Of a DNA stretch of 64,000 bases, positions 1-64,000 are shown piece after piece. The notes beneath the pieces are model-generated. The model worked only from the letters and a program-made list of their open reading frames with translations, was not told the origin of the DNA and did no database searches. Each line of letters begins with the position of its first letter. Position 1 is the first letter of the stretch. The stretch comes from Alphaproteobacteria bacterium (GTDB lineage: Bacteria; Pseudomonadota; Alphaproteobacteria; Rhodobacterales; Rhodobacteraceae), in assembly GCA_030425925.1 (NCBI GenBank), contig JAUHZO010000013.1, positions 1-64,000 on the forward strand, given 5' to 3'. A program made the translations under genes and the position numbers.

Positions 1-101
1 GATTGAAGGACTGGCGGCGCATCGCCACCCGCTACGACAGATGCCCGAAGGTCTTCCTGTCAGCCATCGCGCTCGCCGCAGCGGTCATCTTCTGGCTTTG
101 A
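1..101 (+). CDS. IS5-type transposase, C-terminal fragment (5' part outside window)
   Basis: Frame 3 from position 3 encodes about 32 residues, beginning LKDWRRIATRYDRCPK and ending AAVIFWL, with TGA at 99-101. This is the standard tail of IS4/IS5-family DDE transposases of alphaproteobacteria. The rest of the gene lies left of the window, so it cannot be said whether the element is intact. A terminal-repeat-like sequence follows at once (106-124). Confidence 0.8.
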   Translation, partial: LKDWRRIATRYDRCPKVFLSAIALAAAVIFWL

Positions 102-105
102 CCGA

Positions 106-124
106 CAATGAGTCTGGACCCTAG
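106..124. repeat. Probable right terminal inverted repeat of the IS element
   Basis: Five bases after the transposase stop comes CAATGAGTCTGGACCCTAG, which resembles the outer ends of IS5-family elements (read inward, GGGTCCAGACTCATTG). CTAG at 121-124 may be part of the target site. The left repeat is outside the window, so the exact boundary is inferred. Confidence 0.55.
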
Positions 125-480
125 TCAGCGGGGTACGCGCCGCGCGTGCATGAGGCAAAGCGCCTGTCACAGCGTCCCATGACGCTCTGTCATCCCGCGG
201 GTCGGGGGCAGCACGATTGTCATGGCCGGTGCACGTTCCGAACGGCCGTGCCGTGCGGGCCGGCCGGTCGGGCTGCACCGTGGTTTGGGGCCGGTTCGGG
301 GCAAAAAACCGCAACAAGATTGTGCAGGAAGCCGCGCATGTTGCCAATTTGACGCGGTTTTGAGCGATCTTCTGCGTCGCAGCGCCAAACCCCGCAAAAT
401 CGCGTTTGAACGGAATGAGCGAATTGTATAAGGTCCAGTTCGTAGGGCGCACCCGTCCACGTTTGTACAGTCTGGAGAGA
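125..480. other. Non-coding stretch between the IS end and the small exported protein
   Basis: This 356-bp stretch has open frames on both strands, but none has a good start, a family resemblance or a ribosome site. It holds a weak candidate promoter for the gene at 484: TTGAAC at 406-411 and TATAAG at 427-432, with a spacing of 15, shorter than ideal. I see nothing else in it. Confidence 0.4.
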
Positions 481-483
481 ATT

Positions 484-672
484 ATGAAAAAGCTTTCGAT
501 CATTGCTGCTGCCGCAGCAATCGCGACTGCCACCGCCGCACCGGTTGCAGCACAGCAGAACACCAACGACCCGTTCGTTTCGACTCAGGCCCTGTCGGCC
601 ATCCCGGTCCTGGCCGTGATCGGCGGCGTTGCCGTTGTCGTTGCGATTGCAGCGGGTTCGGGCACCAACTGA
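484..672 (+). CDS. Small exported or membrane-anchored protein, 62 aa
   Basis: I do not recognise a named family. ATG at 484 is preceded by GGAGA at 475-479. Residues 1-24 form a signal peptide (MKK, an alanine-rich core, then APVAAQ with a likely AxA-Q cleavage). The mature part is short: a polar stretch (QQNTNDPFVSTQA), one hydrophobic segment of about 20 residues, and a Gly/Ser/Asn tail. The product is therefore a tiny single-span inner-membrane or lipid-associated peptide. It stands alone with its own strong terminator (698-726), convergent with ubiB. Short proteins of this signal-plus-hairpin type are common in Rhodobacterales, but the function is unknown. Confidence 0.7.
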   Translation: MKKLSIIAAAAAIATATAAPVAAQQNTNDPFVSTQALSAIPVLAVIGGVAVVVAIAAGSGTN

Positions 673-697
673 GTTTGGTTCCCTCTGACATCGAAAG

Positions 698-726
698 CGG
701 CGGCCCGGGTGGCCGCCGTTTTTTTT
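698..726 (+). terminator. Rho-independent terminator
   Basis: An 8-bp GC stem (CGGCGGCC / GGCCGCCG) with a 5-nt loop is followed by eight T (719-726). It ends the transcript of the small exported protein and separates it from the convergent ubiB. Confidence 0.85.
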
Positions 727-767
727 GCCTCCGGCCCAGGTCCGGACTGACGACGCGGCGGCCTGGC

Positions 768-2297
768 TCAGAGCAATGTCCAGGAGAGCGTGCCTGCCAC
801 GCCGATGCAGAGGCCAAGCCCGCCCCAGAGCAAGCGCCGGGGCCAGGGACTGGGACCCGGTGCGGGCGCGGGGCTGGCCTGCCGGATCAGAGCCGCCTCC
901 ACCAGACCGGGCAGCCGCGGCCCGAATCGCGCCATCACCAGCGCCGTCTTGCCCAGATCGTTCAGGGCCGCACGCGGACCGATGGACTTCTTGATGTAAT
1001 CCTCAACCACGGGTTGCGCGACCTTCCAGATGTTCATCCGCGGATTCAGTGACCGCGCGACGCCTTCCACCACCACCATGGTGCGCTGCAGCAGAATCAG
1101 TTCGGTCCGCGTTTCCATCCCGAACCGTTCGGTGACCTCGAAAAGATAGGCCAGAAGCTTGCCCATGGAGATCCGGGTGGCGTCCATGCCGAAGATCGGC
1201 TCTCCGACGGCGCGCAGCGCGCGGGCAAATTCGTCGACGTCGCGGTCGGCAGGCACATAGCCCGCTTCGAAATGCACTTCGGCAACCCGCTTGTAGTCGC
1301 GCCGGATGAAACCATACAGAATCTCGGCATAGACCCGGCGGGTGTATTCGTCGATATGCCCCATGATCCCGAAATCATAGGCGATGATGTCACCGTTCCC
1401 GGCGACCTTCAGATTGCCCTGGTGCATGTCGGCATGGAAAAAGCCGTCGCGCAACGCGTGGTTCAGGAACAGTTGCAGCACGCGTTCCGACAACGCGACG
1501 CGGTCATGCCCGGCGGCGTCCAGCGCGTCATTGTCGCCCAGAGCGATGCCTTCGGCCCAGCCCAGCGTCATCACGCGCCGCCCGGAATAAGGCCATTTCA
1601 CGTCCGGAAGCTGAAACCCTGCATCCTGCGTGGTGTTGGCGGCGAACTCGCTGGCGGCCGCGGATTCCAGCCGCAAGTCAAGCTCACCCATCACCACGCC
1701 TTCGAAATGCCGGATCACGTCCAGCGGCCGCAACCGGCGCGAGGCGGGGGAAAGAAGCTCGATCATGTTCGCGGCAAGGTAGAACGCGTCGATATCCTTG
1801 CGAAAGGCGCGTTCGACCCCGGGCCGCAGGATCTTGACCGCCACGGTTTCCCCGCTTTCCACCAGCCGGGCCTTGTGGACCTGCGCGATGGAGGCCGCGG
1901 CCACAGGGGCGCTGAATTCGGAAAACAGCTGGTCCACCGGCAGGCCCAGCTCGGCCTCGACGGCGCCTTTCGCGTCTTCAATGGAAAACGGCGGCAGCTT
2001 GTCCTGCAGCACGCGCAATTCCGTGGCCATGTGATCGCCCACCACATCGGGGCGGGTGCTGAGCACCTGGCCGAACTTGATATAGGCCGGGCCCAGCGCG
2101 TTCAGCGCCCTGACCGCGGGCGGCATCGTCAGGTCGCCCTCGTCGCCCAGCCACTTGAACGGCCAGCCCAGCACGCGCGCGGCCACCCGCAGCGGCGGCG
2201 GGGCGTCAAACGCGTCCAGCACCACGCCCATGGCACCCGTTCGTTCCAGCGTGGCGCCGGTGCGGACCAGCCGCCAGATGTTGTGCGGGCCGCGCAC
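768..2297 (-). CDS. ubiB: UbiB, ABC1/ADCK-family protein kinase-like ubiquinone biosynthesis factor
   Basis: A 509-residue protein of the UbiB/ADCK family, which supports ubiquinone biosynthesis at the inner membrane as an atypical ATPase/kinase. Family signatures are in order: the N-terminal KxGQ motif (KFGQ, 74-77), the alanine-rich loop AAASIAQVH (about 133-141), the ATP-binding lysine in VAVK (155), the catalytic-loop-like HADMHQGN (288-295) and DFG (308-310). The last 20 residues form a hydrophobic C-terminal anchor, as in Escherichia coli UbiB. It starts immediately after the ubiE stop on the same strand, so the two are one operon. Confidence 0.93.
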   Translation of the reverse strand: MRGPHNIWRLVRTGATLERTGAMGVVLDAFDAPPPLRVAARVLGWPFKWLGDEGDLTMPPAVRALNALGPAYIKFGQVLSTRPDVVGDHMATELRVLQDKLPPFSIEDAKGAVEAELGLPVDQLFSEFSAPVAAASIAQVHKARLVESGETVAVKILRPGVERAFRKDIDAFYLAANMIELLSPASRRLRPLDVIRHFEGVVMGELDLRLESAAASEFAANTTQDAGFQLPDVKWPYSGRRVMTLGWAEGIALGDNDALDAAGHDRVALSERVLQLFLNHALRDGFFHADMHQGNLKVAGNGDIIAYDFGIMGHIDEYTRRVYAEILYGFIRRDYKRVAEVHFEAGYVPADRDVDEFARALRAVGEPIFGMDATRISMGKLLAYLFEVTERFGMETRTELILLQRTMVVVEGVARSLNPRMNIWKVAQPVVEDYIKKSIGPRAALNDLGKTALVMARFGPRLPGLVEAALIRQASPAPAPGPSPWPRRLLWGGLGLCIGVAGTLSWTLL

Positions 2298-3050
2298 CTA
2301 GAGTTTCCAGCCCGAATGCAGGCAGGCGATTCCCATGCTCAGGTTGCGGTACCTGGCCTGTTCGAACCCCGCCGCCTGCACCATGCCCAGGAACGTTTCC
2401 TGATCGGGAAAGCGGCGGATCGATTCCACCAGGTACTGATAGCTGTCGCGATCCCCGGCAATGACCTGGCCCATGCGCGGGATGATGTTGAAGGAATAGA
2501 GGTCATAGACCTTCTGCATCAGGTCGTTGGGGATCTGGCTGAACTCCAGCACCATCAGACGCCCGCCCGGCCTGAGCACGCGAAACGCCTCGTCCAGCGC
2601 CTTTTGTGGGCGGGTGACGTTCCTTATGCCGAACGAGATCGTGTAGACGTCAAAGCTGTTGTCGGCAAAGGGCAGCGCCATGGCGTCGCCGACCACCCAG
2701 TCAAGGCTGTCGGCCTTTGCCTCGGCCTCGGCCCGCTTGCGGCCCTCGATCAGCATCGGTTCGGTCAGGTCCAGCACGGTGGCATGGCCCTGCCCGGCGC
2801 GCCCCAGAAAGCGGAACGCGATGTCGCCCGTGCCGCCCGCCACGTCCAGCAGCCTTTGCCCGGGCCGCGGGGCCAGCCAGTCCATCATGGCGTCTTTCCA
2901 CAGGCGGTGAATGCCCAGCGACATGGCGTCGTTCATCACGTCATATTTCGACGCCACCGACTGGAACACGCCCCGCACGCGCCCGGCCTTTTCGGTTTCG
3001 GGAATTTCGGCATAGCCGAAATGCGTGGTTTTTCCGCTGTCGTCGCTCAT
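2298..3050 (-). CDS. ubiE: UbiE, demethylmenaquinone/2-methoxy-6-polyprenylbenzoquinol C-methyltransferase
   Basis: 250 residues. SAM-dependent C-methyltransferase of ubiquinone (and, where present, menaquinone) synthesis. The UbiE signature is clear: the VFxSVASKYDxMND opening (28-41), SAM motif [13 protein letters not shown] (67-78) and the second UbiE signature SFGIRNV (139-145). Size is typical. It is the first gene of the ubiE-ubiB operon and diverges from mutM across an 85-bp gap that must hold both promoters. Confidence 0.95.
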
Positions 3051-3135
3051 GGGGCTTGCCGTTCCTTGTTCTGGCCTTTCTTATAGGGCGCTCTGCCCCC
3101 GATACAATCCGCCGACCATCCCAGGACCGCCCCAG

Positions 3136-3987
3136 ATGCCCGAACTGCCCGAAGTCGAGACAGTCCGTCGCGGGCTGGCCCCGGTGATGGAGGGGGCCGG
3201 GATCGCCCGGGCGCAGGTGAACCGGCCCGATCTGCGCTGGCCTTTCCCAGACCGGATGGCCGACCGGCTGACCGGTGCGCGGGTACTGCGGTTGCGGCGG
3301 CGGTCGAAATACATCCTCGCCGACCTGTCGACCGGCGAGACGCTGCTGATCCATCTGGGCATGTCCGGGCGGATGCTGGTGTCGGGCGATCCGCTGGGGC
3401 GGTTCGTGCACGACCACCCGGCGGCGGAAAAGCACGATCACGTCGTGCTGGACATGGACAACGGCGCGCGGATCACCTTCAACGACCCGCGCCGCTTTGG
3501 CGCGATGGACCTGATGGCCACCGACCTGGCCGAGCGGCACAAGCTGTTGGCCGCGCTGGGGCCCGAACCCCTGGGCAATGCGTTCGACGAGGCGTATCTG
3601 GTCGCAGCGCTCGAGGGCCGCAACACGCCGATCAAGGCCGCGCTGCTGGACCAGAAGATCGTGGCGGGGCTGGGCAACATCTATGTCTGCGAGGCGCTGT
3701 TCCGCACCGGCATCCACCCCGCGCGCCGGGCCCGCCGGATCGCGGCGCGCCGGATCGCGGCGCTGGTTCCGGCCATTCGCGACGTGTTGTGCGCCGCCAT
3801 CGAGGCAGGCGGATCCTCGCTGCGCGATTTCCGCCAGGCGGATGGCGAACTGGGCTATTTCCAGCACAGTTTCGATGTCTACGGTCGGGAAGGCGCGCCC
3901 TGCCGCAGCCCGGATTGTCGCGACAGCGTCCGCCGGATCGTGCAGTCGGGGCGGTCGAGCTTCTATTGTCCGACCTGTCAAAGATAA
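3136..3987 (+). CDS. mutM: MutM, formamidopyrimidine-DNA glycosylase
   Basis: 283 residues. Bifunctional glycosylase/AP lyase removing 8-oxoguanine and Fapy lesions. ATG 3136 was chosen over the upstream in-frame start because the protein must begin [13 protein letters not shown]: after Met removal the N-terminal proline is the catalytic nucleophile, followed by the catalytic Glu. The C-terminus has the zinc finger, CX4C (CRSPDC) and CX2C (CPTC), just before the end. The H2TH helix region ([17 protein letters not shown]) is intact. It runs co-directionally with the enoyl-CoA hydratase 64 bp downstream. Confidence 0.96.
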
Positions 3988-4051
3988 CTTGAACCGTCCA
4001 CAATTGATGATAAGGCTTGGCCCCTGACGGAAACGGACGGAGCCCGCACCC

Positions 4052-4828
4052 ATGGCCTATGAGACGATCATCGTCGAAGTAGAAGACCACGTCGCGACCA
4101 TCAAGCTGAACCGCCCCGACGCGCTGAACGCGCTGAACACCCAGTTGCTCGGGGAGCTTGCCCATGCCCTGGAAGAGGCCGATGCCAACGACAAGGTGCG
4201 TTGCATCGTGCTGACCGGCTCGGCCAAGGCGTTTGCCGCCGGCGCGGACATCAAGGAAATGGCGGACATGAGCTTTGTCGACGTGAACGCGTCGAACCTG
4301 TTCGCCGATTTCGGCGACCGCATCCAGAAGATCCGCAAGCCGGTGATCGCCGCGGTGTCGGGCTATGCGCTGGGCGGCGGGTGCGAGCTTGCGATGGCCT
4401 GCGATTTCATCATCGCCGCCGACACCGCCAAGTTCGGCCAGCCCGAAATCAATCTTGGCGTGATCGCCGGCATGGGCGGCAGCCAGCGCCTGACGCGCTA
4501 TGTGGGCAAGTCCAAGTCGATGGACATGAACCTGACCGGCCGCTTCATGGATGCCGAAGAGGCCGAACGCTGCGGGCTGGTCAGCCGCGTGGTGCCCGCC
4601 AAGAAGCTGATGGAAGAGGCGCAGGGTGCCGCGCAGAAGATCGCCGAGAAATCGATGATCGCCGTGCGCACGGCCAAGGAGGCCGTGAACCGCAGCTACG
4701 AGACGACGCTGGCCGAAGGCCTGCTGTTCGAACGCCGCGCATTTCACGCGCTGTTCGCCACCGAAGACCAAAGCGAAGGCATGGCAGCCTTCATGGAAAA
4801 GCGCACCGCGCAGTTCCGCGACCGCTGA
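4052..4828 (+). CDS. Enoyl-CoA hydratase
   Basis: 258 residues, crotonase fold. Hydrates 2-trans-enoyl-CoA in beta-oxidation or related acyl-CoA catabolism. The oxyanion-hole motifs are [11 protein letters not shown] and [17 protein letters not shown]. Both catalytic glutamates are present, one in GGGCELA and one in [19 protein letters not shown], which places it with true short-chain hydratases rather than isomerase-only members. The mutM-ech-rpsT-dnaA order is widely conserved in Rhodobacterales. Substrate range cannot be read from sequence. Confidence 0.93.
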
Positions 4829-4834
4829 GCCGGC

Positions 4835-4867
4835 CGCGCGATGCGGGACAGGTTCCTGCATCGCGCG
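4835..4867 (+). terminator. Hairpin after the enoyl-CoA hydratase gene
   Basis: Inverted repeat CGCGCGATGCGGGA / TCCTGCATCGCGCG with a 5-nt loop (14-bp stem including one G-U pair), 7 bp after the stop. There is no long T run downstream (CCGTATTGCG), so it is a stem-loop terminator candidate rather than a classical one. Confidence 0.55.
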
Positions 4868-5025
4868 CCGTATTGCGTCTTCACAAATGTGTCGTGATGG
4901 GCTAGGGACGCCGCTTACATGCGCGTGACGCCCGCTCTGGCAAGAATCGGTCCGGTTGGCAAACCGGTCGTTGCCGTGCTGCGCCACGTGACCGGATCGA
5001 CACGACAAGGACCAGGACAAAACAT

Positions 5026-5289
5026 ATGGCAAATTCGCCGCAGGCCAAGAAACGTGCCCGCCAGAACGAAAAACGCTATGCCGTGAACAAGGCGCGCCGC
5101 TCGCGGATCCGCACCTTTCTGCGCATGGTGGAAGAGGCGATTGCATCGGGTGACAGCGATGCCGCAAAGGCCGCCCTGCGCGCCGCCCAGCCCGAGCTGA
5201 TGCGCGGTGTGACCAAGGGTGTGTTCCACAAGAACACCGCCTCTCGGAAGATGTCGCGCCTGTCGGCGCGTGTAAAGGCGCTGGGCTGA
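5026..5289 (+). CDS. rpsT: 30S ribosomal protein S20
   Basis: 87 residues, highly basic: [17 protein letters not shown] at the start and [12 protein letters not shown] at the end, both typical of bS20. It binds 16S rRNA during early 30S assembly. It has its own 5' region after the ech hairpin and lies upstream of dnaA, as in many alphaproteobacteria. An AGGACAAAAC stretch precedes the ATG. Confidence 0.96.
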
Positions 5290-5747
5290 GCCGGCCAATA
5301 TATCGGGCATATGCCTGCGGGGTGCTACATTATGTAGTGCCCCATTAACCTTTCATTAACCTGTTGACAGCTCAAGAGATTCTTTTCCGGGTATTGCCGA
5401 GTCAAGCTGTAAGATCAGTTGCCCGACCTATGACCGACTTGCTAATTTCACTTGGCGGGTCACATCGCAGGGGGGCAGGCGCCGGGTCAGCAACGCAATT
5501 TCGCGGATAGGTCCGGTATCTGTAGGACAGTTGCCATGTCTGCAGAGTCCGGGACACCGGGCCAGTCCAGAGCGGATAGGATACCAGCGCACCAGCCCTG
5601 TTGGGACGGCAGGGCGCGCCAGCTTTACTCTGCGTCATGCTTTTGCATGGGGCAAGGGTGAATTGTGTCCTGTTCGCTTCCTGTCTTGTGATCCGCTGCC
5701 GGTTGGTCGGGCCGGCGCAGGAGACACGGGAAAACGGAACGGGGACA
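5290..5747. other. 458-bp gap before dnaA with AT-rich patch and CtrA site
   Basis: No convincing gene is present. The first 120 bp are strikingly AT-rich for this genome. They contain a CTACAT-T-ATGTAG palindrome (5325-5337), the CtrA-type site at 5345-5360 and a TTGACA hexamer (5364-5369) without an evident matching -10 box. I saw no good DnaA box (TTATCCACA or one mismatch), so an origin of replication here is not supported. Confidence 0.5.
5345..5360. promoter_or_regulatory. CtrA-type binding site upstream of dnaA
   Basis: TTAACctttcaTTAAC is a full match to the alphaproteobacterial CtrA consensus TTAA-N7-TTAAC. It lies 56 bp after rpsT and about 390 bp before the dnaA start. CtrA is the cell-cycle/motility response regulator; in Caulobacter such sites also overlap the origin. 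That the site acts on dnaA is inference. Confidence 0.6.
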
Positions 5748-7097
5748 ATGACAAAAGACCAATGGGGCGCGCTTCAGGACAGCATCTGCAAGACCATCGG
5801 GGAGAACAACTACAAAACGTGGATCCAACCACTGAGTTTTGACGGCATGCGGGACGAGGGCGTGGTGGTTCTGCAGGCACCGACCAGCTTCTTTGGCACC
5901 TACGTGTCGCAGAATTTCGGCGATCTGTTGCTGTCGCAGCTGTCCACGGTGGACACCGGCGTGCGCCGTCTGGCCTTCGAAGTGGCCAATACCCGCCCGT
6001 CCGAACCGCCCCGCCCCGCCCGGGTCGAACCGCCGCAGGCCGCGCAGAAGGACGATCTGCCCGGCGCACCGCTGGACGCGCGATTCACCTTTGACAGCTT
6101 TGTCGTGGGCAAGCCGAACGAACTGGCCCATGCCGCCGCGCGCCGTGTCGCCGAAGGCGGCCCGGTGACGTTCAACCCGCTTTTCCTTTATGGCGGCGTG
6201 GGGCTGGGCAAGACGCACCTGATGCACGCCATCGCCTGGGAGCTTCAGGCCCGCAATCCGCAGCTGACGGTGCTGTACCTTTCCGCCGAACAGTTCATGT
6301 ACCGGTTCGTTCAGGCCCTGCGCGAACGCCGCATGATGGATTTCAAGGAGATGTTCCGCTCGGTCGATGTGCTGATGGTGGACGATGTGCAGTTCATCGC
6401 CGGCAAGGACAGCACGCAGGAAGAGTTCTTTCACACCTTCAACGCGCTGGTGGACCAGAACAAGCAGATCGTCATCTCGGCAGACCGCGCCCCGGACGAG
6501 ATCAAGGACCTGGAAAACCGCATTCGCAGCCGGTTGCAGTCCGGTCTGGTGGTGGATCTGCACCCCACCGATTACGAATTGCGTCTGGGCATCCTGCAGA
6601 CCAAGGTCGACAGCTATCGCAGCCTCTATCCCGGTCTGACGATCGACGAAGGCGTGCTGGAGTTCCTGGCTTTGCGCATCAGCACCAATGTCCGCGTGCT
6701 GGAAGGCGCGCTGACCCGTCTGTTCGCCTTTGCCTCGCTGGTGGGGCGGCCCATCGACATGGACCTGGTGAATGACAGCCTCAGCGATGTGCTGCGCGCG
6801 TCCGAGCGCAAGATCTCGATCGAGGAGATCCAGCGCAAGGTGGCCGAGCATTACAACATCCGCCTGTCGGACATGATCGGGCCCAAGCGCGTGCGCAACT
6901 TTGCCCGTCCGCGGCAGGTGGCGATGTACCTTTGCAAGCAGCTGACCCGCCGGTCCCTGCCCGAGATCGGCCGCCGCTTTGGCGGGCGCGACCACACCAC
7001 GGTGATGCACGGTGTGCGCCGGATCGAGGAACTGCGCCAGTCCGATAGCCAGATCGACGAGGATGTCGAGATGCTGCGCCGCGCGCTGGAGGCGTGA
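5748..7097 (+). CDS. dnaA: DnaA, chromosomal replication initiator
   Basis: 449 residues from ATG 5748, preceded by GAACGGGG. The upstream in-frame extension shows no family similarity. Domain I is at the start (MTKDQWGALQ...WIQPL). A proline-rich linker spans about 82-110. The AAA+ domain has Walker A GGVGLGKT (149-156) and Walker B VLMVDDVQ (208-215). The C-terminal helix-turn-helix carries the DnaA-box recognition signature GRDHTTVMHGVRRIE. It binds origin DNA and melts it with ATP, and is followed by dnaN, recF and gyrB in the ancestral order. Confidence 0.97.
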   Translation: MTKDQWGALQDSICKTIGENNYKTWIQPLSFDGMRDEGVVVLQAPTSFFGTYVSQNFGDLLLSQLSTVDTGVRRLAFEVANTRPSEPPRPARVEPPQAAQKDDLPGAPLDARFTFDSFVVGKPNELAHAAARRVAEGGPVTFNPLFLYGGVGLGKTHLMHAIAWELQARNPQLTVLYLSAEQFMYRFVQALRERRMMDFKEMFRSVDVLMVDDVQFIAGKDSTQEEFFHTFNALVDQNKQIVISADRAPDEIKDLENRIRSRLQSGLVVDLHPTDYELRLGILQTKVDSYRSLYPGLTIDEGVLEFLALRISTNVRVLEGALTRLFAFASLVGRPIDMDLVNDSLSDVLRASERKISIEEIQRKVAEHYNIRLSDMIGPKRVRNFARPRQVAMYLCKQLTRRSLPEIGRRFGGRDHTTVMHGVRRIEELRQSDSQIDEDVEMLRRALEA

Positions 7098-7250
7098 GTC
7101 CGGTTCACAACAGTTCTCCGTGCGGGCGGCGCCATCCGCCCGCATGGCCTTGACGCGCCCTGAAATTCCTCACCAAATCGCACGAAACGGGCTTGGAGCG
7201 CCGCAGTCCTGCGGCTACGGTACGCATCCGGCCGCTCGGAGGGTTTGGCG

Positions 7251-8369
7251 ATGAAGATCAGCATTGAACGGGCCGCGCTGCTGCGTGCCGTGTCACAGGC
7301 GCAATCGGTGGTGGAGCGGCGGAACACCATTCCGATCCTCGCCAATGTGCTGATCGAGGCCGAGGGGGACGGCGTCAGCTTTCGCGCCACCGATCTCGAC
7401 ATCGAGGTGCTGGACCGCGCGCCCGCCATGGTCGAAAGGGCCGGCGGCACCACGGTCTCGGCCGTGACCCTGCACGAGATCGTGCGCAAGCTCCCCGATG
7501 GCGCGCTGGTGGTGCTGGCCGAGGACGCGGCCTCGGGGCGGCTGACGGTGTCGGCGGGACGGTCGAACTTTTCGCTGGCAACGCTGCCGAAAGAGGATTT
7601 TCCGGTGATGGCCTCGTCGGAATACGCCTCGAACTTCACCGCCAAGGCGCGCGATCTGCGCCGGCTGTTCGACAAGTCGAAATTCGCCATCTCCACCGAG
7701 GAGACGCGCTATTACCTGAACGGCGTCTACATGCACGTGTCCGAGGCCGAGGGCAGCCGGGTGCTGCGCTGCGTGGCCACCGATGGCCACCGCCTGGCAC
7801 GCATCGATGCCGAACTGCCCAAGGGGGCCGAGGACATGCCGGGCGTGATCGTCCCGCGCAAGACGGTGGGGGAACTGCGCAAGCTCCTGGAGGATGACGA
7901 CATGGACATCGCGGTGTCGGTCTCGGAAACAAAGGTGCGATTTGCCACGCCGGACATCACGCTGACCTCCAAGGTCATCGATGGCACCTTTCCGGACTAC
8001 ACCCGCGTGATCCCGCAGGGCAACACGCGCAAGCTGGAGGTCGATGCCAGCGACTTCGCCAAGGCGGTGGACCGCGTGGCGACGGTGTCGTCCGAACGGT
8101 CCCGCGCGGTCAAGATGCAGCTGAGCGAGGACCGGCTGGTCCTGTCGGTCAACGCCCCCGACAGCGGCAATGCCGAGGAAGAACTGGCCGTGGCCTATGG
8201 CGACGACAAGCTGGAGATCGGGTTCAACGCGAAATACCTGCTGGAAATCGCAAGCCAGGTGGATCGCGAGAACGCGGTGTTCCTGTTCAACTCGTCCGGC
8301 GATCCGACGCTGATGCGCGAGGGCAGTGACACAAGCGCCGTCTATGTCGTGATGCCGATGCGCGTGTGA
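7251..8369 (+). CDS. dnaN: DNA polymerase III beta subunit (sliding clamp)
   Basis: 372 residues, three clamp domains. It starts MKISIERAALLRAVSQAQSV, with HRLARIDAE in the middle domain and the C-terminal PMRV that closes the ring subunit. ATG 7251 has GGAGGG 9 bp upstream; a TTG two codons earlier is less likely. The clamp confers processivity on Pol III and docks MutS, ligase and Hda. A 153-bp gap separates it from dnaA, so it may have its own promoter. Confidence 0.96.
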   Translation: MKISIERAALLRAVSQAQSVVERRNTIPILANVLIEAEGDGVSFRATDLDIEVLDRAPAMVERAGGTTVSAVTLHEIVRKLPDGALVVLAEDAASGRLTVSAGRSNFSLATLPKEDFPVMASSEYASNFTAKARDLRRLFDKSKFAISTEETRYYLNGVYMHVSEAEGSRVLRCVATDGHRLARIDAELPKGAEDMPGVIVPRKTVGELRKLLEDDDMDIAVSVSETKVRFATPDITLTSKVIDGTFPDYTRVIPQGNTRKLEVDASDFAKAVDRVATVSSERSRAVKMQLSEDRLVLSVNAPDSGNAEEELAVAYGDDKLEIGFNAKYLLEIASQVDRENAVFLFNSSGDPTLMREGSDTSAVYVVMPMRV

Positions 8370-8374
8370 CGGGC

Positions 8375-8423
8375 GCCGAAGTCTTGCAAAGACTTCGGCC
8401 CGTTTTCTTTGCAAGAAAACGGG
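8375..8423. repeat. Twin back-to-back hairpins between dnaN and recF
   Basis: Two perfect 11-bp stems with 3-nt loops follow each other, sharing one base at 8399: GCCGAAGTCTT-gca-AAGACTTCGGC (8375-8399) and CCCGTTTTCTT-tgc-AAGAAAACGGG (8399-8423). The first begins 5 bp after the dnaN stop; the second ends 16 bp before recF. The same architecture occurs at 31991-32052, so this is probably a repeat family that may act as terminator or processing signal. Confidence 0.75.
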
Positions 8424-8439
8424 GCCCCCGGAGGCCACC

Positions 8440-12034
<3,595 letters not shown>

Positions 12035-12088
12035 GTACGGTTGCATCGGCTTCGGAATGCGGGTTTCGTTGTGCCTGTCCGTTATCCC

Positions 12089-12835
12089 ATGAGGCACATG
12101 CCCGTGACCCTGCGAACCGTCGTTCTGTGGTGTTTTCTGTCCGGTGCCGCCATGGCCGAGACTGTGACCGTCTTTGCCGCCGCCTCGCTGCGCGGTGCGC
12201 TGGACGAGGTTGCCGCCGCCTATGAGGACCAGACCGGCCACGACGTGATCCTGTCCTACGCCGGCACCTCGGCCCTCGCGCGACAGATCGGCTTTGGTGC
12301 CCCGGCGGACGTGTTCTTTTCGGCCAATCCCGGCTGGATGGACGTCGTCGCCCGGGACGGCCTGATCGTCGAGGGATCGCGCGTGGACCTGCTGGGCAAC
12401 CGGCTGGCGCTTGTGGCGGCAGGACCCGTCGTGCTGGACGATCTGACCCTGCTGCCCCAGCGGCTTGGCGACGGCAGGCTGGCCATCGCGCTGGTCGAGG
12501 CCGTGCCCGCGGGCATTTATGGCAAGGCCGCACTGCAATCCCTTGGTCTGTGGGACGACCTGTCTGCCCGCGTTGTGCAGACCGACAACGTGCGCGCCGC
12601 CCTGGCGCTTGTCGCCTTGCAGGAGGCTGCCTTCGGCATTGTCTATGCAACCGATGCACAGGCCGATGACAGGGTGCAGGTCGTTGCCTTGCTGCCAGAC
12701 ACCCTGCATCCGCCCATCCTGTATCCCGTCGCCGCGCTGACTGAGGCCGGAACGGGATTTGTCGACTTCCTCGCCAGCCCGCAGGCATTGGCGCTGTTTG
12801 CCGATCACGGCTTCTTGCCGCGCATCGCCCCATGA
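12089..12835 (+). CDS. modA: ModA, molybdate ABC transporter periplasmic binding protein
   Basis: About 248 residues. After a signal peptide ending AMAE, the mature protein begins TVTVFAAASLRGALDEVAAAYE, the typical ModA opening. Ser/Thr residues that bind the oxyanion are visible in AASL and in YAGTSALARQ; NPGWMD and PAGIYGKAAL follow as in the family. ATG 12089 was chosen; ATG 12098 with GAGG upstream is an alternative. It captures molybdate (or tungstate) in the periplasm. Its stop overlaps the modB start by 4 bp. Confidence 0.9.
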   Translation: MRHMPVTLRTVVLWCFLSGAAMAETVTVFAAASLRGALDEVAAAYEDQTGHDVILSYAGTSALARQIGFGAPADVFFSANPGWMDVVARDGLIVEGSRVDLLGNRLALVAAGPVVLDDLTLLPQRLGDGRLAIALVEAVPAGIYGKAALQSLGLWDDLSARVVQTDNVRAALALVALQEAAFGIVYATDAQADDRVQVVALLPDTLHPPILYPVAALTEAGTGFVDFLASPQALALFADHGFLPRIAP

Positions 12836-13524
12836 CGGGGTTTGGCCCCGAGGAGTGGCAGGCGGTTGCCTTGTCCCTGCGCGTGTCCTTCTGGGCCACC
12901 CTCTTCAGCCTGCCGCTGGGGATCTTTGCCGCCTATGCCCTGGCGCGCTGGCGCTTTCCCGGCAAACAGCTGTTCAACGGGCTGGTGCATCTGCCGCTGA
13001 TCCTGCCGCCGGTGGTGACCGGCTATCTGCTGCTTCTGGCGTTCGGGCGGCAGGGCCCGCTGGGGCAGATACTGGAGCCGTTGGGCATTGTTCTCGCCTT
13101 TCGCTGGACCGGCGCGGCACTGGCGGCGGCCGTGATGGCCTTTCCGCTCATGGTCCGCGCCATCCGGCTGTCGATCGAGGCGGTGGACCCGCGGCTCGAA
13201 GCCGCTGCCGCAACGCTGGGGGCCGCGCCGTGGCGGGTCTTTGCCACGGTCACCCTGCCGCTGATCCTGCCGGGCATCCTTGCCGGTGCGATCCTGGCCT
13301 TTGCCAAGGCGATGGGTGAGTTCGGCGCCACCATCACCTTTGTCTCCAACATCCCCGGCCAGACCCAGACGATCCCGTCGGCGATTTATGCCTTCCTGCA
13401 GATCCCCGGCGGCGAAAGCGCCGCGGCGCGCTTGGTGCTGGTGTCCGTGGTCATCGCGCTGGCGGCGCTGCTGTTGTCCGAAGTCGTGGCCCGCCGGGTT
13501 GCGCGGCGGGTGGGGGCGGCATGA
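12832..13524 (+). CDS. modB: ModB, molybdate ABC transporter permease
   Basis: 230 residues with five or so membrane helices. The permease EAA loop that docks with the ATPase is EAAAATLGAAPWRVFATVTLPLILPGI, and FAKAMGEFGATITF is the characteristic ModB/CysW motif. It overlaps modA and modC by 4 bp each (ATGA junctions), so the operon is translationally coupled. Confidence 0.93.
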   Translation: MTGFGPEEWQAVALSLRVSFWATLFSLPLGIFAAYALARWRFPGKQLFNGLVHLPLILPPVVTGYLLLLAFGRQGPLGQILEPLGIVLAFRWTGAALAAAVMAFPLMVRAIRLSIEAVDPRLEAAAATLGAAPWRVFATVTLPLILPGILAGAILAFAKAMGEFGATITFVSNIPGQTQTIPSAIYAFLQIPGGESAAARLVLVSVVIALAALLLSEVVARRVARRVGAA

Positions 13525-14597
13525 CGCTGAGCGTGCAGCTCACCCACCGCCAGGGCGATTTCACGCTGGATCTGGCGTTCGAGACGCCGCCGGGCATCAC
13601 CGTGCTGTTCGGGCGCTCGGGATCGGGAAAGACCTCCATCGTCAACGCCGTGGCCGGATTGCTGACACCCGACGCAGGCCGCATTGCCCTGGGCGACCGC
13701 GTGCTGTTTGACCGGGCGCAGGGCATCTGCCTTCCGCCGCATCGTCGCCGCATCGGCTATGTCTTTCAGGAAGGCCGCCTGTTTCCGCATCTGACCGTTG
13801 CGGGCAACCTGCGCTTTGGCCGCCACCGCCCGGCCCCGCCCCGGGCCGAGTTCGACCGGGTGGTCGAGATGCTGGGCATCGGCCCGCTGCTGTACCGCCG
13901 TCCACAGGCCCTGTCGGGCGGCGAAAAGCAGCGCGTCGCCATCGGCCGCGCGCTGCTCAGCGGCCCCGAAATGATCCTGGCCGACGAGCCGCTGGCCGCG
14001 CTGGACGAAGCCCGCAAGGCCGAGATCCTGCCCTATTTCGAGCGGCTGCGCGACGACTCGTCGGTTCCCATGCTCTATGTCAGCCACGCCGCCGCCGAAG
14101 TGGCCCGGCTGGCCACCACCATCGTGGCGCTGGATGCCGGGCGGCTTCTTAGTCAGGGCGCGGCGTCCGAGGTGCTGGCCGACCCCCGAGTCATGCCCAC
14201 CGGCGTCCGCGCCATGGGGGCCGTGCTGGAGGCGGTGGTGGTGGCGCATCACGCCGACGGTCTGACGGAACTGGATGCCAACGGGCTTGCGCTGTTCCTG
14301 CCCCGCGTGCGTCAGGCTCCGGGACGGCGGCTGCGCGTGCGCATCGCCGCGCAAGAGGTCATCCTGTCCCGCACCCGGCCCGAGGGCCTTTCCGCGCTCA
14401 ACATCCTGCCCGGAACGGTCGAGGATGTGCGGGCGGGCGACGGGCCGGGGGCCATCGTGTCGCTGTCCACTGCCGCGGGTCCGGTCCTGGCGCGCGTCAC
14501 CCGCCGGTCGGCCGAGACGTTGGCGCTGCGCCCGGGCGTGCCCTGCCATGCCATCGTAAAGACGGTGGCCATCGCCCCCGAAGACGTGGGTCGCTGA
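13521..14597 (+). CDS. modC: ModC, molybdate ABC transporter ATPase
   Basis: 358 residues. Walker A is FGRSGSGKTS, signature LSGGEKQRVAIGRALL, Walker B MILADEPLAALD, and the H-loop is in YVSHAAAEV. The C-terminal third (about 290-355) is the MOP/TOBE-type oxyanion-binding domain typical of ModC. No modE regulator or modD lies nearby. Only 25 bp after its stop comes the Pho box of the phn operon, so read-through from mod into phn is possible. Confidence 0.93.
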   Translation: MTLSVQLTHRQGDFTLDLAFETPPGITVLFGRSGSGKTSIVNAVAGLLTPDAGRIALGDRVLFDRAQGICLPPHRRRIGYVFQEGRLFPHLTVAGNLRFGRHRPAPPRAEFDRVVEMLGIGPLLYRRPQALSGGEKQRVAIGRALLSGPEMILADEPLAALDEARKAEILPYFERLRDDSSVPMLYVSHAAAEVARLATTIVALDAGRLLSQGAASEVLADPRVMPTGVRAMGAVLEAVVVAHHADGLTELDANGLALFLPRVRQAPGRRLRVRIAAQEVILSRTRPEGLSALNILPGTVEDVRAGDGPGAIVSLSTAAGPVLARVTRRSAETLALRPGVPCHAIVKTVAIAPEDVGR

Positions 14598-14611
14598 CCC
14601 CGCCCGGGGCA

Positions 14612-14640
14612 TTGTCGCAAGACTTTCATGCCGCTGTCAT
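14612..14640 (+). promoter_or_regulatory. Pho box (PhoB site) for the phnF-M operon
   Basis: CTTTCAT-gccg-CTGTCAT at 14623-14640 matches the PhoB consensus CTKTCAT-N4-CTKTCAT exactly, and a weaker half-site TTGTCGC sits one 11-bp step upstream at 14612. The phnF start is 57 bp downstream. This implies induction by phosphate starvation. Confidence 0.85.
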
Positions 14641-14696
14641 CGCAGTGATGTGCTGGGCCTCTAGGCAGTCATCCGAATGACTCGGAAAACCGACCT

Positions 14697-15425
14697 ATGA
14701 CCAGGGCAAGCAATTGGGAACGCGCGCGGGACTGGATCCGCGCCGACATCACGCGCCGCGCGTTGCGCGAGGGCGACCAGCTGCCGCCGGAACAGGACAT
14801 CCAGCGCGCCTGTGGCGTCGGGCGGCACTCGGTCCGTCGCGCCATGGCCGCTCTTGCCGCCGAAGGTCTGCTCAGTGTCGAGCAGGGGCGCGGCACCTTT
14901 GTGCGGGCGCAACCGACGCTGCTCTACCGCATCGGCCGGCGGACCCGGTTTCGCGAAAACCTTCTGGCCAATGGCATGAAACCCGGCAGCGATGCCATCG
15001 GGGCCGAGATCGTCCCCGCCGATGCCGGTGTCGCCGACGCGCTGGCCCTGGTGCCAGGCGCCCCGGTGCACCGCGTCTTGCGCCGCGGTCTGGCCGATGC
15101 CGTCCCGATCAGCCTGACCCGCAGTTTTCACTGCGCCACCCGTTTTCCCGATCTTGGCGAGCGGCGCAGCGCGGGTGCGTCGGTCACCGAGATCTACCGC
15201 GATCACGGTATCGCCGACTATCTGCGCCGGGAAACCACGCTGTATGCCCGCCTGCCCGAAAAATGGGAAGCGCGGCTGCTGGAACAGCATGTCGATCAGC
15301 CGGTGATGGTGATGTGCAAGACAGACATCACCCCGGATGGCGCACCCATCGGTTGGTCCGAAGCCATCTGGGCAGCGGGCCGGGTGCGGTTTTCGCTGTC
15401 TGCCGAAGGGGCAAGCCATGACTGA
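14697..15425 (+). CDS. phnF: PhnF, GntR/HutC-family regulator of phosphonate utilisation
   Basis: 242 residues. N-terminal winged helix (about 5-70) with the GntR pattern RADITRRALREGDQLPPEQD and HSVRRAMAALAAEGLLSVEQGRGTFV, then a UTRA ligand-binding domain. First gene behind the Pho box and overlapping phnG by 8 bp. In other bacteria PhnF represses phn genes or an alternative phosphate uptake system; its ligand here is unknown. Confidence 0.9.
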   Translation: MTRASNWERARDWIRADITRRALREGDQLPPEQDIQRACGVGRHSVRRAMAALAAEGLLSVEQGRGTFVRAQPTLLYRIGRRTRFRENLLANGMKPGSDAIGAEIVPADAGVADALALVPGAPVHRVLRRGLADAVPISLTRSFHCATRFPDLGERRSAGASVTEIYRDHGIADYLRRETTLYARLPEKWEARLLEQHVDQPVMVMCKTDITPDGAPIGWSEAIWAAGRVRFSLSAEGASHD

Positions 15426-15849
15426 CGGGATGAGCCACGAAGATGTTCTGGGCACGCTGGCCCGGATGGAGGCCGCGCGGATCAAGCCGCTGGCCGAGGC
15501 GGTTTTGCCGCAACTGGGCGCGGTCGAGGTGATCCACAGCCGCACCGGCCTTGTCATGTGCCCGATGCGCGACACCGTGCAGGGCACCGATTTCCACCTG
15601 GGCGAGGTGCTGGTGGCCGAGGCGCACGTGACGCTGAAAGATCACGGCGTCGAAGGCTATGGCATGGTCACGGGCCGCGATCTGGAACAGGCGATGGCGA
15701 TGGCGCTGATTGACGGCGCGCTGGCCGCGAGCATCAACGTGGACACGCTGACCGCGGCGATTCGCACGGAGCAGGCCCGGCAGGCCGAGGAAGACCGCGA
15801 AACGCTGCGCCGCATCGAAGCGACCCGCGTCGACATGGAGACGTTCTGA
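15418..15849 (+). CDS. phnG: PhnG, C-P lyase core complex subunit
   Basis: 143 residues from ATG 15418. PhnG features are HSRTGLVMCPMRDTVQG and FHLGEVLVAEAHVTL, the most conserved part of the family. Together with PhnH, I and J it forms the C-P lyase core; PhnG with PhnI and PhnH/L makes the ribose-phosphonate triphosphate intermediate. It joins phnH by TGATG. Confidence 0.92.
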   Translation: MTDGMSHEDVLGTLARMEAARIKPLAEAVLPQLGAVEVIHSRTGLVMCPMRDTVQGTDFHLGEVLVAEAHVTLKDHGVEGYGMVTGRDLEQAMAMALIDGALAASINVDTLTAAIRTEQARQAEEDRETLRRIEATRVDMETF

Positions 15850-16391
15850 TGCAGGCTGCCCCCACGCCCGACGCGCTGGAGACGCGCGACAACCTGACGT
15901 TCGAAGCGGTGCTTTGGGCGCTGTCCCGCCCCGGCGAGCCACGCGCCCTGCCCGACGCCGGGGCAGGCGCGATCCTTTCGGCGCTGGTGGATCGCGAATG
16001 CCGCGCCTACGCCGACGATCCCGAAATCGAGACCCTGCTGCGCCAGAGCGGCGCAAGCCTTGTTCCGCTGGAACTGGCCGACCATGTCTTTGCCGGACTG
16101 ACGACGGACAGTGACCTCGCGCGCTTCATGCGGGTGCCGGTAGGCGACATGCTTTATCCCGACCAGGGGGCCACGGTGATTGCGCCGGCGCAGATCGGGT
16201 CAGGCACGGCCTTGCGCCTGACCGGCCCCGGGATCGAGACGGCCCGTGATATCCGGCTGGGCGGGCTTCACCCGCGCCTGTGGGAGGTTCGGGCCACGCT
16301 CTGCCGCTATCCGCTGGGCGTCGAGATGCTGTTTGTCGACGGCGCGCAGATCCTGGCGTTGCCGCGTTCGACACAGGTGGAGGGGATCTGA
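15849..16391 (+). CDS. phnH: PhnH, C-P lyase core complex subunit
   Basis: 180 residues, usual size. The N-terminal pattern TFEAVLWALSRPGEPRALP (compare FRxxMxAMSRPG in the family) and the C-terminal RYPLGVEMLFVDG...LPRST are PhnH hallmarks. It belongs to the PLP-transferase-like fold without a PLP lysine and stabilises the core complex. Stop and phnI start overlap as TGATG. Confidence 0.92.
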   Translation: MQAAPTPDALETRDNLTFEAVLWALSRPGEPRALPDAGAGAILSALVDRECRAYADDPEIETLLRQSGASLVPLELADHVFAGLTTDSDLARFMRVPVGDMLYPDQGATVIAPAQIGSGTALRLTGPGIETARDIRLGGLHPRLWEVRATLCRYPLGVEMLFVDGAQILALPRSTQVEGI

Positions 16392-17455
16392 TGGCCTATG
16401 TGGCAACCCGCGGCGGCGAACGCGCAATCGACCAGGCCGAACGGCTTTACCGGTCCCTGATGGGTGATATCGACGCGCAGCGCGTGGCCGAGATCGAGGC
16501 GGCGCTGCCGCTGCTGATCGACCGTCTGATGGGTGAATCCTCGCTCTATGCACCGGAACTGGCGGCGCTTGCGCTGGCGCAATCCGGCGGCGACCTCTAC
16601 GAGGCCATCCTCCTGATGCGGGCCTGGCGCACGACGCAGCCGCGCCTGCAGGTGGCCGAACCGGTTCAGCAGGGCCAGACCTTCACCCATCGCCGCATCT
16701 CGGCCGCGTTCAAGGACATTCCCGGCGGCCAGATCCTTGGGCCGACGCTGGATTATTCGCACCGGCTGCTTGAAACCGGTGTGCTGGGCGGTGCGCCCTA
16801 CCGCCCCGATCCGGTAGAGCCTGCGGCCCGGCCCGCCCCGGCCCGGCATCCCTCGCTGGCGGAGTGGCAAAAGGCGCAGGGCCTTGTACACGACGTGCAG
16901 ACAGAACCGGTGGACAAGGACAAGATTCCCGATCTCACGCGCGAGCCGCTGCTGTTCCCCGCCAAGCGCGCGCACAGCCTGCAAAGCCTCGCGCGGGCCG
17001 ACACCGGCGGCGTGCTGGCGCTGGGCTATTCGGCGATGCGGGGCTATGGCAACGCACACCCCACCGTGAACGAGCTGCGCCTGTCCGAAGCCGATCTGCG
17101 CGTGCGCCATCCGCGCGGCACCGTCTTCAGCGCGGGGCGCGTGCGCACCAGCCAGGCCGAGGTGGTGACCACCAAGGGCAAGGGCGCGCTGCAGGTGGGT
17201 TTCTGTGCCACTTTCGGCTGGAACGAGATGAAGTGCATCGCCGGTGCCACGCTGGATCTGAACGCCCCCGGCGCGGCAAAAAACAGCCCGGTGAACGAGG
17301 AGTTCTTCCTCTACCACACCGAACCGGTAGAGGCCTCGGGCTTTTGCATCCACTTCAAGCTGCCGCATTACGTGACGTTCCAGTCCGCGCTGGACAACCT
17401 GCGCGCCGCCAAGGCCAAGGCCGAAGCGCCCGCGAAAGAGGAGGCCGACGCATGA
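16391..17455 (+). CDS. phnI: PhnI, nucleosidase-type subunit of C-P lyase complex
   Basis: 354 residues from ATG 16391. It opens with MAYVATRGGERAIDQAERL and contains HRRISAAFKDIPGGQILGPT and DYSHRLLE, the strongly conserved PhnI motifs. With PhnG, H and L it displaces adenine from ATP by the phosphonate. The C-terminal histidine-containing metal site region (FFLYHTEPVEASGFCIHFKLPHY) looks intact. It overlaps phnJ by 4 bp. Confidence 0.94.
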   Translation: MAYVATRGGERAIDQAERLYRSLMGDIDAQRVAEIEAALPLLIDRLMGESSLYAPELAALALAQSGGDLYEAILLMRAWRTTQPRLQVAEPVQQGQTFTHRRISAAFKDIPGGQILGPTLDYSHRLLETGVLGGAPYRPDPVEPAARPAPARHPSLAEWQKAQGLVHDVQTEPVDKDKIPDLTREPLLFPAKRAHSLQSLARADTGGVLALGYSAMRGYGNAHPTVNELRLSEADLRVRHPRGTVFSAGRVRTSQAEVVTTKGKGALQVGFCATFGWNEMKCIAGATLDLNAPGAAKNSPVNEEFFLYHTEPVEASGFCIHFKLPHYVTFQSALDNLRAAKAKAEAPAKEEADA

Positions 17456-18366
17456 GCCTGACCGGTCTCACCCGTCCGTGGAAGGACTTCTCTTACGGGT
17501 TCCTCGACGCCTCGGCCAAGCGCGAGTTGCGCCGCAAGATGCTCAAGGCCGTCGCCGTGCCCGGCTGCCAGATGCCCTATGCCAGCCGCGAAGTGCCCAT
17601 CGCGCGGGGCTGGGGAACAGGCGGGCTGCAGGTGACCTGCACGTTGCTGAACCCCGGCCATACCGTGAAGGTGATCGACCAGGGGGCGGATGACAGCGTC
17701 AACGCCGCCTCGATCCGCCGGTTTCTGACGCGGGTGTCCGGGGCGCGGTCGACCTGGGACACGCTGGAGGCCTCGCTGATCCAGTCGCGCCACCGGGTGC
17801 CCGAAGAGATCCTGCGCGAGGATCAGATCCTGATCCTGCAGGTGCCGAACCCCGAACCGCTGCGCCCGGTCGAACCCAACATGTCCGTAGCCCGCCAGAT
17901 GCACGCCGATGCCGATTACGGGCGGATGTGGCTGCAGTTGTACGAACAGATCGTGCGCTCGGGCCGGGTGATGTTCGGCGCGGCCTATCCGTCGCTCGTG
18001 CATGGGCGCTACGTGATGACCCCCTCGCCCATCCCGCGCTGGGACGTGCCCAAGCTGAACATGGCGCGCCACCTGACGATCTTGTCGGCCGGGCGCGAAA
18101 AGCGGCTGTACGCCGTGCCGCCCTATACCAGGGTCGAACCGCTGGTCTTTGACGACGTGCCCTACAAGGTCGAGGAGCACGGGCATCTGACCTGCTACCG
18201 CTCTGGCCTGAAGGGCTTTTTCATGAACGAGATCCCGCAGGAGGATGGCGGCGCGCTGCACGAGGTGTCCGACAGTCATCTCGGGATCAAGGCGATCCGG
18301 CAGGGCGATGGCGAGGACGTGGCGACTGGCGACACGTGGTATACAAACGGGGAGATGGGCCAATGA
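17452..18366 (+). CDS. phnJ: PhnJ homologue (C-P lyase radical-SAM subunit) lacking most Fe-S cysteines
   Basis: 304 residues, full PhnJ length and clearly orthologous through most of its length: VPGCQMPYASREVP with the glycyl-radical glycine (Gly38, E. coli Gly32), GWGTGGLQVT, VIDQGADDSVNAASIR, PSPIPRWDVPK and AGREKRLYAVPPYTRVE. PhnJ cleaves the C-P bond using a [4Fe-4S] cluster held by CX2CX21C plus a thiyl-radical Cys (E. coli 241, 244, 266 and 272). Here the aligned residues are Cys248, Ser251, Val272 and Gly278, so only the first survives. The frame is open and the surrounding residues align (GFFMNEIPQED, VSDSHLG for CSDTDYC), so a sequencing frameshift is unlikely. Catalysis by the known mechanism should fail. 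It overlaps phnI and phnK by 4 bp. Confidence 0.9.
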   Translation: MSLTGLTRPWKDFSYGFLDASAKRELRRKMLKAVAVPGCQMPYASREVPIARGWGTGGLQVTCTLLNPGHTVKVIDQGADDSVNAASIRRFLTRVSGARSTWDTLEASLIQSRHRVPEEILREDQILILQVPNPEPLRPVEPNMSVARQMHADADYGRMWLQLYEQIVRSGRVMFGAAYPSLVHGRYVMTPSPIPRWDVPKLNMARHLTILSAGREKRLYAVPPYTRVEPLVFDDVPYKVEEHGHLTCYRSGLKGFFMNEIPQEDGGALHEVSDSHLGIKAIRQGDGEDVATGDTWYTNGEMGQ

Positions 18367-19160
18367 CCCTCGCGCTGGACGCCCCCCGCCTGGTGCAGAC
18401 GCAGCCGTTGATGGTTCTGTCGGGCGTGTCGAAACGCTATGGCCCCGTCGTGGCGCTCGATGACGTCTCGGCCGAGGTTTACCCAGGCGAAGTGCTTGGG
18501 ATCGTGGGGGAAAGCGGCTCGGGCAAGTCGACCTTCCTGCGCATGATGAACCTCGAAGAACTGCCCGATGCCGGGACCTACACGCTCGATCTGCCGGACA
18601 CGCCGGGCAATCTGTTCGAACTGGATCGCTTTGCCCGCCGGATGTTGTGTGCAACCCGTATCGGCATTGTCTACCAGAACCCGCACCAGGGCCTGCTGAT
18701 GCGGAACTCCTCCTCCGGAAATGTCGCCGAACGGCTGCTGATCGCGGGCGAGCGTCGCTTTGCGGTGCTGCGCGAAAAGGCCGGGGATGCCTTGGCCGCG
18801 TCCGAGTTTCCGCTCGACCGCATGGACGCGCCGCCGATCGAGCTGTCGGGCGGGATGCAGCAGCGGGTGCAGCTGGCCAAGGCGATCGCGTTGGAACCGG
18901 CGGTGCTGTTGCTGGACGAACCGACCACGGGCCTCGATGTCAGCGTGCAGGCCCTCGTGCTGGACACGCTCAAACGCCTGCAGCGCGACCGCCGGATCAC
19001 CATGGTGATCGTCAGCCACGACCTGGGCGTGATCCGCACCATGGCCGACCGGGTGATGGTCATGCGGCGCGGGCAGGTGGTGGAACAGGGTCTGTCCGAC
19101 CAGATCTTCCAGGACCCGCAGCACGCCTACACCCAGCAACTCGTCCACGCGAAACTCTGA
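18363..19160 (+). CDS. phnK: PhnK, ABC-type ATPase of the C-P lyase complex
   Basis: 265 residues. Walker A GESGSGKST, signature LSGGMQQRVQLAKAI, Walker B AVLLLDEPTTGLD, H-loop IVSHD. It has the PhnK-specific YQNPHQGLLM...GNVAERLL segment (E. coli HQHPLDGLR...GNIGERLM). PhnK docks on the PhnGHIJ core through PhnJ rather than acting in transport. Start codon overlaps the phnJ stop (ATGA). Confidence 0.93.
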   Translation: MTLALDAPRLVQTQPLMVLSGVSKRYGPVVALDDVSAEVYPGEVLGIVGESGSGKSTFLRMMNLEELPDAGTYTLDLPDTPGNLFELDRFARRMLCATRIGIVYQNPHQGLLMRNSSSGNVAERLLIAGERRFAVLREKAGDALAASEFPLDRMDAPPIELSGGMQQRVQLAKAIALEPAVLLLDEPTTGLDVSVQALVLDTLKRLQRDRRITMVIVSHDLGVIRTMADRVMVMRRGQVVEQGLSDQIFQDPQHAYTQQLVHAKL

Positions 19161-19197
19161 GAACGGAGGACCAACGGCACAGCCTGGCGCAACAGGT

Positions 19198-19236
19198 CCC
19201 CTCCCCCCCGGGGGAGAGGGTTAGGGTGAGGGGGAC
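19198..19236. repeat. REP-like GC palindrome between phnK and phnL
   Basis: A run CCCCTCCCCCCCGGGGGAG followed by AGGGTTAGGGTGAGGGGGACG matches a short palindromic element seen intergenically in many proteobacteria. It fills much of the only sizeable gap (103 bp) inside the otherwise overlapping phnF-M operon. Confidence 0.6.
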
Positions 19237-19263
19237 GTCCCCGCCCGTGCCGTCCGTAGCATC

Positions 19264-19968
19264 ATGACCCCCATCCTCACCGTCGACACCCTGACCAAGA
19301 CCTTCCGCATGCACCATCTGGACCAGACGCTGCATGCCTTTGAGGGCCTGTCCTTCACCCTGGCCCCGGGCGAGTTCCTGCTGCTCTCTGGTCCCAACGG
19401 CGTGGGCAAGTCCACGCTTCTGCGCACGCTTTACCGCAGCTACCGCGCGCAGGCGGGCCACATCTGGTACGAGGCGCCCGAAGGCCGGATCGACCTTGCC
19501 AGCGCCGCCGATATCGACATCGCGCTTCTGCGCCGGCGCGAGATCGGCTTTGTCACCCAGTTCCTCACCGCCCGCCCCCGCGTCGCCGCCGAAGAGATCG
19601 TGGCCGAACCGCTCCGCCTTGCCGGCACCGCGCACCAGGAGGCGCTGACCGAGGCGCGGCGCTGGCTCGCCGCCTTCGGCGTCAAGGAAGATCTCTGGCG
19701 TGCCTATCCCACGACCTTTTCCGGGGGCGAGCAGCAGAAGGTGAACCTTGCCCGCGCGCTCATCCTGCCGCAGCGCCTGCTTCTGCTTGACGAACCCACC
19801 GCCTCGCTCGACAAGAACGCGCGCGCGGCACTGGTCGCGCGGCTGGCCGAACTGAAGGCGTCTGGCGTCGCCATGATCGGCGTCTTCCATCATCCGGGCG
19901 ACGTTGCCCATCTGATCGACCGCGAGATCCCGCTCGCGCCAAAGGAGGTGGCCCATGTGGCTGAGTGA
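19264..19968 (+). CDS. phnL: PhnL, ABC-type ATPase of the C-P lyase pathway
   Basis: 234 residues. Walker A SGPNGVGKSTLL, signature FSGGEQQKVNLARAL, Walker B LLLLDEPTASLD. PhnL features are KTFRMHHLDQT near the start and RRREIGFVTQFLTARPRVAAEEIVAEPL. It supports the first step (phosphonate attack on ATP) with PhnG, H and I. It overlaps phnM by 14 bp. Confidence 0.93.
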   Translation: MTPILTVDTLTKTFRMHHLDQTLHAFEGLSFTLAPGEFLLLSGPNGVGKSTLLRTLYRSYRAQAGHIWYEAPEGRIDLASAADIDIALLRRREIGFVTQFLTARPRVAAEEIVAEPLRLAGTAHQEALTEARRWLAAFGVKEDLWRAYPTTFSGGEQQKVNLARALILPQRLLLLDEPTASLDKNARAALVARLAELKASGVAMIGVFHHPGDVAHLIDREIPLAPKEVAHVAE

Positions 19969-21124
19969 TTTCCGCGTCGTGCTGGCCGATCGCGTGCTGG
20001 AGCATGGATCCATCCGGATCGAAGGTGAAACCATTGCCGAGGTGGTCGAAACCCCGGTGCAAGGCGCCGATCTGGAGGGTCATGGCCTGCTTCTGATGCC
20101 CGGCTTCATCGACATGCATGGCGACATGATCGAACGCGAGGTCGAACCGCGCCCCAACGTGCGCATGCCCATGGAACTGGGCCTGCGCGATCTGGACCGG
20201 CGGCTGAAGACGGCAGGTGTGACTACCGGCTACGCCGCCGTCAGCTTCAACCCCAAAAGCGCCTATGGCCATCTGCGCAGCTACGAGCATTCCAAGGAGA
20301 TGCTGCGCGCGCTGAAGGAAATGCGCGGCATTCTCAAGGTCGACCACCGGGTGCATGCCCGGTTCGAGATCAACTATCCCGGCGCGCTGGAGGTGGTCGA
20401 AGAGCTGATCGCCGACGGCACCGTCGATCTGGTCTCGCTGACCGATCACACGCCGGGGCAGGGGCAGTACCGCGATCTCGAACGGCTGACCGACCGCACG
20501 CAGCAGGAACGCGGCATCACCCGCGAAGAGGCCGAGGCCGCCGTGCAGGCCCGGATCAACGAAAAGCGCGCGCAGGCAGGCGATGTGAAGGCGACGCTGG
20601 AGGCGATCTCGCGCACCTGTGCCGCCCATGGCATCGCGCTGGCCAGCCATGACGACGACACCGTGGAAAAGGTGGCCCTGATGAAGGAACTGGGGGCGAC
20701 GCTCAGCGAATTCCCGGTGACCGAAGAGGCCGCGCGCGCTGCACGCGACGCGGGCATGCCCACCGCCATGGGCGCGCCGAACGCGCTGCGTGGCAAAAGC
20801 TATTCGGGCAATCTGTCGGCGCGGGAGGCGCATGAAAAGGGACTGCTCGACATCCTGGCGGCGGATTATCACCCGTCGGCCATCCTGCCAGCGGTGCTGA
20901 TCCTGGCCGCGACGGATCCCGAAGGGCTGGCCGGGGCCACGCGGCTGGCCACGTCGAACCCCGCGCGCGTGCTGGGGCTGACCGACCGGGGCGAGATCGC
21001 ACCGGGCAAGCGGGCCGATCTGGTCATCGCCGACACCGACGGCGTGGGCCATGTCCGCGCCACGCTGCGCAACGGGCACAAGATATTCTCGGACGGATCG
21101 GTTCTGCTGCGCATGGCTGCCTGA
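19955..21124 (+). CDS. phnM: PhnM, ribose 1-phosphonate 5-triphosphate diphosphatase
   Basis: 389 residues, amidohydrolase superfamily. It releases pyrophosphate from the triphosphate intermediate to give the PhnJ substrate. Metal-binding motifs match E. coli PhnM: PGFIDMHGDMIE, SLTDHTPGQGQY, LASHDDDT, MGAPNALRGKSYSGN and DILAADYHP. It is the last gene of the plus-strand operon and converges on the methyltransferase at 21128. phnN, a DUF1045-type phosphoesterase gene and phnO are absent from the operon. Confidence 0.93.
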   Translation: MWLSDFRVVLADRVLEHGSIRIEGETIAEVVETPVQGADLEGHGLLLMPGFIDMHGDMIEREVEPRPNVRMPMELGLRDLDRRLKTAGVTTGYAAVSFNPKSAYGHLRSYEHSKEMLRALKEMRGILKVDHRVHARFEINYPGALEVVEELIADGTVDLVSLTDHTPGQGQYRDLERLTDRTQQERGITREEAEAAVQARINEKRAQAGDVKATLEAISRTCAAHGIALASHDDDTVEKVALMKELGATLSEFPVTEEAARAARDAGMPTAMGAPNALRGKSYSGNLSAREAHEKGLLDILAADYHPSAILPAVLILAATDPEGLAGATRLATSNPARVLGLTDRGEIAPGKRADLVIADTDGVGHVRATLRNGHKIFSDGSVLLRMAA

Positions 21125-21127
21125 CGC

Positions 21128-21904
21128 CTACGGCCGGCGCTGCACCCATTTCACGGTGGTTTCCCATTCCAGCGTCACCGGGTTGCCACCCATCCGTGCG
21201 CAGATGCCGGACAGATCGTCCAGCACCCGGCGCAGCCCCACACGGCGCACGATGGCCCAGACCGTCGAGCGCGTCAGATAAAGGTCGATCAGCGCGCGGC
21301 AATCGCGCTGGTCCTGCCAGCCATAGGTGCGCGACTTGGCGGACATGAACGCCGGAAGCGCCGCCAGATCACGCACCGACGGTTCCTTGCTGCGCTCGCG
21401 CGCGCGGTAATTGGCGATCTCGAACGAGTTCTCGGCAATGTAGGCGTCGAACGCCTCGATCACCGGCCCGGGCTTGCGGCGGTTGCGCATCAGCGCCAGC
21501 ACGCCGTGCGGCGCCAGCACCCGGGCGGCCTCGTCAAAGAACTGGTCGCGGTCGAACCAGTGAAAGGCGGTGCAGGCGATCAGCATGCCGGCGCTGGCAT
21601 CGGGCAGCGGGATCGATTCGGCACAGGCGTCGATCACCTGCACCCCGGCGTTCTGGGCAAACTCGCGCGTCAGGACGCGGCGCATGTCCTTGCCGGGTTC
21701 GCTGGCAATCACCAGCCAGTCCGGGGACAGCGCCTCGCGCAGACCGCGGGTGGAATTGCCGGTGCCCGCCCCGATGTCCACCGCGATCCGCTTGTCGCTG
21801 TGACAGGCGGCGACCAGATCGGCATAGGCCTCCGCCGGATAGCCGGGGCGATGCACGGCATAGGTTTCGGCCAACCCCTCGAAGCGATCGGCGTTCTCGC
21901 GCAT
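21128..21904 (-). CDS. Class I SAM-dependent methyltransferase (last gene of phnD2 operon)
   Basis: 258 residues from ATG 21904, one base after the phnM2 stop. Rossmann SAM motif AVDIGAGTGNST, acidic EPGKDM, motif CAESIPLPDASAGMLIACTAFHWFD and a VLAPHGVLALM strand place it in the Methyltransf_11/UbiE-like group; the FHWFD motif is typical of small-molecule or putative polyketide/quinone methyltransferases. The substrate is unknown. Its position as the sixth cistron of a phosphonate-type operon suggests it modifies the imported compound or a metabolite of it, but that is inference. Confidence 0.85.
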   Translation of the reverse strand: MRENADRFEGLAETYAVHRPGYPAEAYADLVAACHSDKRIAVDIGAGTGNSTRGLREALSPDWLVIASEPGKDMRRVLTREFAQNAGVQVIDACAESIPLPDASAGMLIACTAFHWFDRDQFFDEAARVLAPHGVLALMRNRRKPGPVIEAFDAYIAENSFEIANYRARERSKEPSVRDLAALPAFMSAKSRTYGWQDQRDCRALIDLYLTRSTVWAIVRRVGLRRVLDDLSGICARMGGNPVTLEWETTVKWVQRRP

Positions 21905-21905
21905 C

Positions 21906-23123
21906 TCAGATCCCGAAACTCCGCGCAGCATGGGCCACGCGGCCATGGCACAGTGTCAGCACCGGCGCGGGAGGCTGCCCTTCGGGCCAGTCCAGCAGCA
22001 CCAGGTCTGCGCGCTGTCCCGGGGCGATGCGGCCGCGATCGGCAAGGCCCGAGGCCTCGGCCGGGTTCTGCGCCACAAGCTTCCACAGCGCGGGCAGGGG
22101 CGCGATCCGGTCGGACAGAAGGCGGGCGACGGCAGAGAGCATGGCGGGATAATAGTAGTCCGAGGCGAGGATATCGCAAAGCCCCCGGGCCACCATGTCC
22201 GCCGCGCCGGGAGAGCCGATATGGCTGCCGCCGCGGACCGCGTTGGGCGCGCCGTAGACGATCCAGTCACCGGCGGTGCGCGCCGCTTCTGCCACCGGCA
22301 CGTTCATCGGAAACTCGCTGATCCGTGCGCCCAGATTCCGGTAGAAATCCCGTGTCTCGGTCTGCGTATCGTCATGGCTCAGCATCGGCGCGGCGGCGGC
22401 GCGGCCCTGTTCGGCCACAGTCTCGATGGCAGCGCGCACCTTGCCGCGTTGTGCCCAGCGGTCGCGCAGCAGGCCGGCGAATTCGGCCGGTGTGACGCCC
22501 GACCGCTTGGCGCGGCCCTCCATCGCCTTTTCAAAGCGCGGCCCTTCGAAATCGCAGACCGGGTAGGTCTCCACCAGGTCGAAGGGACGATCCTGAAGCC
22601 GGATATCGGGATGCAGCATCGCCATGGTGGTATGGTCGTTGAACGCGATGGAGGGTGTCAGCGCTGCGCCCAGCGCCTTTTCGATCAGCGGTGCCGCCTC
22701 GAAGCAGAACGTCTCCCAACGCAGCTGCACGCGGTTTTCCACCGCCAGCCGTGGCTCCAGCGCGGCGATGGTCTCGATCAGGTCCTCGCCCCGCGCGACC
22801 GAGCGCAGCCCGGGTTCCCAGCTGATGGTCAGCGCGTGATAGGCGGTGGCGATACCGTTTCCGGCAAGTTGACGGTCTGTTTCCAGTGCGGCGACATCCA
22901 GCGGAAAGAACACGCCCGGGCGCGGCATCATCTGCCGTTCGAACGCGTCGCCATGGATGTCCACCAGTGCGGGAGCCAGCATCAGCCCGCGCGCATCAAC
23001 CGTTTGCGCGCCGTCGCGCGGCCCGTCCAGCGCGGTGATGCGCCCGTCCTCGACCCGCACCGCCACCGGTGCGATGCGATCCTCCAGGACGACATCGGCA
23101 CCTTCGATGACAAAGGCGGTCAT
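21906..23123 (-). CDS. Second PhnM-like amidohydrolase (divergent paralogue)
   Basis: 405 residues from ATG 23121-23123, which overlaps the previous stop as ATGA; the upstream extension lacks family similarity. Amidohydrolase fold with metal motifs VDIHGDAFER, LSHDDTQT, YGAPNAVRGGSH and DILASDYYYP shared with PhnM. The loop that reads DHSPGQ in PhnM is replaced by NDHTTMAMLHPD, so substrate contacts probably differ from the authentic PhnM at 19955. It acts in the cytosol. It could hydrolyse another phosphonate ester or triphosphate, or be a redundant PhnM. Confidence 0.85.
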   Translation of the reverse strand: MTAFVIEGADVVLEDRIAPVAVRVEDGRITALDGPRDGAQTVDARGLMLAPALVDIHGDAFERQMMPRPGVFFPLDVAALETDRQLAGNGIATAYHALTISWEPGLRSVARGEDLIETIAALEPRLAVENRVQLRWETFCFEAAPLIEKALGAALTPSIAFNDHTTMAMLHPDIRLQDRPFDLVETYPVCDFEGPRFEKAMEGRAKRSGVTPAEFAGLLRDRWAQRGKVRAAIETVAEQGRAAAAPMLSHDDTQTETRDFYRNLGARISEFPMNVPVAEAARTAGDWIVYGAPNAVRGGSHIGSPGAADMVARGLCDILASDYYYPAMLSAVARLLSDRIAPLPALWKLVAQNPAEASGLADRGRIAPGQRADLVLLDWPEGQPPAPVLTLCHGRVAHAARSFGI

Positions 23124-23773
23124 GCCCGGCGCTCCATCAGCAGGTGCCAATGCCACGATCCGGGGGTTTCGTGTTCGCGATCCTCCAGCGTCCACGGCTC
23201 GAATCCGTCGAACAGGGCCAGCAGGTCGGCGGCATCGCAGAAGTAGTGCGGGTGCCGCTTGTCGCCATCGGCCTCGAACACCCAGGTGTTGCGCGAAATC
23301 TCGCGCCCTTCGTATTTCGCGCATTCCACCGGCACCCGGCGGGCCGACAGCATCGTGCCCATAAAGGTGCCGCCGGGCACCAGCACGCGCGAGATTTCGG
23401 CGATGGCGCGCCGGACGATCTCTTCGTCGCCGTGATAGATCACGTTCCAGCTGAGCACATGGTCGAACGCGCCGTCGGCAAAGGGCAGGTCGGTCATCGG
23501 CGCCTGCACCGTCTCGATCGCAAGATCACCGGCCGCTTCGCGCAGCGCGGCGATGCCATCGGGCGCGGCGTCCAGCCCGGTGACGTCATGGCCCATCGCG
23601 GCCAGCGCCACGGCGTGCCGTCCGACACCGCAGCCCAGGTCCAGCACCCGCGCGCCCGGCGCCATTGTCCGGCCCCAGGCGATCACGTCGGCTTCGGCTT
23701 GCGCCCATTTGCTGTCGGGCGTGATTCCGGCCCATTCTGCGTTCCAGTGTTCGTGTGCGGTGTCTGTCTTCAT
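23120..23773 (-). CDS. Class I SAM-dependent methyltransferase (fourth gene of phnD2 operon)
   Basis: 217 residues. Motif I VLDLGCGVGRHAVALA, the acidic loop GLDAAP, then PFADGAFDHVLSWNVIYH and VLVPGGTFMGTM. It resembles TehB/thiopurine-type small-molecule methyltransferases. The sequence ends with WHWHLLMERRA, suggesting a compact single domain. Start overlaps the permease stop (ATGA) and stop overlaps phnM2 (ATGA). Substrate unknown; not related in detail to the other methyltransferase of this operon. Confidence 0.85.
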   Translation of the reverse strand: MKTDTAHEHWNAEWAGITPDSKWAQAEADVIAWGRTMAPGARVLDLGCGVGRHAVALAAMGHDVTGLDAAPDGIAALREAAGDLAIETVQAPMTDLPFADGAFDHVLSWNVIYHGDEEIVRRAIAEISRVLVPGGTFMGTMLSARRVPVECAKYEGREISRNTWVFEADGDKRHPHYFCDAADLLALFDGFEPWTLEDREHETPGSWHWHLLMERRA

Positions 23774-24636
23774 CTGTCCGTTCCGATGATGCGGCTGCGC
23801 AGCAGCGCGCCGAGTTGTTCCACGGCGATCACCACGACGGCAATCATCAGGATCACCGTGAGCGCCGTGGGATAGTCGAAGAGGTCAAAGCCAACCTTCA
23901 GTTCGATCCCGATCCCGCCGGCCCCCACAAGCCCCAGGATGGTGGAGGAGCGCACGGCCTTTTCCAGCCCGAAGAGCGAGGTCGAGATAAAGCCCGGCAT
24001 GGCCGCGGGGATCACCGCGCAGGCAGCGATGTCGATACGCCGGGCCCCGGTGGCGGTCAGCGCCTCCGATGGCCCCTGGTCGACGGCCTCCATGTCGTCG
24101 GCGAAGAAACGGGCGCAAAAGCCCAGCGTGTCCATCAGGATCGCAAGCATCCCCGCAAACGGTCCAAGACCCACGGCCACGACAAAGACCAGCGCCCAGG
24201 CGAGGTCGGGCACCGCACGGATAAAGCCCAGCACCATCCGCGTCACCATCGTCACCCAGTGCGGCACCAGCAAACCGCGGGTGGCCAGCAGGGCGACGGG
24301 CACCGACAGCACCACGCCCAGCGCCGCGCCGGCAATGGCGATCTGCAGGGTTTCCACCATCTTCCAGCCCAGCCGCGCCAGCGAATCGGTGGCGGGCGGC
24401 CAGGCACGCGACAGGAAATCCGCCATGCGGGGGCCGGATCGGGCGATCTTTTCGGCAGACCAGCCCGCCCCGTCCAGCGCCCAGACCAGGATCACCGCGC
24501 CCAGCGCATAGCCCAGAAAGGCCAGCGCCGAGGGGCGTTCGAAACGGGCCGGTGTGGTGCCTGCGGTCATGTCGTGGTCTCCTCTGGCCGGTCCGGACGT
24601 GTCATCGGGCGGGGCCAGCCTGCGCGCGCGGGTCAT
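23770..24636 (-). CDS. phnE: PhnE-type ABC permease (phosphonate-family transporter 2)
   Basis: 288 residues, about six membrane helices. Permease loop EALTATGARRIDIAACAVIPAAMPGFI and the conserved GLVGAGGIGIELK end are PhnE-family features. It is a single permease, unlike the pair phnE1-phnE2 at 28452-30379. ATG 24636 overlaps the phnC2 stop; an internal ATG at 24570 is possible. It works with the ATPase and binding protein encoded upstream. Confidence 0.9.
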   Translation of the reverse strand: MTRARRLAPPDDTSGPARGDHDMTAGTTPARFERPSALAFLGYALGAVILVWALDGAGWSAEKIARSGPRMADFLSRAWPPATDSLARLGWKMVETLQIAIAGAALGVVLSVPVALLATRGLLVPHWVTMVTRMVLGFIRAVPDLAWALVFVVAVGLGPFAGMLAILMDTLGFCARFFADDMEAVDQGPSEALTATGARRIDIAACAVIPAAMPGFISTSLFGLEKAVRSSTILGLVGAGGIGIELKVGFDLFDYPTALTVILMIAVVVIAVEQLGALLRSRIIGTDR

Positions 24637-25424
24637 CCGTAAAGACCCGCCAGATCGCGGCTGGACAGCCCGGCGGTGGCGGCGTCGATATCCAGCCGTC
24701 CCTGCGCCAGACCCAGCACGCGTTCGCCATATCGCAGCGCGTGATCGACATTGTGCGAGGTGAAGATCACCGTCACGCCTTCGGCGCGCACAAGGTCAAA
24801 GAACATCTCCATCACCTCTTCGCCGGCGGCCGGGTCCAGCGAGGCGGTGGGTTCGTCGGCCACCAGAAAGCGTGGCTTGCAGACCAGTGCGCGGGCGATG
24901 GCGACGCGCTGGCTTTGCCCGCCCGAAAGCCCGTCGGCACGGCGCAGCGCCAGGTGCGGCAGCCCGACCTTGTCCAGTGCGGCCATGGCGGCGTCGCGCG
25001 CCTCTGCCGGGGCCAGCATGTGGGTCCAGTAGCGCGGCCCGGAGCCGCGGCCCAGCAATCCGTGCAGCACGTTCGACAGCACCGTCAGCCGTGGCACCAG
25101 ATTGTGTTTCTGCGCCACCAGCCCGGTCTGCGACCGGAGCGTCCGGCGCGCGCGCCTGGACAGCGTGGCGGTGTCGTGGCCCAGAAGCTCTACCCGACCG
25201 CCCTCGAACGGGCTGAGCCCGAGGCAGCAGCGCAGCAGCGTCGACTTGCCGGTGCCGTTTGCCCCGACCAGCGCCACGCAGGCGCCGCGGGCGATGTCAA
25301 AGGACAGGTCTCGAAAGACCGGTTCGGCCTGACCAAAGGACTTGGTCAGGCCGCGCACTGTCAGGTCCGCTGGCGGGGTGGCCGCGTGGGCGGCCACCTG
25401 CGTTTCCAGCGCCGTGTCCATCAT
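24633..25424 (-). CDS. phnC: PhnC-type ABC ATPase (phosphonate-family transporter 2)
   Basis: 263 residues. Walker A VGANGTGKSTLL, signature [15 protein letters not shown], Walker B FLVADEPTASLDP and H-loop FTSHNVDHAL. The AQKHNLVPRLTVLSNVLHGLLGR segment is typical of PhnC. It overlaps the binding-protein gene and the permease gene by 4 bp each. Confidence 0.9.
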   Translation of the reverse strand: MMDTALETQVAAHAATPPADLTVRGLTKSFGQAEPVFRDLSFDIARGACVALVGANGTGKSTLLRCCLGLSPFEGGRVELLGHDTATLSRRARRTLRSQTGLVAQKHNLVPRLTVLSNVLHGLLGRGSGPRYWTHMLAPAEARDAAMAALDKVGLPHLALRRADGLSGGQSQRVAIARALVCKPRFLVADEPTASLDPAAGEEVMEMFFDLVRAEGVTVIFTSHNVDHALRYGERVLGLAQGRLDIDAATAGLSSRDLAGLYG

Positions 25425-26290
25425 TCGTCGATGAACTTGTCGAACTGCGGGTAACCCGCGGTGGTGTACATCGAGCGCACGTAGTCATAGGCGCTGTCCT
25501 CGATGGCCACCAGGTCCATGCCGGTGTACTTGTCGTTCTCTTCGTGCGCGATGATGCCCGAGATCACGGCGTCCTTGTTGGCCAGGATCGCGTCGCGCAC
25601 CTTGGCCGCGGCTTCGGCCGGAACGTGGCTGCCCACCATCATCATGTCGTTGGGCAGGTCGCCCGACCGCGCGATGATGCGGAAGAAGCCGTTGGGCACC
25701 GAGGTGTCGTCGTTGCGGGTGCCGATCCACGAATTGTGGTTGTAGCCGATGGCTGCGACGTCACCGGCCTTGAGCGCTTCGTGCATGATGTTGCGCGAGG
25801 TGTGCACGATCTCGCCCAAGTCGTCCTTGGTCACACCTAGATCGGCCATCAGCTGCAGCGGGCACAGGTGACCCGAGGTCGAGCCGATATCCGACAGCGC
25901 CACTTTCTGGCCCTTGAGCTGGGCGACCGAGGTGATGCCGCTGTCGGCGCGGGTCACGACGGCGCAGAAATAGTCCGGACGGCCCAGGCCGATCAGCGGG
26001 GTGGCGTCGGTCAGCTTGTTGATGACGACATATTCGGCCGGGCCGGAGATGACGAAATCCACGGTCTCGCCGCGCAGCGCTTCGGCGGCGGCGGTGCGCG
26101 AGTTCACCGGGAAGAACTCGAAGGTCTCGCCGGTCACGCTTTCCAGCGCTTCCTTGAACGGGCCCCATTCGAGCTGCAGGCGCTCGAGGCCTTCCACGTC
26201 GGTCACGGCAAGGTTCCAGGTTTCGGCAAAGGCGGCGGTGGCCATTGCGGCACCGGCGGCGGCGGAAAGAAGAAGGGTCTTGAGGGTCAT
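25421..26290 (-). CDS. phnD: PhnD-type periplasmic binding protein (phosphonate-family transporter 2)
   Basis: 289 residues from ATG 26290, where a signal peptide MTLKTLLLSAAAGAAMATAAFAE begins; the longer upstream frame is unlikely. Phosphonate-binding-protein family: ETVDFVISGPAEYVV, SDIGSTSGHLCPLQLM (the anion-binding S-T-S) and HEALKAGDVAAIG. The binding-site sequence differs from the other PhnD at 27445 (GPAEY rather than GSSSY), so the ligand may differ. First gene of a six-gene coupled operon behind the Pho array. Confidence 0.9.
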   Translation of the reverse strand: MTLKTLLLSAAAGAAMATAAFAETWNLAVTDVEGLERLQLEWGPFKEALESVTGETFEFFPVNSRTAAAEALRGETVDFVISGPAEYVVINKLTDATPLIGLGRPDYFCAVVTRADSGITSVAQLKGQKVALSDIGSTSGHLCPLQLMADLGVTKDDLGEIVHTSRNIMHEALKAGDVAAIGYNHNSWIGTRNDDTSVPNGFFRIIARSGDLPNDMMMVGSHVPAEAAAKVRDAILANKDAVISGIIAHEENDKYTGMDLVAIEDSAYDYVRSMYTTAGYPQFDKFIDE

Positions 26291-26602
26291 GGCAGCAACT
26301 CCCATCGGGTTTGGCGGAAAGGTCCGGATGACTGGTAGCGCGCCGACATGACCGCCGAATTGCGGTAAGATGACGGTTTCGTCGTGCTTTGATGTCAAAG
26401 CGATGACAGCCCCGGCACTGACCCCGGAAAGGCTGTTGCCGCGCGGTACCGACAAAAACGCAGGCAGGTGAGGCCGCGGGTTCCAACCCGTTGAAAGCAA
26501 AGAACCGGGATCCGCGAATGTCACGAAAGCGATTCAATCCGGCAACGCAATCTTCAAGCATCCGTCGAACGCCTGTCATGGATCGCAGGCAGTGCGGCGG
26601 CC
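26291..26602. other. Divergent regulatory gap between phnD2 and phnC1
   Basis: 312 bp without a supported gene. The left half holds the Pho half-site array of the minus-strand operon. A lone CTGTCAT at 26573-26579, with a poor partner CCGTCGA 11 bp upstream, could serve phnC1 but lies only 23 bp before its start. No other structure was seen. Confidence 0.5.
26348..26409 (-). promoter_or_regulatory. Array of 11-bp-phased Pho half-sites upstream of phnD2
   Basis: On the minus strand CTGTCAT (26403-26409), TTGACAT (26392-26398), CCGTCAT (26370-26376) and CGGTCAT (26348-26354) all fall on one 11-bp register; the registers at 26381 and 26359 are degenerate. The best pair, CTGTCAT-cgct-TTGACAT, is a near-consensus Pho box. 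The array ends 57 bp before the phnD2 start. Confidence 0.7.
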
Positions 26603-27409
26603 ATGGAACATGCATCGCTGCGTCTTGAGAATCTCACCCGCGTCTTTGGCCAGACAACGGCCGTGGACCGCGTTTCGCTGGATATTGCACCGGGACAGTT
26701 CGTCGGCGTGATCGGCCGTTCGGGCGCGGGCAAGTCCACCCTGCTGCGCCTGATCAACCGGCTGATCGACCCGACGGACGGCAAGGTCACGTTCGGCGAC
26801 ACGGATGTCACCACGCTGAAAGGGCGCGCGCTGCGCGAATGGCGCCGCGATTGCGCGATGATCTTTCAGCAATTCAACCTGGTCGAACGGCTCGACGTGC
26901 TGACCAACGTGCTGGTGGGCCGTCTGGCCGGTCGCGGGTTCCTGTCCTCGATGGCGATGCAGTTCTCGGATGAAGAACGCACGATGGCCATTCAGGCGCT
27001 GGACCGGCTTGACCTTGTACCGCAGGCGCTGCAGCGCGCCGGCACCCTGTCTGGCGGCCAGCAGCAGCGCGTGGCGATTGCGCGTGCGCTGGTGCAAAAC
27101 CCGCGGATCATGCTGGCGGACGAACCGATCGCCTCGCTCGACCCGGGCAACGCCACCCGCGTGATGGAAGCGCTGCGCACCATCAACAAAGAAGACGGGC
27201 TGACCGTTCTGGTCAACCTGCACACGCTCGATACCGCCCGCGAGTATTGCGACCGCATCGTAGCGATGCGCGCGGGCAGGGTGATGTTTGACGGCACCGC
27301 AGTACAACTGACCGATGACGTGGTGCGCGACATCTACGGCTCGGAAGGGCTTGAAGAATTCAACGAAGCGGTGACGTCGACCGCCGCGCGCGTGCGCGAA
27401 ACCGCCTGA
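26603..27409 (+). CDS. phnC: PhnC, phosphonate ABC transporter ATPase
   Basis: 268 residues. Walker [19 protein letters not shown], signature [15 protein letters not shown], Walker [35 protein letters not shown] is the standard PhnC segment. First gene of phnC-phnD-phnE1-phnE2, divergent from the second importer operon. Powers uptake of phosphonates across the inner membrane. Confidence 0.94.
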
Positions 27410-27444
27410 GACCACTCAAACCAGCAACCAAGGGGGATACCCAC

Positions 27445-28356
27445 ATGAAAATGCTGCTCACCACCGCGCTTGTCGCACTGACCGCCACGTCGGCCCTGGC
27501 CGACTGGCGCGCCGATTACCCCGTCATCCGTATGGGCGTTCTGTCGGGCGAAAACGAAGCCGACCGTCTGGCCCGCTACGAGCCGTTCCGCCAGTACCTG
27601 ACCGAGAAGCTGGGCGTCGAAGTCGAGATCTTCACCGCCGGTTCGTATGACGGTGTGGTGCAGGCGATGGCCGGCGACCAGATCGAATTCGCGCGCTTCG
27701 GCTCCTCCTCCTACGCCGCGGCCTACACCGCGACCGACGGCAAGGTCGTTCCGCTGCTGACCTCGATCACCAAGTCGGGCAACACCGGCTACATCTCGAC
27801 CATCAACGTGCGCTGCGACAGCGGCCTGGAAAGCATCGACGATCTCGAAGGTCTGGTTCTGGCCTTCGCCGACCCCGACTCCACCTCGGGCTACGCCGTG
27901 CCTTACTACAACCTGGTTGCTCAGGGCTACGAGCCGACCGAGTTCTTTGAAAACGTTCCGTTCTCGGGTTCGCACGAAGCCGGCATCCTGGGTGTGATCG
28001 AAGGCACCTACGACGCTGCCGCCACCTGGGCCGACACGCCGGAAATCGGCAACTGGACCCGCATGGAAGACAAGGGCATGATCGAGAAGGGTGCGATCTG
28101 CACCATCTGGTCCTCGCCGGAAATCACCAACGGCCCGATCACCACCCGCAACAACCTGCCCCAGGAACTGGTTGACGCGTTTGTTGAAGCTCAGATCGCC
28201 TTCCCGGAAGAAGAGCCCGAGATGTATCGCGAACTGACCGGCATCACCGGCGACGAAGCCGACCCGGATGTGGGCTATGTCCGCGTCGACCACGACCGCT
28301 ACCAGTGGATCGTCGACATGCGCGCCTGGCTGCGTGAACAGCGCCGCGGCAGCTAA
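27445..28356 (+). CDS. phnD: PhnD, phosphonate periplasmic binding protein
   Basis: 303 residues, signal peptide MKMLLTTALVALTATSALA. Mature protein begins with DWRADYPVIRMGVLSGEN. Binding-site elements of the PhnD family: GSYDGVVQAMAG, FARFGSSSYAAAY, DPDSTSGYAVPYY (phosphonate-binding S-T-S), GSHEAG and TWADTPE. AAGGGGGA lies upstream of the ATG. Codon use is unusually strongly biased (many GGC, CTG, ACC), fitting high expression. Confidence 0.94.
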   Translation: MKMLLTTALVALTATSALADWRADYPVIRMGVLSGENEADRLARYEPFRQYLTEKLGVEVEIFTAGSYDGVVQAMAGDQIEFARFGSSSYAAAYTATDGKVVPLLTSITKSGNTGYISTINVRCDSGLESIDDLEGLVLAFADPDSTSGYAVPYYNLVAQGYEPTEFFENVPFSGSHEAGILGVIEGTYDAAATWADTPEIGNWTRMEDKGMIEKGAICTIWSSPEITNGPITTRNNLPQELVDAFVEAQIAFPEEEPEMYRELTGITGDEADPDVGYVRVDHDRYQWIVDMRAWLREQRRGS

Positions 28357-28370
28357 GCCCCGCTGACCTC

Positions 28371-28405
28371 GGGAGCGGCCCCTGCGGGCCGCTCCCTTTC
28401 CTTTT
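28371..28405 (+). terminator. Attenuating hairpin between phnD and phnE1
   Basis: GGGAGCGGCCC-ctgc-GGGCCGCTCCC (11-bp perfect stem, 28371-28396) followed by TTTCCTTTT. It sits in the 95-bp gap after the binding-protein gene, where partial termination or 3'-end protection commonly keeps the binding protein in excess over the permeases. Confidence 0.75.
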
Positions 28406-28451
28406 GCGCGCGCCTTGTGCCGCGCGCCCGTCCGACGACCGGAGCAGACCC

Positions 28452-29411
28452 ATGGCCAGCATCACCGAAGCCGGGCCCTCATCGCCCCTCCTCGCACAGG
28501 CCGAATCCTCCATCGACGCCTTCGAACGCGAATTCGCGCAGGCCCGCCGCCGGTCGCGCCGCGTCTGGCTGATCGGGACGGTGGTCTTTCTTGCCCTGTT
28601 CTTCCTGACAACCTGGTTCTCGGGCTTTTTCGACGTGCGCATGGTCACGCTCGAAGACGGCAGCCGCGCGCCGCGCTGGGTGATCCCGGCGGGGTTCAGC
28701 CTGCTGGACGATTTTGTCGTCAAGATGCTGCCTACGCTGGATTTCTCGTCCTGGCCCGGCTTCTGGGCCTCGATGGACGACTGGTTCTGGGGCCTGGAGA
28801 AATGGCTGGGCCTGCTGCTTGAATCGATCCTGATCGCCTACATGGCGACGATCTTCGGCATCTTCTTCGGCTTCTGCCTCAGCTTTCCGGCCTCGCGCAA
28901 TCTTGCGCCGAACAACTTCGTCTATCACGTCACCCGCCGGTTCCTTGAAATCTCGCGCACCGTGCCGGAACTGGTCTGGGCGCTGATCTTCATCTTCATG
29001 TTCGGCCCCGGCCCGATGGCGGGCGTTCTGGCGGTGGGGCTGCACGCGCAGGGCGCGCTGGGCAAGCTCTACTCGGAGGCCAACGAAAACATTTCCATGC
29101 GCCCGCTCGAAGGCGTCAAGGCTGCCGGTGGCAGCTGGTTCGACCAGGTGCGCTATGGCGCAGTGCCGCAGGTGATCCCGAACATCATCAGCTATTCGCT
29201 GCTGCGCTTCGAGATCAACGTGCGCGCCTCGTCGATCATCGGCTTTGTCGGCGCGGGCGGCATCGGCAAGGAATTCTACACCGCGCTCCAGCTGCAGGAA
29301 TACACCGACCTGTCGGCGATCTTCATCATCTTCCTGGTAACCATCGGGATCATCGACTGGGGATCGGAAAAGCTGCGCCACCGCATCATCGGCCTGGAGG
29401 GGCGGACATGA
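28452..29411 (+). CDS. phnE: PhnE1, phosphonate ABC transporter permease
   Basis: 319 residues from ATG 28452. A long cytoplasmic N-terminus, one helix, then the PhnE core: FGFCLSFPASRNLAPNN, RTVPELVWALIFIFMFGPGPMAGVLA, the EAA-type loop PLEGVKAAGGSWFDQVRYGAVPQVIP and FVGAGGIGKEFY. The large periplasmic insertion after the first helix (about 60-120) is usual for this paralogue. It overlaps phnE2 by 4 bp. Confidence 0.93.
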   Translation: MASITEAGPSSPLLAQAESSIDAFEREFAQARRRSRRVWLIGTVVFLALFFLTTWFSGFFDVRMVTLEDGSRAPRWVIPAGFSLLDDFVVKMLPTLDFSSWPGFWASMDDWFWGLEKWLGLLLESILIAYMATIFGIFFGFCLSFPASRNLAPNNFVYHVTRRFLEISRTVPELVWALIFIFMFGPGPMAGVLAVGLHAQGALGKLYSEANENISMRPLEGVKAAGGSWFDQVRYGAVPQVIPNIISYSLLRFEINVRASSIIGFVGAGGIGKEFYTALQLQEYTDLSAIFIIFLVTIGIIDWGSEKLRHRIIGLEGRT

Positions 29412-30379
29412 CCACGCAAATCACCGATGCCGACATCGCCGCCGCCAAGGAACGCGTGCCCTACGCCTTCCGTGCCCCGCGCGAGGTGATCCTGCGCCGC
29501 AGGATCGTCTACGGCTTCATGATCGCGCTTTTCATCTGGTGCATCTTCGATTTCGAATTCATCCGTGTCGTGCTGTTCGACTATGACCGCCGGACCGACA
29601 CCTGGTCGTTCGAGCCCTGGCAGACCTTCTACGAATACAACCGCCGCACCAAGGAATGGTCTTTCAACCCCTGGCTGCCGGTCGAGCGGCTGTATGCGGG
29701 GATCTACAAGGCGCAGGCCTTCTTCGAATGGCCGCGGATCGACTTTTCCTGGGAAGAATGGGGCATGATCGCCAAGGGCCTGGGCGAGACGCTGTCGATG
29801 GCCTTCCTGGGCACCGTTCTGGGGGCCGCGCTGGCCTTTCCGCTGGGCTGGATGGGGGCCAAGAACATCCTCCCGCTCAGCTTCATCCGTGTGCCCACGC
29901 GGCGCGGCTTCGACTTCATCCGCGCGTTCGAGACGCTGATCCTGGCCATGATCTTCATCCGCGCCTTTGGCCTCGGGCCGCTGGCGGGGATTCTGGCGAT
30001 CACGGTGTCCGAGATCGGAACCTTTGCGAAACTCTTTGCCGAGGCGATCGAGAACACCTCGGAAAAGCCGGTGGACGGGGTCAAGGCCTCGGGTGGCAGC
30101 GCGTTGCAGCGCATCCGCTACGCGGTGATGCCGCAGGTCAACCCGGTGATCCTGTCGATCATCCTCTACAATTTCGAATCCAACACCCGGTCGGGCACGA
30201 TCCTGGGCATCGTCGGCGCGGGCGGCATCGGCTTCATGCTGTCGGACCGGATCCGCGCCTATCGCTGGGACGAGGTGTGGACGATCATCATCCTGATCAT
30301 CGCCATGGTCTACATCATCGACTGGCTGTCGGGCCGTGTCCGTCAACGCATCATCGGCAGCTGGGACGGCGCCCGGTGA
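29408..30379 (+). CDS. phnE: PhnE2, phosphonate ABC transporter permease
   Basis: 323 residues, paralogous to PhnE1 with which it should form a heterodimeric channel. Core motifs are LGWMGAKNILP, RAFETLILAMIFIRAFGLGPLAGILA, the loop PVDGVKASGGSALQRIRYAVMPQVNP and IVGAGGIGFML. A charged periplasmic insertion (about 52-90) repeats the phrase TWSFEPWQTF / EWSFNPWLPV. Last gene of the operon, followed by a strong hairpin. Confidence 0.93.
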   Translation: MTTQITDADIAAAKERVPYAFRAPREVILRRRIVYGFMIALFIWCIFDFEFIRVVLFDYDRRTDTWSFEPWQTFYEYNRRTKEWSFNPWLPVERLYAGIYKAQAFFEWPRIDFSWEEWGMIAKGLGETLSMAFLGTVLGAALAFPLGWMGAKNILPLSFIRVPTRRGFDFIRAFETLILAMIFIRAFGLGPLAGILAITVSEIGTFAKLFAEAIENTSEKPVDGVKASGGSALQRIRYAVMPQVNPVILSIILYNFESNTRSGTILGIVGAGGIGFMLSDRIRAYRWDEVWTIIILIIAMVYIIDWLSGRVRQRIIGSWDGAR

Positions 30380-30392
30380 TATCCGCCCCGCC

Positions 30393-30420
30393 CGGGCCTC
30401 TTGCATCGGCAAGAGGCCCG
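30393..30420. terminator. Terminator hairpin between phnE2 and the convergent phosphotransferase gene
   Basis: Perfect 12-bp stem CGGGCCTCTTGC / GCAAGAGGCCCG with a 4-nt loop, 13 bp after the phnE2 stop and 15 bp before the end of the convergent gene; likely bidirectional. Confidence 0.75.
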
Positions 30421-30435
30421 AACAAAGGCCTTTTG

Positions 30436-31320
30436 TCAGCGCAGACCCAGGTGCCCCAGCGTGGCGCGGCAGGTGGCGCAAAGCGCCTCGTTGCGACCGC
30501 CGCGGTAATAGCTGAGCGCGATCACCGCGCCATAAAGCGCCCAACCCTTGGCGCGGGCCCAGTCCGCGTCGCTGGCCCCGCAGGCCACGCGAAAGGCGGT
30601 GCGGGCTTCGGGCGCCACCCATGTCCAGGCGCAGGCGTAATCCGCCGCCGGATCGCCCACCGCGGCCAGACCCCAGTCCAGCACCGCCACCAGGCGGCCT
30701 TGGCGCGCCAGCAGGTTGTCAGCCTTCAGATCGCCATGCAGCCAGACCGGCGCGCCTTGCCGCGGCCCGGCCTCCAGCGCCGCCTGCCAGAGGCGTTCGG
30801 CCGCCGCCAGGTCCATCTCGTCGGCGCAGGCGGCCATGGCGGGGCGGGTGCGCGCATCCATGGCCGACAGGTCGACCCCGCGCATGTGGTTTGCGTCGCC
30901 GGCAGGCGGGGCACCATGTGCCGGCTGCACCTGCAACGCCTGCAGGAAACCCGCCAGCGTCAGCGCGGCGGTCACCGGATCGCCCAGGTTATCGGGGGTG
31001 GCCAGGTCTCCGTCGATCCAGGGCACCACGGAATAGGGGTAGGGAAAATCCCCGGTGGCCAGGCCACGGGCATGCGGCAGCGGCACCTCCAGCGGCAGAC
31101 CCGAGAATTGCGGCAGCCAGGTCCATTCCTTGTCCAGAAGGGCCGCAGCCGAGGGACGCCGGGGCAGGCGAACCGCCAGCGTGTCGCCCAACCGGAACAG
31201 CCAGTTGTCGGTGCCGGTGGATGCCACCGGCCGGACGGGCAGCGCGGCCCAGTCGGGGAACGCTTCGCCGATCAGGCGGCGGACCAGCGCGGTATCGCAG
31301 GGGATCTCGTCGTCATGCAT
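30436..31320 (-). CDS. Aminoglycoside phosphotransferase-family kinase
   Basis: 294 residues from ATG 31320. APH/choline-kinase fold: N-lobe with [19 protein letters not shown], the catalytic [10 protein letters not shown] (Brenner motif, Asp as base) and the metal-binding [11 protein letters not shown]. Such enzymes phosphorylate hydroxyls of aminoglycosides, macrolides, homoserine or other small metabolites. It is divergent from the hexapeptide acetyltransferase, at the edge of the phosphonate region, which might hint at a metabolic kinase, but the true substrate cannot be inferred. Confidence 0.85.
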
Positions 31321-31369
31321 GAACGCGGGCTTACAGGGTTCAAATGACAGGAACGCAAAGGACATCGGA

Positions 31370-31978
31370 ATGAAGCAGCTGACCGAAGCGCCCAATGTGC
31401 ACGAAACCGCCACGGTGATCGCGTGCGAGCTGGGACGCTGGACCGAAATCCATGCCAACGTCACCATGCGCGAGGTGGCGTTCGGGGATTATTCCTACAT
31501 CGTGCGCGATGGCGGCGTGGTCTGGTCGACCATCGGCAAGTTTGCCTCGATCGCGCAGGGGGCCCGGATCAACCCGGGCAACCACGCCACCTGGCGCGCG
31601 GCGCAGCATCATTTCACCTATCGCGCGCGCATGTTCGACCTTGGGGAAGATGACGCGGCGTTCTTTCAATGGCGGCGCGATCACTGGGTGACCATTGGTC
31701 ATGACGTCTGGATCGGCCACGGCGTGACGATCCTGCCGGGCGTTCGCATCGGAGACGGCGCGGTGGTCGGGGCCGGTGCGGTGGTCACCCGCGATGTTGC
31801 GCCCTACACGATTGTCGGCGGCGTGCCTGCGCGCGAGCTGAAACGGCGCTTCAGCCCCGCCCAGGGCGAGGCGTTGCAGCAGATCGCCTGGTGGGACTGG
31901 AGCCACGAAACCCTGCGCGACCGCCTGCACGACATCCGCGGATTGGACATCGACGCCTTCATCGAGAAATACCGCTGA
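31370..31978 (+). CDS. Hexapeptide-repeat acetyltransferase, phosphonate-associated type
   Basis: 202 residues from ATG 31370. Left-handed beta-helix of [LIV]GxxxX hexapeptides, most clearly [30 protein letters not shown], and the xenobiotic acetyltransferase-like ending [16 protein letters not shown]. The segments [32 protein letters not shown] and [17 protein letters not shown] match the DapH/DapD/GlmU-related family named for its regular occurrence in phn gene clusters. Probable CoA-dependent acyl transfer; the biochemical role is undetermined. Confidence 0.85.
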
Positions 31979-31990
31979 TCCCGGGCGTGC

Positions 31991-32052
31991 GGAAAAAGTC
32001 TTCGTCGAAGACTTTTTCCCACCGCAGAGTTTTCGACGAAAACTCTGCGGTG
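31991..32052. repeat. Twin back-to-back hairpins after the acetyltransferase gene
   Basis: Two perfect stems with 3-nt loops abut: a 13-bp stem, left arm GGAAAAAGTCTTC (31991-32019), and a 15-bp stem, left arm CACCGCAGAGTTTTC (32020-32052). Same design as 8375-8423 (an AGTCTT-type stem followed by a TTTTC-type stem). They lie 12 bp after the stop and probably end this transcript. Confidence 0.75.
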
Positions 32053-32107
32053 CCCCGGTCGATCCGTGCCCGCTCTTGAACCTGCGTCGCGCCCTGCTAG
32101 CTGGGCG

Positions 32108-32776
32108 ATGGTGAAACGGGCCCTGATCATAGGACATAGCGGCGGAATCGGCGCGGCGGTGGCGTCGCAGCTGACCGGGCGCGGTGTGGCGGTCACGGGC
32201 CTGTCGCGCTCCACTGACGGGTTCGACGTGGCGGACGAGGCCGCGGTCGCGGCCGGGCTGGCGGCGCAGCAAGGACCGTTCGACCTGATCTTCGTCGCCA
32301 CCGGCGCGCTGGACATCGGCGGTGCCGGGCCGGAAAAGACGTTGAAGGCGCTGGATCCGCAGGTCCTGTGTGACCAGTTCCGCCTGAATGCCATGGGCCC
32401 GGCGCTGGTGCTGAAACATGCCGTGCCGCTGCTGCCGCGCCGCGAACGGGCCGTGTTTGCCGTGCTGTCGGCGCGGGTGGGCAGCATCGGCGACAACCGG
32501 CTGGGCGGCTGGTACAGCTACCGCACCGCCAAGGCGGCGCTGAACCAGCTGATTCACGGGGCCGCCATCGAACTGGCGCGCACCCATCGCCACCTGGCCT
32601 GCGTCTGCCTGCATCCCGGCACGGTGGCCACGTCCTTTACCCGCGCCTATCAGGACCGGCATGCCACCGTGCCGCCCGAAACCGCAGCGGCGCGGCTTCT
32701 GGCGGTCATCGACGGGTTGAGCGCGGCGGACACGGGCCGTTTCTTCGACCATGCCGGGCAGGAGATTCCCTGGTGA
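32108..32776 (+). CDS. Short-chain dehydrogenase/reductase
   Basis: 222 residues from ATG 32108. Rossmann nucleotide motif IIGHSGGIGAAVA (variant of TGxxxGIG), NAMGPALVLKHAVPLL, the catalytic Ser region (VLSARVGS) and YSYRTAKAAL with the YxxxK pair. Resembles C-factor-like/CsgA SDRs. Its stop overlaps the photolyase GTG start, and such an SDR-cryB pairing recurs in Rhodobacterales. Substrate unknown. Confidence 0.88.
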   Translation: MVKRALIIGHSGGIGAAVASQLTGRGVAVTGLSRSTDGFDVADEAAVAAGLAAQQGPFDLIFVATGALDIGGAGPEKTLKALDPQVLCDQFRLNAMGPALVLKHAVPLLPRRERAVFAVLSARVGSIGDNRLGGWYSYRTAKAALNQLIHGAAIELARTHRHLACVCLHPGTVATSFTRAYQDRHATVPPETAAARLLAVIDGLSAADTGRFFDHAGQEIPW

Positions 32777-34296
32777 GCCGCCTTGTCCTGGTCCTGGGAG
32801 ACCAGCTGAGCGACGGGCTGTCGGCGCTGCGCGAGGCGGACCGGGCCAGCGACGTCGTGGTGATGGCCGAAGTGATGGCCGAGGCGACCTATGTCGCGCA
32901 TCATCCCAAGAAGATCGCCCTGATCCTCGCCGCCATGCGCAAGTTCGCCCGGCACCTGGAAGCCGAAGGCTGGCAGGTCTGCTATACGCGGCTTGACGAT
33001 CCGGCCAATGCCGGGTCGATCCCGGGCGAGCTTTTGCGCCGGGCCGAAGAGACGCGGGCCACGGCGGTGATCGCCACCGAACCCGGCGAATGGCGGCTGA
33101 TCCGCGCGCTGGAGGAGCTTCCGCTGACGCTGCACCTGCTGGAAGACGACCGCTTTCTTGCGTCGCATGGCGATTTCGAAAGCTGGGCCCGCGGGCGCAA
33201 GGCGTTGCGGATGGAGTATTTCTATCGCGAGATGCGCCGCCGGACCGGGCTGCTGATGGCGGGTGACGCGCCGCTGGGCGGGCAGTGGAATTTCGACCAC
33301 GACAACCGCAAGCCCGCGCCCGACGCCGTCACGACCCGGCCCCTGCACTTTGCGCCGGACGCGGTGGTGAACGAGGTGCTGGATCTGGTCGAGACGCGGT
33401 TCGGTGCCAGTTTCGGCCGGCTGCGCCCCTTTGCCCTGGCCACCGACCGTGCACAGGCGCGTCAGGCGCTGGCGCATTTCCTGCGCCACGCGCTGCCGCA
33501 TTTCGGCGACTACCAGGATGCCATGCTGGATGGCCACCGGACGCTCTATCACGCGGTGATCTCGCCCTATCTCAACATCGGACTGCTGGACCCGCTCGAG
33601 GTGTGCCGCGCCGCCGAAGCCGAGCATGCCAGCGGTGCCGCTCCGATCAACGCCGTCGAAGGCTTTATCCGGCAGATCCTGGGCTGGCGCGAATATGTCC
33701 GCGGCATCTATTTCCTGGAAGGCGAAGGGTACACCGCGCGCAACCACCTGAACCACCAGCGCCCGCTGCCCGATCTCTACTGGGGGGCCGGGACCGACAT
33801 GCGCTGCGTGTCAAAAGCTGTGCAGCAGACCGAGGAAGACGCCTATGCTCACCACATCCAGCGGCTGATGGTGACGGGCAATTTCGCGTTGCTGGCCGGA
33901 GTCGACCCGGCCGAGGTGCATGACTGGTACCTGCGGGTTTATCTGGATGCGTTCGAATGGGTGGAAGCCCCCAACGTGATCGGCATGAGCCAGTTTGCCG
34001 ATGGCGGCATCATCGCGTCAAAACCCTATGTGTCCTCGGGCAACTACATCGACCGGATGTCGGACCATTGCCGGCACTGCGCCTACAGGGTGAAGGACAA
34101 GACCGGGCCAAAGGCCTGCCCGTTCAACCTGCTCTACTGGGATTTCCTGATCCGGCACCGCGCAAGGTTCGAAGGCAATCCGCGCATGGCGCAGATGTAC
34201 CGGACCTGGGACCGTATGGACGATTCGCGCCGTGCGACCGTTCTGCAGGACGCGGCGGCGTTTCTGGGCCGCATGGACCGCGGCGCACGTGTCTGA
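32773..34296 (+). CDS. FeS-type bacterial cryptochrome/(6-4) photolyase
   Basis: 507 residues from GTG 32773. It belongs to the FeS-BCP clade (Agrobacterium PhrB, Rhodobacter CryB), not classical CPD photolyases: it begins LVLVLGDQLS, and the four [4Fe-4S] cysteines are present as Cys345 (DMRCVSK), Cys433 and Cys436 (DHCRHC) and Cys449 (KACPFN). The FAD-binding C-terminal domain includes EGFIRQILGWREYVRG and WVEAPNVIGMSQFADGG. The clade repairs (6-4) photoproducts with light and uses a lumazine antenna; CryB also influences photosynthesis gene expression in Rhodobacter. Confidence 0.92.
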   Translation: MSRLVLVLGDQLSDGLSALREADRASDVVVMAEVMAEATYVAHHPKKIALILAAMRKFARHLEAEGWQVCYTRLDDPANAGSIPGELLRRAEETRATAVIATEPGEWRLIRALEELPLTLHLLEDDRFLASHGDFESWARGRKALRMEYFYREMRRRTGLLMAGDAPLGGQWNFDHDNRKPAPDAVTTRPLHFAPDAVVNEVLDLVETRFGASFGRLRPFALATDRAQARQALAHFLRHALPHFGDYQDAMLDGHRTLYHAVISPYLNIGLLDPLEVCRAAEAEHASGAAPINAVEGFIRQILGWREYVRGIYFLEGEGYTARNHLNHQRPLPDLYWGAGTDMRCVSKAVQQTEEDAYAHHIQRLMVTGNFALLAGVDPAEVHDWYLRVYLDAFEWVEAPNVIGMSQFADGGIIASKPYVSSGNYIDRMSDHCRHCAYRVKDKTGPKACPFNLLYWDFLIRHRARFEGNPRMAQMYRTWDRMDDSRRATVLQDAAAFLGRMDRGARV

Positions 34297-34320
34297 CCCT
34301 CCGGACCGCGCGGGCAGGGG

Positions 34321-35784
34321 TCAGGGATCGGTGCTGGTCGGCTCGGCGGCGGTGGCCACGTCGCTGTCGGCATCCGCTGTTTCGGCCGGGGCCTCCTGGC
34401 GCAGTGCGCCGTTCACCCAGTCGCCGCTGGCCTGCTCGCCCGAGGCATAGCGCATGGTGCCCTGGCCCTGCCGCTTGCCGTTCTTGAAGCTGCCTTCGTA
34501 GACATCGCCATTGGCATATACGGCGACGCCCTGGCCGCTGATCTCGCCGCGCACCCAGTCGCCCTTGTAGCTGAAGCCCGAGGCCATGGTGATCTCGCCC
34601 GTGCCATGGCGCTGACCGTCGGCGAATTCACCCACATAGACCGTGCCGTCGGGATAGGTCGCCGTGCCGTCGCCGTGGCGCTGCCCGTCGCGCCATTCGC
34701 CCTCGTAGCGGTAGCCGTCGGGATAGGTCATCACGCCCAGGCCGTGATTGCGCGCGTTCTCGAAGCTGCCTTCATAGACCAGCCCGTTGGCATAGGTGGC
34801 GCGGCCAGTGCCCTCGATCACACCATCCACCCAGTCGCCTTCATAGGTCGAGCCGTCAGGATAGGTGATCATGCCCTGGCCATTTGCCAGATCGCCGCGG
34901 AAGGTGCCGCGATAGATCGACCCGTCCGGATAGGTCACCTGGCCTTCGCCCTCGATCTGACCGGCCACCCAGTTGCCGTCATAACGGTAGCCGTCGGTGC
35001 CGATGAAACTGCCATCGCCCTGGCGCTGATCGTTTTCGAACTGGCCCTCGTAGATGTCGCCATTGGCATAGGTGACCTTGCCGCGCCCCTCGCGCCGACC
35101 GTTCACCAGATCGCCCTCGTACACATCGCCATTGGGCTGCGTCAGCTTGCCCTGCCCGCTGATCTGGCCGTCCTTCCACATGCCTTCATAGATCAGCCCG
35201 TCGGGCATGGTCAGCATGCCGGTGCCTTCGCGGTTGCCTTCCGCCACCCGGCCTTCATAGACCGACCCGTCGGGATAGGTGATCTTGGCCTCGCCCTGCT
35301 TGACCCCGTTCACCCAGTCGCCTTCATAGACATAGCCCCCGGGCGAGGTCATCACCCCCCGGCCGTGGTGCAGCGCATTGCGGAACGAGCCTTCGTAACG
35401 CACCCCGTTGCCATAGATCGCCACGCCCTGCCCGGTGATCTTGCCATCCAGCCACGAGCCTTCGTAGGTGCCGCCATCGGCAAAGACGATCTTGCCGATC
35501 CCCTCGGGCTTGCCCTTGGCAAACTGGCCTTCATAGACCGATCCGTTGGGAAAGCGCGCGACGCCCTTGCCCTTGATCTCGCCCTCGCTCCACTCGCCGG
35601 TGTATTCGTACCCGTTGGGCAGGCGGTAGGTGCCGGTGCCGTGCTGCACGCCGTCCTGGAAGGTGCCTTCATACACCCCGCCATCGTCATACTGCTTGGT
35701 GACGACTTCGCCGTCCTGCGCCGCGGCTGCCGTCCCCAGCACGGCGACACCGGCGATCACAGCCGCCATGACCGAGAGTTTCAT
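34321..35784 (-). CDS. Exported MORN-repeat protein
   Basis: 487 residues from ATG 35784. Signal peptide MKLSVMAAVIAGVAVLGTAAAAQ, then about 18 full MORN repeats of 23 residues (consensus YEGxFxxGxxxGxGxxxYPxGxx) and a partial 19th (ASGDWVNG), ending in an acidic Ala/Thr/Glu-rich tail. The repeats alternate Phe and Trp after YxG, with one slip around repeats 9-10, pointing to growth by 46-residue duplication. MORN arrays mediate lipid or protein contacts at membranes; in bacteria the role is mostly unknown. It stands alone, divergent from nadE. Confidence 0.88.
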   Translation of the reverse strand: MKLSVMAAVIAGVAVLGTAAAAQDGEVVTKQYDDGGVYEGTFQDGVQHGTGTYRLPNGYEYTGEWSEGEIKGKGVARFPNGSVYEGQFAKGKPEGIGKIVFADGGTYEGSWLDGKITGQGVAIYGNGVRYEGSFRNALHHGRGVMTSPGGYVYEGDWVNGVKQGEAKITYPDGSVYEGRVAEGNREGTGMLTMPDGLIYEGMWKDGQISGQGKLTQPNGDVYEGDLVNGRREGRGKVTYANGDIYEGQFENDQRQGDGSFIGTDGYRYDGNWVAGQIEGEGQVTYPDGSIYRGTFRGDLANGQGMITYPDGSTYEGDWVDGVIEGTGRATYANGLVYEGSFENARNHGLGVMTYPDGYRYEGEWRDGQRHGDGTATYPDGTVYVGEFADGQRHGTGEITMASGFSYKGDWVRGEISGQGVAVYANGDVYEGSFKNGKRQGQGTMRYASGEQASGDWVNGALRQEAPAETADADSDVATAAEPTSTDP

Positions 35785-35959
35785 GCGCACACCACCCCTG
35801 TCTGTTTGCGCGAAAACTAGCCAAGGCCGGGCCATGGGGCAATCTCTTTTCCCGCCCCGGGGCGACGCAGATCCGGTCGGTTGCGGGGGTGCGGGCGGGT
35901 TTCCCTTGGCCCGTCATCTGCTATGTGGACAGAAACGAACCGCAGGAAGGCCCGCGTGG

Positions 35960-37615
35960 ATGAGTGACCGTTTCCGCCTGACACTGGCGCAGCTGAACCC
36001 GACCGTCGGCGATCTGGACGGCAACGCCGCCAAGGCGCGCGCCGCCTGGGAAGAGGGCAAGGCCGCCGGGGCCGACCTCGTCGCACTGACCGAGATGTTC
36101 ATCACCGGCTACAACGCGCAGGACCTGGTGATGAAGCCGGCCTTTCACCGCGCCGCGATGGAGGCGGTCGCCGCATTGGCCGCCGATTGCGCCGACGGTC
36201 CGGCACTGGCCATCGGCAGCCCCTGGGCCGAGGACGGCAAGCTCTTCAACGCCTACCTGATCTGTCGCGGCGGCAAGATCGCATCGAAGGTACTGAAACA
36301 TCACCTGCCCAACGAAACGGTGTTCGACGAGGTCCGCATCTTCGACGCCGGCCCGCTGGGCGGCCCCTATTCGGTGGGCAACACCCGGATCGGCAGCCCG
36401 ATCTGCGAGGACGCCTGGCACGAGGATGTGGCCGAAACGCTGGCCGAAACCGGGGCAGAGTTCCTGCTGGTGCCCAATGGCTCGCCCTATTACCGCGGCA
36501 AGTTCGAAACGCGGCTCAACCACATGGTGGCCCGTGTCGTCGAAACGGACCTGCCGCTGATCTACCTCAACATGGTGGGCGGGCAGGACGACCAGGTCTT
36601 TGACGGCGGCTCCTTCGTGCTCAACCTGCACGGGCAGATCGCCGTGCAACTGCCGGTCTTCGACGAGGTCGTGACCCATGTGGACCTTGTGCGCGGCCCG
36701 GAAGGCTGGGTGGCGGAGCCCGGGCTTTTTGCGCGCCATCCCGATGACTGGGAACAGGATTACCACGTCATGGTGCTGGCCCTGCGGGATTACATGGCCA
36801 AGACCGGCTTCACGAAGGTGCTGCTGGGCCTGTCCGGCGGCATCGACTCCGCCCTGGTGGCGACGATCGCGGTGGACGCGCTGGGCCCCGGGAACGTGCG
36901 CTGCGTGATGCTGCCCTCGGAATACACCTCGCCCCATTCGCTGGAGGATGCCGAGGCCTGCGCCAGGGCGCTGGGCTGTCATTACGATTACGTCCCCATT
37001 GCCGAGGCGCGCGCGGCGATCACGGCGACCTTGTCGCCGCTTTTCGCCGGGCGCGACGAGGACCTCACCGAGGAAAACATCCAGTCCCGCCTGCGCGGGT
37101 TGCTGCTGATGGCGCTGTCGAACAAGTTCGGCGAGATGCTGCTGACCACCGGCAACAAGTCCGAGGTCGCCGTGGGCTATGCCACGATCTACGGCGACAT
37201 GGCGGGCGGCTACAACCCGATCAAGGACCTCTACAAGACGCGGGTGTTCGAAACCTGCCGCTGGCGCAACACCAGTCACCGCAGCTGGATGAAGGGGCCC
37301 TCAGGCACCGTCATCCCCGACCGGATCATCTCGAAACCGCCCTCGGCCGAACTGCGCGCCGACCAGAAGGACAGCGACTCGCTGCCCGACTACCCGGTGC
37401 TCGACGCGATCCTGACCATCCTCGTCGACCAGGACGGCAGCATCGCCGATTGCGTGGCCGCAGGCTTCGCCCGCAAAGACGCCCTGCGCGTCCAGCACCT
37501 GCTCTACATCTCGGAATACAAGCGCTTCCAGTCCGCCCCCGGCGCCCGCCTCACCAAACGCGCCTTCTGGCTCGACCGCCGCTATCCCATCGTGAACAGG
37601 TGGCGGGACGGGTGA
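35960..37615 (+). CDS. nadE: Glutamine-dependent NAD+ synthetase
   Basis: 551 residues from ATG 35960 (MSDRFRLTLAQLNPTVGDLDGN). The N-terminal nitrilase-type glutaminase has the Glu (ALTEMFITGY), Lys (KHHLPNETVFDE) and Cys (SPICEDAWHED) triad. The C-terminal synthetase has the PP-loop LLGLSGGIDSALVA, then TTGNKSEVAVGY. It makes NAD+ from nicotinate adenine dinucleotide with ATP and glutamine. Divergent from the MORN gene; the RES toxin-antitoxin pair begins 120 bp downstream. Confidence 0.96.
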   Translation: MSDRFRLTLAQLNPTVGDLDGNAAKARAAWEEGKAAGADLVALTEMFITGYNAQDLVMKPAFHRAAMEAVAALAADCADGPALAIGSPWAEDGKLFNAYLICRGGKIASKVLKHHLPNETVFDEVRIFDAGPLGGPYSVGNTRIGSPICEDAWHEDVAETLAETGAEFLLVPNGSPYYRGKFETRLNHMVARVVETDLPLIYLNMVGGQDDQVFDGGSFVLNLHGQIAVQLPVFDEVVTHVDLVRGPEGWVAEPGLFARHPDDWEQDYHVMVLALRDYMAKTGFTKVLLGLSGGIDSALVATIAVDALGPGNVRCVMLPSEYTSPHSLEDAEACARALGCHYDYVPIAEARAAITATLSPLFAGRDEDLTEENIQSRLRGLLLMALSNKFGEMLLTTGNKSEVAVGYATIYGDMAGGYNPIKDLYKTRVFETCRWRNTSHRSWMKGPSGTVIPDRIISKPPSAELRADQKDSDSLPDYPVLDAILTILVDQDGSIADCVAAGFARKDALRVQHLLYISEYKRFQSAPGARLTKRAFWLDRRYPIVNRWRDG

Positions 37616-37633
37616 CACTCGCAAAAAAATGAC

Positions 37634-37663
37634 TTGACAGCCGATTCGTTGGTCTGCGACTCT
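37634..37663 (+). promoter_or_regulatory. Candidate promoter of the toxin-antitoxin pair
   Basis: Perfect -35 TTGACA at 37634-37639 and a weak -10 GACTCT at 37658-37663 (spacing 18), in a locally less GC-rich gap 73 bp before the antitoxin start. The -10 is poor, so this is tentative. Confidence 0.35.
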
Positions 37664-37735
37664 GGGTGTGACGATGCGTGCACAACCTCCTTGCCACAGA
37701 GATCACCGACTTGGCGGTGACGGAGAGCGACAGTC

Positions 37736-38086
37736 ATGGGCATTCAGCAATATACCAAAGACGGTGTTTTCGACCCCGCGGCGATCTCTGTGGCGGTCAA
37801 AACTACGCCAGAGGACATCGCGACGACCATTGGCCTGACATTCGCCGAACTCGAGGCAGGCATGCAAACACACCCGCAGGAAACTCAGAAGAAACTGCGC
37901 GAATTGGCCGAGATCCTGAACAAGGTGACCCCACGCTTTGGGGCCGCAGTCGTAGCCTATGCCTGGTTGCGGTCCGAACCGCTGGCCGGGTTTGGTGGCA
38001 TGACGGCGATGCACCTCTTGCTGCGTGGGCAAGCCAAGGACGTGTTGGACTACATCGACGCCGTGGATGCCGGTGTGCACGCCTGA
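37736..38086 (+). CDS. Antitoxin with MbcA/ParS/Xre toxin-binding domain
   Basis: 116 residues. The C-terminal half (LNKVTPRFGAAVVAYAWLRSEPLAGFGGMTAMHLLLRGQAKDVLDYIDAVDAGVHA read in parts) is the MbcA/ParS/Xre antitoxin C-terminal domain: the AWLRSEPLAGFGGMTA and GQAKDVLDYID phrases are diagnostic. The N-terminal part is helical and would be the DNA-binding region. Directly followed by its RES toxin, 11 bp away. It should neutralise the toxin and repress the operon. Confidence 0.88.
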   Translation: MGIQQYTKDGVFDPAAISVAVKTTPEDIATTIGLTFAELEAGMQTHPQETQKKLRELAEILNKVTPRFGAAVVAYAWLRSEPLAGFGGMTAMHLLLRGQAKDVLDYIDAVDAGVHA

Positions 38087-38097
38087 GCAAACCGGTC

Positions 38098-38610
38098 ATG
38101 CCGCTACAAGGAGGACGGTTCAAGGGAAGCCTTTTCAGGGCGATCAACCCTGTCTACGCCCGCGAACCGCTGTCCGGCGAAGGCGCGAAGCTTCATGGCG
38201 GGCGCTTCAATCCCAAGGGGGTCGCCGCGCTCTATACATCCCTCGACCCTGCGACGGCGTATGGCGAGGCCAATCAGGTCGGTCGGCGGCAGCCGTGCGT
38301 GCTGGTCACCTATGACGCGGACATAGGATCCGTTTTCGACGCCCGTGATGAGGCGGCGTTGAAGGCCTACCTGGTGACGCCGATGCTTCTGGCGAACCAG
38401 ATGTGGCGTTCCAACATGATTGCCGGGCGCGGCGTAGCTACGCAGGACTTCGCCCTGCGTCTCATGGAGGATGGATTTCACGGCTTGCTTGTCCCCAGCT
38501 ACGCAAGCGGTGCACCGGACCCTTCGCTGAACCTTGTCCTGTGGCGTTGGGACGTCGAAGGAACCATCCTGACGGTCATCGACGACGAAGACAGGTTGGG
38601 CCGGATGTAG
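38098..38610 (+). CDS. RES-domain toxin (NAD+-consuming)
   Basis: 170 residues from ATG 38098. RES family signature: LFRAINPVYAREPLSGEGA, HGGRFNPKGVAALYTSLDPATAYGE (conserved Arg, Tyr and Glu), and DLR-type end VPSYA...NLVLWRW. Characterised RES toxins such as MbcT and Pseudomonas Res phosphorolyse or hydrolyse NAD+, arresting growth. The gene lies just downstream of nadE, which makes NAD+. Codon use is slightly less GC-biased than neighbours, fitting horizontal gain. Confidence 0.88.
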   Translation: MPLQGGRFKGSLFRAINPVYAREPLSGEGAKLHGGRFNPKGVAALYTSLDPATAYGEANQVGRRQPCVLVTYDADIGSVFDARDEAALKAYLVTPMLLANQMWRSNMIAGRGVATQDFALRLMEDGFHGLLVPSYASGAPDPSLNLVLWRWDVEGTILTVIDDEDRLGRM

Positions 38611-38650
38611 GGGCCCTGCCGCGCCGGGGAACCGGCCGGTAAAAACCCCC

Positions 38651-39037
38651 TCACTCCCACCAGCGATCCACCATCGCGATATCGTCGTCCGACCAGCCGA
38701 AATGATGCGCGAATTCGTGCACGGTGACATGGGCCACCAGCGCCTCCAGAGTCACGTCCCCGCGCTCGCGCCATTCTGCCAGGATGGGTTCGCGGAACAG
38801 CCACACCGTGTCGGGAAAGGCCTGCGGATCGCTCACCGATTTCCCGGTCATGGGCACCCCGTCATAAAGCCCGGTCAGCTCCAGCGGATCGTCGATGCCC
38901 ATCTCGGCCAGCAGATCCTCCGGCGGCCAGTCCTCCACCCGCAGCAGCACCCCTGCCGCCGCGGCACGGAACGGCGCGGGAAAGGCGTCGATGGCACGTT
39001 CGGCCATCTCCAGAAAAGCGGCGGTGTCGGTTCGCAT
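38651..39037 (-). CDS. Small zincin-like metallopeptidase-family protein
   Basis: 128 residues from ATG 39037 (ATG 39046 possible). The HExxH motif is HEFAHHFG near the C-terminus, followed by a conserved Asp-rich WSDDDI segment; the central LTGLYDGVPMTGKSV is typical of this short metallopeptidase family (formerly DUF1025). The function in the cell is not established; no signal peptide, so cytosolic. It is divergent from the oxygenase gene at 39167. Confidence 0.85.
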   Translation of the reverse strand: MRTDTAAFLEMAERAIDAFPAPFRAAAAGVLLRVEDWPPEDLLAEMGIDDPLELTGLYDGVPMTGKSVSDPQAFPDTVWLFREPILAEWRERGDVTLEALVAHVTVHEFAHHFGWSDDDIAMVDRWWE

Positions 39038-39166
39038 GCCGCCCATATGGCGAAACCCCCGCGCCAGGAAAAGAGACATGTCGCTTTCCGCCCGGCCCGT
39101 CGCATTCGGCCGCGCAGAAAGCGGGCCGCGCGCTATCGTCCACGCCTTCCCGGATGGACCCTGCCG

Positions 39167-39718
39167 ATGATCGCCACACACCACGTCCCCGAGGCCTTCG
39201 ACCCGGCCGAATGCAGCCGCATCGTGGCGCTGGCCCAGTCCGCCCCCGCCGCAGACGCACGCCTTGTCGGGCAGCAGCGCCACCACAACCTGCGCCGTGC
39301 CGACCTGGTCTGGCTCGACGACGTCCCCGGGGCGGACTGGGTGATGCACCGCATCCTCGACATCGTGCGGCAGGCCAATCGCGCGGTCTTCGGCTTCGAC
39401 CTCGACGGCTTCGACGAAAGCCCACAGGTCGCCCGCTACGGCGCGGAACGTCAGGGCCATTTCGACTGGCATGCCGATATCGGCGACGGACGGCTCGCCG
39501 CGCGACGCAAGCTGACGATGGTGGTCCAGCTCTCCGACCCCAAAAGCTATACCGGCGGTGCCCTGCAGGTCAGGCCCTCGGCCAATATCGACGAGGCCCC
39601 CCGCGCCGTCGGCACCGCAACGCTTTTCCCCAGTTTCCTGCTGCACCGCGTCACCCCGGTGACGGAAGGCGCGCGCCACTCTCTGACCGTCTGGGCGCAC
39701 GGGCCCGGCTTTCGCTGA
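39167..39718 (+). CDS. 2-oxoglutarate/Fe(II)-dependent oxygenase (PKHD-type)
   Basis: 183 residues from ATG 39167. Jelly-roll dioxygenase with HxD (WHADIG), a distal His (FLLHRVTPV) and Arg (RHSLTVWAHGP) that complete the metal and 2-oxoglutarate site. The YTGGALQVRP loop is typical of the PKHD/prolyl-hydroxylase type. Substrate unknown (a protein residue or small molecule). Confidence 0.87.
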   Translation: MIATHHVPEAFDPAECSRIVALAQSAPAADARLVGQQRHHNLRRADLVWLDDVPGADWVMHRILDIVRQANRAVFGFDLDGFDESPQVARYGAERQGHFDWHADIGDGRLAARRKLTMVVQLSDPKSYTGGALQVRPSANIDEAPRAVGTATLFPSFLLHRVTPVTEGARHSLTVWAHGPGFR

Positions 39719-39721
39719 CCT

Positions 39722-39750
39722 CTGCTGCTTCTTCTTGGTGAAAATACCCC
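39722..39750 (-). repeat. Intergenic GGGGTATTTT...CCAAGAAGAAGCAG repeat, copy 1
   Basis: Read on the minus strand: GGGGTATTTT, two variable bases (CA), then CCAAGAAGAAGCAG. A second copy with GG as the variable bases is at 48171-48196 on the plus strand; 24 of 26 bases agree. It starts 4 bp after the oxygenase stop. Confidence 0.75.
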
Positions 39751-39811
39751 CTCGTCCCGTCTGACACACGCCCGCCGCCGGGCCAAAGCACCCGACCCGG
39801 TCCCAAGCAAA

Positions 39812-39839
39812 GGGGGCGCGGCCGTCAGGCCGCGCCCCC
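39812..39839 (-). terminator. Terminator of the MBL-fold gene
   Basis: 12-bp GC stem GGGGGCGCGGCC / GGCCGCGCCCCC with a 4-nt loop, followed on the minus strand by TTTGCTT, 28 bp beyond the stop codon at 39868. Confidence 0.75.
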
Positions 39840-39867
39840 CGGGGCGACGCGCATCAGCGCGGCGCAA

Positions 39868-40794
39868 TCACAGCATCAGCTGGTAGCTGTGCGGCACGTA
39901 CTGGAATCCCTCACCGCGGGGTTCCACATAGGCCAGCGCCGGCCAGGGCATGTGGTAGCCGATGAACGGCACCTTGTCGGCGGCCAGCATGCCCAGCACG
40001 CGGCGGCGCGACTGGGCAGCGGCGGCCTTGTCGCGGTCGAAACGGACCTCCCAGTCCGGATAGGCCAGCGACCAGACATAGTGGTTGGCGAGGTCGGCGA
40101 TCAGCATCAGCTGCTTCCCCTCGCTTTCCAGCATGTAGCCCATGTGGCCCGGCGTGTGGCCGAAGGCCGCCATGCCGGTGATGCCCGAGGCCACCGAACC
40201 GCCATCGCCGATAAAGGTCATGTTCTCGGCCAGCGGCATGACGTTCATCTTGAAGCCGTCATTGTCCATCGCCGCCCAGGCGTCGTATTCCACCTGGCCG
40301 GTCACGTAGGCGGCATTGGCGAAGGTCGGCGCGCCGTCGGTCATCAGGCCGCCGATATGGTCGCCATGCATGTGGGTCAGCACCACATGGGTCACCTGGT
40401 CGGTGGTGTAGCCGGCAGCTTCGACAGCGGCGGCGATGCCCGCGCCGTTCAGGCCGGTGTCGAACAGGATCAGCTCCGACCCGGTATTGACCAGCGTGGG
40501 CGTAAAGAAGAACTGCGCCGCGTTCGTGGGCAGGTTGTTGGCGGCAGAGACTTCGGCGAATTCCTCGGCCGACACGTTCATGCCGAAGATGCCCTGCGGC
40601 TCGTCCCGGGTGGCGGTGCCGGCAAGAAGGGTGTTGACCTCCATCCCACCCAGCATCACGCGGTTGACGCGTGGCACTTGCGCGCCCTGCATGGGCGCGG
40701 CATGGCCCGCGGCTCGGGCGCTGGCGGCGACGAAAGGAAGGGCGGCGGCACCGGCCAGGGCGGCACGGCGGGAAAGCTTGAAGGTCTGCGACAT
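39868..40794 (-). CDS. Tat-exported MBL-fold metallohydrolase
   Basis: 308 residues from ATG 40794. The N-terminus has a twin-arginine signal (SRRAALAGAAALPFVAASARA). The metallo-beta-lactamase fold has the dinuclear metal motif HMHGDHIGG, a second His in HTPGHMG and Asp in LIADLANHY. Resembles quorum-quenching lactonase/methyl parathion hydrolase-like enzymes, but the specificity is unclear. Acts in the periplasm after folding in the cytosol. Confidence 0.87.
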   Translation of the reverse strand: MSQTFKLSRRAALAGAAALPFVAASARAAGHAAPMQGAQVPRVNRVMLGGMEVNTLLAGTATRDEPQGIFGMNVSAEEFAEVSAANNLPTNAAQFFFTPTLVNTGSELILFDTGLNGAGIAAAVEAAGYTTDQVTHVVLTHMHGDHIGGLMTDGAPTFANAAYVTGQVEYDAWAAMDNDGFKMNVMPLAENMTFIGDGGSVASGITGMAAFGHTPGHMGYMLESEGKQLMLIADLANHYVWSLAYPDWEVRFDRDKAAAAQSRRRVLGMLAADKVPFIGYHMPWPALAYVEPRGEGFQYVPHSYQLML

Positions 40795-40913
40795 GGGTTC
40801 GCTCCTATAGGTGTCAGGTGACGGGATGGTAGCGCCGGGATGCGACGCTGTGTCAAAGGTCACGCATACGTGATGCTGCATCCCCGCACAGGTCCTGCGT
40901 GTTTTCCTCGACG

Positions 40914-41438
40914 TCAGCCCAGCGAGTACAGGCCCAGAACCTCGTGTTCGGCCCCATCGGGCCGCAGGCGGGATTGAAACAGCGCAAAGGCGCTGCAGGA
41001 AAACGGACCAAGGGCGGGCCCGGTCAAGGCGGCGATCAGGGGTGTCGCGTCGGCCCGTCCCGGCAACCGTGCCAGCGTGACATGCGGCCGAAACCGTCGG
41101 CGGTCCGGCGTCACGCCAGTGCCGGCCAGGCGCGACAGGATGCGGGCGTGCAGCTGCGTCAACGCCGCCCCGCCCGAGGCTGCCAGCCCCACCGCCTGCC
41201 CCTGCCGACCGCCAAAGACCGCAGGTTCGTGCAGGCGCAACGCGATGGCCGGATGGCGCAGTCCGATCATGGCGTCGTCGACGATCTCCGCCACGTCCCC
41301 GGGGTGCTCGCCCAGAAAGGCCAGCGTCAGGTGCAGGTTCTCTTCCGGCGTCAGCCGCCCCGAGGGCAGACGCTCCTGCAGCGCGGCCAGCACGTCCCGG
41401 GCGTCGTCCGGCAAGGTCAGGGCAAGAAACAGTCGCAT
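40914..41438 (-). CDS. thpR: RNA 2',3'-cyclic phosphodiesterase
   Basis: 174 residues. 2H phosphoesterase with both catalytic motifs, HLTLAFLG and HVTLARL, and the usual MRLFLALTLPDD start. It opens 2',3'-cyclic phosphates on RNA ends. It lies 10 bp after the PfkB-family kinase stop, on the same strand, so probably co-transcribed. Confidence 0.93.
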   Translation of the reverse strand: MRLFLALTLPDDARDVLAALQERLPSGRLTPEENLHLTLAFLGEHPGDVAEIVDDAMIGLRHPAIALRLHEPAVFGGRQGQAVGLAASGGAALTQLHARILSRLAGTGVTPDRRRFRPHVTLARLPGRADATPLIAALTGPALGPFSCSAFALFQSRLRPDGAEHEVLGLYSLG

Positions 41439-41448
41439 CGCAGGCAGG

Positions 41449-42396
41449 TCAGGCGTCGAGAGGGGTCACCTCGGTCCGGGCCAGCAATGTGGCCACGTCC
41501 CCGGCGCGGCACAGTTCGGTGCCGTCCGTCATCACGGCGGCGCTGGCGGCAGCAGCCCCGTGGCGCAGCGCCTCTGTCGGCAAGTCGCCACGGGCCAGTG
41601 ACAGCGCAAAGGCCCCGACAAAGCTGTCGCCCGCCCCGATCTTGGAGCGGATCGGCACCGGCACGGCGGTCACGTGAAAGATCCCCTCGGGCCCGGCCAT
41701 CACCGACCCGTCCGCCCCGCGGGCGACGATCACCCGGGTCGCGCAGCCGCGCTGGCGCAGGCGGTCGGCAAACCACGCGGTGTCGGCCCGGTCGGGCAGG
41801 CCCTGGCCCGAAAGGTCTTCGGCCTCGGCAGAATCCATCCGCAGGACGGCCAGTCCGCTCTTGCCGTGATCGGCCACGTGATCCAGCGCCTTGCCGGACG
41901 TGTCGGCGATCACCGTCCGCCCCGGCCCCAGCGCCGCGCACAGCCGCGCGACGATGTCGTCGGGCACACCCGGCGGCACGCTGCCGCTGAGCACAACCAG
42001 CGCATCCTGCGCCGCCTCCGCCTGCAGCTGCTCCAGGACCCGGGCCATGTCGGCATCGCCCCAGACCGGACCGGGCAGGACAAATCGAAACTGGTCGCCG
42101 AACTTGTCGGTCACGGCAAAACTCATCCGCGTCTCGCCCGGGGCCGGCACGGCCAGCACGTCGATCCCCTGCGCCGCCATCAACGCCGCCATTTGCTGCC
42201 CCACAGGGCCGCCCAGCGCCAGCACCGCGCGCGACGTTCCGCCCAGATGCGCAATCGCGCGGGACACGTTCACGCCGCCGCCGCCCGGCTCGGCCGAGGG
42301 CGCGGTGCAGCGCAGCTTTGGCCCGGCCTCGACCCGCGGCACCGTGGTGGCCAGATCAAGCGCGGGGTTCAGCGTGAGGGTCAGAATCTGTCGCAT
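41449..42396 (-). CDS. PfkB-family kinase, 1-phosphofructokinase type
   Basis: 315 residues from ATG 42396. It begins ILTLTLNPALDLATTV and has the PfkB signatures GGGGVNVSRAIAHLGG and KIGAGDSFVGAFALSLARG (GAGD catalytic Asp). This start is the pattern of 1-phosphofructokinase and tagatose-6-phosphate kinase (FruK/LacC/PfkB). No PTS or sugar genes lie nearby, so the role may be glycolytic (6-phosphofructokinase 2-like) rather than fructose-specific. Confidence 0.88.
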   Translation of the reverse strand: MRQILTLTLNPALDLATTVPRVEAGPKLRCTAPSAEPGGGGVNVSRAIAHLGGTSRAVLALGGPVGQQMAALMAAQGIDVLAVPAPGETRMSFAVTDKFGDQFRFVLPGPVWGDADMARVLEQLQAEAAQDALVVLSGSVPPGVPDDIVARLCAALGPGRTVIADTSGKALDHVADHGKSGLAVLRMDSAEAEDLSGQGLPDRADTAWFADRLRQRGCATRVIVARGADGSVMAGPEGIFHVTAVPVPIRSKIGAGDSFVGAFALSLARGDLPTEALRHGAAAASAAVMTDGTELCRAGDVATLLARTEVTPLDA

Positions 42397-42474
42397 CGCG
42401 CACAGCTTCGCACCCAGCGCGGATATGGACAATCCGCCTTGCGCGTGACAGGAGGCAAGCTCAGGAGATTGCCC

Positions 42475-43800
42475 ATGACCGTCACCCGTTTCGCCCCGTC
42501 CCCCACCGGATATCTGCATGTGGGCCACGTGCGCCCGATGCTGATGAACTGCCTTGTCGCGCGCAAGACCGGCGGCACCTTCGTTCTGCGCATCGACGAT
42601 ACCGATCCGGAGCGGTCGAAAGAGGAATATGTCGACGCGATCAAGCGCGATCTCGACTGGCTGGGCCTGCACTGGGACCGGCTGGAGCGCCAGTCCGAGC
42701 GGCTGGACCGGTATGAAGAGGCCGCCAGCAAGCTGCGCGAGATGGGCCGGTTCTACGAGGCGTTCGAGACGCCGACCGAACTGGACCTCAAGCGCAAGAA
42801 GCAGCTGAACATGGGCAAGCCGCCGGTCTACGACCGCGCCGCGCTGGACTTGTCCGACGAGGCCCGCGCCGCGCTGCGGGCCGAGCGCGGGGATGGCGTG
42901 TGGCGTTTCAAGCTGGACCACGAACGGATCGAGTGGGAAGACGGGATCATGGGCCCGATCTCGATCGACGCGGCCAGCGTCTCGGATCCGGTGCTGATCC
43001 GTGCCAACGGGCAGTTCCTCTATTCGCTGGCCTCGGTCGTGGACGACATGGAAATGGGCATCACCGACGTGGTGCGCGGCAGCGATCACGTCACCAACAC
43101 GGCGACGCAGATCCAGATGATCCGCGCCCTGGGGGGCGAGCCGCCGCGCTTTGCCCACCATTCGCTGCTGACCGGCCCGCAGGGCGAGGCGCTGTCGAAA
43201 CGCCTGGGCTCGCTCAGCCTTGGGGATCTGCGCGCCTCGGGTGTGGAACCCGAAGCGCTGATCAGCCTGATGGCCCGCCTTGGGTCGAGCCAGCCGGTGG
43301 AGTTGCGCCTGTCCCTGCAAGAGGTGGCCGACGGGTTCGACCTGTCGCAATTCGGCGCGGCCCCCACCAAGCTGGACGTGCAGGATCTTTATCCCCTGAC
43401 GGCGCGGAAACTGCATGGCCTGCCGTTGGAGGCGGTGGCCGACGACATCGCCGCGCTGGGCGTGCCCGCCGACAAGGCAGACCTGTTCTGGAGCGTCGTG
43501 CGCGAGAACATCACCGTGCGGCAGGACATGGGCCCCTGGTGGGACCTGTTCCGCGACGGGGCAGAGCCGCTGGTGGACGAAGGGGACGCGGATTTTGTGG
43601 CCGAGGCCTTTGGCCTGCTGGGAGAGCCGCCTTACAGCCCCGACACCTGGTCCACCTGGACCGGGGCCGTCAAGGACGCCACGGGGCGCAAGGGCAAGCA
43701 GCTTTTCATGCCGCTGCGCAAGGCCGTCACGGGCCGCGAGCGCGGGCCGGAGATGGCCGACGTGATGCAGCTGATGCAGGTCAAGCCGGGGCCACGCTAG
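42475..43800 (+). CDS. gltX: Glutamyl-tRNA synthetase
   Basis: 441 residues from ATG 42475, with AGGAG 9 bp upstream. The class I HIGH motif is in SPTGYLHVGHVRP, and the KMSKS equivalent is ALSKRLGS. Includes RIDDTDPERSKEEY and ANGQFLYSLASVVDDMEMGITDVVRG. A full anticodon-binding domain is present, so it is not the short Glu-Q type. Many alphaproteobacteria have two gltX genes; whether this one charges tRNA-Glu, tRNA-Gln or both is not visible. Confidence 0.94.
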   Translation: MTVTRFAPSPTGYLHVGHVRPMLMNCLVARKTGGTFVLRIDDTDPERSKEEYVDAIKRDLDWLGLHWDRLERQSERLDRYEEAASKLREMGRFYEAFETPTELDLKRKKQLNMGKPPVYDRAALDLSDEARAALRAERGDGVWRFKLDHERIEWEDGIMGPISIDAASVSDPVLIRANGQFLYSLASVVDDMEMGITDVVRGSDHVTNTATQIQMIRALGGEPPRFAHHSLLTGPQGEALSKRLGSLSLGDLRASGVEPEALISLMARLGSSQPVELRLSLQEVADGFDLSQFGAAPTKLDVQDLYPLTARKLHGLPLEAVADDIAALGVPADKADLFWSVVRENITVRQDMGPWWDLFRDGAEPLVDEGDADFVAEAFGLLGEPPYSPDTWSTWTGAVKDATGRKGKQLFMPLRKAVTGRERGPEMADVMQLMQVKPGPR

Positions 43801-43816
43801 GCCGGGAGGGCAGAAA

Positions 43817-45208
43817 ATGGCGGAACAGGCAAAATTCCTGACGGGCAGCCTGTTCCGGCATGTCACCGTGATGTCGCTGACGGCGTCGGTGGGCATCATG
43901 GCGATCTTTGCCGTCGATTTCATCGACATGATCTTTATCGCCATGCTGGGCAAGGCCGAGCTGGCCGCCGCCGTGGGCTATGCCGGGGCGATCCTGTTCT
44001 TCACCACGTCGTTCGGGATCGGCATGGCAATTGCCGCGGGCGCGCTGGTGGCGCGCGCGCTGGGGGCGGGGATCGAGGAGGTGGCGCGGGAAAAGGCCAC
44101 CCATGCGCTGATCTTCGGGCTGCTCTTCGGCGCGCCCTTTGCCGCGCTGGTCTGGGTCAACCTGCCCGCTTTGGTCGCGCTGATGGGCGCGACGGGCGAG
44201 ACTGCGGATCTGGCCGTGCAGTATCTCAGGATCATCGTGCCCACGCTGCCTTTTCTGATGGTCGGCATGACGGGCGGCGCGATCCTGCGCGCGCATGGCG
44301 ATGCGCGGCGCGCGATGATGGCGACGATCTATGGCGGCGTGACCAACGCGGTGCTGGACCCGGTCCTGATCTTTGGCCTCGACCTGGAGCTGACCGGCGC
44401 TGCCCTGGCCAGCGTGGCGGCGCGACTGGTGATCGCGGCCACCGGCCTGTTGCCGATCCTGCGCCATCACGGCGGTTTCACGATGCCCTCGCCCGGCGGG
44501 CTGCTGCGCGACCTGCGCCCGGTGCTGGCAATTGCCGTGCCGGCGATCCTGACCCAGCTTGCCACGCCCGTGGGCCAGGCCTGGGTGACCCGGTCGATGG
44601 CCGAGTTCGGCGAGGCGGCGGTGGCGGGCATGGCCATCGTGGGACGCCTGACGCCGCTGGCCTTCGGGGTGATCTTTGCGCTTTCCGGCGCGGTGGGCCC
44701 GATCATCGGGCAGAACTTCGGGGCCGGCGACGCGGCGCGCGTGCGCGGCGCGTTTGCGGCTGCACTTGGCTTCGTCGCGCTCTTCGTGGCGGCGATGGCC
44801 GCGCTGCTCTTTGGCCTGCGCGGCCCCATCGCGGCGCTGTTCGAGGCCGAGGGCGTGACGCGGGACCTGGTCTTTCTGTTCTGCGGGCCGCTGGCTCTGG
44901 CGTTCTTCTTCAACGGGGTGATCTTTGTCGCCAATGCGGCGTTCAACAATCTGGGCCACCCGTTCTATTCGACATGGATCAACTGGGGCCGCCACACGCT
45001 GGGCACGGTGCCGTTCGTCTGGCTGGGCGCGGCCTGGCTGGGCGCGCCGGGCGTGCTGATCGGGCAGGCGGTGGGCGGTGTGCTGTTCGGGCTGCTGGCC
45101 TGGGCGCTGGCGCGGCGCGTGATGACGCAGGGCGCAGGTGGCCGGGTGGAGCGCGCGCCGTTCGGGCGCGAGGGACGCCTGCACGCGCTGATGAACCTGC
45201 GGCGCTGA
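43817..45208 (+). CDS. MATE-family multidrug/sodium efflux protein
   Basis: 463 residues, twelve predicted membrane helices in two similar halves (for example GFVGIA-like stretches FAVDFIDMIFIAMLGKAELAA and VAGMAIVGRLTPLAFGV). Typical MATE order and length. Exports cationic compounds with Na+ or H+. It begins 16 bp after gltX; likely transcriptionally linked. Substrate unknown. Confidence 0.9.
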   Translation: MAEQAKFLTGSLFRHVTVMSLTASVGIMAIFAVDFIDMIFIAMLGKAELAAAVGYAGAILFFTTSFGIGMAIAAGALVARALGAGIEEVAREKATHALIFGLLFGAPFAALVWVNLPALVALMGATGETADLAVQYLRIIVPTLPFLMVGMTGGAILRAHGDARRAMMATIYGGVTNAVLDPVLIFGLDLELTGAALASVAARLVIAATGLLPILRHHGGFTMPSPGGLLRDLRPVLAIAVPAILTQLATPVGQAWVTRSMAEFGEAAVAGMAIVGRLTPLAFGVIFALSGAVGPIIGQNFGAGDAARVRGAFAAALGFVALFVAAMAALLFGLRGPIAALFEAEGVTRDLVFLFCGPLALAFFFNGVIFVANAAFNNLGHPFYSTWINWGRHTLGTVPFVWLGAAWLGAPGVLIGQAVGGVLFGLLAWALARRVMTQGAGGRVERAPFGREGRLHALMNLRR

Positions 45209-45219
45209 GATCGGGGGAA

Positions 45220-45241
45220 GGTGCGCTGTAGCGCACCCTAC
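45220..45241. repeat. GTAGGG-tagged palindrome, copy 1
   Basis: GGTGCGC-tgta-GCGCACC followed by CTAC. Its reverse complement is identical over 22 bp to 51131-51152. It lies between the convergent MATE and cyclotransferase genes and can fold as a terminator hairpin. Confidence 0.75.
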
Positions 45242-45801
45242 GGCGATTGGATGCGGCAGTTCAGCTGCGCCAGCCAGCGGTCGACATGGTCCTGTTCCCC
45301 TTGTGTCAGCCGTTGCGCGCGGGGATAGCGCGGCGTGGCGCGGTCGTTCAGGACGGGGGCCTCCCAGCCGTCGGTGGTGGCAAAGAAATGGTCCACACCC
45401 TCCGGGCCGAACTCTGTCAGGAATCCCTGCACGACCACGTCGAGATAGGACAGCAGGATCGGGTGATCCCCGGTCATCGGCACCATCCGTTCCGGCGCGA
45501 TGGCGTAGACGACGATGTCGGCGGCGTTGGCCCCGTGCTGCACCTGGTGCGCGGCGCTGTGGCGGGCATAGGCCGCCTCGCGCGTGTCGAGCGCGGCCCA
45601 GCCACCGGCACCTACAGCGGCGATCAGCCCGTCGATCTGCGCGTCCTCGTCCGGAACCACCGTCAGAAAGGCCGCCGCCCGCGCATCTGTCGCCCGCCAG
45701 GCCCGCCGCCAGCCGGTCAGGCGTGCGGGATGGGCCGGATCATGTGCATGGGTTCGGCGGTTCACCAGTGACCCGTAGCCGAAGAAATATGTATCGGACA
45801 T
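45238..45801 (-). CDS. Gamma-glutamylcyclotransferase-family protein
   Basis: 187 residues from ATG 45801. AIG2/GGCT fold: the substrate-binding FGYGSLVNRR at the start and a conserved Glu region (DTREAAYARH). The family forms 5-oxoproline from gamma-glutamyl peptides or acts on related amides. It diverges from the NsrR-like gene across a 91-bp gap with an FNR-type site. Confidence 0.85.
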   Translation of the reverse strand: MSDTYFFGYGSLVNRRTHAHDPAHPARLTGWRRAWRATDARAAAFLTVVPDEDAQIDGLIAAVGAGGWAALDTREAAYARHSAAHQVQHGANAADIVVYAIAPERMVPMTGDHPILLSYLDVVVQGFLTEFGPEGVDHFFATTDGWEAPVLNDRATPRYPRAQRLTQGEQDHVDRWLAQLNCRIQSP

Positions 45802-45819
45802 GTCTGAAATTTGCCTCGC

Positions 45820-45833
45820 TTGATGCAGGTCAA
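45820..45833. promoter_or_regulatory. FnrL/CRP-FNR-type binding site
   Basis: TTGAT-gcag-GTCAA matches the FNR-family consensus TTGAT-N4-RTCAA at every position. It lies midway between the divergent cyclotransferase and NsrR-like starts, implying oxygen- or NO-responsive control of one or both. Confidence 0.65.
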
Positions 45834-45892
45834 ACGGATATGCCTGCGCCCATGGCAAAAGGAAGCATCTTTTGGCCATGGCGGGAAGACCG

Positions 45893-46369
45893 GTGCGAGT
45901 CACGAAACGAACCAATATCGCGATGCGGGTGCTGATGTTCTGCGCCGCCAATCCGGGCCGTCTGGTGACGAAATCGGAAATCGCGCAGCGTTGCAACGCG
46001 TCCGAGAACCATCTGGCCCAGGTGATCAACCAGCTGGCGCAGCTGGGTTATCTGAAAACGCAGCGCGGCCGCAATGGCGGGCTTGAACTCGGCCGCCCGG
46101 CGCCGGACATCGTCATCGGCGACATCTTTCGCGCGCTGGAAGCGCCGGTGCCGCTGGCGGAATGCTTTGCCGATGTGGACAACACCTGTCCGCTGACCGA
46201 GGCCTGCCGCCTGCGCACCGCGCTGACCGAGGCTGCGCATGCGTTTTACGCGACGCTGGATCCGATCACGCTGGATCAACTGATGTGCGACAATGTCCCG
46301 CTTCTGGAAATCCTTGGCCCGGGGTGTGACACGGCCCGCAAGGCGGCGCTTGCCAGCGTGACGGAATAG
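45893..46369 (+). CDS. nsrR: Rrf2-family iron-sulfur regulator, NsrR-like
   Basis: 158 residues from GTG 45893, preceded by GGGAAG with 5-nt spacing; ATG 45878 is an alternative. The start VRVTKRTNIAMRVLMFCAAN matches NsrR. DNA-binding helix about 28-50 and wing KTQRGRNGGLELGR. Three cluster cysteines, Cys91, Cys99 and Cys105 (CX7CX5C), fit the NsrR [4Fe-4S]/[2Fe-2S] site. NsrR senses nitric oxide and represses NO-detoxification genes. Confidence 0.88.
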   Translation: MRVTKRTNIAMRVLMFCAANPGRLVTKSEIAQRCNASENHLAQVINQLAQLGYLKTQRGRNGGLELGRPAPDIVIGDIFRALEAPVPLAECFADVDNTCPLTEACRLRTALTEAAHAFYATLDPITLDQLMCDNVPLLEILGPGCDTARKAALASVTE

Positions 46370-46390
46370 GGCTAGCGTCGCCCCAGGTCA

Positions 46391-46540
46391 CATCGGGAGA
46401 ACCGGCGCACTGCCGGTGCCGAAGGCGCAACCGCCCCGGAAACGCTCAGGCTCCAGGACCGATGCGACCCGAACACTCTGGAGAGAGGCGTGCAAGCGTC
46501 CGCCGAAGGGATAACGATCTCAGGCGAAAGGACAGAGGGG
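46391..46540 (+). promoter_or_regulatory. Tandem glycine riboswitch
   Basis: Two gcvT-type aptamers precede gcvT. Aptamer I (46391-46464) is closed by CATCGG/CCGATG and holds CCGAAGGCGCAACC and CGCTCAGGC...AGGACCG. Aptamer II (46474-46540) is closed by CTCTG/CAGAG and holds GCCGAAGGGATAACG and TCTCAGGCGAAAGGACAG. A following GC hairpin (about 46539-46576) is the likely expression platform. Expected to switch gcvTHP on when glycine is abundant. Confidence 0.92.
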
Positions 46541-46618
46541 GCAGCACGGGCGCGCGTCATGCGCGTCGCACTGCCCGATTTGCCACCGCGAGGTGGGCGG
46601 GCCAAGACCGGGGGCCGC

Positions 46619-47740
46619 ATGTCCGAGACGCTGTCAAAGACCAACCTCAACGAGCTGCATCTGGCGCTTGGGGCCCGGATGGTGCCCTTTGCGGGCTACG
46701 AGATGCCGGTGCAATTCCCGATGGGGGTGCTGAAGGAGCATCTGCATTGCCGGGCGCAGGCCGGGCTGTTCGATGTCAGCCATATGGGGCAGGTGGTTGT
46801 GCGCGGCGACCGCGTGGCCGAAGCGCTGGAGCGGCTGGTCCCGGTGGATGTGGTCGGGCTGGCCGAGGGGCGGCAGCGCTATGGTCTGTTCACAAACGAC
46901 ACGGGCGGGATCGAGGATGACCTGATGATCGCCAATCGCGGCGATCACCTCTTCCTGGTGGTCAATGCCGCACGCAAGGAAAGCGACCTTGCGCGGCTGC
47001 GCACCGGTCTGGAGCCGTTCGGGCTCAGCGTGAAGCTGCTGGAGAACCGGTCGCTTCTGGCCCTGCAGGGCCCGGAGGCCGAGGCGGTGCTGGCCGAGCA
47101 TCACCCGGGCGTGGCCGACATGCGGTTCATGGATGTGGACACCTTCCCGCTGGCGGGGGCGGAATGCTGGGTATCGCGGTCGGGGTATACCGGCGAAGAC
47201 GGGTTCGAGATCTCGGTGCCGAACGCGGCGGCGATGGATCTTGCGCGGGCGCTGCTGGACGATGCCCGCGTGGCCCCCATCGGGCTGGGCGCCCGCGATT
47301 CGCTGCGGCTGGAGGCGGGGCTGTGCCTGTATGGCCATGACATCGACACCGACACCACGCCGGTTTCGGCCGGGCTGGGCTGGGCGATCCAGAAGGTGCG
47401 CCGCAACGGGGGCGCGCGCGCGGGTGGCTTTCCGGGGGCAGAGGCCGTTCTGGCCGAGTTCGACACGGCCCCGGCGATGCGCCGGGTGGGGCTGCGCCCG
47501 GACGGGCGGGCCCCGATGCGCGACGGCGTGGCGCTGTTTGCCGCCGAGGAGGATGACGCGCCCTGCGGGCGCATCACCTCGGGCGGGTTCGGACCCAGCG
47601 TCGGCGGGCCGGTGGCGATGGGATATGTGGCGGCAGACCGGGCGGCACCGGGCACGCCGCTCTGGGCTGAGGTACGGGGCAAGCGTCTGCCACTGCGCGT
47701 GGCGGCGCTGCCTTTTGTGCCTGCGGGATTCAAACGGTGA
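46619..47740 (+). CDS. gcvT: Glycine cleavage system T protein (aminomethyltransferase)
   Basis: 373 residues from ATG 46619. Folate-binding fold: [19 protein letters not shown] (catalytic Asp region for folate), YTGEDGFEI and [19 protein letters not shown] are GcvT signatures. It releases ammonia and transfers the methylene group from the H-protein arm to tetrahydrofolate. First gene of gcvTHP under the glycine riboswitch. Confidence 0.95.
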
Positions 47741-47754
47741 TCAGGGAGAACGCA

Positions 47755-48120
47755 ATGAAATTCACCGAAGAGCATGAATGGCTCGATCTGGGCGACGACA
47801 ACGTGGTGACCGTGGGCATCACGGCCCATGCGGCGGAACAGCTGGGCGACATCGTCTTTGTCGAATTGCCCGACGAGGGGCGCACCGTGTCCAAGGATGA
47901 CGAGGTGGTGGTGATCGAATCGGTCAAGGCGGCGTCGGACATCCTTGCACCGCTGGATGGCGAGATCGTCGAGGTGAACGAGGCCATCGTCGACGAGCCC
48001 GGCAAGGTGAACAAGGATCCCGAGGGCGAGGCGTGGTTCTTTCGCCTGAAGATCGAGGATGTCTCGGCGCTGGACGACCTGATGGACGAGAAGGCCTACA
48101 AGGACTTCATCGGCGACTGA
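47755..48120 (+). CDS. gcvH: Glycine cleavage system H protein
   Basis: 121 residues from ATG 47755 (AGGGAG upstream); an upstream GTG overlapping gcvT is less likely. The lipoylated lysine is in [12 protein letters not shown] (ESVKA motif). It shuttles the aminomethyl intermediate between P, T and L proteins. Confidence 0.95.
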
Positions 48121-48128
48121 CCGGGGAT

Positions 48129-48172
48129 CCTGGGGGCTTTGCCCCCGTCCGCCCCTGGCGGACTCCCCCAGG
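48129..48172. repeat. Branched inverted-repeat structure between gcvH and gcvP
   Basis: An outer pair CCTGGGGG (48129-48136) / CCCCCAGG (48165-48172) encloses GTCCGCC-cct-GGCGGAC (48147-48163); alternatively GGGGGC-ttt-GCCCCC (48132-48146) forms. It abuts the GGGGTATTTT repeat, and the two look like one composite intergenic element. May modulate gcvH/gcvP transcript levels. Confidence 0.6.
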
Positions 48173-48196
48173 GGTATTTTGGCCAAGAAGAAGCAG
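48171..48196 (+). repeat. Intergenic GGGGTATTTT...CCAAGAAGAAGCAG repeat, copy 2
   Basis: GGGGTATTTT, GG, then CCAAGAAGAAGCAG; same as the minus-strand copy at 39722-39750 except for two bases. It lies 34 bp before the gcvP start. Confidence 0.75.
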
Positions 48197-48229
48197 GGGG
48201 TGTGGCCCCTGCGATGGAGAGCGATCGAC

Positions 48230-51079
<2,850 letters not shown>

Positions 51080-51094
51080 GGGGCCAGGGGGTGC

Positions 51095-51116
51095 GGCGGG
51101 GTAAACCCCGCCCTAC
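51095..51116. repeat. GTAGGG-tagged palindrome, copy 2 (variant)
   Basis: GGCGGGGT-aa-ACCCCGCC followed by CTAC: a different palindrome core with the same GTAGGG/CCCTAC tag as the copies at 45220 and 51131. It lies just after gcvP. Confidence 0.65.
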
Positions 51117-51130
51117 GCCGGGACGACGGG

Positions 51131-51152
51131 GTAGGGTGCGCTACAGCGCACC
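51131..51152. repeat. GTAGGG-tagged palindrome, copy 3
   Basis: GTAGGGTGCGC-TACA-GCGCACC; the exact reverse complement of 45220-45241. With the neighbour at 51095 it forms a pair between the convergent gcvP and inositol-phosphatase-family genes, where it could serve as a bidirectional terminator. Confidence 0.75.
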
Positions 51153-51158
51153 TGCGCT

Positions 51159-52049
51159 TCAGGCTGCCTCGGTCGCCGGTTCCGGCGTATCGACCAGCAT
51201 GCCCAGCGTGTCCCGCACGCGGCCCCAGGTGGCCGGGTCGGAGGCCAGCAGCAGGTAGCCGCTGTTCATGTCCGCGCGATAGTCCGAACCGTCCAGCATG
51301 GCCACGTGCCCGCCCGCCTGGCGCACGGCAACGACTCCCGCGGGCTGGTCCCAGGGGGTCAGCTTGGCGAACAGCACGAAATCGGCGTGGCCCTGGGCGA
51401 CCATGCGCGCTTCGTGGCAGGCGCAGCGCAGCGTGCCCACCCGGCCAAAGCGGGGCAGCGTCGCCGCGACCGCATCGCGCTTGTCTTCCGGGATCAGGTA
51501 CAGCGGCAGGTAACCCACGATATCCTGCACCTGCCCCCCGCCGGAGGTGCGCAGCGTGCGGCGGGCGCGGCGCGGCATCACCATTTCGCACGGGCCGTCA
51601 TTGCCCGCAAGGATGACGTCGTTCATCACCGGATCGTAGAGCAGCCCGAAAACCGGCAGTCCGAAGCGCAGCACCGAGACCATGACACCGAACAGCGGCA
51701 GACCCTTGGCAAAGTTCCAGGTGCCGTCCACCGGATCGATGGCAAAGCACAGCTCGGCCTCGGCGATCTTCTTGATGATGTCTGGGTTGTCCGAGGCATG
51801 TTCCTCGCCCACGATCAGGGCGTTGGGGAACATGGTCAGGATGCCGCGGGTGATCATCGCCTCTGCCAGGCGGTCGGCATCGGTGACAAGATCCTGCGGA
51901 CCGGACTTTTCAAGGATCTGGTCACCGCCCAGCTGACGGAACCGGGGCATGATCTCGGCCCGTGCCGCGCGGCGGACGATGGACATCAACTGGGTGCGCT
52001 GGGCCGGGGTCAGGGGCGCCGTGATCGGCATGGGAAGGGAATCGGTCAT
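51159..52049 (-). CDS. Inositol monophosphatase-family phosphatase
   Basis: 296 residues from ATG 52049. Li+-sensitive phosphatase fold: IVGEEHASD (metal Glu pair), IDPVDGTWNFAKGLP (DPxDGTxNF motif) and WDQPAGVVAVRQAGG (WDxxAG motif). Candidates are inositol-1-phosphatase, histidinol-phosphatase (HisN-like) or 3'-phosphoadenosine phosphatase; the sequence does not discriminate. It lies downstream of the FtsX-type permease but with a 68-bp gap. Confidence 0.88.
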   Translation of the reverse strand: MTDSLPMPITAPLTPAQRTQLMSIVRRAARAEIMPRFRQLGGDQILEKSGPQDLVTDADRLAEAMITRGILTMFPNALIVGEEHASDNPDIIKKIAEAELCFAIDPVDGTWNFAKGLPLFGVMVSVLRFGLPVFGLLYDPVMNDVILAGNDGPCEMVMPRRARRTLRTSGGGQVQDIVGYLPLYLIPEDKRDAVAATLPRFGRVGTLRCACHEARMVAQGHADFVLFAKLTPWDQPAGVVAVRQAGGHVAMLDGSDYRADMNSGYLLLASDPATWGRVRDTLGMLVDTPEPATEAA

Positions 52050-52117
52050 GGTCGCAATCCGGGTTCTGCTGCTGTTGTGCCGAGGCATGCCAGCGCACCC
52101 GATGCCGATCAAGGTGA

Positions 52118-54634
52118 CTATTCGCGCGCGCGAAGCACATGCGCAGGCCGCGCCGCAAGCGGTCGCCAGGCAAAACCCAAGCCAGCCAAAAGGGTTGCAA
52201 GGATGCCGCCCAGTACAATGCCCAGTGCGGACCTCCAGATCACGCTGAATGAAGTTTCCATGACAAAGGTGCTGACCGCCCAGCCGCCCGCGATGCCGGC
52301 GGCAAGCGCCACGGCGCCGGCTCCGGCGCCCAGAAGCGCGGCGCGCAGGGCAAAGCTTTGCAGCACGCGGCGGCGGCTGGCCCCCAGCGTCTTGAGCACC
52401 GCCGCCTCGTAGGTGCGCGCGCCTTCGCCCGCGGCGGCCGCGCCGATCAGCACAAGGAACCCGGTCAGGAGCGTCGCCGCGGCCCCCCAGCGCACCGCCT
52501 CGCCAATGCCTGACAGGAGTTCGCTGACCCGGTCGATGGCGTCGCGCACGCGGATCGCGGTGATGTTGGGGTATTGGCTGGCCAGATCGCGCAGGATCTG
52601 CGCCTCGGCGGCTTCCTCGGCATAGACGGTGGAAATGAAGGTATGCGGCGCAGCCTCCAGAGCGCCGGGGTTCATCGTCAGGATGAAGCCAATTCCGGCG
52701 GTTGAAAAATCCACCTCGCGGAACGATGTGATCGTCGCCGTGATATCCCGGCCCAGGATGTTCACCGTGATCTCGTCACCCAGTTGCAGGCCCATCTCGG
52801 CCCCTTCCTCGGCGGCAAAGCTGACCTGAGGCGGACCGGAATAGTCTTCGGGCCACCAGGTGCCGGAGGTCACCGTGGTGCGCGCGTCGGGCTGTGCGGC
52901 ATAGGTCACCCCGCGGTCGCCACGCAGCACCCAGTGTTCGCCGGCCACCTCGGCAGCGGGCAGGCCGTTGATCCGGGTTATGATGCCGCGCAGCATCGGC
53001 GCGCTGTCGATGCGGCTGACGGCGGGGTCGCTCTCCAGCCTTTCCAGATAGCCCGGCATCTGGTCCTTCTGGATGTCGACAAAGAAATAGGACGGCGCAA
53101 CCTCGGGCAGGTCGCGGGCGATGGCCGAGCGGATATTGCCGTCGATCTGGCCGATGGCGGCCAGCACCGACAGGCCCAGCCCCAGCGACAGCACCACGGC
53201 ACCGGCCTGTTCGCCCGGGCCGCCGATGGCGCTGAGGGCCCAGCGCCAGACCGGGCGGCCTCGCGCCAGCACGGTGCTGCGATGCGCGGCGGCGCGGATC
53301 AGACGGGCGGCCAGCGCCAGCGTCAGCAGCGCCACCAGAATGCCGCCCGCGGTCCACAGCGTCAGTTGCGGGTTGCCGGAAAACGCCATGGCGGCCCCGA
53401 CCAGCAGCGCCACCAGCAGCACCGTGGCGATCACATAGCGCGGGGCGGGCAGCCAGTTTGCCCGCGCCAGGGCATCGCGGAACAGCGTGGCGGCGCGCAC
53501 GTCCTCGGCCCTCGCCAAGGGCCAGAGCGTGAAGACCAGCGCGGTCAGCAGACCGTAAAGCGCGGCTTCGGCCAGCGGCGCGGCATGCAGGCTGAACAGT
53601 GCCGGCACCGGCAAGGCGGCCGAGATCAGCGGCGCAAACAGCAGCGGCACGGCAGCCCCGAGCACGAGGCCAAGGGCGATGCCCAGGAGGGACAGGGCGC
53701 CGATCTGCAGAAAATAGGTCTGAAAGATCACGTCGCGCGTGGCCCCCAGCGTGCGCAGGGTGGCGATGACAGAGGTCTTGCGCGCCAGATAGGCCCGCAC
53801 AGCCGCGGACACGCCAATGCCGCCCACGGCCAGACCCGACAGCCCCACCAGCACAAGGAACTTGCCCAACTGGTCGACAAAGCGCGCAATTCCCGGCGCA
53901 CCATTGCGCGCATCGCGCCAGCTGAGGCCCGTCTGCTCGAACCGGATCAGGGCCTGCGCCGCCACCGCGTCGAGGTTGGCGCCCTCCGGCAGGTCCATGC
54001 GGTATTGCGTTTCAAACAGCGAGCCCGGCGACAACAGGCCGGACCCGTCCAGATCCACTGTGCGCACGATGGTGCGCGGGCCAAGGCCAAACCCGTCGCC
54101 TGCGTCGTCCGGTTCGCTGACAATCGTGGCTGACAGGGTGAAGTCCTGCGCCCCCAGCCGGAAGCTGTCGCCGATCTTCAGCCCCAGCCGATCCGCCAGA
54201 ACAGGAGCCATGACGGCACCCTGATCGGCCAGTGCCTGCGGCAACGGGATGGCGGGATCCAGCAAGATCTCGCCCAGAAGCGGATAGGCGGCGTCCACCG
54301 ATTTCACCTGTGTCAGGCCGCGTTCGGTGATGCCCTCCCGGTCCACCACCGCCATGGAGCGAAAATCGGTGACCTCAGAGACGCGCTCGCTGACGCTGTC
54401 GATCCAGGCGCGTTCTTCGTCGGTGGCAAAGCGGTAGGTGAACTCCGCCTGGGCGTCGCCACCCAGAAGGATCGCGCCCTGATCGGCAAGGCCCGCCTCG
54501 ATCGCGGAACGCACCGATCCAACCCCGGCAATCGCGGCGACCCCAAGGGCCAGACAGGCCAGGAAGATGCGGAACCCGGTCAGACCCCCGCGCAGTTCCC
54601 GGCCCGCGAACCGGGCGGCGACGCGCAGGCTCAT
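52118..54634 (-). CDS. FtsX-type ABC transporter permease (YbbP-like)
   Basis: 838 residues, FtsX/MacB-type permease with an N-terminal helix, a large periplasmic domain, and paired FtsX domains: GLAVGGIGVSAAVRAYLARKTSVIATLRTLGATRDVIFQ (about 260-300, read in parts) and a C-terminal copy EGARTYEAAVLKTLGASRRRVLQSFALR. Like E. coli YbbP, which pairs with ATPase YbbA and esterase TesA; the same three genes are adjacent here. It overlaps the ATPase stop by 4 bp. Transport substrate unknown. Confidence 0.9.
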   Translation of the reverse strand: MSLRVAARFAGRELRGGLTGFRIFLACLALGVAAIAGVGSVRSAIEAGLADQGAILLGGDAQAEFTYRFATDEERAWIDSVSERVSEVTDFRSMAVVDREGITERGLTQVKSVDAAYPLLGEILLDPAIPLPQALADQGAVMAPVLADRLGLKIGDSFRLGAQDFTLSATIVSEPDDAGDGFGLGPRTIVRTVDLDGSGLLSPGSLFETQYRMDLPEGANLDAVAAQALIRFEQTGLSWRDARNGAPGIARFVDQLGKFLVLVGLSGLAVGGIGVSAAVRAYLARKTSVIATLRTLGATRDVIFQTYFLQIGALSLLGIALGLVLGAAVPLLFAPLISAALPVPALFSLHAAPLAEAALYGLLTALVFTLWPLARAEDVRAATLFRDALARANWLPAPRYVIATVLLVALLVGAAMAFSGNPQLTLWTAGGILVALLTLALAARLIRAAAHRSTVLARGRPVWRWALSAIGGPGEQAGAVVLSLGLGLSVLAAIGQIDGNIRSAIARDLPEVAPSYFFVDIQKDQMPGYLERLESDPAVSRIDSAPMLRGIITRINGLPAAEVAGEHWVLRGDRGVTYAAQPDARTTVTSGTWWPEDYSGPPQVSFAAEEGAEMGLQLGDEITVNILGRDITATITSFREVDFSTAGIGFILTMNPGALEAAPHTFISTVYAEEAAEAQILRDLASQYPNITAIRVRDAIDRVSELLSGIGEAVRWGAAATLLTGFLVLIGAAAAGEGARTYEAAVLKTLGASRRRVLQSFALRAALLGAGAGAVALAAGIAGGWAVSTFVMETSFSVIWRSALGIVLGGILATLLAGLGFAWRPLAARPAHVLRARE

Positions 54635-55323
54635 TCCGCGGCCCTCAACTGTTCGCCTTCCACATGTCCGTCGCGCAGCCGCACAGTGCGGTCGCAGCGC
54701 GCGGCCAGGTCGGGCGCATGGGTCACCAGAACCAGTGTGGCGCCTTTCTTGTCCGACAGGCCAAAGAGGAGGTCCATGATCGCCTGTCCGTTTGCGCCGT
54801 CGAGATTGCCCGTGGGCTCGTCCGCCAGCAGGATCTCGGGTTCGGGCACCAGGGCGCGGGCAAGGGCAACGCGCTGCTGTTCGCCGCCCGAAAGCTGCGC
54901 GGGATAGTGATCGGCCCGATGGCCCAGCCCCACGGCCTCAAGCTCGGCCCGCGCCCTGGCAAAGGCATCCCGGTCCCCCGCCAGTTCCAGCGGCGTGGCC
55001 ACGTTTTCCAGCGCGGTCATGGTGGGGATCAGGTGGAAGGACTGGAACACCACGCCCATATGCCCGCGGCGAAACCGCGCCAGTGCGTCTTCGTCCATTG
55101 CCGTCAGGTCCTGGCCCAGCGCCCGGACGCTGCCCGAACTGGCGCGCTCCAGCCCGCCCATCACCATCAGCAGCGACGATTTCCCCGATCCCGACGGCCC
55201 GATCAGGCCCAGTGTCTCGCCCCGGCCCACGTCCAGCGTGATGTCATGCAGGATCTCCACCGGTCCGGCATTGCCCTCAAGGCTGAGTGTGACATCTTTG
55301 AGCGATAGGACGGCATCTGGCAT
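54631..55323 (-). CDS. ABC transporter ATPase (YbbA-like)
   Basis: 230 residues from ATG 55323; a TTG start 18 bp upstream would overlap the divergent esterase start. Walker A GPSGSGKSSLL, signature LSGGEQQRVALARAL, Walker B ILLADEPTGNLD (the LolD/MacB/YbbA-type EPTGNLD). Works with the overlapping FtsX-type permease gene. Divergent from the TesA-like gene by only 17 bp, so promoters overlap coding starts. Confidence 0.92.
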   Translation of the reverse strand: MPDAVLSLKDVTLSLEGNAGPVEILHDITLDVGRGETLGLIGPSGSGKSSLLMVMGGLERASSGSVRALGQDLTAMDEDALARFRRGHMGVVFQSFHLIPTMTALENVATPLELAGDRDAFARARAELEAVGLGHRADHYPAQLSGGEQQRVALARALVPEPEILLADEPTGNLDGANGQAIMDLLFGLSDKKGATLVLVTHAPDLAARCDRTVRLRDGHVEGEQLRAAE

Positions 55324-55340
55324 GACGAAGGGGTCCGGCA

Positions 55341-56009
55341 ATGTTTCACTGGTTCACATATGGTCTGACCACCCTGCGCAACAAGGCGCTGGTGGCGTTT
55401 CTGGCGGTCGCGACACCCGCGTGGGCCGAGACGACGCACCTGCTTGCCTTGGGCGACAGCCTGACCCAGGGCTACGGGCTGATCGAACAGGAGGGGTTTG
55501 TCCCGCAGCTGCGGGTCTGGCTGGCCGAGCGGGGGCATGACGTGCGTGTGGTCAATGCCGGCGTGTCCGGCGACACCACGGCGGGCGGATTGGCGCGTGT
55601 GGAATGGTCTCTGAGCCCCGAGATCCAGGGCATGATCGTGGCGCTGGGGGGCAACGATTTGCTGCGCGGCATAGCGCCCGAGGCCGTCCGCGCAAATGTC
55701 GAAGGCATTCTGCGCGCCGCCGCCGCGCAGGAGGTCGAGGTGCTGCTTATCGGCATGCAGGCGCCGGGCAATTACGGTCCTGACTACAAGGCGGAGTTTG
55801 ATGCGATCTTCCCCGAACTGGCCGAAGCCTATGGCGCGCTGTATCTCGACAGCTTCTTTGCGGGGTTGCGGGCCGAAGGGGATTCGCCGGGCGATCTGTC
55901 GGCCGTCATGCAGCCCGACGGCATTCACCCGAATGGCGAAGGTGTGCGGCGCATCGTGGCCGTGATCGGCCCCCGGGTCGAGGATCTGTTGGCCCGCATC
56001 AATCGCTGA
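55341..56009 (+). CDS. tesA: Periplasmic GDSL esterase, TesA-type
   Basis: 222 residues, signal peptide ending AWA-E. SGNH blocks: LALGDSLTQGYG (Ser), VNAGVSGDT (Gly), LGGNDLLRG (Asn) and DGIHPNGEG (Asp/His). Multifunctional thioesterase I/lysophospholipase L1/arylesterase. The ybbP-ybbA-tesA neighbourhood is conserved from enterobacteria to here, suggesting lipid-related work at the inner membrane. Confidence 0.9.
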   Translation: MFHWFTYGLTTLRNKALVAFLAVATPAWAETTHLLALGDSLTQGYGLIEQEGFVPQLRVWLAERGHDVRVVNAGVSGDTTAGGLARVEWSLSPEIQGMIVALGGNDLLRGIAPEAVRANVEGILRAAAAQEVEVLLIGMQAPGNYGPDYKAEFDAIFPELAEAYGALYLDSFFAGLRAEGDSPGDLSAVMQPDGIHPNGEGVRRIVAVIGPRVEDLLARINR

Positions 56010-56027
56010 CGCGGGCCAGCGCCGGGC

Positions 56028-56234
56028 TTACGCCAGCGAGATGTTCACCGCGGCTTCGCGTCCGTCGCGGCCGGGCTGGATGTCGAAGGTCACTTTCTGG
56101 TTGTCGGCCAGTCCGGTCAGGCCAGACCGCTCGACAGCGGAAATATGCACGAACACATCCTTGCCGCCGTTTTCGGGCGCGATGAATCCGTAACCTTTGG
56201 TGGTATTGAACCATTTGACGGTGCCATTGGCCAT
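56028..56234 (-). CDS. Cold-shock domain protein
   Basis: 68 residues. RNA/ssDNA-binding OB fold with RNP1 KGYGFIAP and RNP2 DVFVHIS, start MANGTVKWFNTT. The typical Asn/Lys-rich 5' leader is not obvious, but the 198-bp upstream gap could hold one. GGAG precedes the ATG. RNA chaperone. Confidence 0.94.
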   Translation of the reverse strand: MANGTVKWFNTTKGYGFIAPENGGKDVFVHISAVERSGLTGLADNQKVTFDIQPGRDGREAAVNISLA

Positions 56235-56432
56235 CGTCTCTACTCCTTCAGTGGCTGCCCACGGGATTGTGGCAGGTCGGCTCTGTCAGTCCTGGATCGA
56301 ATGACTGGGCCGGTAGGGAGCAGTGGTCGATAGGCATGGTCAGGCACAAAAGATGTGGCGTATCGGATGCTCGAAAGCAAGGGGCAGGCGGATTTTCCTT
56401 GAAACCCGGCATGGATGCGCAAGGGCCGCGTG

Positions 56433-56639
56433 TCAGCCCCGCGCCGGGTTTGACCTGGGTGCCGGTGCGGGCACAAGCGTCTGGAGCGCGTTGGCCGCAA
56501 TGGCCAGCGCGGCGCTTCCCAGGCTGGCTGCAAGGTAGAAGCCAAAGGCCTGCAGCAGGCTCATGTCCCAGACAATCCATCCAAGCAGCGCGCCGATCAG
56601 GCCCACGAAGCCGCCGAGGATGAAAGAGATGACTGCCAT
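56433..56639 (-). CDS. Small membrane protein, two helices
   Basis: 68 residues, not recognised. Two hydrophobic segments (about 3-23 with GGFVGLIGALLGWIVW, and 30-52) separated by a short polar turn; the C-terminus is Pro/Arg-rich (VPAPAPRSNPARG) and probably cytosolic. Start ATG 56639, AGGGGACGC upstream. It stands alone between cspA and a flavoprotein gene. Confidence 0.65.
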   Translation of the reverse strand: MAVISFILGGFVGLIGALLGWIVWDMSLLQAFGFYLAASLGSAALAIAANALQTLVPAPAPRSNPARG

Positions 56640-56813
56640 GTTGCGTCCCCTTGTCGTGTCGGTCGCCGCCGGACCCGGTCAGAGCCGCATGGGTTTGCCA
56701 ACGTCTTTCGGCCAAATCTGGGCCAGACATCGCATGCGGCGCGTTAAGAAACAGATAAAACGGCAAATCGGGCAAGATCGTGGCACATGCGCGGCAGAGC
56801 TGTGCCAAAAGGG

Positions 56814-57980
56814 TCAAGTTGAGCGCAGAACCCGCATGGCGTGCCGTGGCAAGCGGGCCGCGACCTTGGTCAGGATCGCGCCATATTCGGTTTCTCCGGC
56901 GAGCAGGCGCAGATATTCGTCCCGCAGGCTGCGCGAGGCGCGAAAGCTGCGCAGGAAGGCCGGGCGCAGTCTTTCGCGAAAGATCAGGTTGCGCAGCAGA
57001 CGGGCCTGGGACAGGCCCCTGTGGATCGGTCGCAGGCTGCGGGTGTAATGCGCCAGCGCCTTGTCGGGCCGGTTCTCGACCAACGCCCGGTGCGCGGCGC
57101 GGGCGGCTAGCTGCCCGCTCTTCAGCGCGTGTGCGATGCCTTCGCCGGTGATGGGATCCACCAGGCCGGCGGCATCGCCCGCCAGCAGGATCCGGCCCCG
57201 GCCGGGATGCCTGCGAAAGTCGCCAAAGGGCAGGAACTGGCCCTTGACGGGGGTGTCGGCGCGGGTGCCCAGCGTCGTCAGATAGCGCGCAAGTGCGGCT
57301 TTCATGTCGGGATTGCGCGACAGCACGCCGCCAACCCCGATCGTGGTGCCCGTGGTTTTCGGAAAGCGCCAGCCATAGCCCCATTCGGCGGCGCCGAAGT
57401 CGATCCGCAGGGGGGCGTCGGCGTCGGTATCGGGGGCTTCGATCTCAAGCGCAAAGCCGATCTGACGACGGTCGAACGCGGCCCCAAACAGGGCGCGGGC
57501 GGTGAGGCTGTTCACACCGTCGGCGGCGATGACAAGGGGCGCGGACAGGCTGATCCCTTGGCCCCGCCAGATCATCGTTTCCGGATCCAGCGTTCCGGCA
57601 TGTCCGGTCAGGTCCTGCGCGCCACGGCCAAGCGCCGTGGACACCAGCGCGGCATCGAAACTCCACCGCATCCCAAGATGGATGGCGGGCGCGTCGTACA
57701 CGTGGCCAAGCGTTTCTCCGAAACCGTGAAACACCATTTCGGACCGGTGCAGCATCGGTGCATCCGGCATCCCGCCCAGCAGGTCGCGCAATATGGTCAT
57801 GCTGCGCCCGGTGATTCCACCACCACACAGCTTCTCTCGGGGGAACCGGGCACGGTCGATCAACGCCGTTTTCAACCCCAGTCGCGTGGCCTCAAGAGCC
57901 GCCGCCGCCCCGGCGGGGCCGGCACCCAGCACGATCAGGTCAGGCCCGGACAGCGCCGTCGCGGCTGAAATGCGGGTCAC
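56814..57980 (-). CDS. Geranylgeranyl-reductase-family FAD oxidoreductase
   Basis: 388 residues. FAD-binding DLIVLGAGPAGAAAALEATRLG (Rossmann GxGxxG), CGGGITGRS (motif for the family), GDAAGLVDPITGEGIAHALKSG (GD motif typical of the PHBH fold/GGR group). The family reduces polyprenyl chains of chlorophyll, archaeal lipids or quinones, or hydroxylates aromatics; which applies is uncertain. It overlaps the L,D-transpeptidase stop by 4 bp. Confidence 0.85.
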   Translation of the reverse strand: MTRISAATALSGPDLIVLGAGPAGAAAALEATRLGLKTALIDRARFPREKLCGGGITGRSMTILRDLLGGMPDAPMLHRSEMVFHGFGETLGHVYDAPAIHLGMRWSFDAALVSTALGRGAQDLTGHAGTLDPETMIWRGQGISLSAPLVIAADGVNSLTARALFGAAFDRRQIGFALEIEAPDTDADAPLRIDFGAAEWGYGWRFPKTTGTTIGVGGVLSRNPDMKAALARYLTTLGTRADTPVKGQFLPFGDFRRHPGRGRILLAGDAAGLVDPITGEGIAHALKSGQLAARAAHRALVENRPDKALAHYTRSLRPIHRGLSQARLLRNLIFRERLRPAFLRSFRASRSLRDEYLRLLAGETEYGAILTKVAARLPRHAMRVLRST

Positions 57981-58543
57981 AGAACGGTAACTTTGGTCCC
58001 GACAGGCACACGCTCGTAAAGGTCGATGACGTGTTCGTTCAGCATCCGGATGCAGCCATTGGACACCGACAGACCAATCGACCGGGGTGCGGTTGTGCCA
58101 TGAATGCGGAAGAACGTGTCGCGTCCGTTCTGGAACAGGTACAGCGCCCGCGCGCCCAGCGGATTGTCCGGCCCGCCGGGCTGGACATAGTCATTGTCGA
58201 CAAATTTCGAATAGGTGTCGGGTTCCCGTTCGATCATCTCGTTGGTCGGACGCCAGGTCGGCCATTCCTTTTTGACCTGGATGACCGCGTCGCCGGTAAA
58301 TTCCAGACCGGCCTTGCCGACACCCACGCCATAGCGCATCGCCTCGCCCGGTGCCGTCACGAAATAGAGGAAGTGCGCCTTGGGCAGCACAAGGATCTGG
58401 CCCGGCGCAAGGTCCTTCTTCATGCTGACAAGCTGCGGCCGGAAGATCGGCGCAACTTCGAAGGCCTGCGCCGGCAGCGCGGCTGTGGCGGCGGCGGCGG
58501 CAACAAAATTACGACGGGTGAACATGGTCTGGCTCTTCTTCAA
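57977..58543 (-). CDS. L,D-transpeptidase
   Basis: 188 residues. N-terminal Tat-like/Sec signal (TRRNFVAAAAATAALPAQA), then the YkuD catalytic domain with HGTTAPRS...SNGCIRM (His and Cys nucleophile). Attaches lipoproteins to or cross-links peptidoglycan. Start ATG 58543; co-transcribed with the flavoprotein (4-bp overlap). Confidence 0.9.
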   Translation of the reverse strand: MKKSQTMFTRRNFVAAAAATAALPAQAFEVAPIFRPQLVSMKKDLAPGQILVLPKAHFLYFVTAPGEAMRYGVGVGKAGLEFTGDAVIQVKKEWPTWRPTNEMIEREPDTYSKFVDNDYVQPGGPDNPLGARALYLFQNGRDTFFRIHGTTAPRSIGLSVSNGCIRMLNEHVIDLYERVPVGTKVTVL

Positions 58544-58658
58544 TAAGACTCGGGGACGGGCGCCATTTTGCGCAGGGGCGTGGGAAAATCAAGGAGATGC
58601 CCTTGCGGCGCGCCGTCACGATGGCGTGTGGCCCGCCGCAGTGAGCCGGTCCCGGGCG

Positions 58659-59282
58659 TCATTCCGTTGGCACATCGGCATTTCGCCCCGCCAGAACCAC
58701 GCTGATGGTATAGGCCTTGGGCGGGCTCAGACCTGCCATGATCGAAGCTGCCGCATCCGGTCGCATCCGCCCGAGGAACCCTGCGGCAAAGCGCGGATCC
58801 ATTTCCTCGAACAGCGCAGCGGCCTGTTTCGGCTTCATGTTGGCATAGACATCCGTCAGCCGGTTCAGATCGTCCTCGGCGGCCGTCTTCGCCAGCGCCA
58901 GGGTTTCGCGCAGCGAGTTTTCGGCGCGCTCCAGTTCGGCCAGACGGCGTTCGATCTCTTCCTCGGCGACGCGCAACGCTTGCATGCGGACGTCGATGGC
59001 GGTTTCACGCTGGTCCAGCCGCGCCTTGCGCTGCTGCATCGCTTCGAGGACCGGTGCGATGTCCGCTTCTGACAGCGATGGCCCCGACGCGCCGGGTGCC
59101 TGTTGCGCCGATTCGGATGGCGGCGCGGCAGCCGGCAGTGGTTCTTCGCGGGCCAGCGCCTCGCCGGCACCGGTGGCGATTCGCAGGATCGCCGAAGCCA
59201 GCAGCAATCCGCCAATCACCGCAAGAGCGCCCCGTGCCCTGCGCCGGGGTCGGCGCGCCGGTTTGCGTCGCATTTCGGTCAT
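58659..59282 (-). CDS. motE: MotE-like flagellar motor protein
   Basis: 207 residues. Short basic cytosolic tail, one membrane helix (about 18-38), a Pro/Ala linker, a long coiled coil (about 75-150) and the MgtE-N-like end MKPKQAAALFEEMDPRFAAGFLGRMRPDAAASIMAGLSP. This matches MotE, a chaperone of MotC for flagellar rotation in rhizobia and relatives. Its start overlaps the stop of the 123-aa gene by 4 bp. Confidence 0.87.
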   Translation of the reverse strand: MTEMRRKPARRPRRRARGALAVIGGLLLASAILRIATGAGEALAREEPLPAAAPPSESAQQAPGASGPSLSEADIAPVLEAMQQRKARLDQRETAIDVRMQALRVAEEEIERRLAELERAENSLRETLALAKTAAEDDLNRLTDVYANMKPKQAAALFEEMDPRFAAGFLGRMRPDAAASIMAGLSPPKAYTISVVLAGRNADVPTE

Positions 59283-59650
59283 CGCAGGCCTCCGTTTCCG
59301 GGATGCCGGACAAACACGGGATCGGACGGGTCCTGCCGCGCAGATGGCGCATCAGCAGGGGGCGCTGCAGGCAGATCGTGCATCGACGCCAACAGAAGCT
59401 CCAGCCTGCGGGCCACGTCCTCGGCCCGGTCGGTCAACTCTTCGAGAGATTTCGACGAATCGCCTGCGGATTTCTGGGCAGCGCTCAGCGTCCGCGTCAG
59501 ATCGTCGACCTGCGCAGACAGCACCGCGACGGCGCCGCCGACACCGTTTTCCAGGTCGGTGAAGCGGGTCAGCCGCCGCGCCAGGATGAAACAGTAGAAC
59601 CCGGCACCAAGCGCGCCCGCTACAAGAAGAATATCGGCAATCAGATCCAT
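59279..59650 (-). CDS. Flagellar-locus coiled-coil membrane protein
   Basis: 123 residues. One N-terminal helix (about 5-25), then a heptad-rich region (about 35-90: LTRTLSAAQKSAGDSSKSLEELTDRAEDVARRLELL) and a Pro/Asp-rich tail. It sits between fliL and motE in one operon (8-bp gap and 4-bp overlap), as does an uncharacterised family conserved in alphaproteobacterial flagellar loci. Role unknown. Confidence 0.75.
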   Translation of the reverse strand: MDLIADILLVAGALGAGFYCFILARRLTRFTDLENGVGGAVAVLSAQVDDLTRTLSAAQKSAGDSSKSLEELTDRAEDVARRLELLLASMHDLPAAPPADAPSARQDPSDPVFVRHPGNGGLR

Positions 59651-59658
59651 GTTTTTCC

Positions 59659-60186
59659 TCAGGTCAGCACGAATTCCAGGACCAGAAGATCGGCCACGCG
59701 ACCCTCGCCGGCGACCAGTTGTACGCGCCGCAACATCTGGGCCCGCAATCGCAACAGGGCACCGGGCGATTCGATATCCGCAAGCTCGACCGCGCGCAGA
59801 TAACTGTTCAGCACGTCCTGGATCCGTGGAATGATGGCCTCGACCGCGCCGGCATGCTTTTTCGGCACCTCGAGACTGGCGCGAAACCTCAGGTGTTCGG
59901 CGGATGCACCGGGGCCCAGTGAGACCACGAGGGGCGGCAGTTCCAGAAAGCTGACATCGCCCAGGGGTTCGGCTGCATGGTCATCATGTCCCGTGTCCTG
60001 TCCCCCGGCATGACTGTCGTCATGGGCTTCGGACGTGCCGCCGACGCCCGGTAGCAGCCCCATCTGGACGGCAAGGAAACCGCCTCCGCCGCCAAGCAGC
60101 GCCAGCACCAGCCCGATGATCAGCGGCAGCTTGGACGGCTTTGCGACCGCTTCGCCGTCATCCGCCTCGACACTTGCATCCGTCAT
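59659..60186 (-). CDS. fliL: FliL, flagellar basal-body-associated protein
   Basis: 175 residues. One helix (about 20-42), a periplasmic linker rich in His and Asp (residues 55-70, with H55, H59, H67 and H70), then the FliL domain with SFLELPPLVVSLG...HLRFRASLEV and a typical C-terminal motif VADLLVLEFVLT. FliL rings stabilise stators. First gene of the minus-strand trio, divergent from fliF. Confidence 0.9.
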   Translation of the reverse strand: MTDASVEADDGEAVAKPSKLPLIIGLVLALLGGGGGFLAVQMGLLPGVGGTSEAHDDSHAGGQDTGHDDHAAEPLGDVSFLELPPLVVSLGPGASAEHLRFRASLEVPKKHAGAVEAIIPRIQDVLNSYLRAVELADIESPGALLRLRAQMLRRVQLVAGEGRVADLLVLEFVLT

Positions 60187-60229
60187 GACACCCTCATTGC
60201 TTTGGCACCGCCATCTAAGCCGAAAGGGG

Positions 60230-60244
60230 CTAACTGATTGTTAA
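60230..60244. promoter_or_regulatory. CtrA-type site between fliL and fliF
   Basis: CTAA-ctgattg-TTAA matches TTAA-N7-TTAA at seven of eight fixed positions. It lies in the 113-bp divergent gap, 56 bp from the fliF start and 44 bp from fliL. CtrA control of flagellar genes is known in Rhodobacterales; here it is inferred. Confidence 0.5.
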
Positions 60245-60299
60245 GCGGCATCGGCCAATCTGCCGGCAACCGAACAGAACGTTTGGAACGGAGGGTGCT

Positions 60300-61910
60300 G
60301 TGCAGCAAGTGATACCGGTCTGGGGCAGATTGGGCCTCCGGCAAAAGGCAACTGTCATCGGGGCGACGCTCGCCGTGATTCTGGCGGTTCTGGGGCTTGC
60401 CCGATTTGCCGCGTCGCCCAATTTCGGCCTGCTTTACGCCGGGCTGGAGAATGGTGCGGCGGGCGAGGTCGTGCAGGCGCTGGAAAGCCGGGGTGTCCCC
60501 TATGACGTCCGTGGCGGTGCGATCTTTGTGCCTGAATCTCAACGCGACGCGCTGCGCCTGACCCTGGCGAGCGAGGGGCTGCCTGCGAATGGCGGGCAAG
60601 GCTACGAACTGCTGGATGGCTTGTCGGGGTTCGGCACCACCTCGCAGATGTTCGACGCCGCCTACTGGCGCGCGAAGGAGGGCGAACTGGCCCGGACCAT
60701 TGTCGCCAACCCGCAGATCGCCACCGCCCGCGTGCACATCGCCAACAGCAGCGCCAATCCGTTCCAGCGCGACGTCACGCCATCGGCGTCGATCTCGGTC
60801 ACGACCACAGGCGGCGTTCTGGCACCGCCGCAGGCGCGTGCGCTGCGCTATCTCGTCGCGTCCGCCGTGCCTGGGCTGGAGCCGGACCGCGTCTCGGTCA
60901 TCGACGGCAAGGGCGGGCTCATCGGCGCCGAGACCGAAGGCACCGCCGGGCCGTCCGCCGATGACAAGGCCAACCTCTTGCGCGAACGGGTCCAGCGGCT
61001 GATGGAGGCCCGTGTCGGTGTCGGAAACGCGGTGGTTGAGGTCAGCGTCGACACCGTGTCGGAAACCGAATCGATCCGCGAACGGCGTTTCGATCCCGAA
61101 GGCCGGGTGGTGATCTCTACCGACAACGAAGAACGTACCGACAATTCTCAGGAAACCGGTGGCGGTGATGTCTCGGTGGCCTCGAACCTGCCTGACGGCG
61201 AGGCCGGTGGCGGAGACAACGCAACCTCGCAGACCTCGGAAACCCGCGAGCGGATCAACTACGAGGTTTCGGAAACCATGCGCGAGGTGACGCGGGTGCC
61301 CGGCGCAATCAAGCGTCTGACGGTCGCGGTGCTGGTCAATGGCAGTTATGACGAAACCGGTCCCGCGCCGGTCTTCGTGCCCCTGCCCGAGGAAGAACTG
61401 GCGGCACTACGGGATCTCGTGGCGTCTGCCGTGGGGTTTGACGAAGATCGCGGCGATCAGATCACCATCCGCTCGCTGCCGTTCCAGCGCCCCGAGGGGC
61501 TGGGCACCGGCCCGCTGGAATCGGGTCTGTTCACCGGGGCGCTGGACGTGATGCGGCTGGCGCAGATGGCGGTTCTGGGTCTTGTTGCGCTGATCCTGGG
61601 GCTGTTCGTTGTCCGCCCGGTTCTGACACGTCAGAGCGAGGATCTGCCCGCCCTGCCGGGCGCGGCGTTGCCGGCCCCGCCCAGCGCCACAATGACCGCG
61701 CTTGATGGCGAAATCGATCCGGATCCGCAGGAGGTCGGGCTGCCGGACCTGCCGGGCACGGCGGATTTCGGAGATCTGGGCATGGTGGATTTCGACGCCC
61801 CGGCGTCCGACGATCCGGTGGATCGCCTGCGCAACCTCATCGAGGAGCGCAAGACGGAAACCGTGGAGATCCTGCGCAGCTGGCTCGATGAACGGGAGGA
61901 GGCGCAATGA
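60300..61910 (+). CDS. fliF: FliF, flagellar MS-ring protein
   Basis: 536 residues from GTG 60300, with GGAGGG upstream. N-terminal helix (about 18-38), YscJ/FliF fold LLYAGLENGAAGEVVQALESRGVPYDV, RTIVANPQIATARVHIA, the second ring-building domain, a C-terminal helix (about 420-445) and the cytosolic tail that binds FliG (VDRLRNLIEERKTETVEILRSWLDE). First gene of fliF-fliH-fliN-fliP. Confidence 0.95.
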   Translation: MQQVIPVWGRLGLRQKATVIGATLAVILAVLGLARFAASPNFGLLYAGLENGAAGEVVQALESRGVPYDVRGGAIFVPESQRDALRLTLASEGLPANGGQGYELLDGLSGFGTTSQMFDAAYWRAKEGELARTIVANPQIATARVHIANSSANPFQRDVTPSASISVTTTGGVLAPPQARALRYLVASAVPGLEPDRVSVIDGKGGLIGAETEGTAGPSADDKANLLRERVQRLMEARVGVGNAVVEVSVDTVSETESIRERRFDPEGRVVISTDNEERTDNSQETGGGDVSVASNLPDGEAGGGDNATSQTSETRERINYEVSETMREVTRVPGAIKRLTVAVLVNGSYDETGPAPVFVPLPEEELAALRDLVASAVGFDEDRGDQITIRSLPFQRPEGLGTGPLESGLFTGALDVMRLAQMAVLGLVALILGLFVVRPVLTRQSEDLPALPGAALPAPPSATMTALDGEIDPDPQEVGLPDLPGTADFGDLGMVDFDAPASDDPVDRLRNLIEERKTETVEILRSWLDEREEAQ

Positions 61911-62509
61911 ACCTGTCCGGTTTCCTGGACGATTTCGGCGCGCCCCGTGTGACCGCCGCCGCCACCCAGCCCCAGATCAGCGACGAGGATCTGGAAAGCC
62001 AGCGGCTGGAATCCTTCGAAAACGGCTATCGCGCCGGCTGGGATGACGCGATCAAGGCACAATCCGACGACCGCACGCGCATCTCCAGTGCGTTCGGGCA
62101 ACATCTGCAGGACCTCTCCTTCACCTATCACGAGGCCTATGCCCAGGTGATGAACGCCATGTCTCCGCTGCTCGAAGACATGGTGCGCATCCTGCTGCCG
62201 GAACTCGCCCGCCAGACCCTGGGCGTGCATATCGTCGAACGGATCGAGGCCGAGGCCCGGGCGCTTGGCGCGCTCAAGGTGATCGTCGCCGTTTCGCCCG
62301 ACAACATGGAGGCCGTGGGCCCGCTGCTGGAGGGGGAGTTCAATTTTCCCGTCGAACTGGTGGCCGATGACACGCTGACAACCGAACAGGCCGATCTGCG
62401 TTTCGGTGAGACCGAAAAGCAGATCGACCTGACCTCGCTGCTCGCCTCTGCACGCGAAGCGGTGGAGGCCTTTGCCCATGACAACCGGAGAACAGTCGCC
62501 CATGGATGA
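61907..62509 (+). CDS. fliH: FliH-like flagellar export regulator
   Basis: 200 residues. Divergent FliH: N-terminal helix, NGYRAGWDDAIKAQSDDRTRISSAFGQHLQDL (coiled coil, read in parts) and a C-terminal part LARQTLGVHIVERIEAEARALGALKVIVAVSPDN resembling FliH/YscL. Position between fliF and fliN supports this. It overlaps fliF by 4 bp and fliN by 32 bp. In other species FliH inhibits the FliI ATPase. Confidence 0.75.
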   Translation: MNLSGFLDDFGAPRVTAAATQPQISDEDLESQRLESFENGYRAGWDDAIKAQSDDRTRISSAFGQHLQDLSFTYHEAYAQVMNAMSPLLEDMVRILLPELARQTLGVHIVERIEAEARALGALKVIVAVSPDNMEAVGPLLEGEFNFPVELVADDTLTTEQADLRFGETEKQIDLTSLLASAREAVEAFAHDNRRTVAHG

Positions 62510-62792
62510 CGCCGCGCAACCCCGCGACACGGCCGAACCGGCCACCCCCTTTACCTCGGTCCCGATCGAGATCACGGTCTCTGTCGGGCGTGCGCGGCCT
62601 CTGGTCCGCGACCTGCTGAAACTGGCCGAAGGTTCGGTTCTGACGCTGGACAAGCGGCTGGAAGACCCGGTGGAGCTGTTTGTCGGCGACCGGCTGATCG
62701 GGATCGGCGTTCTGGAAGTGCAGGAAAGCGACGGCCACAACCAGCTGGCGGTGCGCCTGACCGAGGTGGTCGACCTCAACGTGCCGCGCTGA
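62478..62792 (+). CDS. fliN: FliN, flagellar C-ring switch protein
   Basis: 104 residues from ATG 62478 (ATG 62502 possible). SpoA domain: VPIEITVSVGRARPLVRDLLKLAEGSVLTLDKRLEDPVELFVGDRLIGIGVLEVQ (read in parts) and a C-terminal TEVVDLN. Switch component at the base of the motor and docking site for export chaperones. Followed after 6 bp by fliP. Confidence 0.92.
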   Translation: MTTGEQSPMDDAAQPRDTAEPATPFTSVPIEITVSVGRARPLVRDLLKLAEGSVLTLDKRLEDPVELFVGDRLIGIGVLEVQESDGHNQLAVRLTEVVDLNVPR

Positions 62793-62798
62793 CCTGCC

Positions 62799-63521
62799 GT
62801 GTGGCGCGCGCTTTTCCTTCTGGCCGTCCTGGTCCTGCCGGGCCCGGTTCTGGCGCAATCGCTTGCCATCGATCTGGGCGAGGGCGGTTCGGTCACGGCA
62901 ACAAGCCTGCAGCTGATCGCGCTGATCACGCTGCTGAGCCTGGCACCCGGCATCGCGATCATGGTGACCTGCTTTCCCTTCATGGTCACCGTGCTGGCCA
63001 TCCTGCGGCAGGCCGTGGGGTTGCAGCAATCGCCGCCCAACATGCTGATCGTCAGCCTTGCGCTGTTCCTGACCTATTTCGTGATGGAACCGGTCTTTAC
63101 CGAGGCCTGGCAGACCGGCATCGCGCCGCTTCTGGACGAGGAGCTTGAGCTGGAGCCTGCCCTGGCCCGCACGCTGGAGCCGTTCCGGCTGTTCATGGCC
63201 GGGCGGGTGGATCCCGAGACCTTTCGCGCGATGGCCGATCTGCGGCCGGATGCGCAGGGCACGGCCCTTTCGCCCGAGGCACCGCTTTCGGTTCTGGTGC
63301 CCAGCTTCATGCTGTCCGAGATTGCGCGCGCCTTCCAGGTGGGCTTTCTGATCTTCCTGCCCTTCCTGATCATCGACCTGGTGGTTGCCGCGGTGCTGAT
63401 GTCGATGGGCATGATGATGGTGCCGCCGGCCATCGTGTCGATGCCGTTCAAGCTGGCCTTCTTCGTGATTGCGGATGGCTGGGCGCTCTTGGCCGGTAGT
63501 CTTGTGCGCGGTTATTTCTGA
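62799..63521 (+). CDS. fliP: FliP, flagellar export gate subunit
   Basis: 240 residues from GTG 62799. Signal peptide, then four helices: SLAPGIAIMVTCFPFMVTVLAILRQAVGLQQSPPNMLIVSLALFLTYFVMEPVF and VPSFMLSEIARAFQVGFLIFLPFLIIDLVVAAVLMSMGMMMVPP (each read in parts), the FliP signatures. Forms the export gate with FliQ and FliR. Confidence 0.94.
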   Translation: MWRALFLLAVLVLPGPVLAQSLAIDLGEGGSVTATSLQLIALITLLSLAPGIAIMVTCFPFMVTVLAILRQAVGLQQSPPNMLIVSLALFLTYFVMEPVFTEAWQTGIAPLLDEELELEPALARTLEPFRLFMAGRVDPETFRAMADLRPDAQGTALSPEAPLSVLVPSFMLSEIARAFQVGFLIFLPFLIIDLVVAAVLMSMGMMMVPPAIVSMPFKLAFFVIADGWALLAGSLVRGYF

Positions 63522-63597
63522 CCGCCTGCCCCCGGCGTTGATCCGGCACCCGTCGGCAACACCGGATTGCCCCGAGGCCCGGCCAGACCAAGCCGGA

Positions 63598-64000
63598 TCA
63601 GCCTTCGAGCGGGCTGTCCCCGACATCGGCATGCAGGTGCCGTTCGCCGCGCGCGCGGGCCAGGGCGATCTGCCTTTGCCGTTCGCGAAAGCGCGCCTTG
63701 TCCTCGTCCGAGGTTTCGTCGATGCACAGGTGGCAGGACACGCCATGTTCGTATTCGGGGCGGTCGCGGTCCGAAGGCAGGATCGGGCGGCGGCAGGCAT
63801 GGCACAGAAGGTGCGGCCCTTCGCGCAGACCGTGGCCCACCGACACCCGGCCATCGAACACGAAACAGGCACCGTTCCAGGCGCTCTCGGCCTCGGGCAC
63901 CTCTTCGAGGTATTTCAGGATGCCGCCCTTGAGGTGATAGACCTCGTCCACCCCCTGCGCCAACAGGTAGTTGGTGGACTTTTCGCAGCGGATGCCGCCG
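63598..64000 (-). CDS. trhO: tRNA uridine(34) hydroxylase TrhO, C-terminal part (gene continues beyond window)
   Basis: The frame runs off the right edge with no start in the window; 133 codons are visible on the minus strand. It opens [20 protein letters not shown], the rhodanese active-site loop with the catalytic cysteine, followed by [25 protein letters not shown] and Cys pairs (CHAC, CHLC) of the TrhO/YceA family. Installs 5-hydroxyuridine at tRNA wobble position 34. It is convergent with fliP. Confidence 0.9.

Follow-up and report, generated by a model that had tools for sequence, protein, structure and literature searches.

A conserved PhnJ subfamily lacking most radical-SAM cysteines and its possible role in non-radical formation of PRcP

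The radical-SAM C-P lyase PhnJ (EC 4.7.1.1) acts through a thiyl radical that attacks phosphorus, after which the alkyl group is expelled and the cyclic phosphate is closed by the ribose 2'-OH. In the published account of the Escherichia coli complex, the cysteines of PhnJ that serve the cluster are Cys241, Cys244, Cys266 and Cys272, and a modelled ligand, the 1,2-cyclic phosphate PRcP, lies between PhnJ residues Arg107, His108 and Gln124, the loop 47-50 and a zinc ion that PhnI coordinates through His328 and His333 (PMC9947105). PhnN is described as acting after the ribose-1,2-cyclic phosphate has been formed and opened (PMC10574752), and phnJ is used to mark both C-P lyase and the release of methane from methylphosphonate (PMC9381506, PMC6852614, PMC11978286). 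Among the open-access papers searched, we found no report of a cysteine-less PhnJ or of a second PhnJ type, and none of phosphonate genes in Thermus.

The stretch of DNA analyzed here (64,000 nucleotides of a contig of an alphaproteobacterium of the Rhodobacteraceae; hereafter, the window) contains a compact phnF-G-H-I-J-K-L-M operon (positions 14697-21124; Table 1), in which phnJ is replaced by a paralogue that lacks most of the radical-SAM cysteines and that we denote phnJ2. The start of phnG was set by us at the ATG overlapping the phnF stop, phnI retains both zinc histidines (H.KLPHYV motif), and phnK has conserved Walker motifs, with PhnK structures among its matches. The genes around phnJ2 are open and match their families, in agreement with the earlier note on this DNA, which had called the operon otherwise intact.

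Table 1. Features of the phnJ2 operon and of the linked genes and sites in the window
Feature	Coordinates	Strand	Evidence or comment
Pho-box-like sequence upstream of phnF, candidate	14624..14639	+	one mismatch to searched pattern
phnF, GntR/UTRA regulator	14697..15425	+	TIGR02325, 163.9 bits, above cut-off
phnG	15418..15849	+	TIGR03293, 99.4 bits, above cut-off, on 15364-15849
phnH	15849..16391	+	TIGR03292, 108.8 bits, above cut-off; E. coli PhnH by sequence
phnI	16391..17455	+	PF05861, 353 bits; alignment to E. coli PhnI
phnJ2	17452..18366	+	PhnJ paralogue without three of four radical-SAM cysteines
PhnJ2 Cys248 codon	18193-18195	+	only radical-SAM cysteine kept
PhnJ2 Ser251 codon	18202-18204	+	second-cysteine position
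PhnJ2 Val272 codon	18265-18267	+	third-cysteine position
PhnJ2 Gly278 codon	18283-18285	+	fourth-cysteine position
phnK, non-transport ABC ATPase	18363..19160	+	top NCBIfam match TIGR02323, under cut-off
phnL, ABC ATPase	19264..19968	+	top NCBIfam match TIGR02324, under cut-off
phnM, triphosphate pyrophosphohydrolase	19955..21124	+	NF011988, 514 bits, above cut-off
phnC, transporter cassette often linked to phnJ2	26603..27409	+	
phnD, substrate-binding protein	27445..28356	+	best solved matches are phosphonate-transporter binding proteins
phnE permease	28404..29411	+	longest ORF; true start may be later
second phnE permease	29408..30379	+	
hexapeptide-repeat acyltransferase-like gene	31373..31978	+	PF00132; linked to phn clusters

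The product of phnJ2 (304 amino acids) matches the Pfam PhnJ family (PF06007) with 383 bits (E 7e-115; curated cut-off 25) over profile positions 2-268 of 275. A search of NCBIfam yielded no match, a result that carries no meaning because the canonical PhnJ of the same genome is also unmatched. The pairwise HMMER alignment with E. coli PhnJ (query positions 13-268) places Gly38 on the glycyl-radical glycine, Gly32, with an offset of 6, and Cys248 and Ser251 on Cys241 and Cys244, respectively. This alignment ends short of the last two cysteines, and Val272 and Gly278 were placed by a multiple alignment of 85 distinct PhnJ2 sequences (mostly from Rhodobacterales) and 38 canonical PhnJ (identical cores removed), in which they match the columns of the third and the fourth cysteine. 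The earlier note had described a full-length PhnJ that retains Gly38 and carries Cys248, Ser251, Val272 and Gly278 at the four cysteine positions, and the alignments bear this out; among the residues that provide the cluster and the thiyl cysteine in E. coli, the protein of the window has the first only. Given the published role of the four cysteines, the known C-P cleavage would be impossible in PhnJ2.

A structure of PhnJ2 was predicted from 76 sequences, with canonical PhnJ among the input alignment (pLDDT 76, pTM 0.80); a first prediction, made from 39 close relatives, was dropped (pLDDT 51). The retained model shows the PhnJ fold including the C-terminal domain and superimposes on E. coli PhnJ (4xb6_D) with a Z score of 28.8 and an rmsd of 2.6 over 265 aligned residues (model residues 11-284), consistent with substitution of the cysteines rather than truncation, as had been claimed. 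It also matches PhnH (2fsu; Z 12.5, residues 21-231), which, as described in PMC9947105, has no C-terminal domain, whereas PhnJ2 has one; fold matches beyond the PhnJ and PhnH chains reached Z scores of at most 4.4 and were disregarded. Compared with the radical-SAM PhnJ of E. coli (PDB 4xb6, 7z15-7z19), to which it is 44-48% identical, PhnJ2 thus shares the fold over residues 11-284, the type of operon, the PRcP pocket, the glycyl glycine and the PhnI zinc site but lacks the second, third and fourth of the cluster and thiyl cysteines.

The alignment with Rhodobacterales PhnJ, which the earlier note had proposed as a check, indicates that this loss is a property of the entire group. Position 248 is Cys in all 85 PhnJ2 sequences; the second cysteine is gone in all of them (Ser in 82 and Thr in 3 at position 251), as is the third (Val 54, Leu 17, Ile 13 and Ala 1 at position 272), and the fourth is gone in 84 (Gly 81 and Ala 3 at position 278), the single exception being Cys in Bradyrhizobium. 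All four cysteines are intact in each of 66 canonical PhnJ, that is, in the 38 aligned sequences and in 28 from other alphaproteobacterial families, which were taken from among the best-scoring loci and are not a random draw. Two observations that could have undone the original description, a C-terminal frameshift and the presence of the cysteines elsewhere in the protein, can be set aside: the phnJ2 frame is open, its stop overlaps the phnK start and the changes are common to 85 orthologues, and 57 of the 85 proteins have only two cysteines within their first 300 residues.

The loss of catalytic cysteines in a single gene, taken alone, could point to a decaying operon or to a sequencing error, and decay was one of the three readings offered in the earlier note. 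The probability of either is negligible, and both are refuted by the comparative data: the loss is shared by 85 distinct orthologues and by distant plasmid members, the operon neighbors are intact, and dN/dS, where dS is finite, is 0.013-0.143 among 53 overlapping close PhnJ2 pairs, well below 1. In most pairs, dN/dS of the C-terminal part exceeds the value for the whole gene, the highest value, 0.60, coming from one pair with only two synonymous changes. Judging by these rates, the domain that has lost the cluster is somewhat relaxed, yet under selection. A replacement for the thiyl residue was sought in Cys39, which adjoins Gly38 and is Cys in 85/85 of this first set, suggesting a new radical cysteine; it was rejected as a family feature because Tyr occupies the position in Sinorhizobium B11, Mesorhizobium AR07, Rhizobium 11515TR, Microvirga, G783 and both Thermus PhnJ2.

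In a sample of 290 genomes of the family, 15, including the source genome, encode PhnJ2 (536-703 bits; the next match scores 301), and a wider contig search retrieved 80 phnJ2 loci (75-85% identical; some from the same genomes). The class, sampled evenly (385 genomes, 65 of which matched at 1e-50), contained two genomes at the PhnJ2 level (632 and 648 bits; next, 326), and in a sample of the phylum (398 genomes), 5 of the 84 matching genomes had Pfam scores in the PhnJ2 range (379-397 bits), separated from the other full-length matches, which began at 451 bits. A plasmid search, among the 40 of 215 records listed, added rhizobial plasmids (70-79% identical to PhnJ2) and Thermus thermophilus (62-63%). 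Cysteine is absent from positions 251, 272 and 278 in each of nine further members (from Haematobacter OT1, Nitratireductor, Sinorhizobium, Mesorhizobium, Rhizobium, Microvirga, two Thermus and G783), five of which contain just one cysteine in the whole protein. Close relatives outside this group, the PhnJ from Haloarcula and Haloferax plasmids (50-55% identical over the matched part) and that of G130 (L048; 51%), keep all four cysteines, in contrast to the one of PhnJ2. In the phylogeny, Thermus and alphaproteobacterial PhnJ2 fall on one side of a branch with support of 99/98, although the bootstrap is not fully settled, and the haloarchaeal PhnJ are the next neighbors of the clade through a weak node (90/21) at which long branches meet. 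The simplest reading of the aligned sequences would be a single ancestral loss of the cysteines.

The PhnJ2 equivalents of the residues that contact PRcP, namely Arg113, His114, Gln130 and the loop G53-T56, are invariant in 85/85 sequences. The zinc-histidine motif of PhnI is kept in 85/85 of the phnJ2-linked PhnI and also in all 12 further loci read, those of the four-cysteine haloarchaeal type included. At least 95% of the operons of either type retain the ATPase motifs of PhnK and PhnL as well as the His/Asp-rich motifs of PhnM, whose residues presumably bind metal. As far as can be told from sequence, PhnJ2 is an old, conserved PhnJ subfamily that has given up the radical-SAM cluster and kept the ribosyl-substrate pocket.

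Two explanations for this combination bear on PhnJ2 itself. PhnJ2 might still be a radical C-P lyase, its cluster being bound by other ligands or by another protein, or the radical on Gly38 being made by an external activase; the invariance of Gly38 and of Cys248 (85/85 each) and the retention of the neighboring C-P lyase genes are consistent with such activity. However, ligation of a [4Fe-4S] cluster by cysteines of PhnJ2 alone is impossible in the five further members with a single cysteine, the thiyl cysteine is missing in 84/85, and inspection by eye of the unmatched ORFs of at least 180 amino acids in L143 and L144 revealed no obvious activase, so that we regard this explanation as quite unlikely. 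Alternatively, PhnJ2 might be structural only, with the complex stopping at a ribosyl phosphonate that is put to another use (detoxification, modification or regulation). In the description of the E. coli complex, PhnJ also docks PhnK (PMC9947105), and the faster evolution of the C-terminal part in most pairs points in the same direction, but the invariance of the PRcP-contacting residues and the position of phnN near lone phnJ2 genes, described below, argue against a purely structural role, which appears similarly improbable.

A search of the source genome for a second phnJ, likewise proposed in the earlier note, identified a canonical copy in a separate operon (G000:C13:45179-45991) that encodes all four cysteines, is 48% identical to PhnJ2 and adjoins phnN and a DUF1045 gene. 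Of the 15 phnJ2-carrying genomes of the family sample, 14 also have canonical phnJ, compared with roughly half of the remaining genomes (Fisher p about 3e-4, treating related genomes as independent). The same holds for 47 of 50 checked phnJ2 genomes (50 of the 80 loci); in 6 of these 47, the two genes lie 15-21 kb apart. This co-occurrence, along with the invariant Gly38, is compatible with action in trans, whereby the phnJ2 complex would load particular substrates onto ribose (through PhnGHI, PhnL and PhnM) and deliver the resulting ribosyl phosphonate to the canonical PhnJ, or else the latter would place the radical on Gly38 of PhnJ2. The premise of this reading, another PhnJ in the same cell, which the earlier note had put forward as a possibility, holds in most of the genomes checked. 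The partner nevertheless seems not to be obligatory: in four genomes, only the cysteine-less type was found, and these retain the phnJ2 cluster with phnN nearby. Furthermore, phnJ2 is not a bare helper but comes with its own phnGHIKLM (the exact phnGHIJKLM order was read in 71 of the 80 loci, and contig ends truncate some of the remaining nine). We consider action in trans rather unlikely, albeit a reading to be taken seriously.

The position of phnN is informative in this respect. PhnN and DUF1045, the latter of which we take to be the 2H-phosphodiesterase that PMC10574752 names 'rcsF', were sought in 47 genomes (4 encoding PhnJ2 alone, 14 both types, 16 canonical PhnJ alone and 13 neither). 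In all 14 two-type genomes, phnN lies 2.0-3.6 kb from canonical phnJ and never within 16 kb of phnJ2, whereas in 4/4 PhnJ2-only genomes (three Haematobacter and G073, that is, two lineages) it lies 3.6-8.7 kb from phnJ2. The 80 loci show a similar contrast, with phnN close to phnJ2 in 3/3 phnJ2-only versus 1/47 two-type genomes. PhnN near the cut-off is absent from 12 of the 13 PhnJ-less genomes, G007 being the exception. The presence of phnN near phnJ2 where no other PhnJ was found is our main reason for proposing that PRcP arises through the phnJ2 complex itself. There are counterpoints. The phnN beside a lone phnJ2 could have remained behind when a canonical operon was lost; on plasmid pOT1-5 of Haematobacter massiliensis OT1, phnJ2 coexists with a gene for a canonical-scoring PhnJ, and phnN is located 4 kb from the canonical-type gene, so that Haematobacter as a genus is mixed; and 5 of 8 phnJ2 plasmids, both from Thermus included, have no PhnN over the cut-off on the same record (only phnJ2 records being considered). 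In Mesorhizobium AR07, DUF1045 and phnN are annotated after phnM of the phnJ2 operon, and Microvirga and G783, both of which also have canonical-scoring copies, show the same phnM-DUF1045-phnN order by similarity. DUF1045 is near phnJ2 in 3 of the 4 PhnJ2-only genomes, although the Haematobacter matches are under the cut-off. As a marker of the PRcP step, DUF1045 (TIGR03223) is weakened by its matches in 42/47 genomes, including 8 of the 13 PhnJ-less ones (3 of these over the cut-off); because it is not specific, the argument rests on phnN. A YmdB-type phosphoesterase is encoded near the phnJ2 cluster of Thermus HB8.

Among the three readings of the earlier note (decay, another PhnJ in trans and different chemistry), different chemistry appears to fit best. 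Once the radical part of the known reaction is removed, what remains is its last step, the attack of the 2'-OH at the zinc site, provided that the substituent leaves unaided. Specifically, the complex would form PRcP by a non-radical route in which the 2'-OH probably attacks a more labile P-X bond, a reading to which we give a little less than an even chance. In the proposed scheme, PhnI, PhnG, PhnH and PhnL would link the phosphorus compound to the C1 position of ATP-derived ribose, and PhnM would trim the triphosphate, both as in E. coli; at PhnJ2 and the PhnI zinc site, the ribose 2'-OH would attack phosphorus non-radically and form the 1,2-cyclic phosphate with expulsion of the substituent; and the cyclic phosphodiesterase and PhnN would pass the product on to PRPP. 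The bond to be opened would have to be P-O, P-N, P-S or a C-P bond with a stabilized carbanion, not that of an unactivated alkylphosphonate, so that a phosphate ester, a phosphoramidate or a phosphorothioate are possible substrates. In most genomes, the canonical C-P lyase operon would supply the cyclic phosphodiesterase and PhnN, a dependence that, we propose, accounts for the almost constant co-occurrence of the two operons, although a direct need for canonical PhnJ would explain it equally well.

This non-radical scheme is supported by the loss of the cysteines, the retained PRcP contacts and zinc histidines, the linkage to phnN and the low dN/dS. Several points speak against it: the resemblance of the transporter to phosphonate transporters, the retention of Gly38 in 85/85 proteins, the canonical PhnJ in 47/50 genomes (which fits a role in trans equally, while the exceptions come from two lineages, one of them mixed), the 5/8 plasmids without PhnN on the record, the unspecific DUF1045 and the possible leftover status of phnN. 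The expenditure of ATP on opening an already labile bond also looks wasteful. In its broadest form, the proposal is that of a non-radical C-P lyase branch in Alphaproteobacteria and Thermus, in which PhnGHIJKLM ribosylates the substrate, PhnJ2 releases PRcP by zinc-assisted, oxygen-tolerant 2'-OH transesterification, and phosphorus is drawn from P-O, P-N, P-S or activated C-P compounds; taken jointly, these claims are possible but doubtful.

A phnD-type gene is near phnJ2 in 71 of the 80 loci (the phnD cluster is present in 68/81), and the hexapeptide acyltransferase-like gene in 57; the neighbors do not point to a particular substrate, as methyltransferases and an extra PhnM occur in a minority (MT1 11, MT2 16 and Mb 30 of 80). 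Control by PhoB, asserted in the earlier note, retains the status of a candidate: in addition to the site upstream of phnF, a second Pho-box-like site with one mismatch is located at 26393-26408, but the pattern is only weakly enriched in the window (14 matches against 7.95 expected; 3 of 100 shuffles as high).

If PRcP is indeed formed without radicals, the PhnGHIKLM machinery would be useful apart from radical C-P cleavage, and the PhnJ2 enzyme would permit the study of the PhnI-PhnJ zinc site in air. If the non-radical branch exists, current counts include its genes among the methane-forming C-P lyases. Any PhnJ is found in 147 of 295 family genomes and the cysteine-less type in 15 (of 290), that is, in about one-tenth of the phnJ-bearing genomes of the family. 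Surveys of phnJ may therefore miscount, given the annotation of cysteine-less PhnJ2 as C-P lyase, and records that name PhnJ2 a C-P lyase, and hence a methane source, may be wrong on mechanism. All six annotated cysteine-less plasmid records that we opened carry the name C-P lyase PhnJ.

The minus-strand cassette of the window, which comprises genes for a methyltransferase, a PhnM paralogue and a second methyltransferase, followed by phnE, phnC and a gene for a PhnD-like binding protein, has a counterpart in genome G079, where a similar cassette, made up of phnD, phnC and phnE and of genes for a methyltransferase and a PhnM paralogue, is located downstream of the canonical operon (locus L149). 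Therefore, this type of cassette is not tied to phnJ2. The model of PhnI matches the PhnG of the window with an E-value of 6.6e-06, and the PhnG model matches the canonical PhnI at 5.7e-07; these reciprocal matches suggest that the two proteins share a common domain.

Features located in the window and in other phn loci
Feature	Location	Strand	Context
PhnG	window 15364-15849		
PhnI	window 16391-17455		
Second phn-type cassette	window 21128-26311	-	strand opposite to the phnJ2 operon
APH family phosphotransferase	window 30436-31467	-	between the second phnE and an acyltransferase-like gene
phnN/DUF1045 pair	G007:C6 (L147), 9.5-10.8 kb		
YmdB-type metallophosphoesterase (Pfam)	L193 15037-15840		near the phn cluster of Thermus thermophilus HB8
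phnK	L199 ~9900-10700		Nitratireductor sp. OM-1

The gene clusters on the Haloarcula (L195) and Haloferax (L197) plasmids, which encode PhnJ with all four cysteines, continue with a gene for a sugar-phosphate isomerase/epimerase, one of the two additionally encompasses a gene for a HAD hydrolase, and no phnN is annotated in either stretch; this arrangement is perhaps an alternative route for processing the ribose product. The YmdB-type metallophosphoesterase near the HB8 phn cluster is a possible cyclic phosphodiesterase that could act on PRcP (ribose 1,2-cyclic phosphate); the annotation also places a TIGR00282 phosphoesterase close to the SNM1-1 cluster. The phnN/DUF1045 pair is found in genome G007, which has no detectable PhnJ, so that this pair possibly is a remnant or else possesses a function outside the C-P lyase pathway.

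An unusual accumulation of phn operons was observed on the 1.4 Mb plasmid of Microvirga sp. VF16 (NZ_CP069355.1). This plasmid yields nine PhnJ matches, some of them with scores at the level typical of PhnJ2, and one of the nine (L202) was read; eight PhnN matches exceed the cut-off on the same plasmid. In Nitratireductor sp. OM-1, phnK is seemingly split into two ORFs, and the annotation lists no gene at this position.
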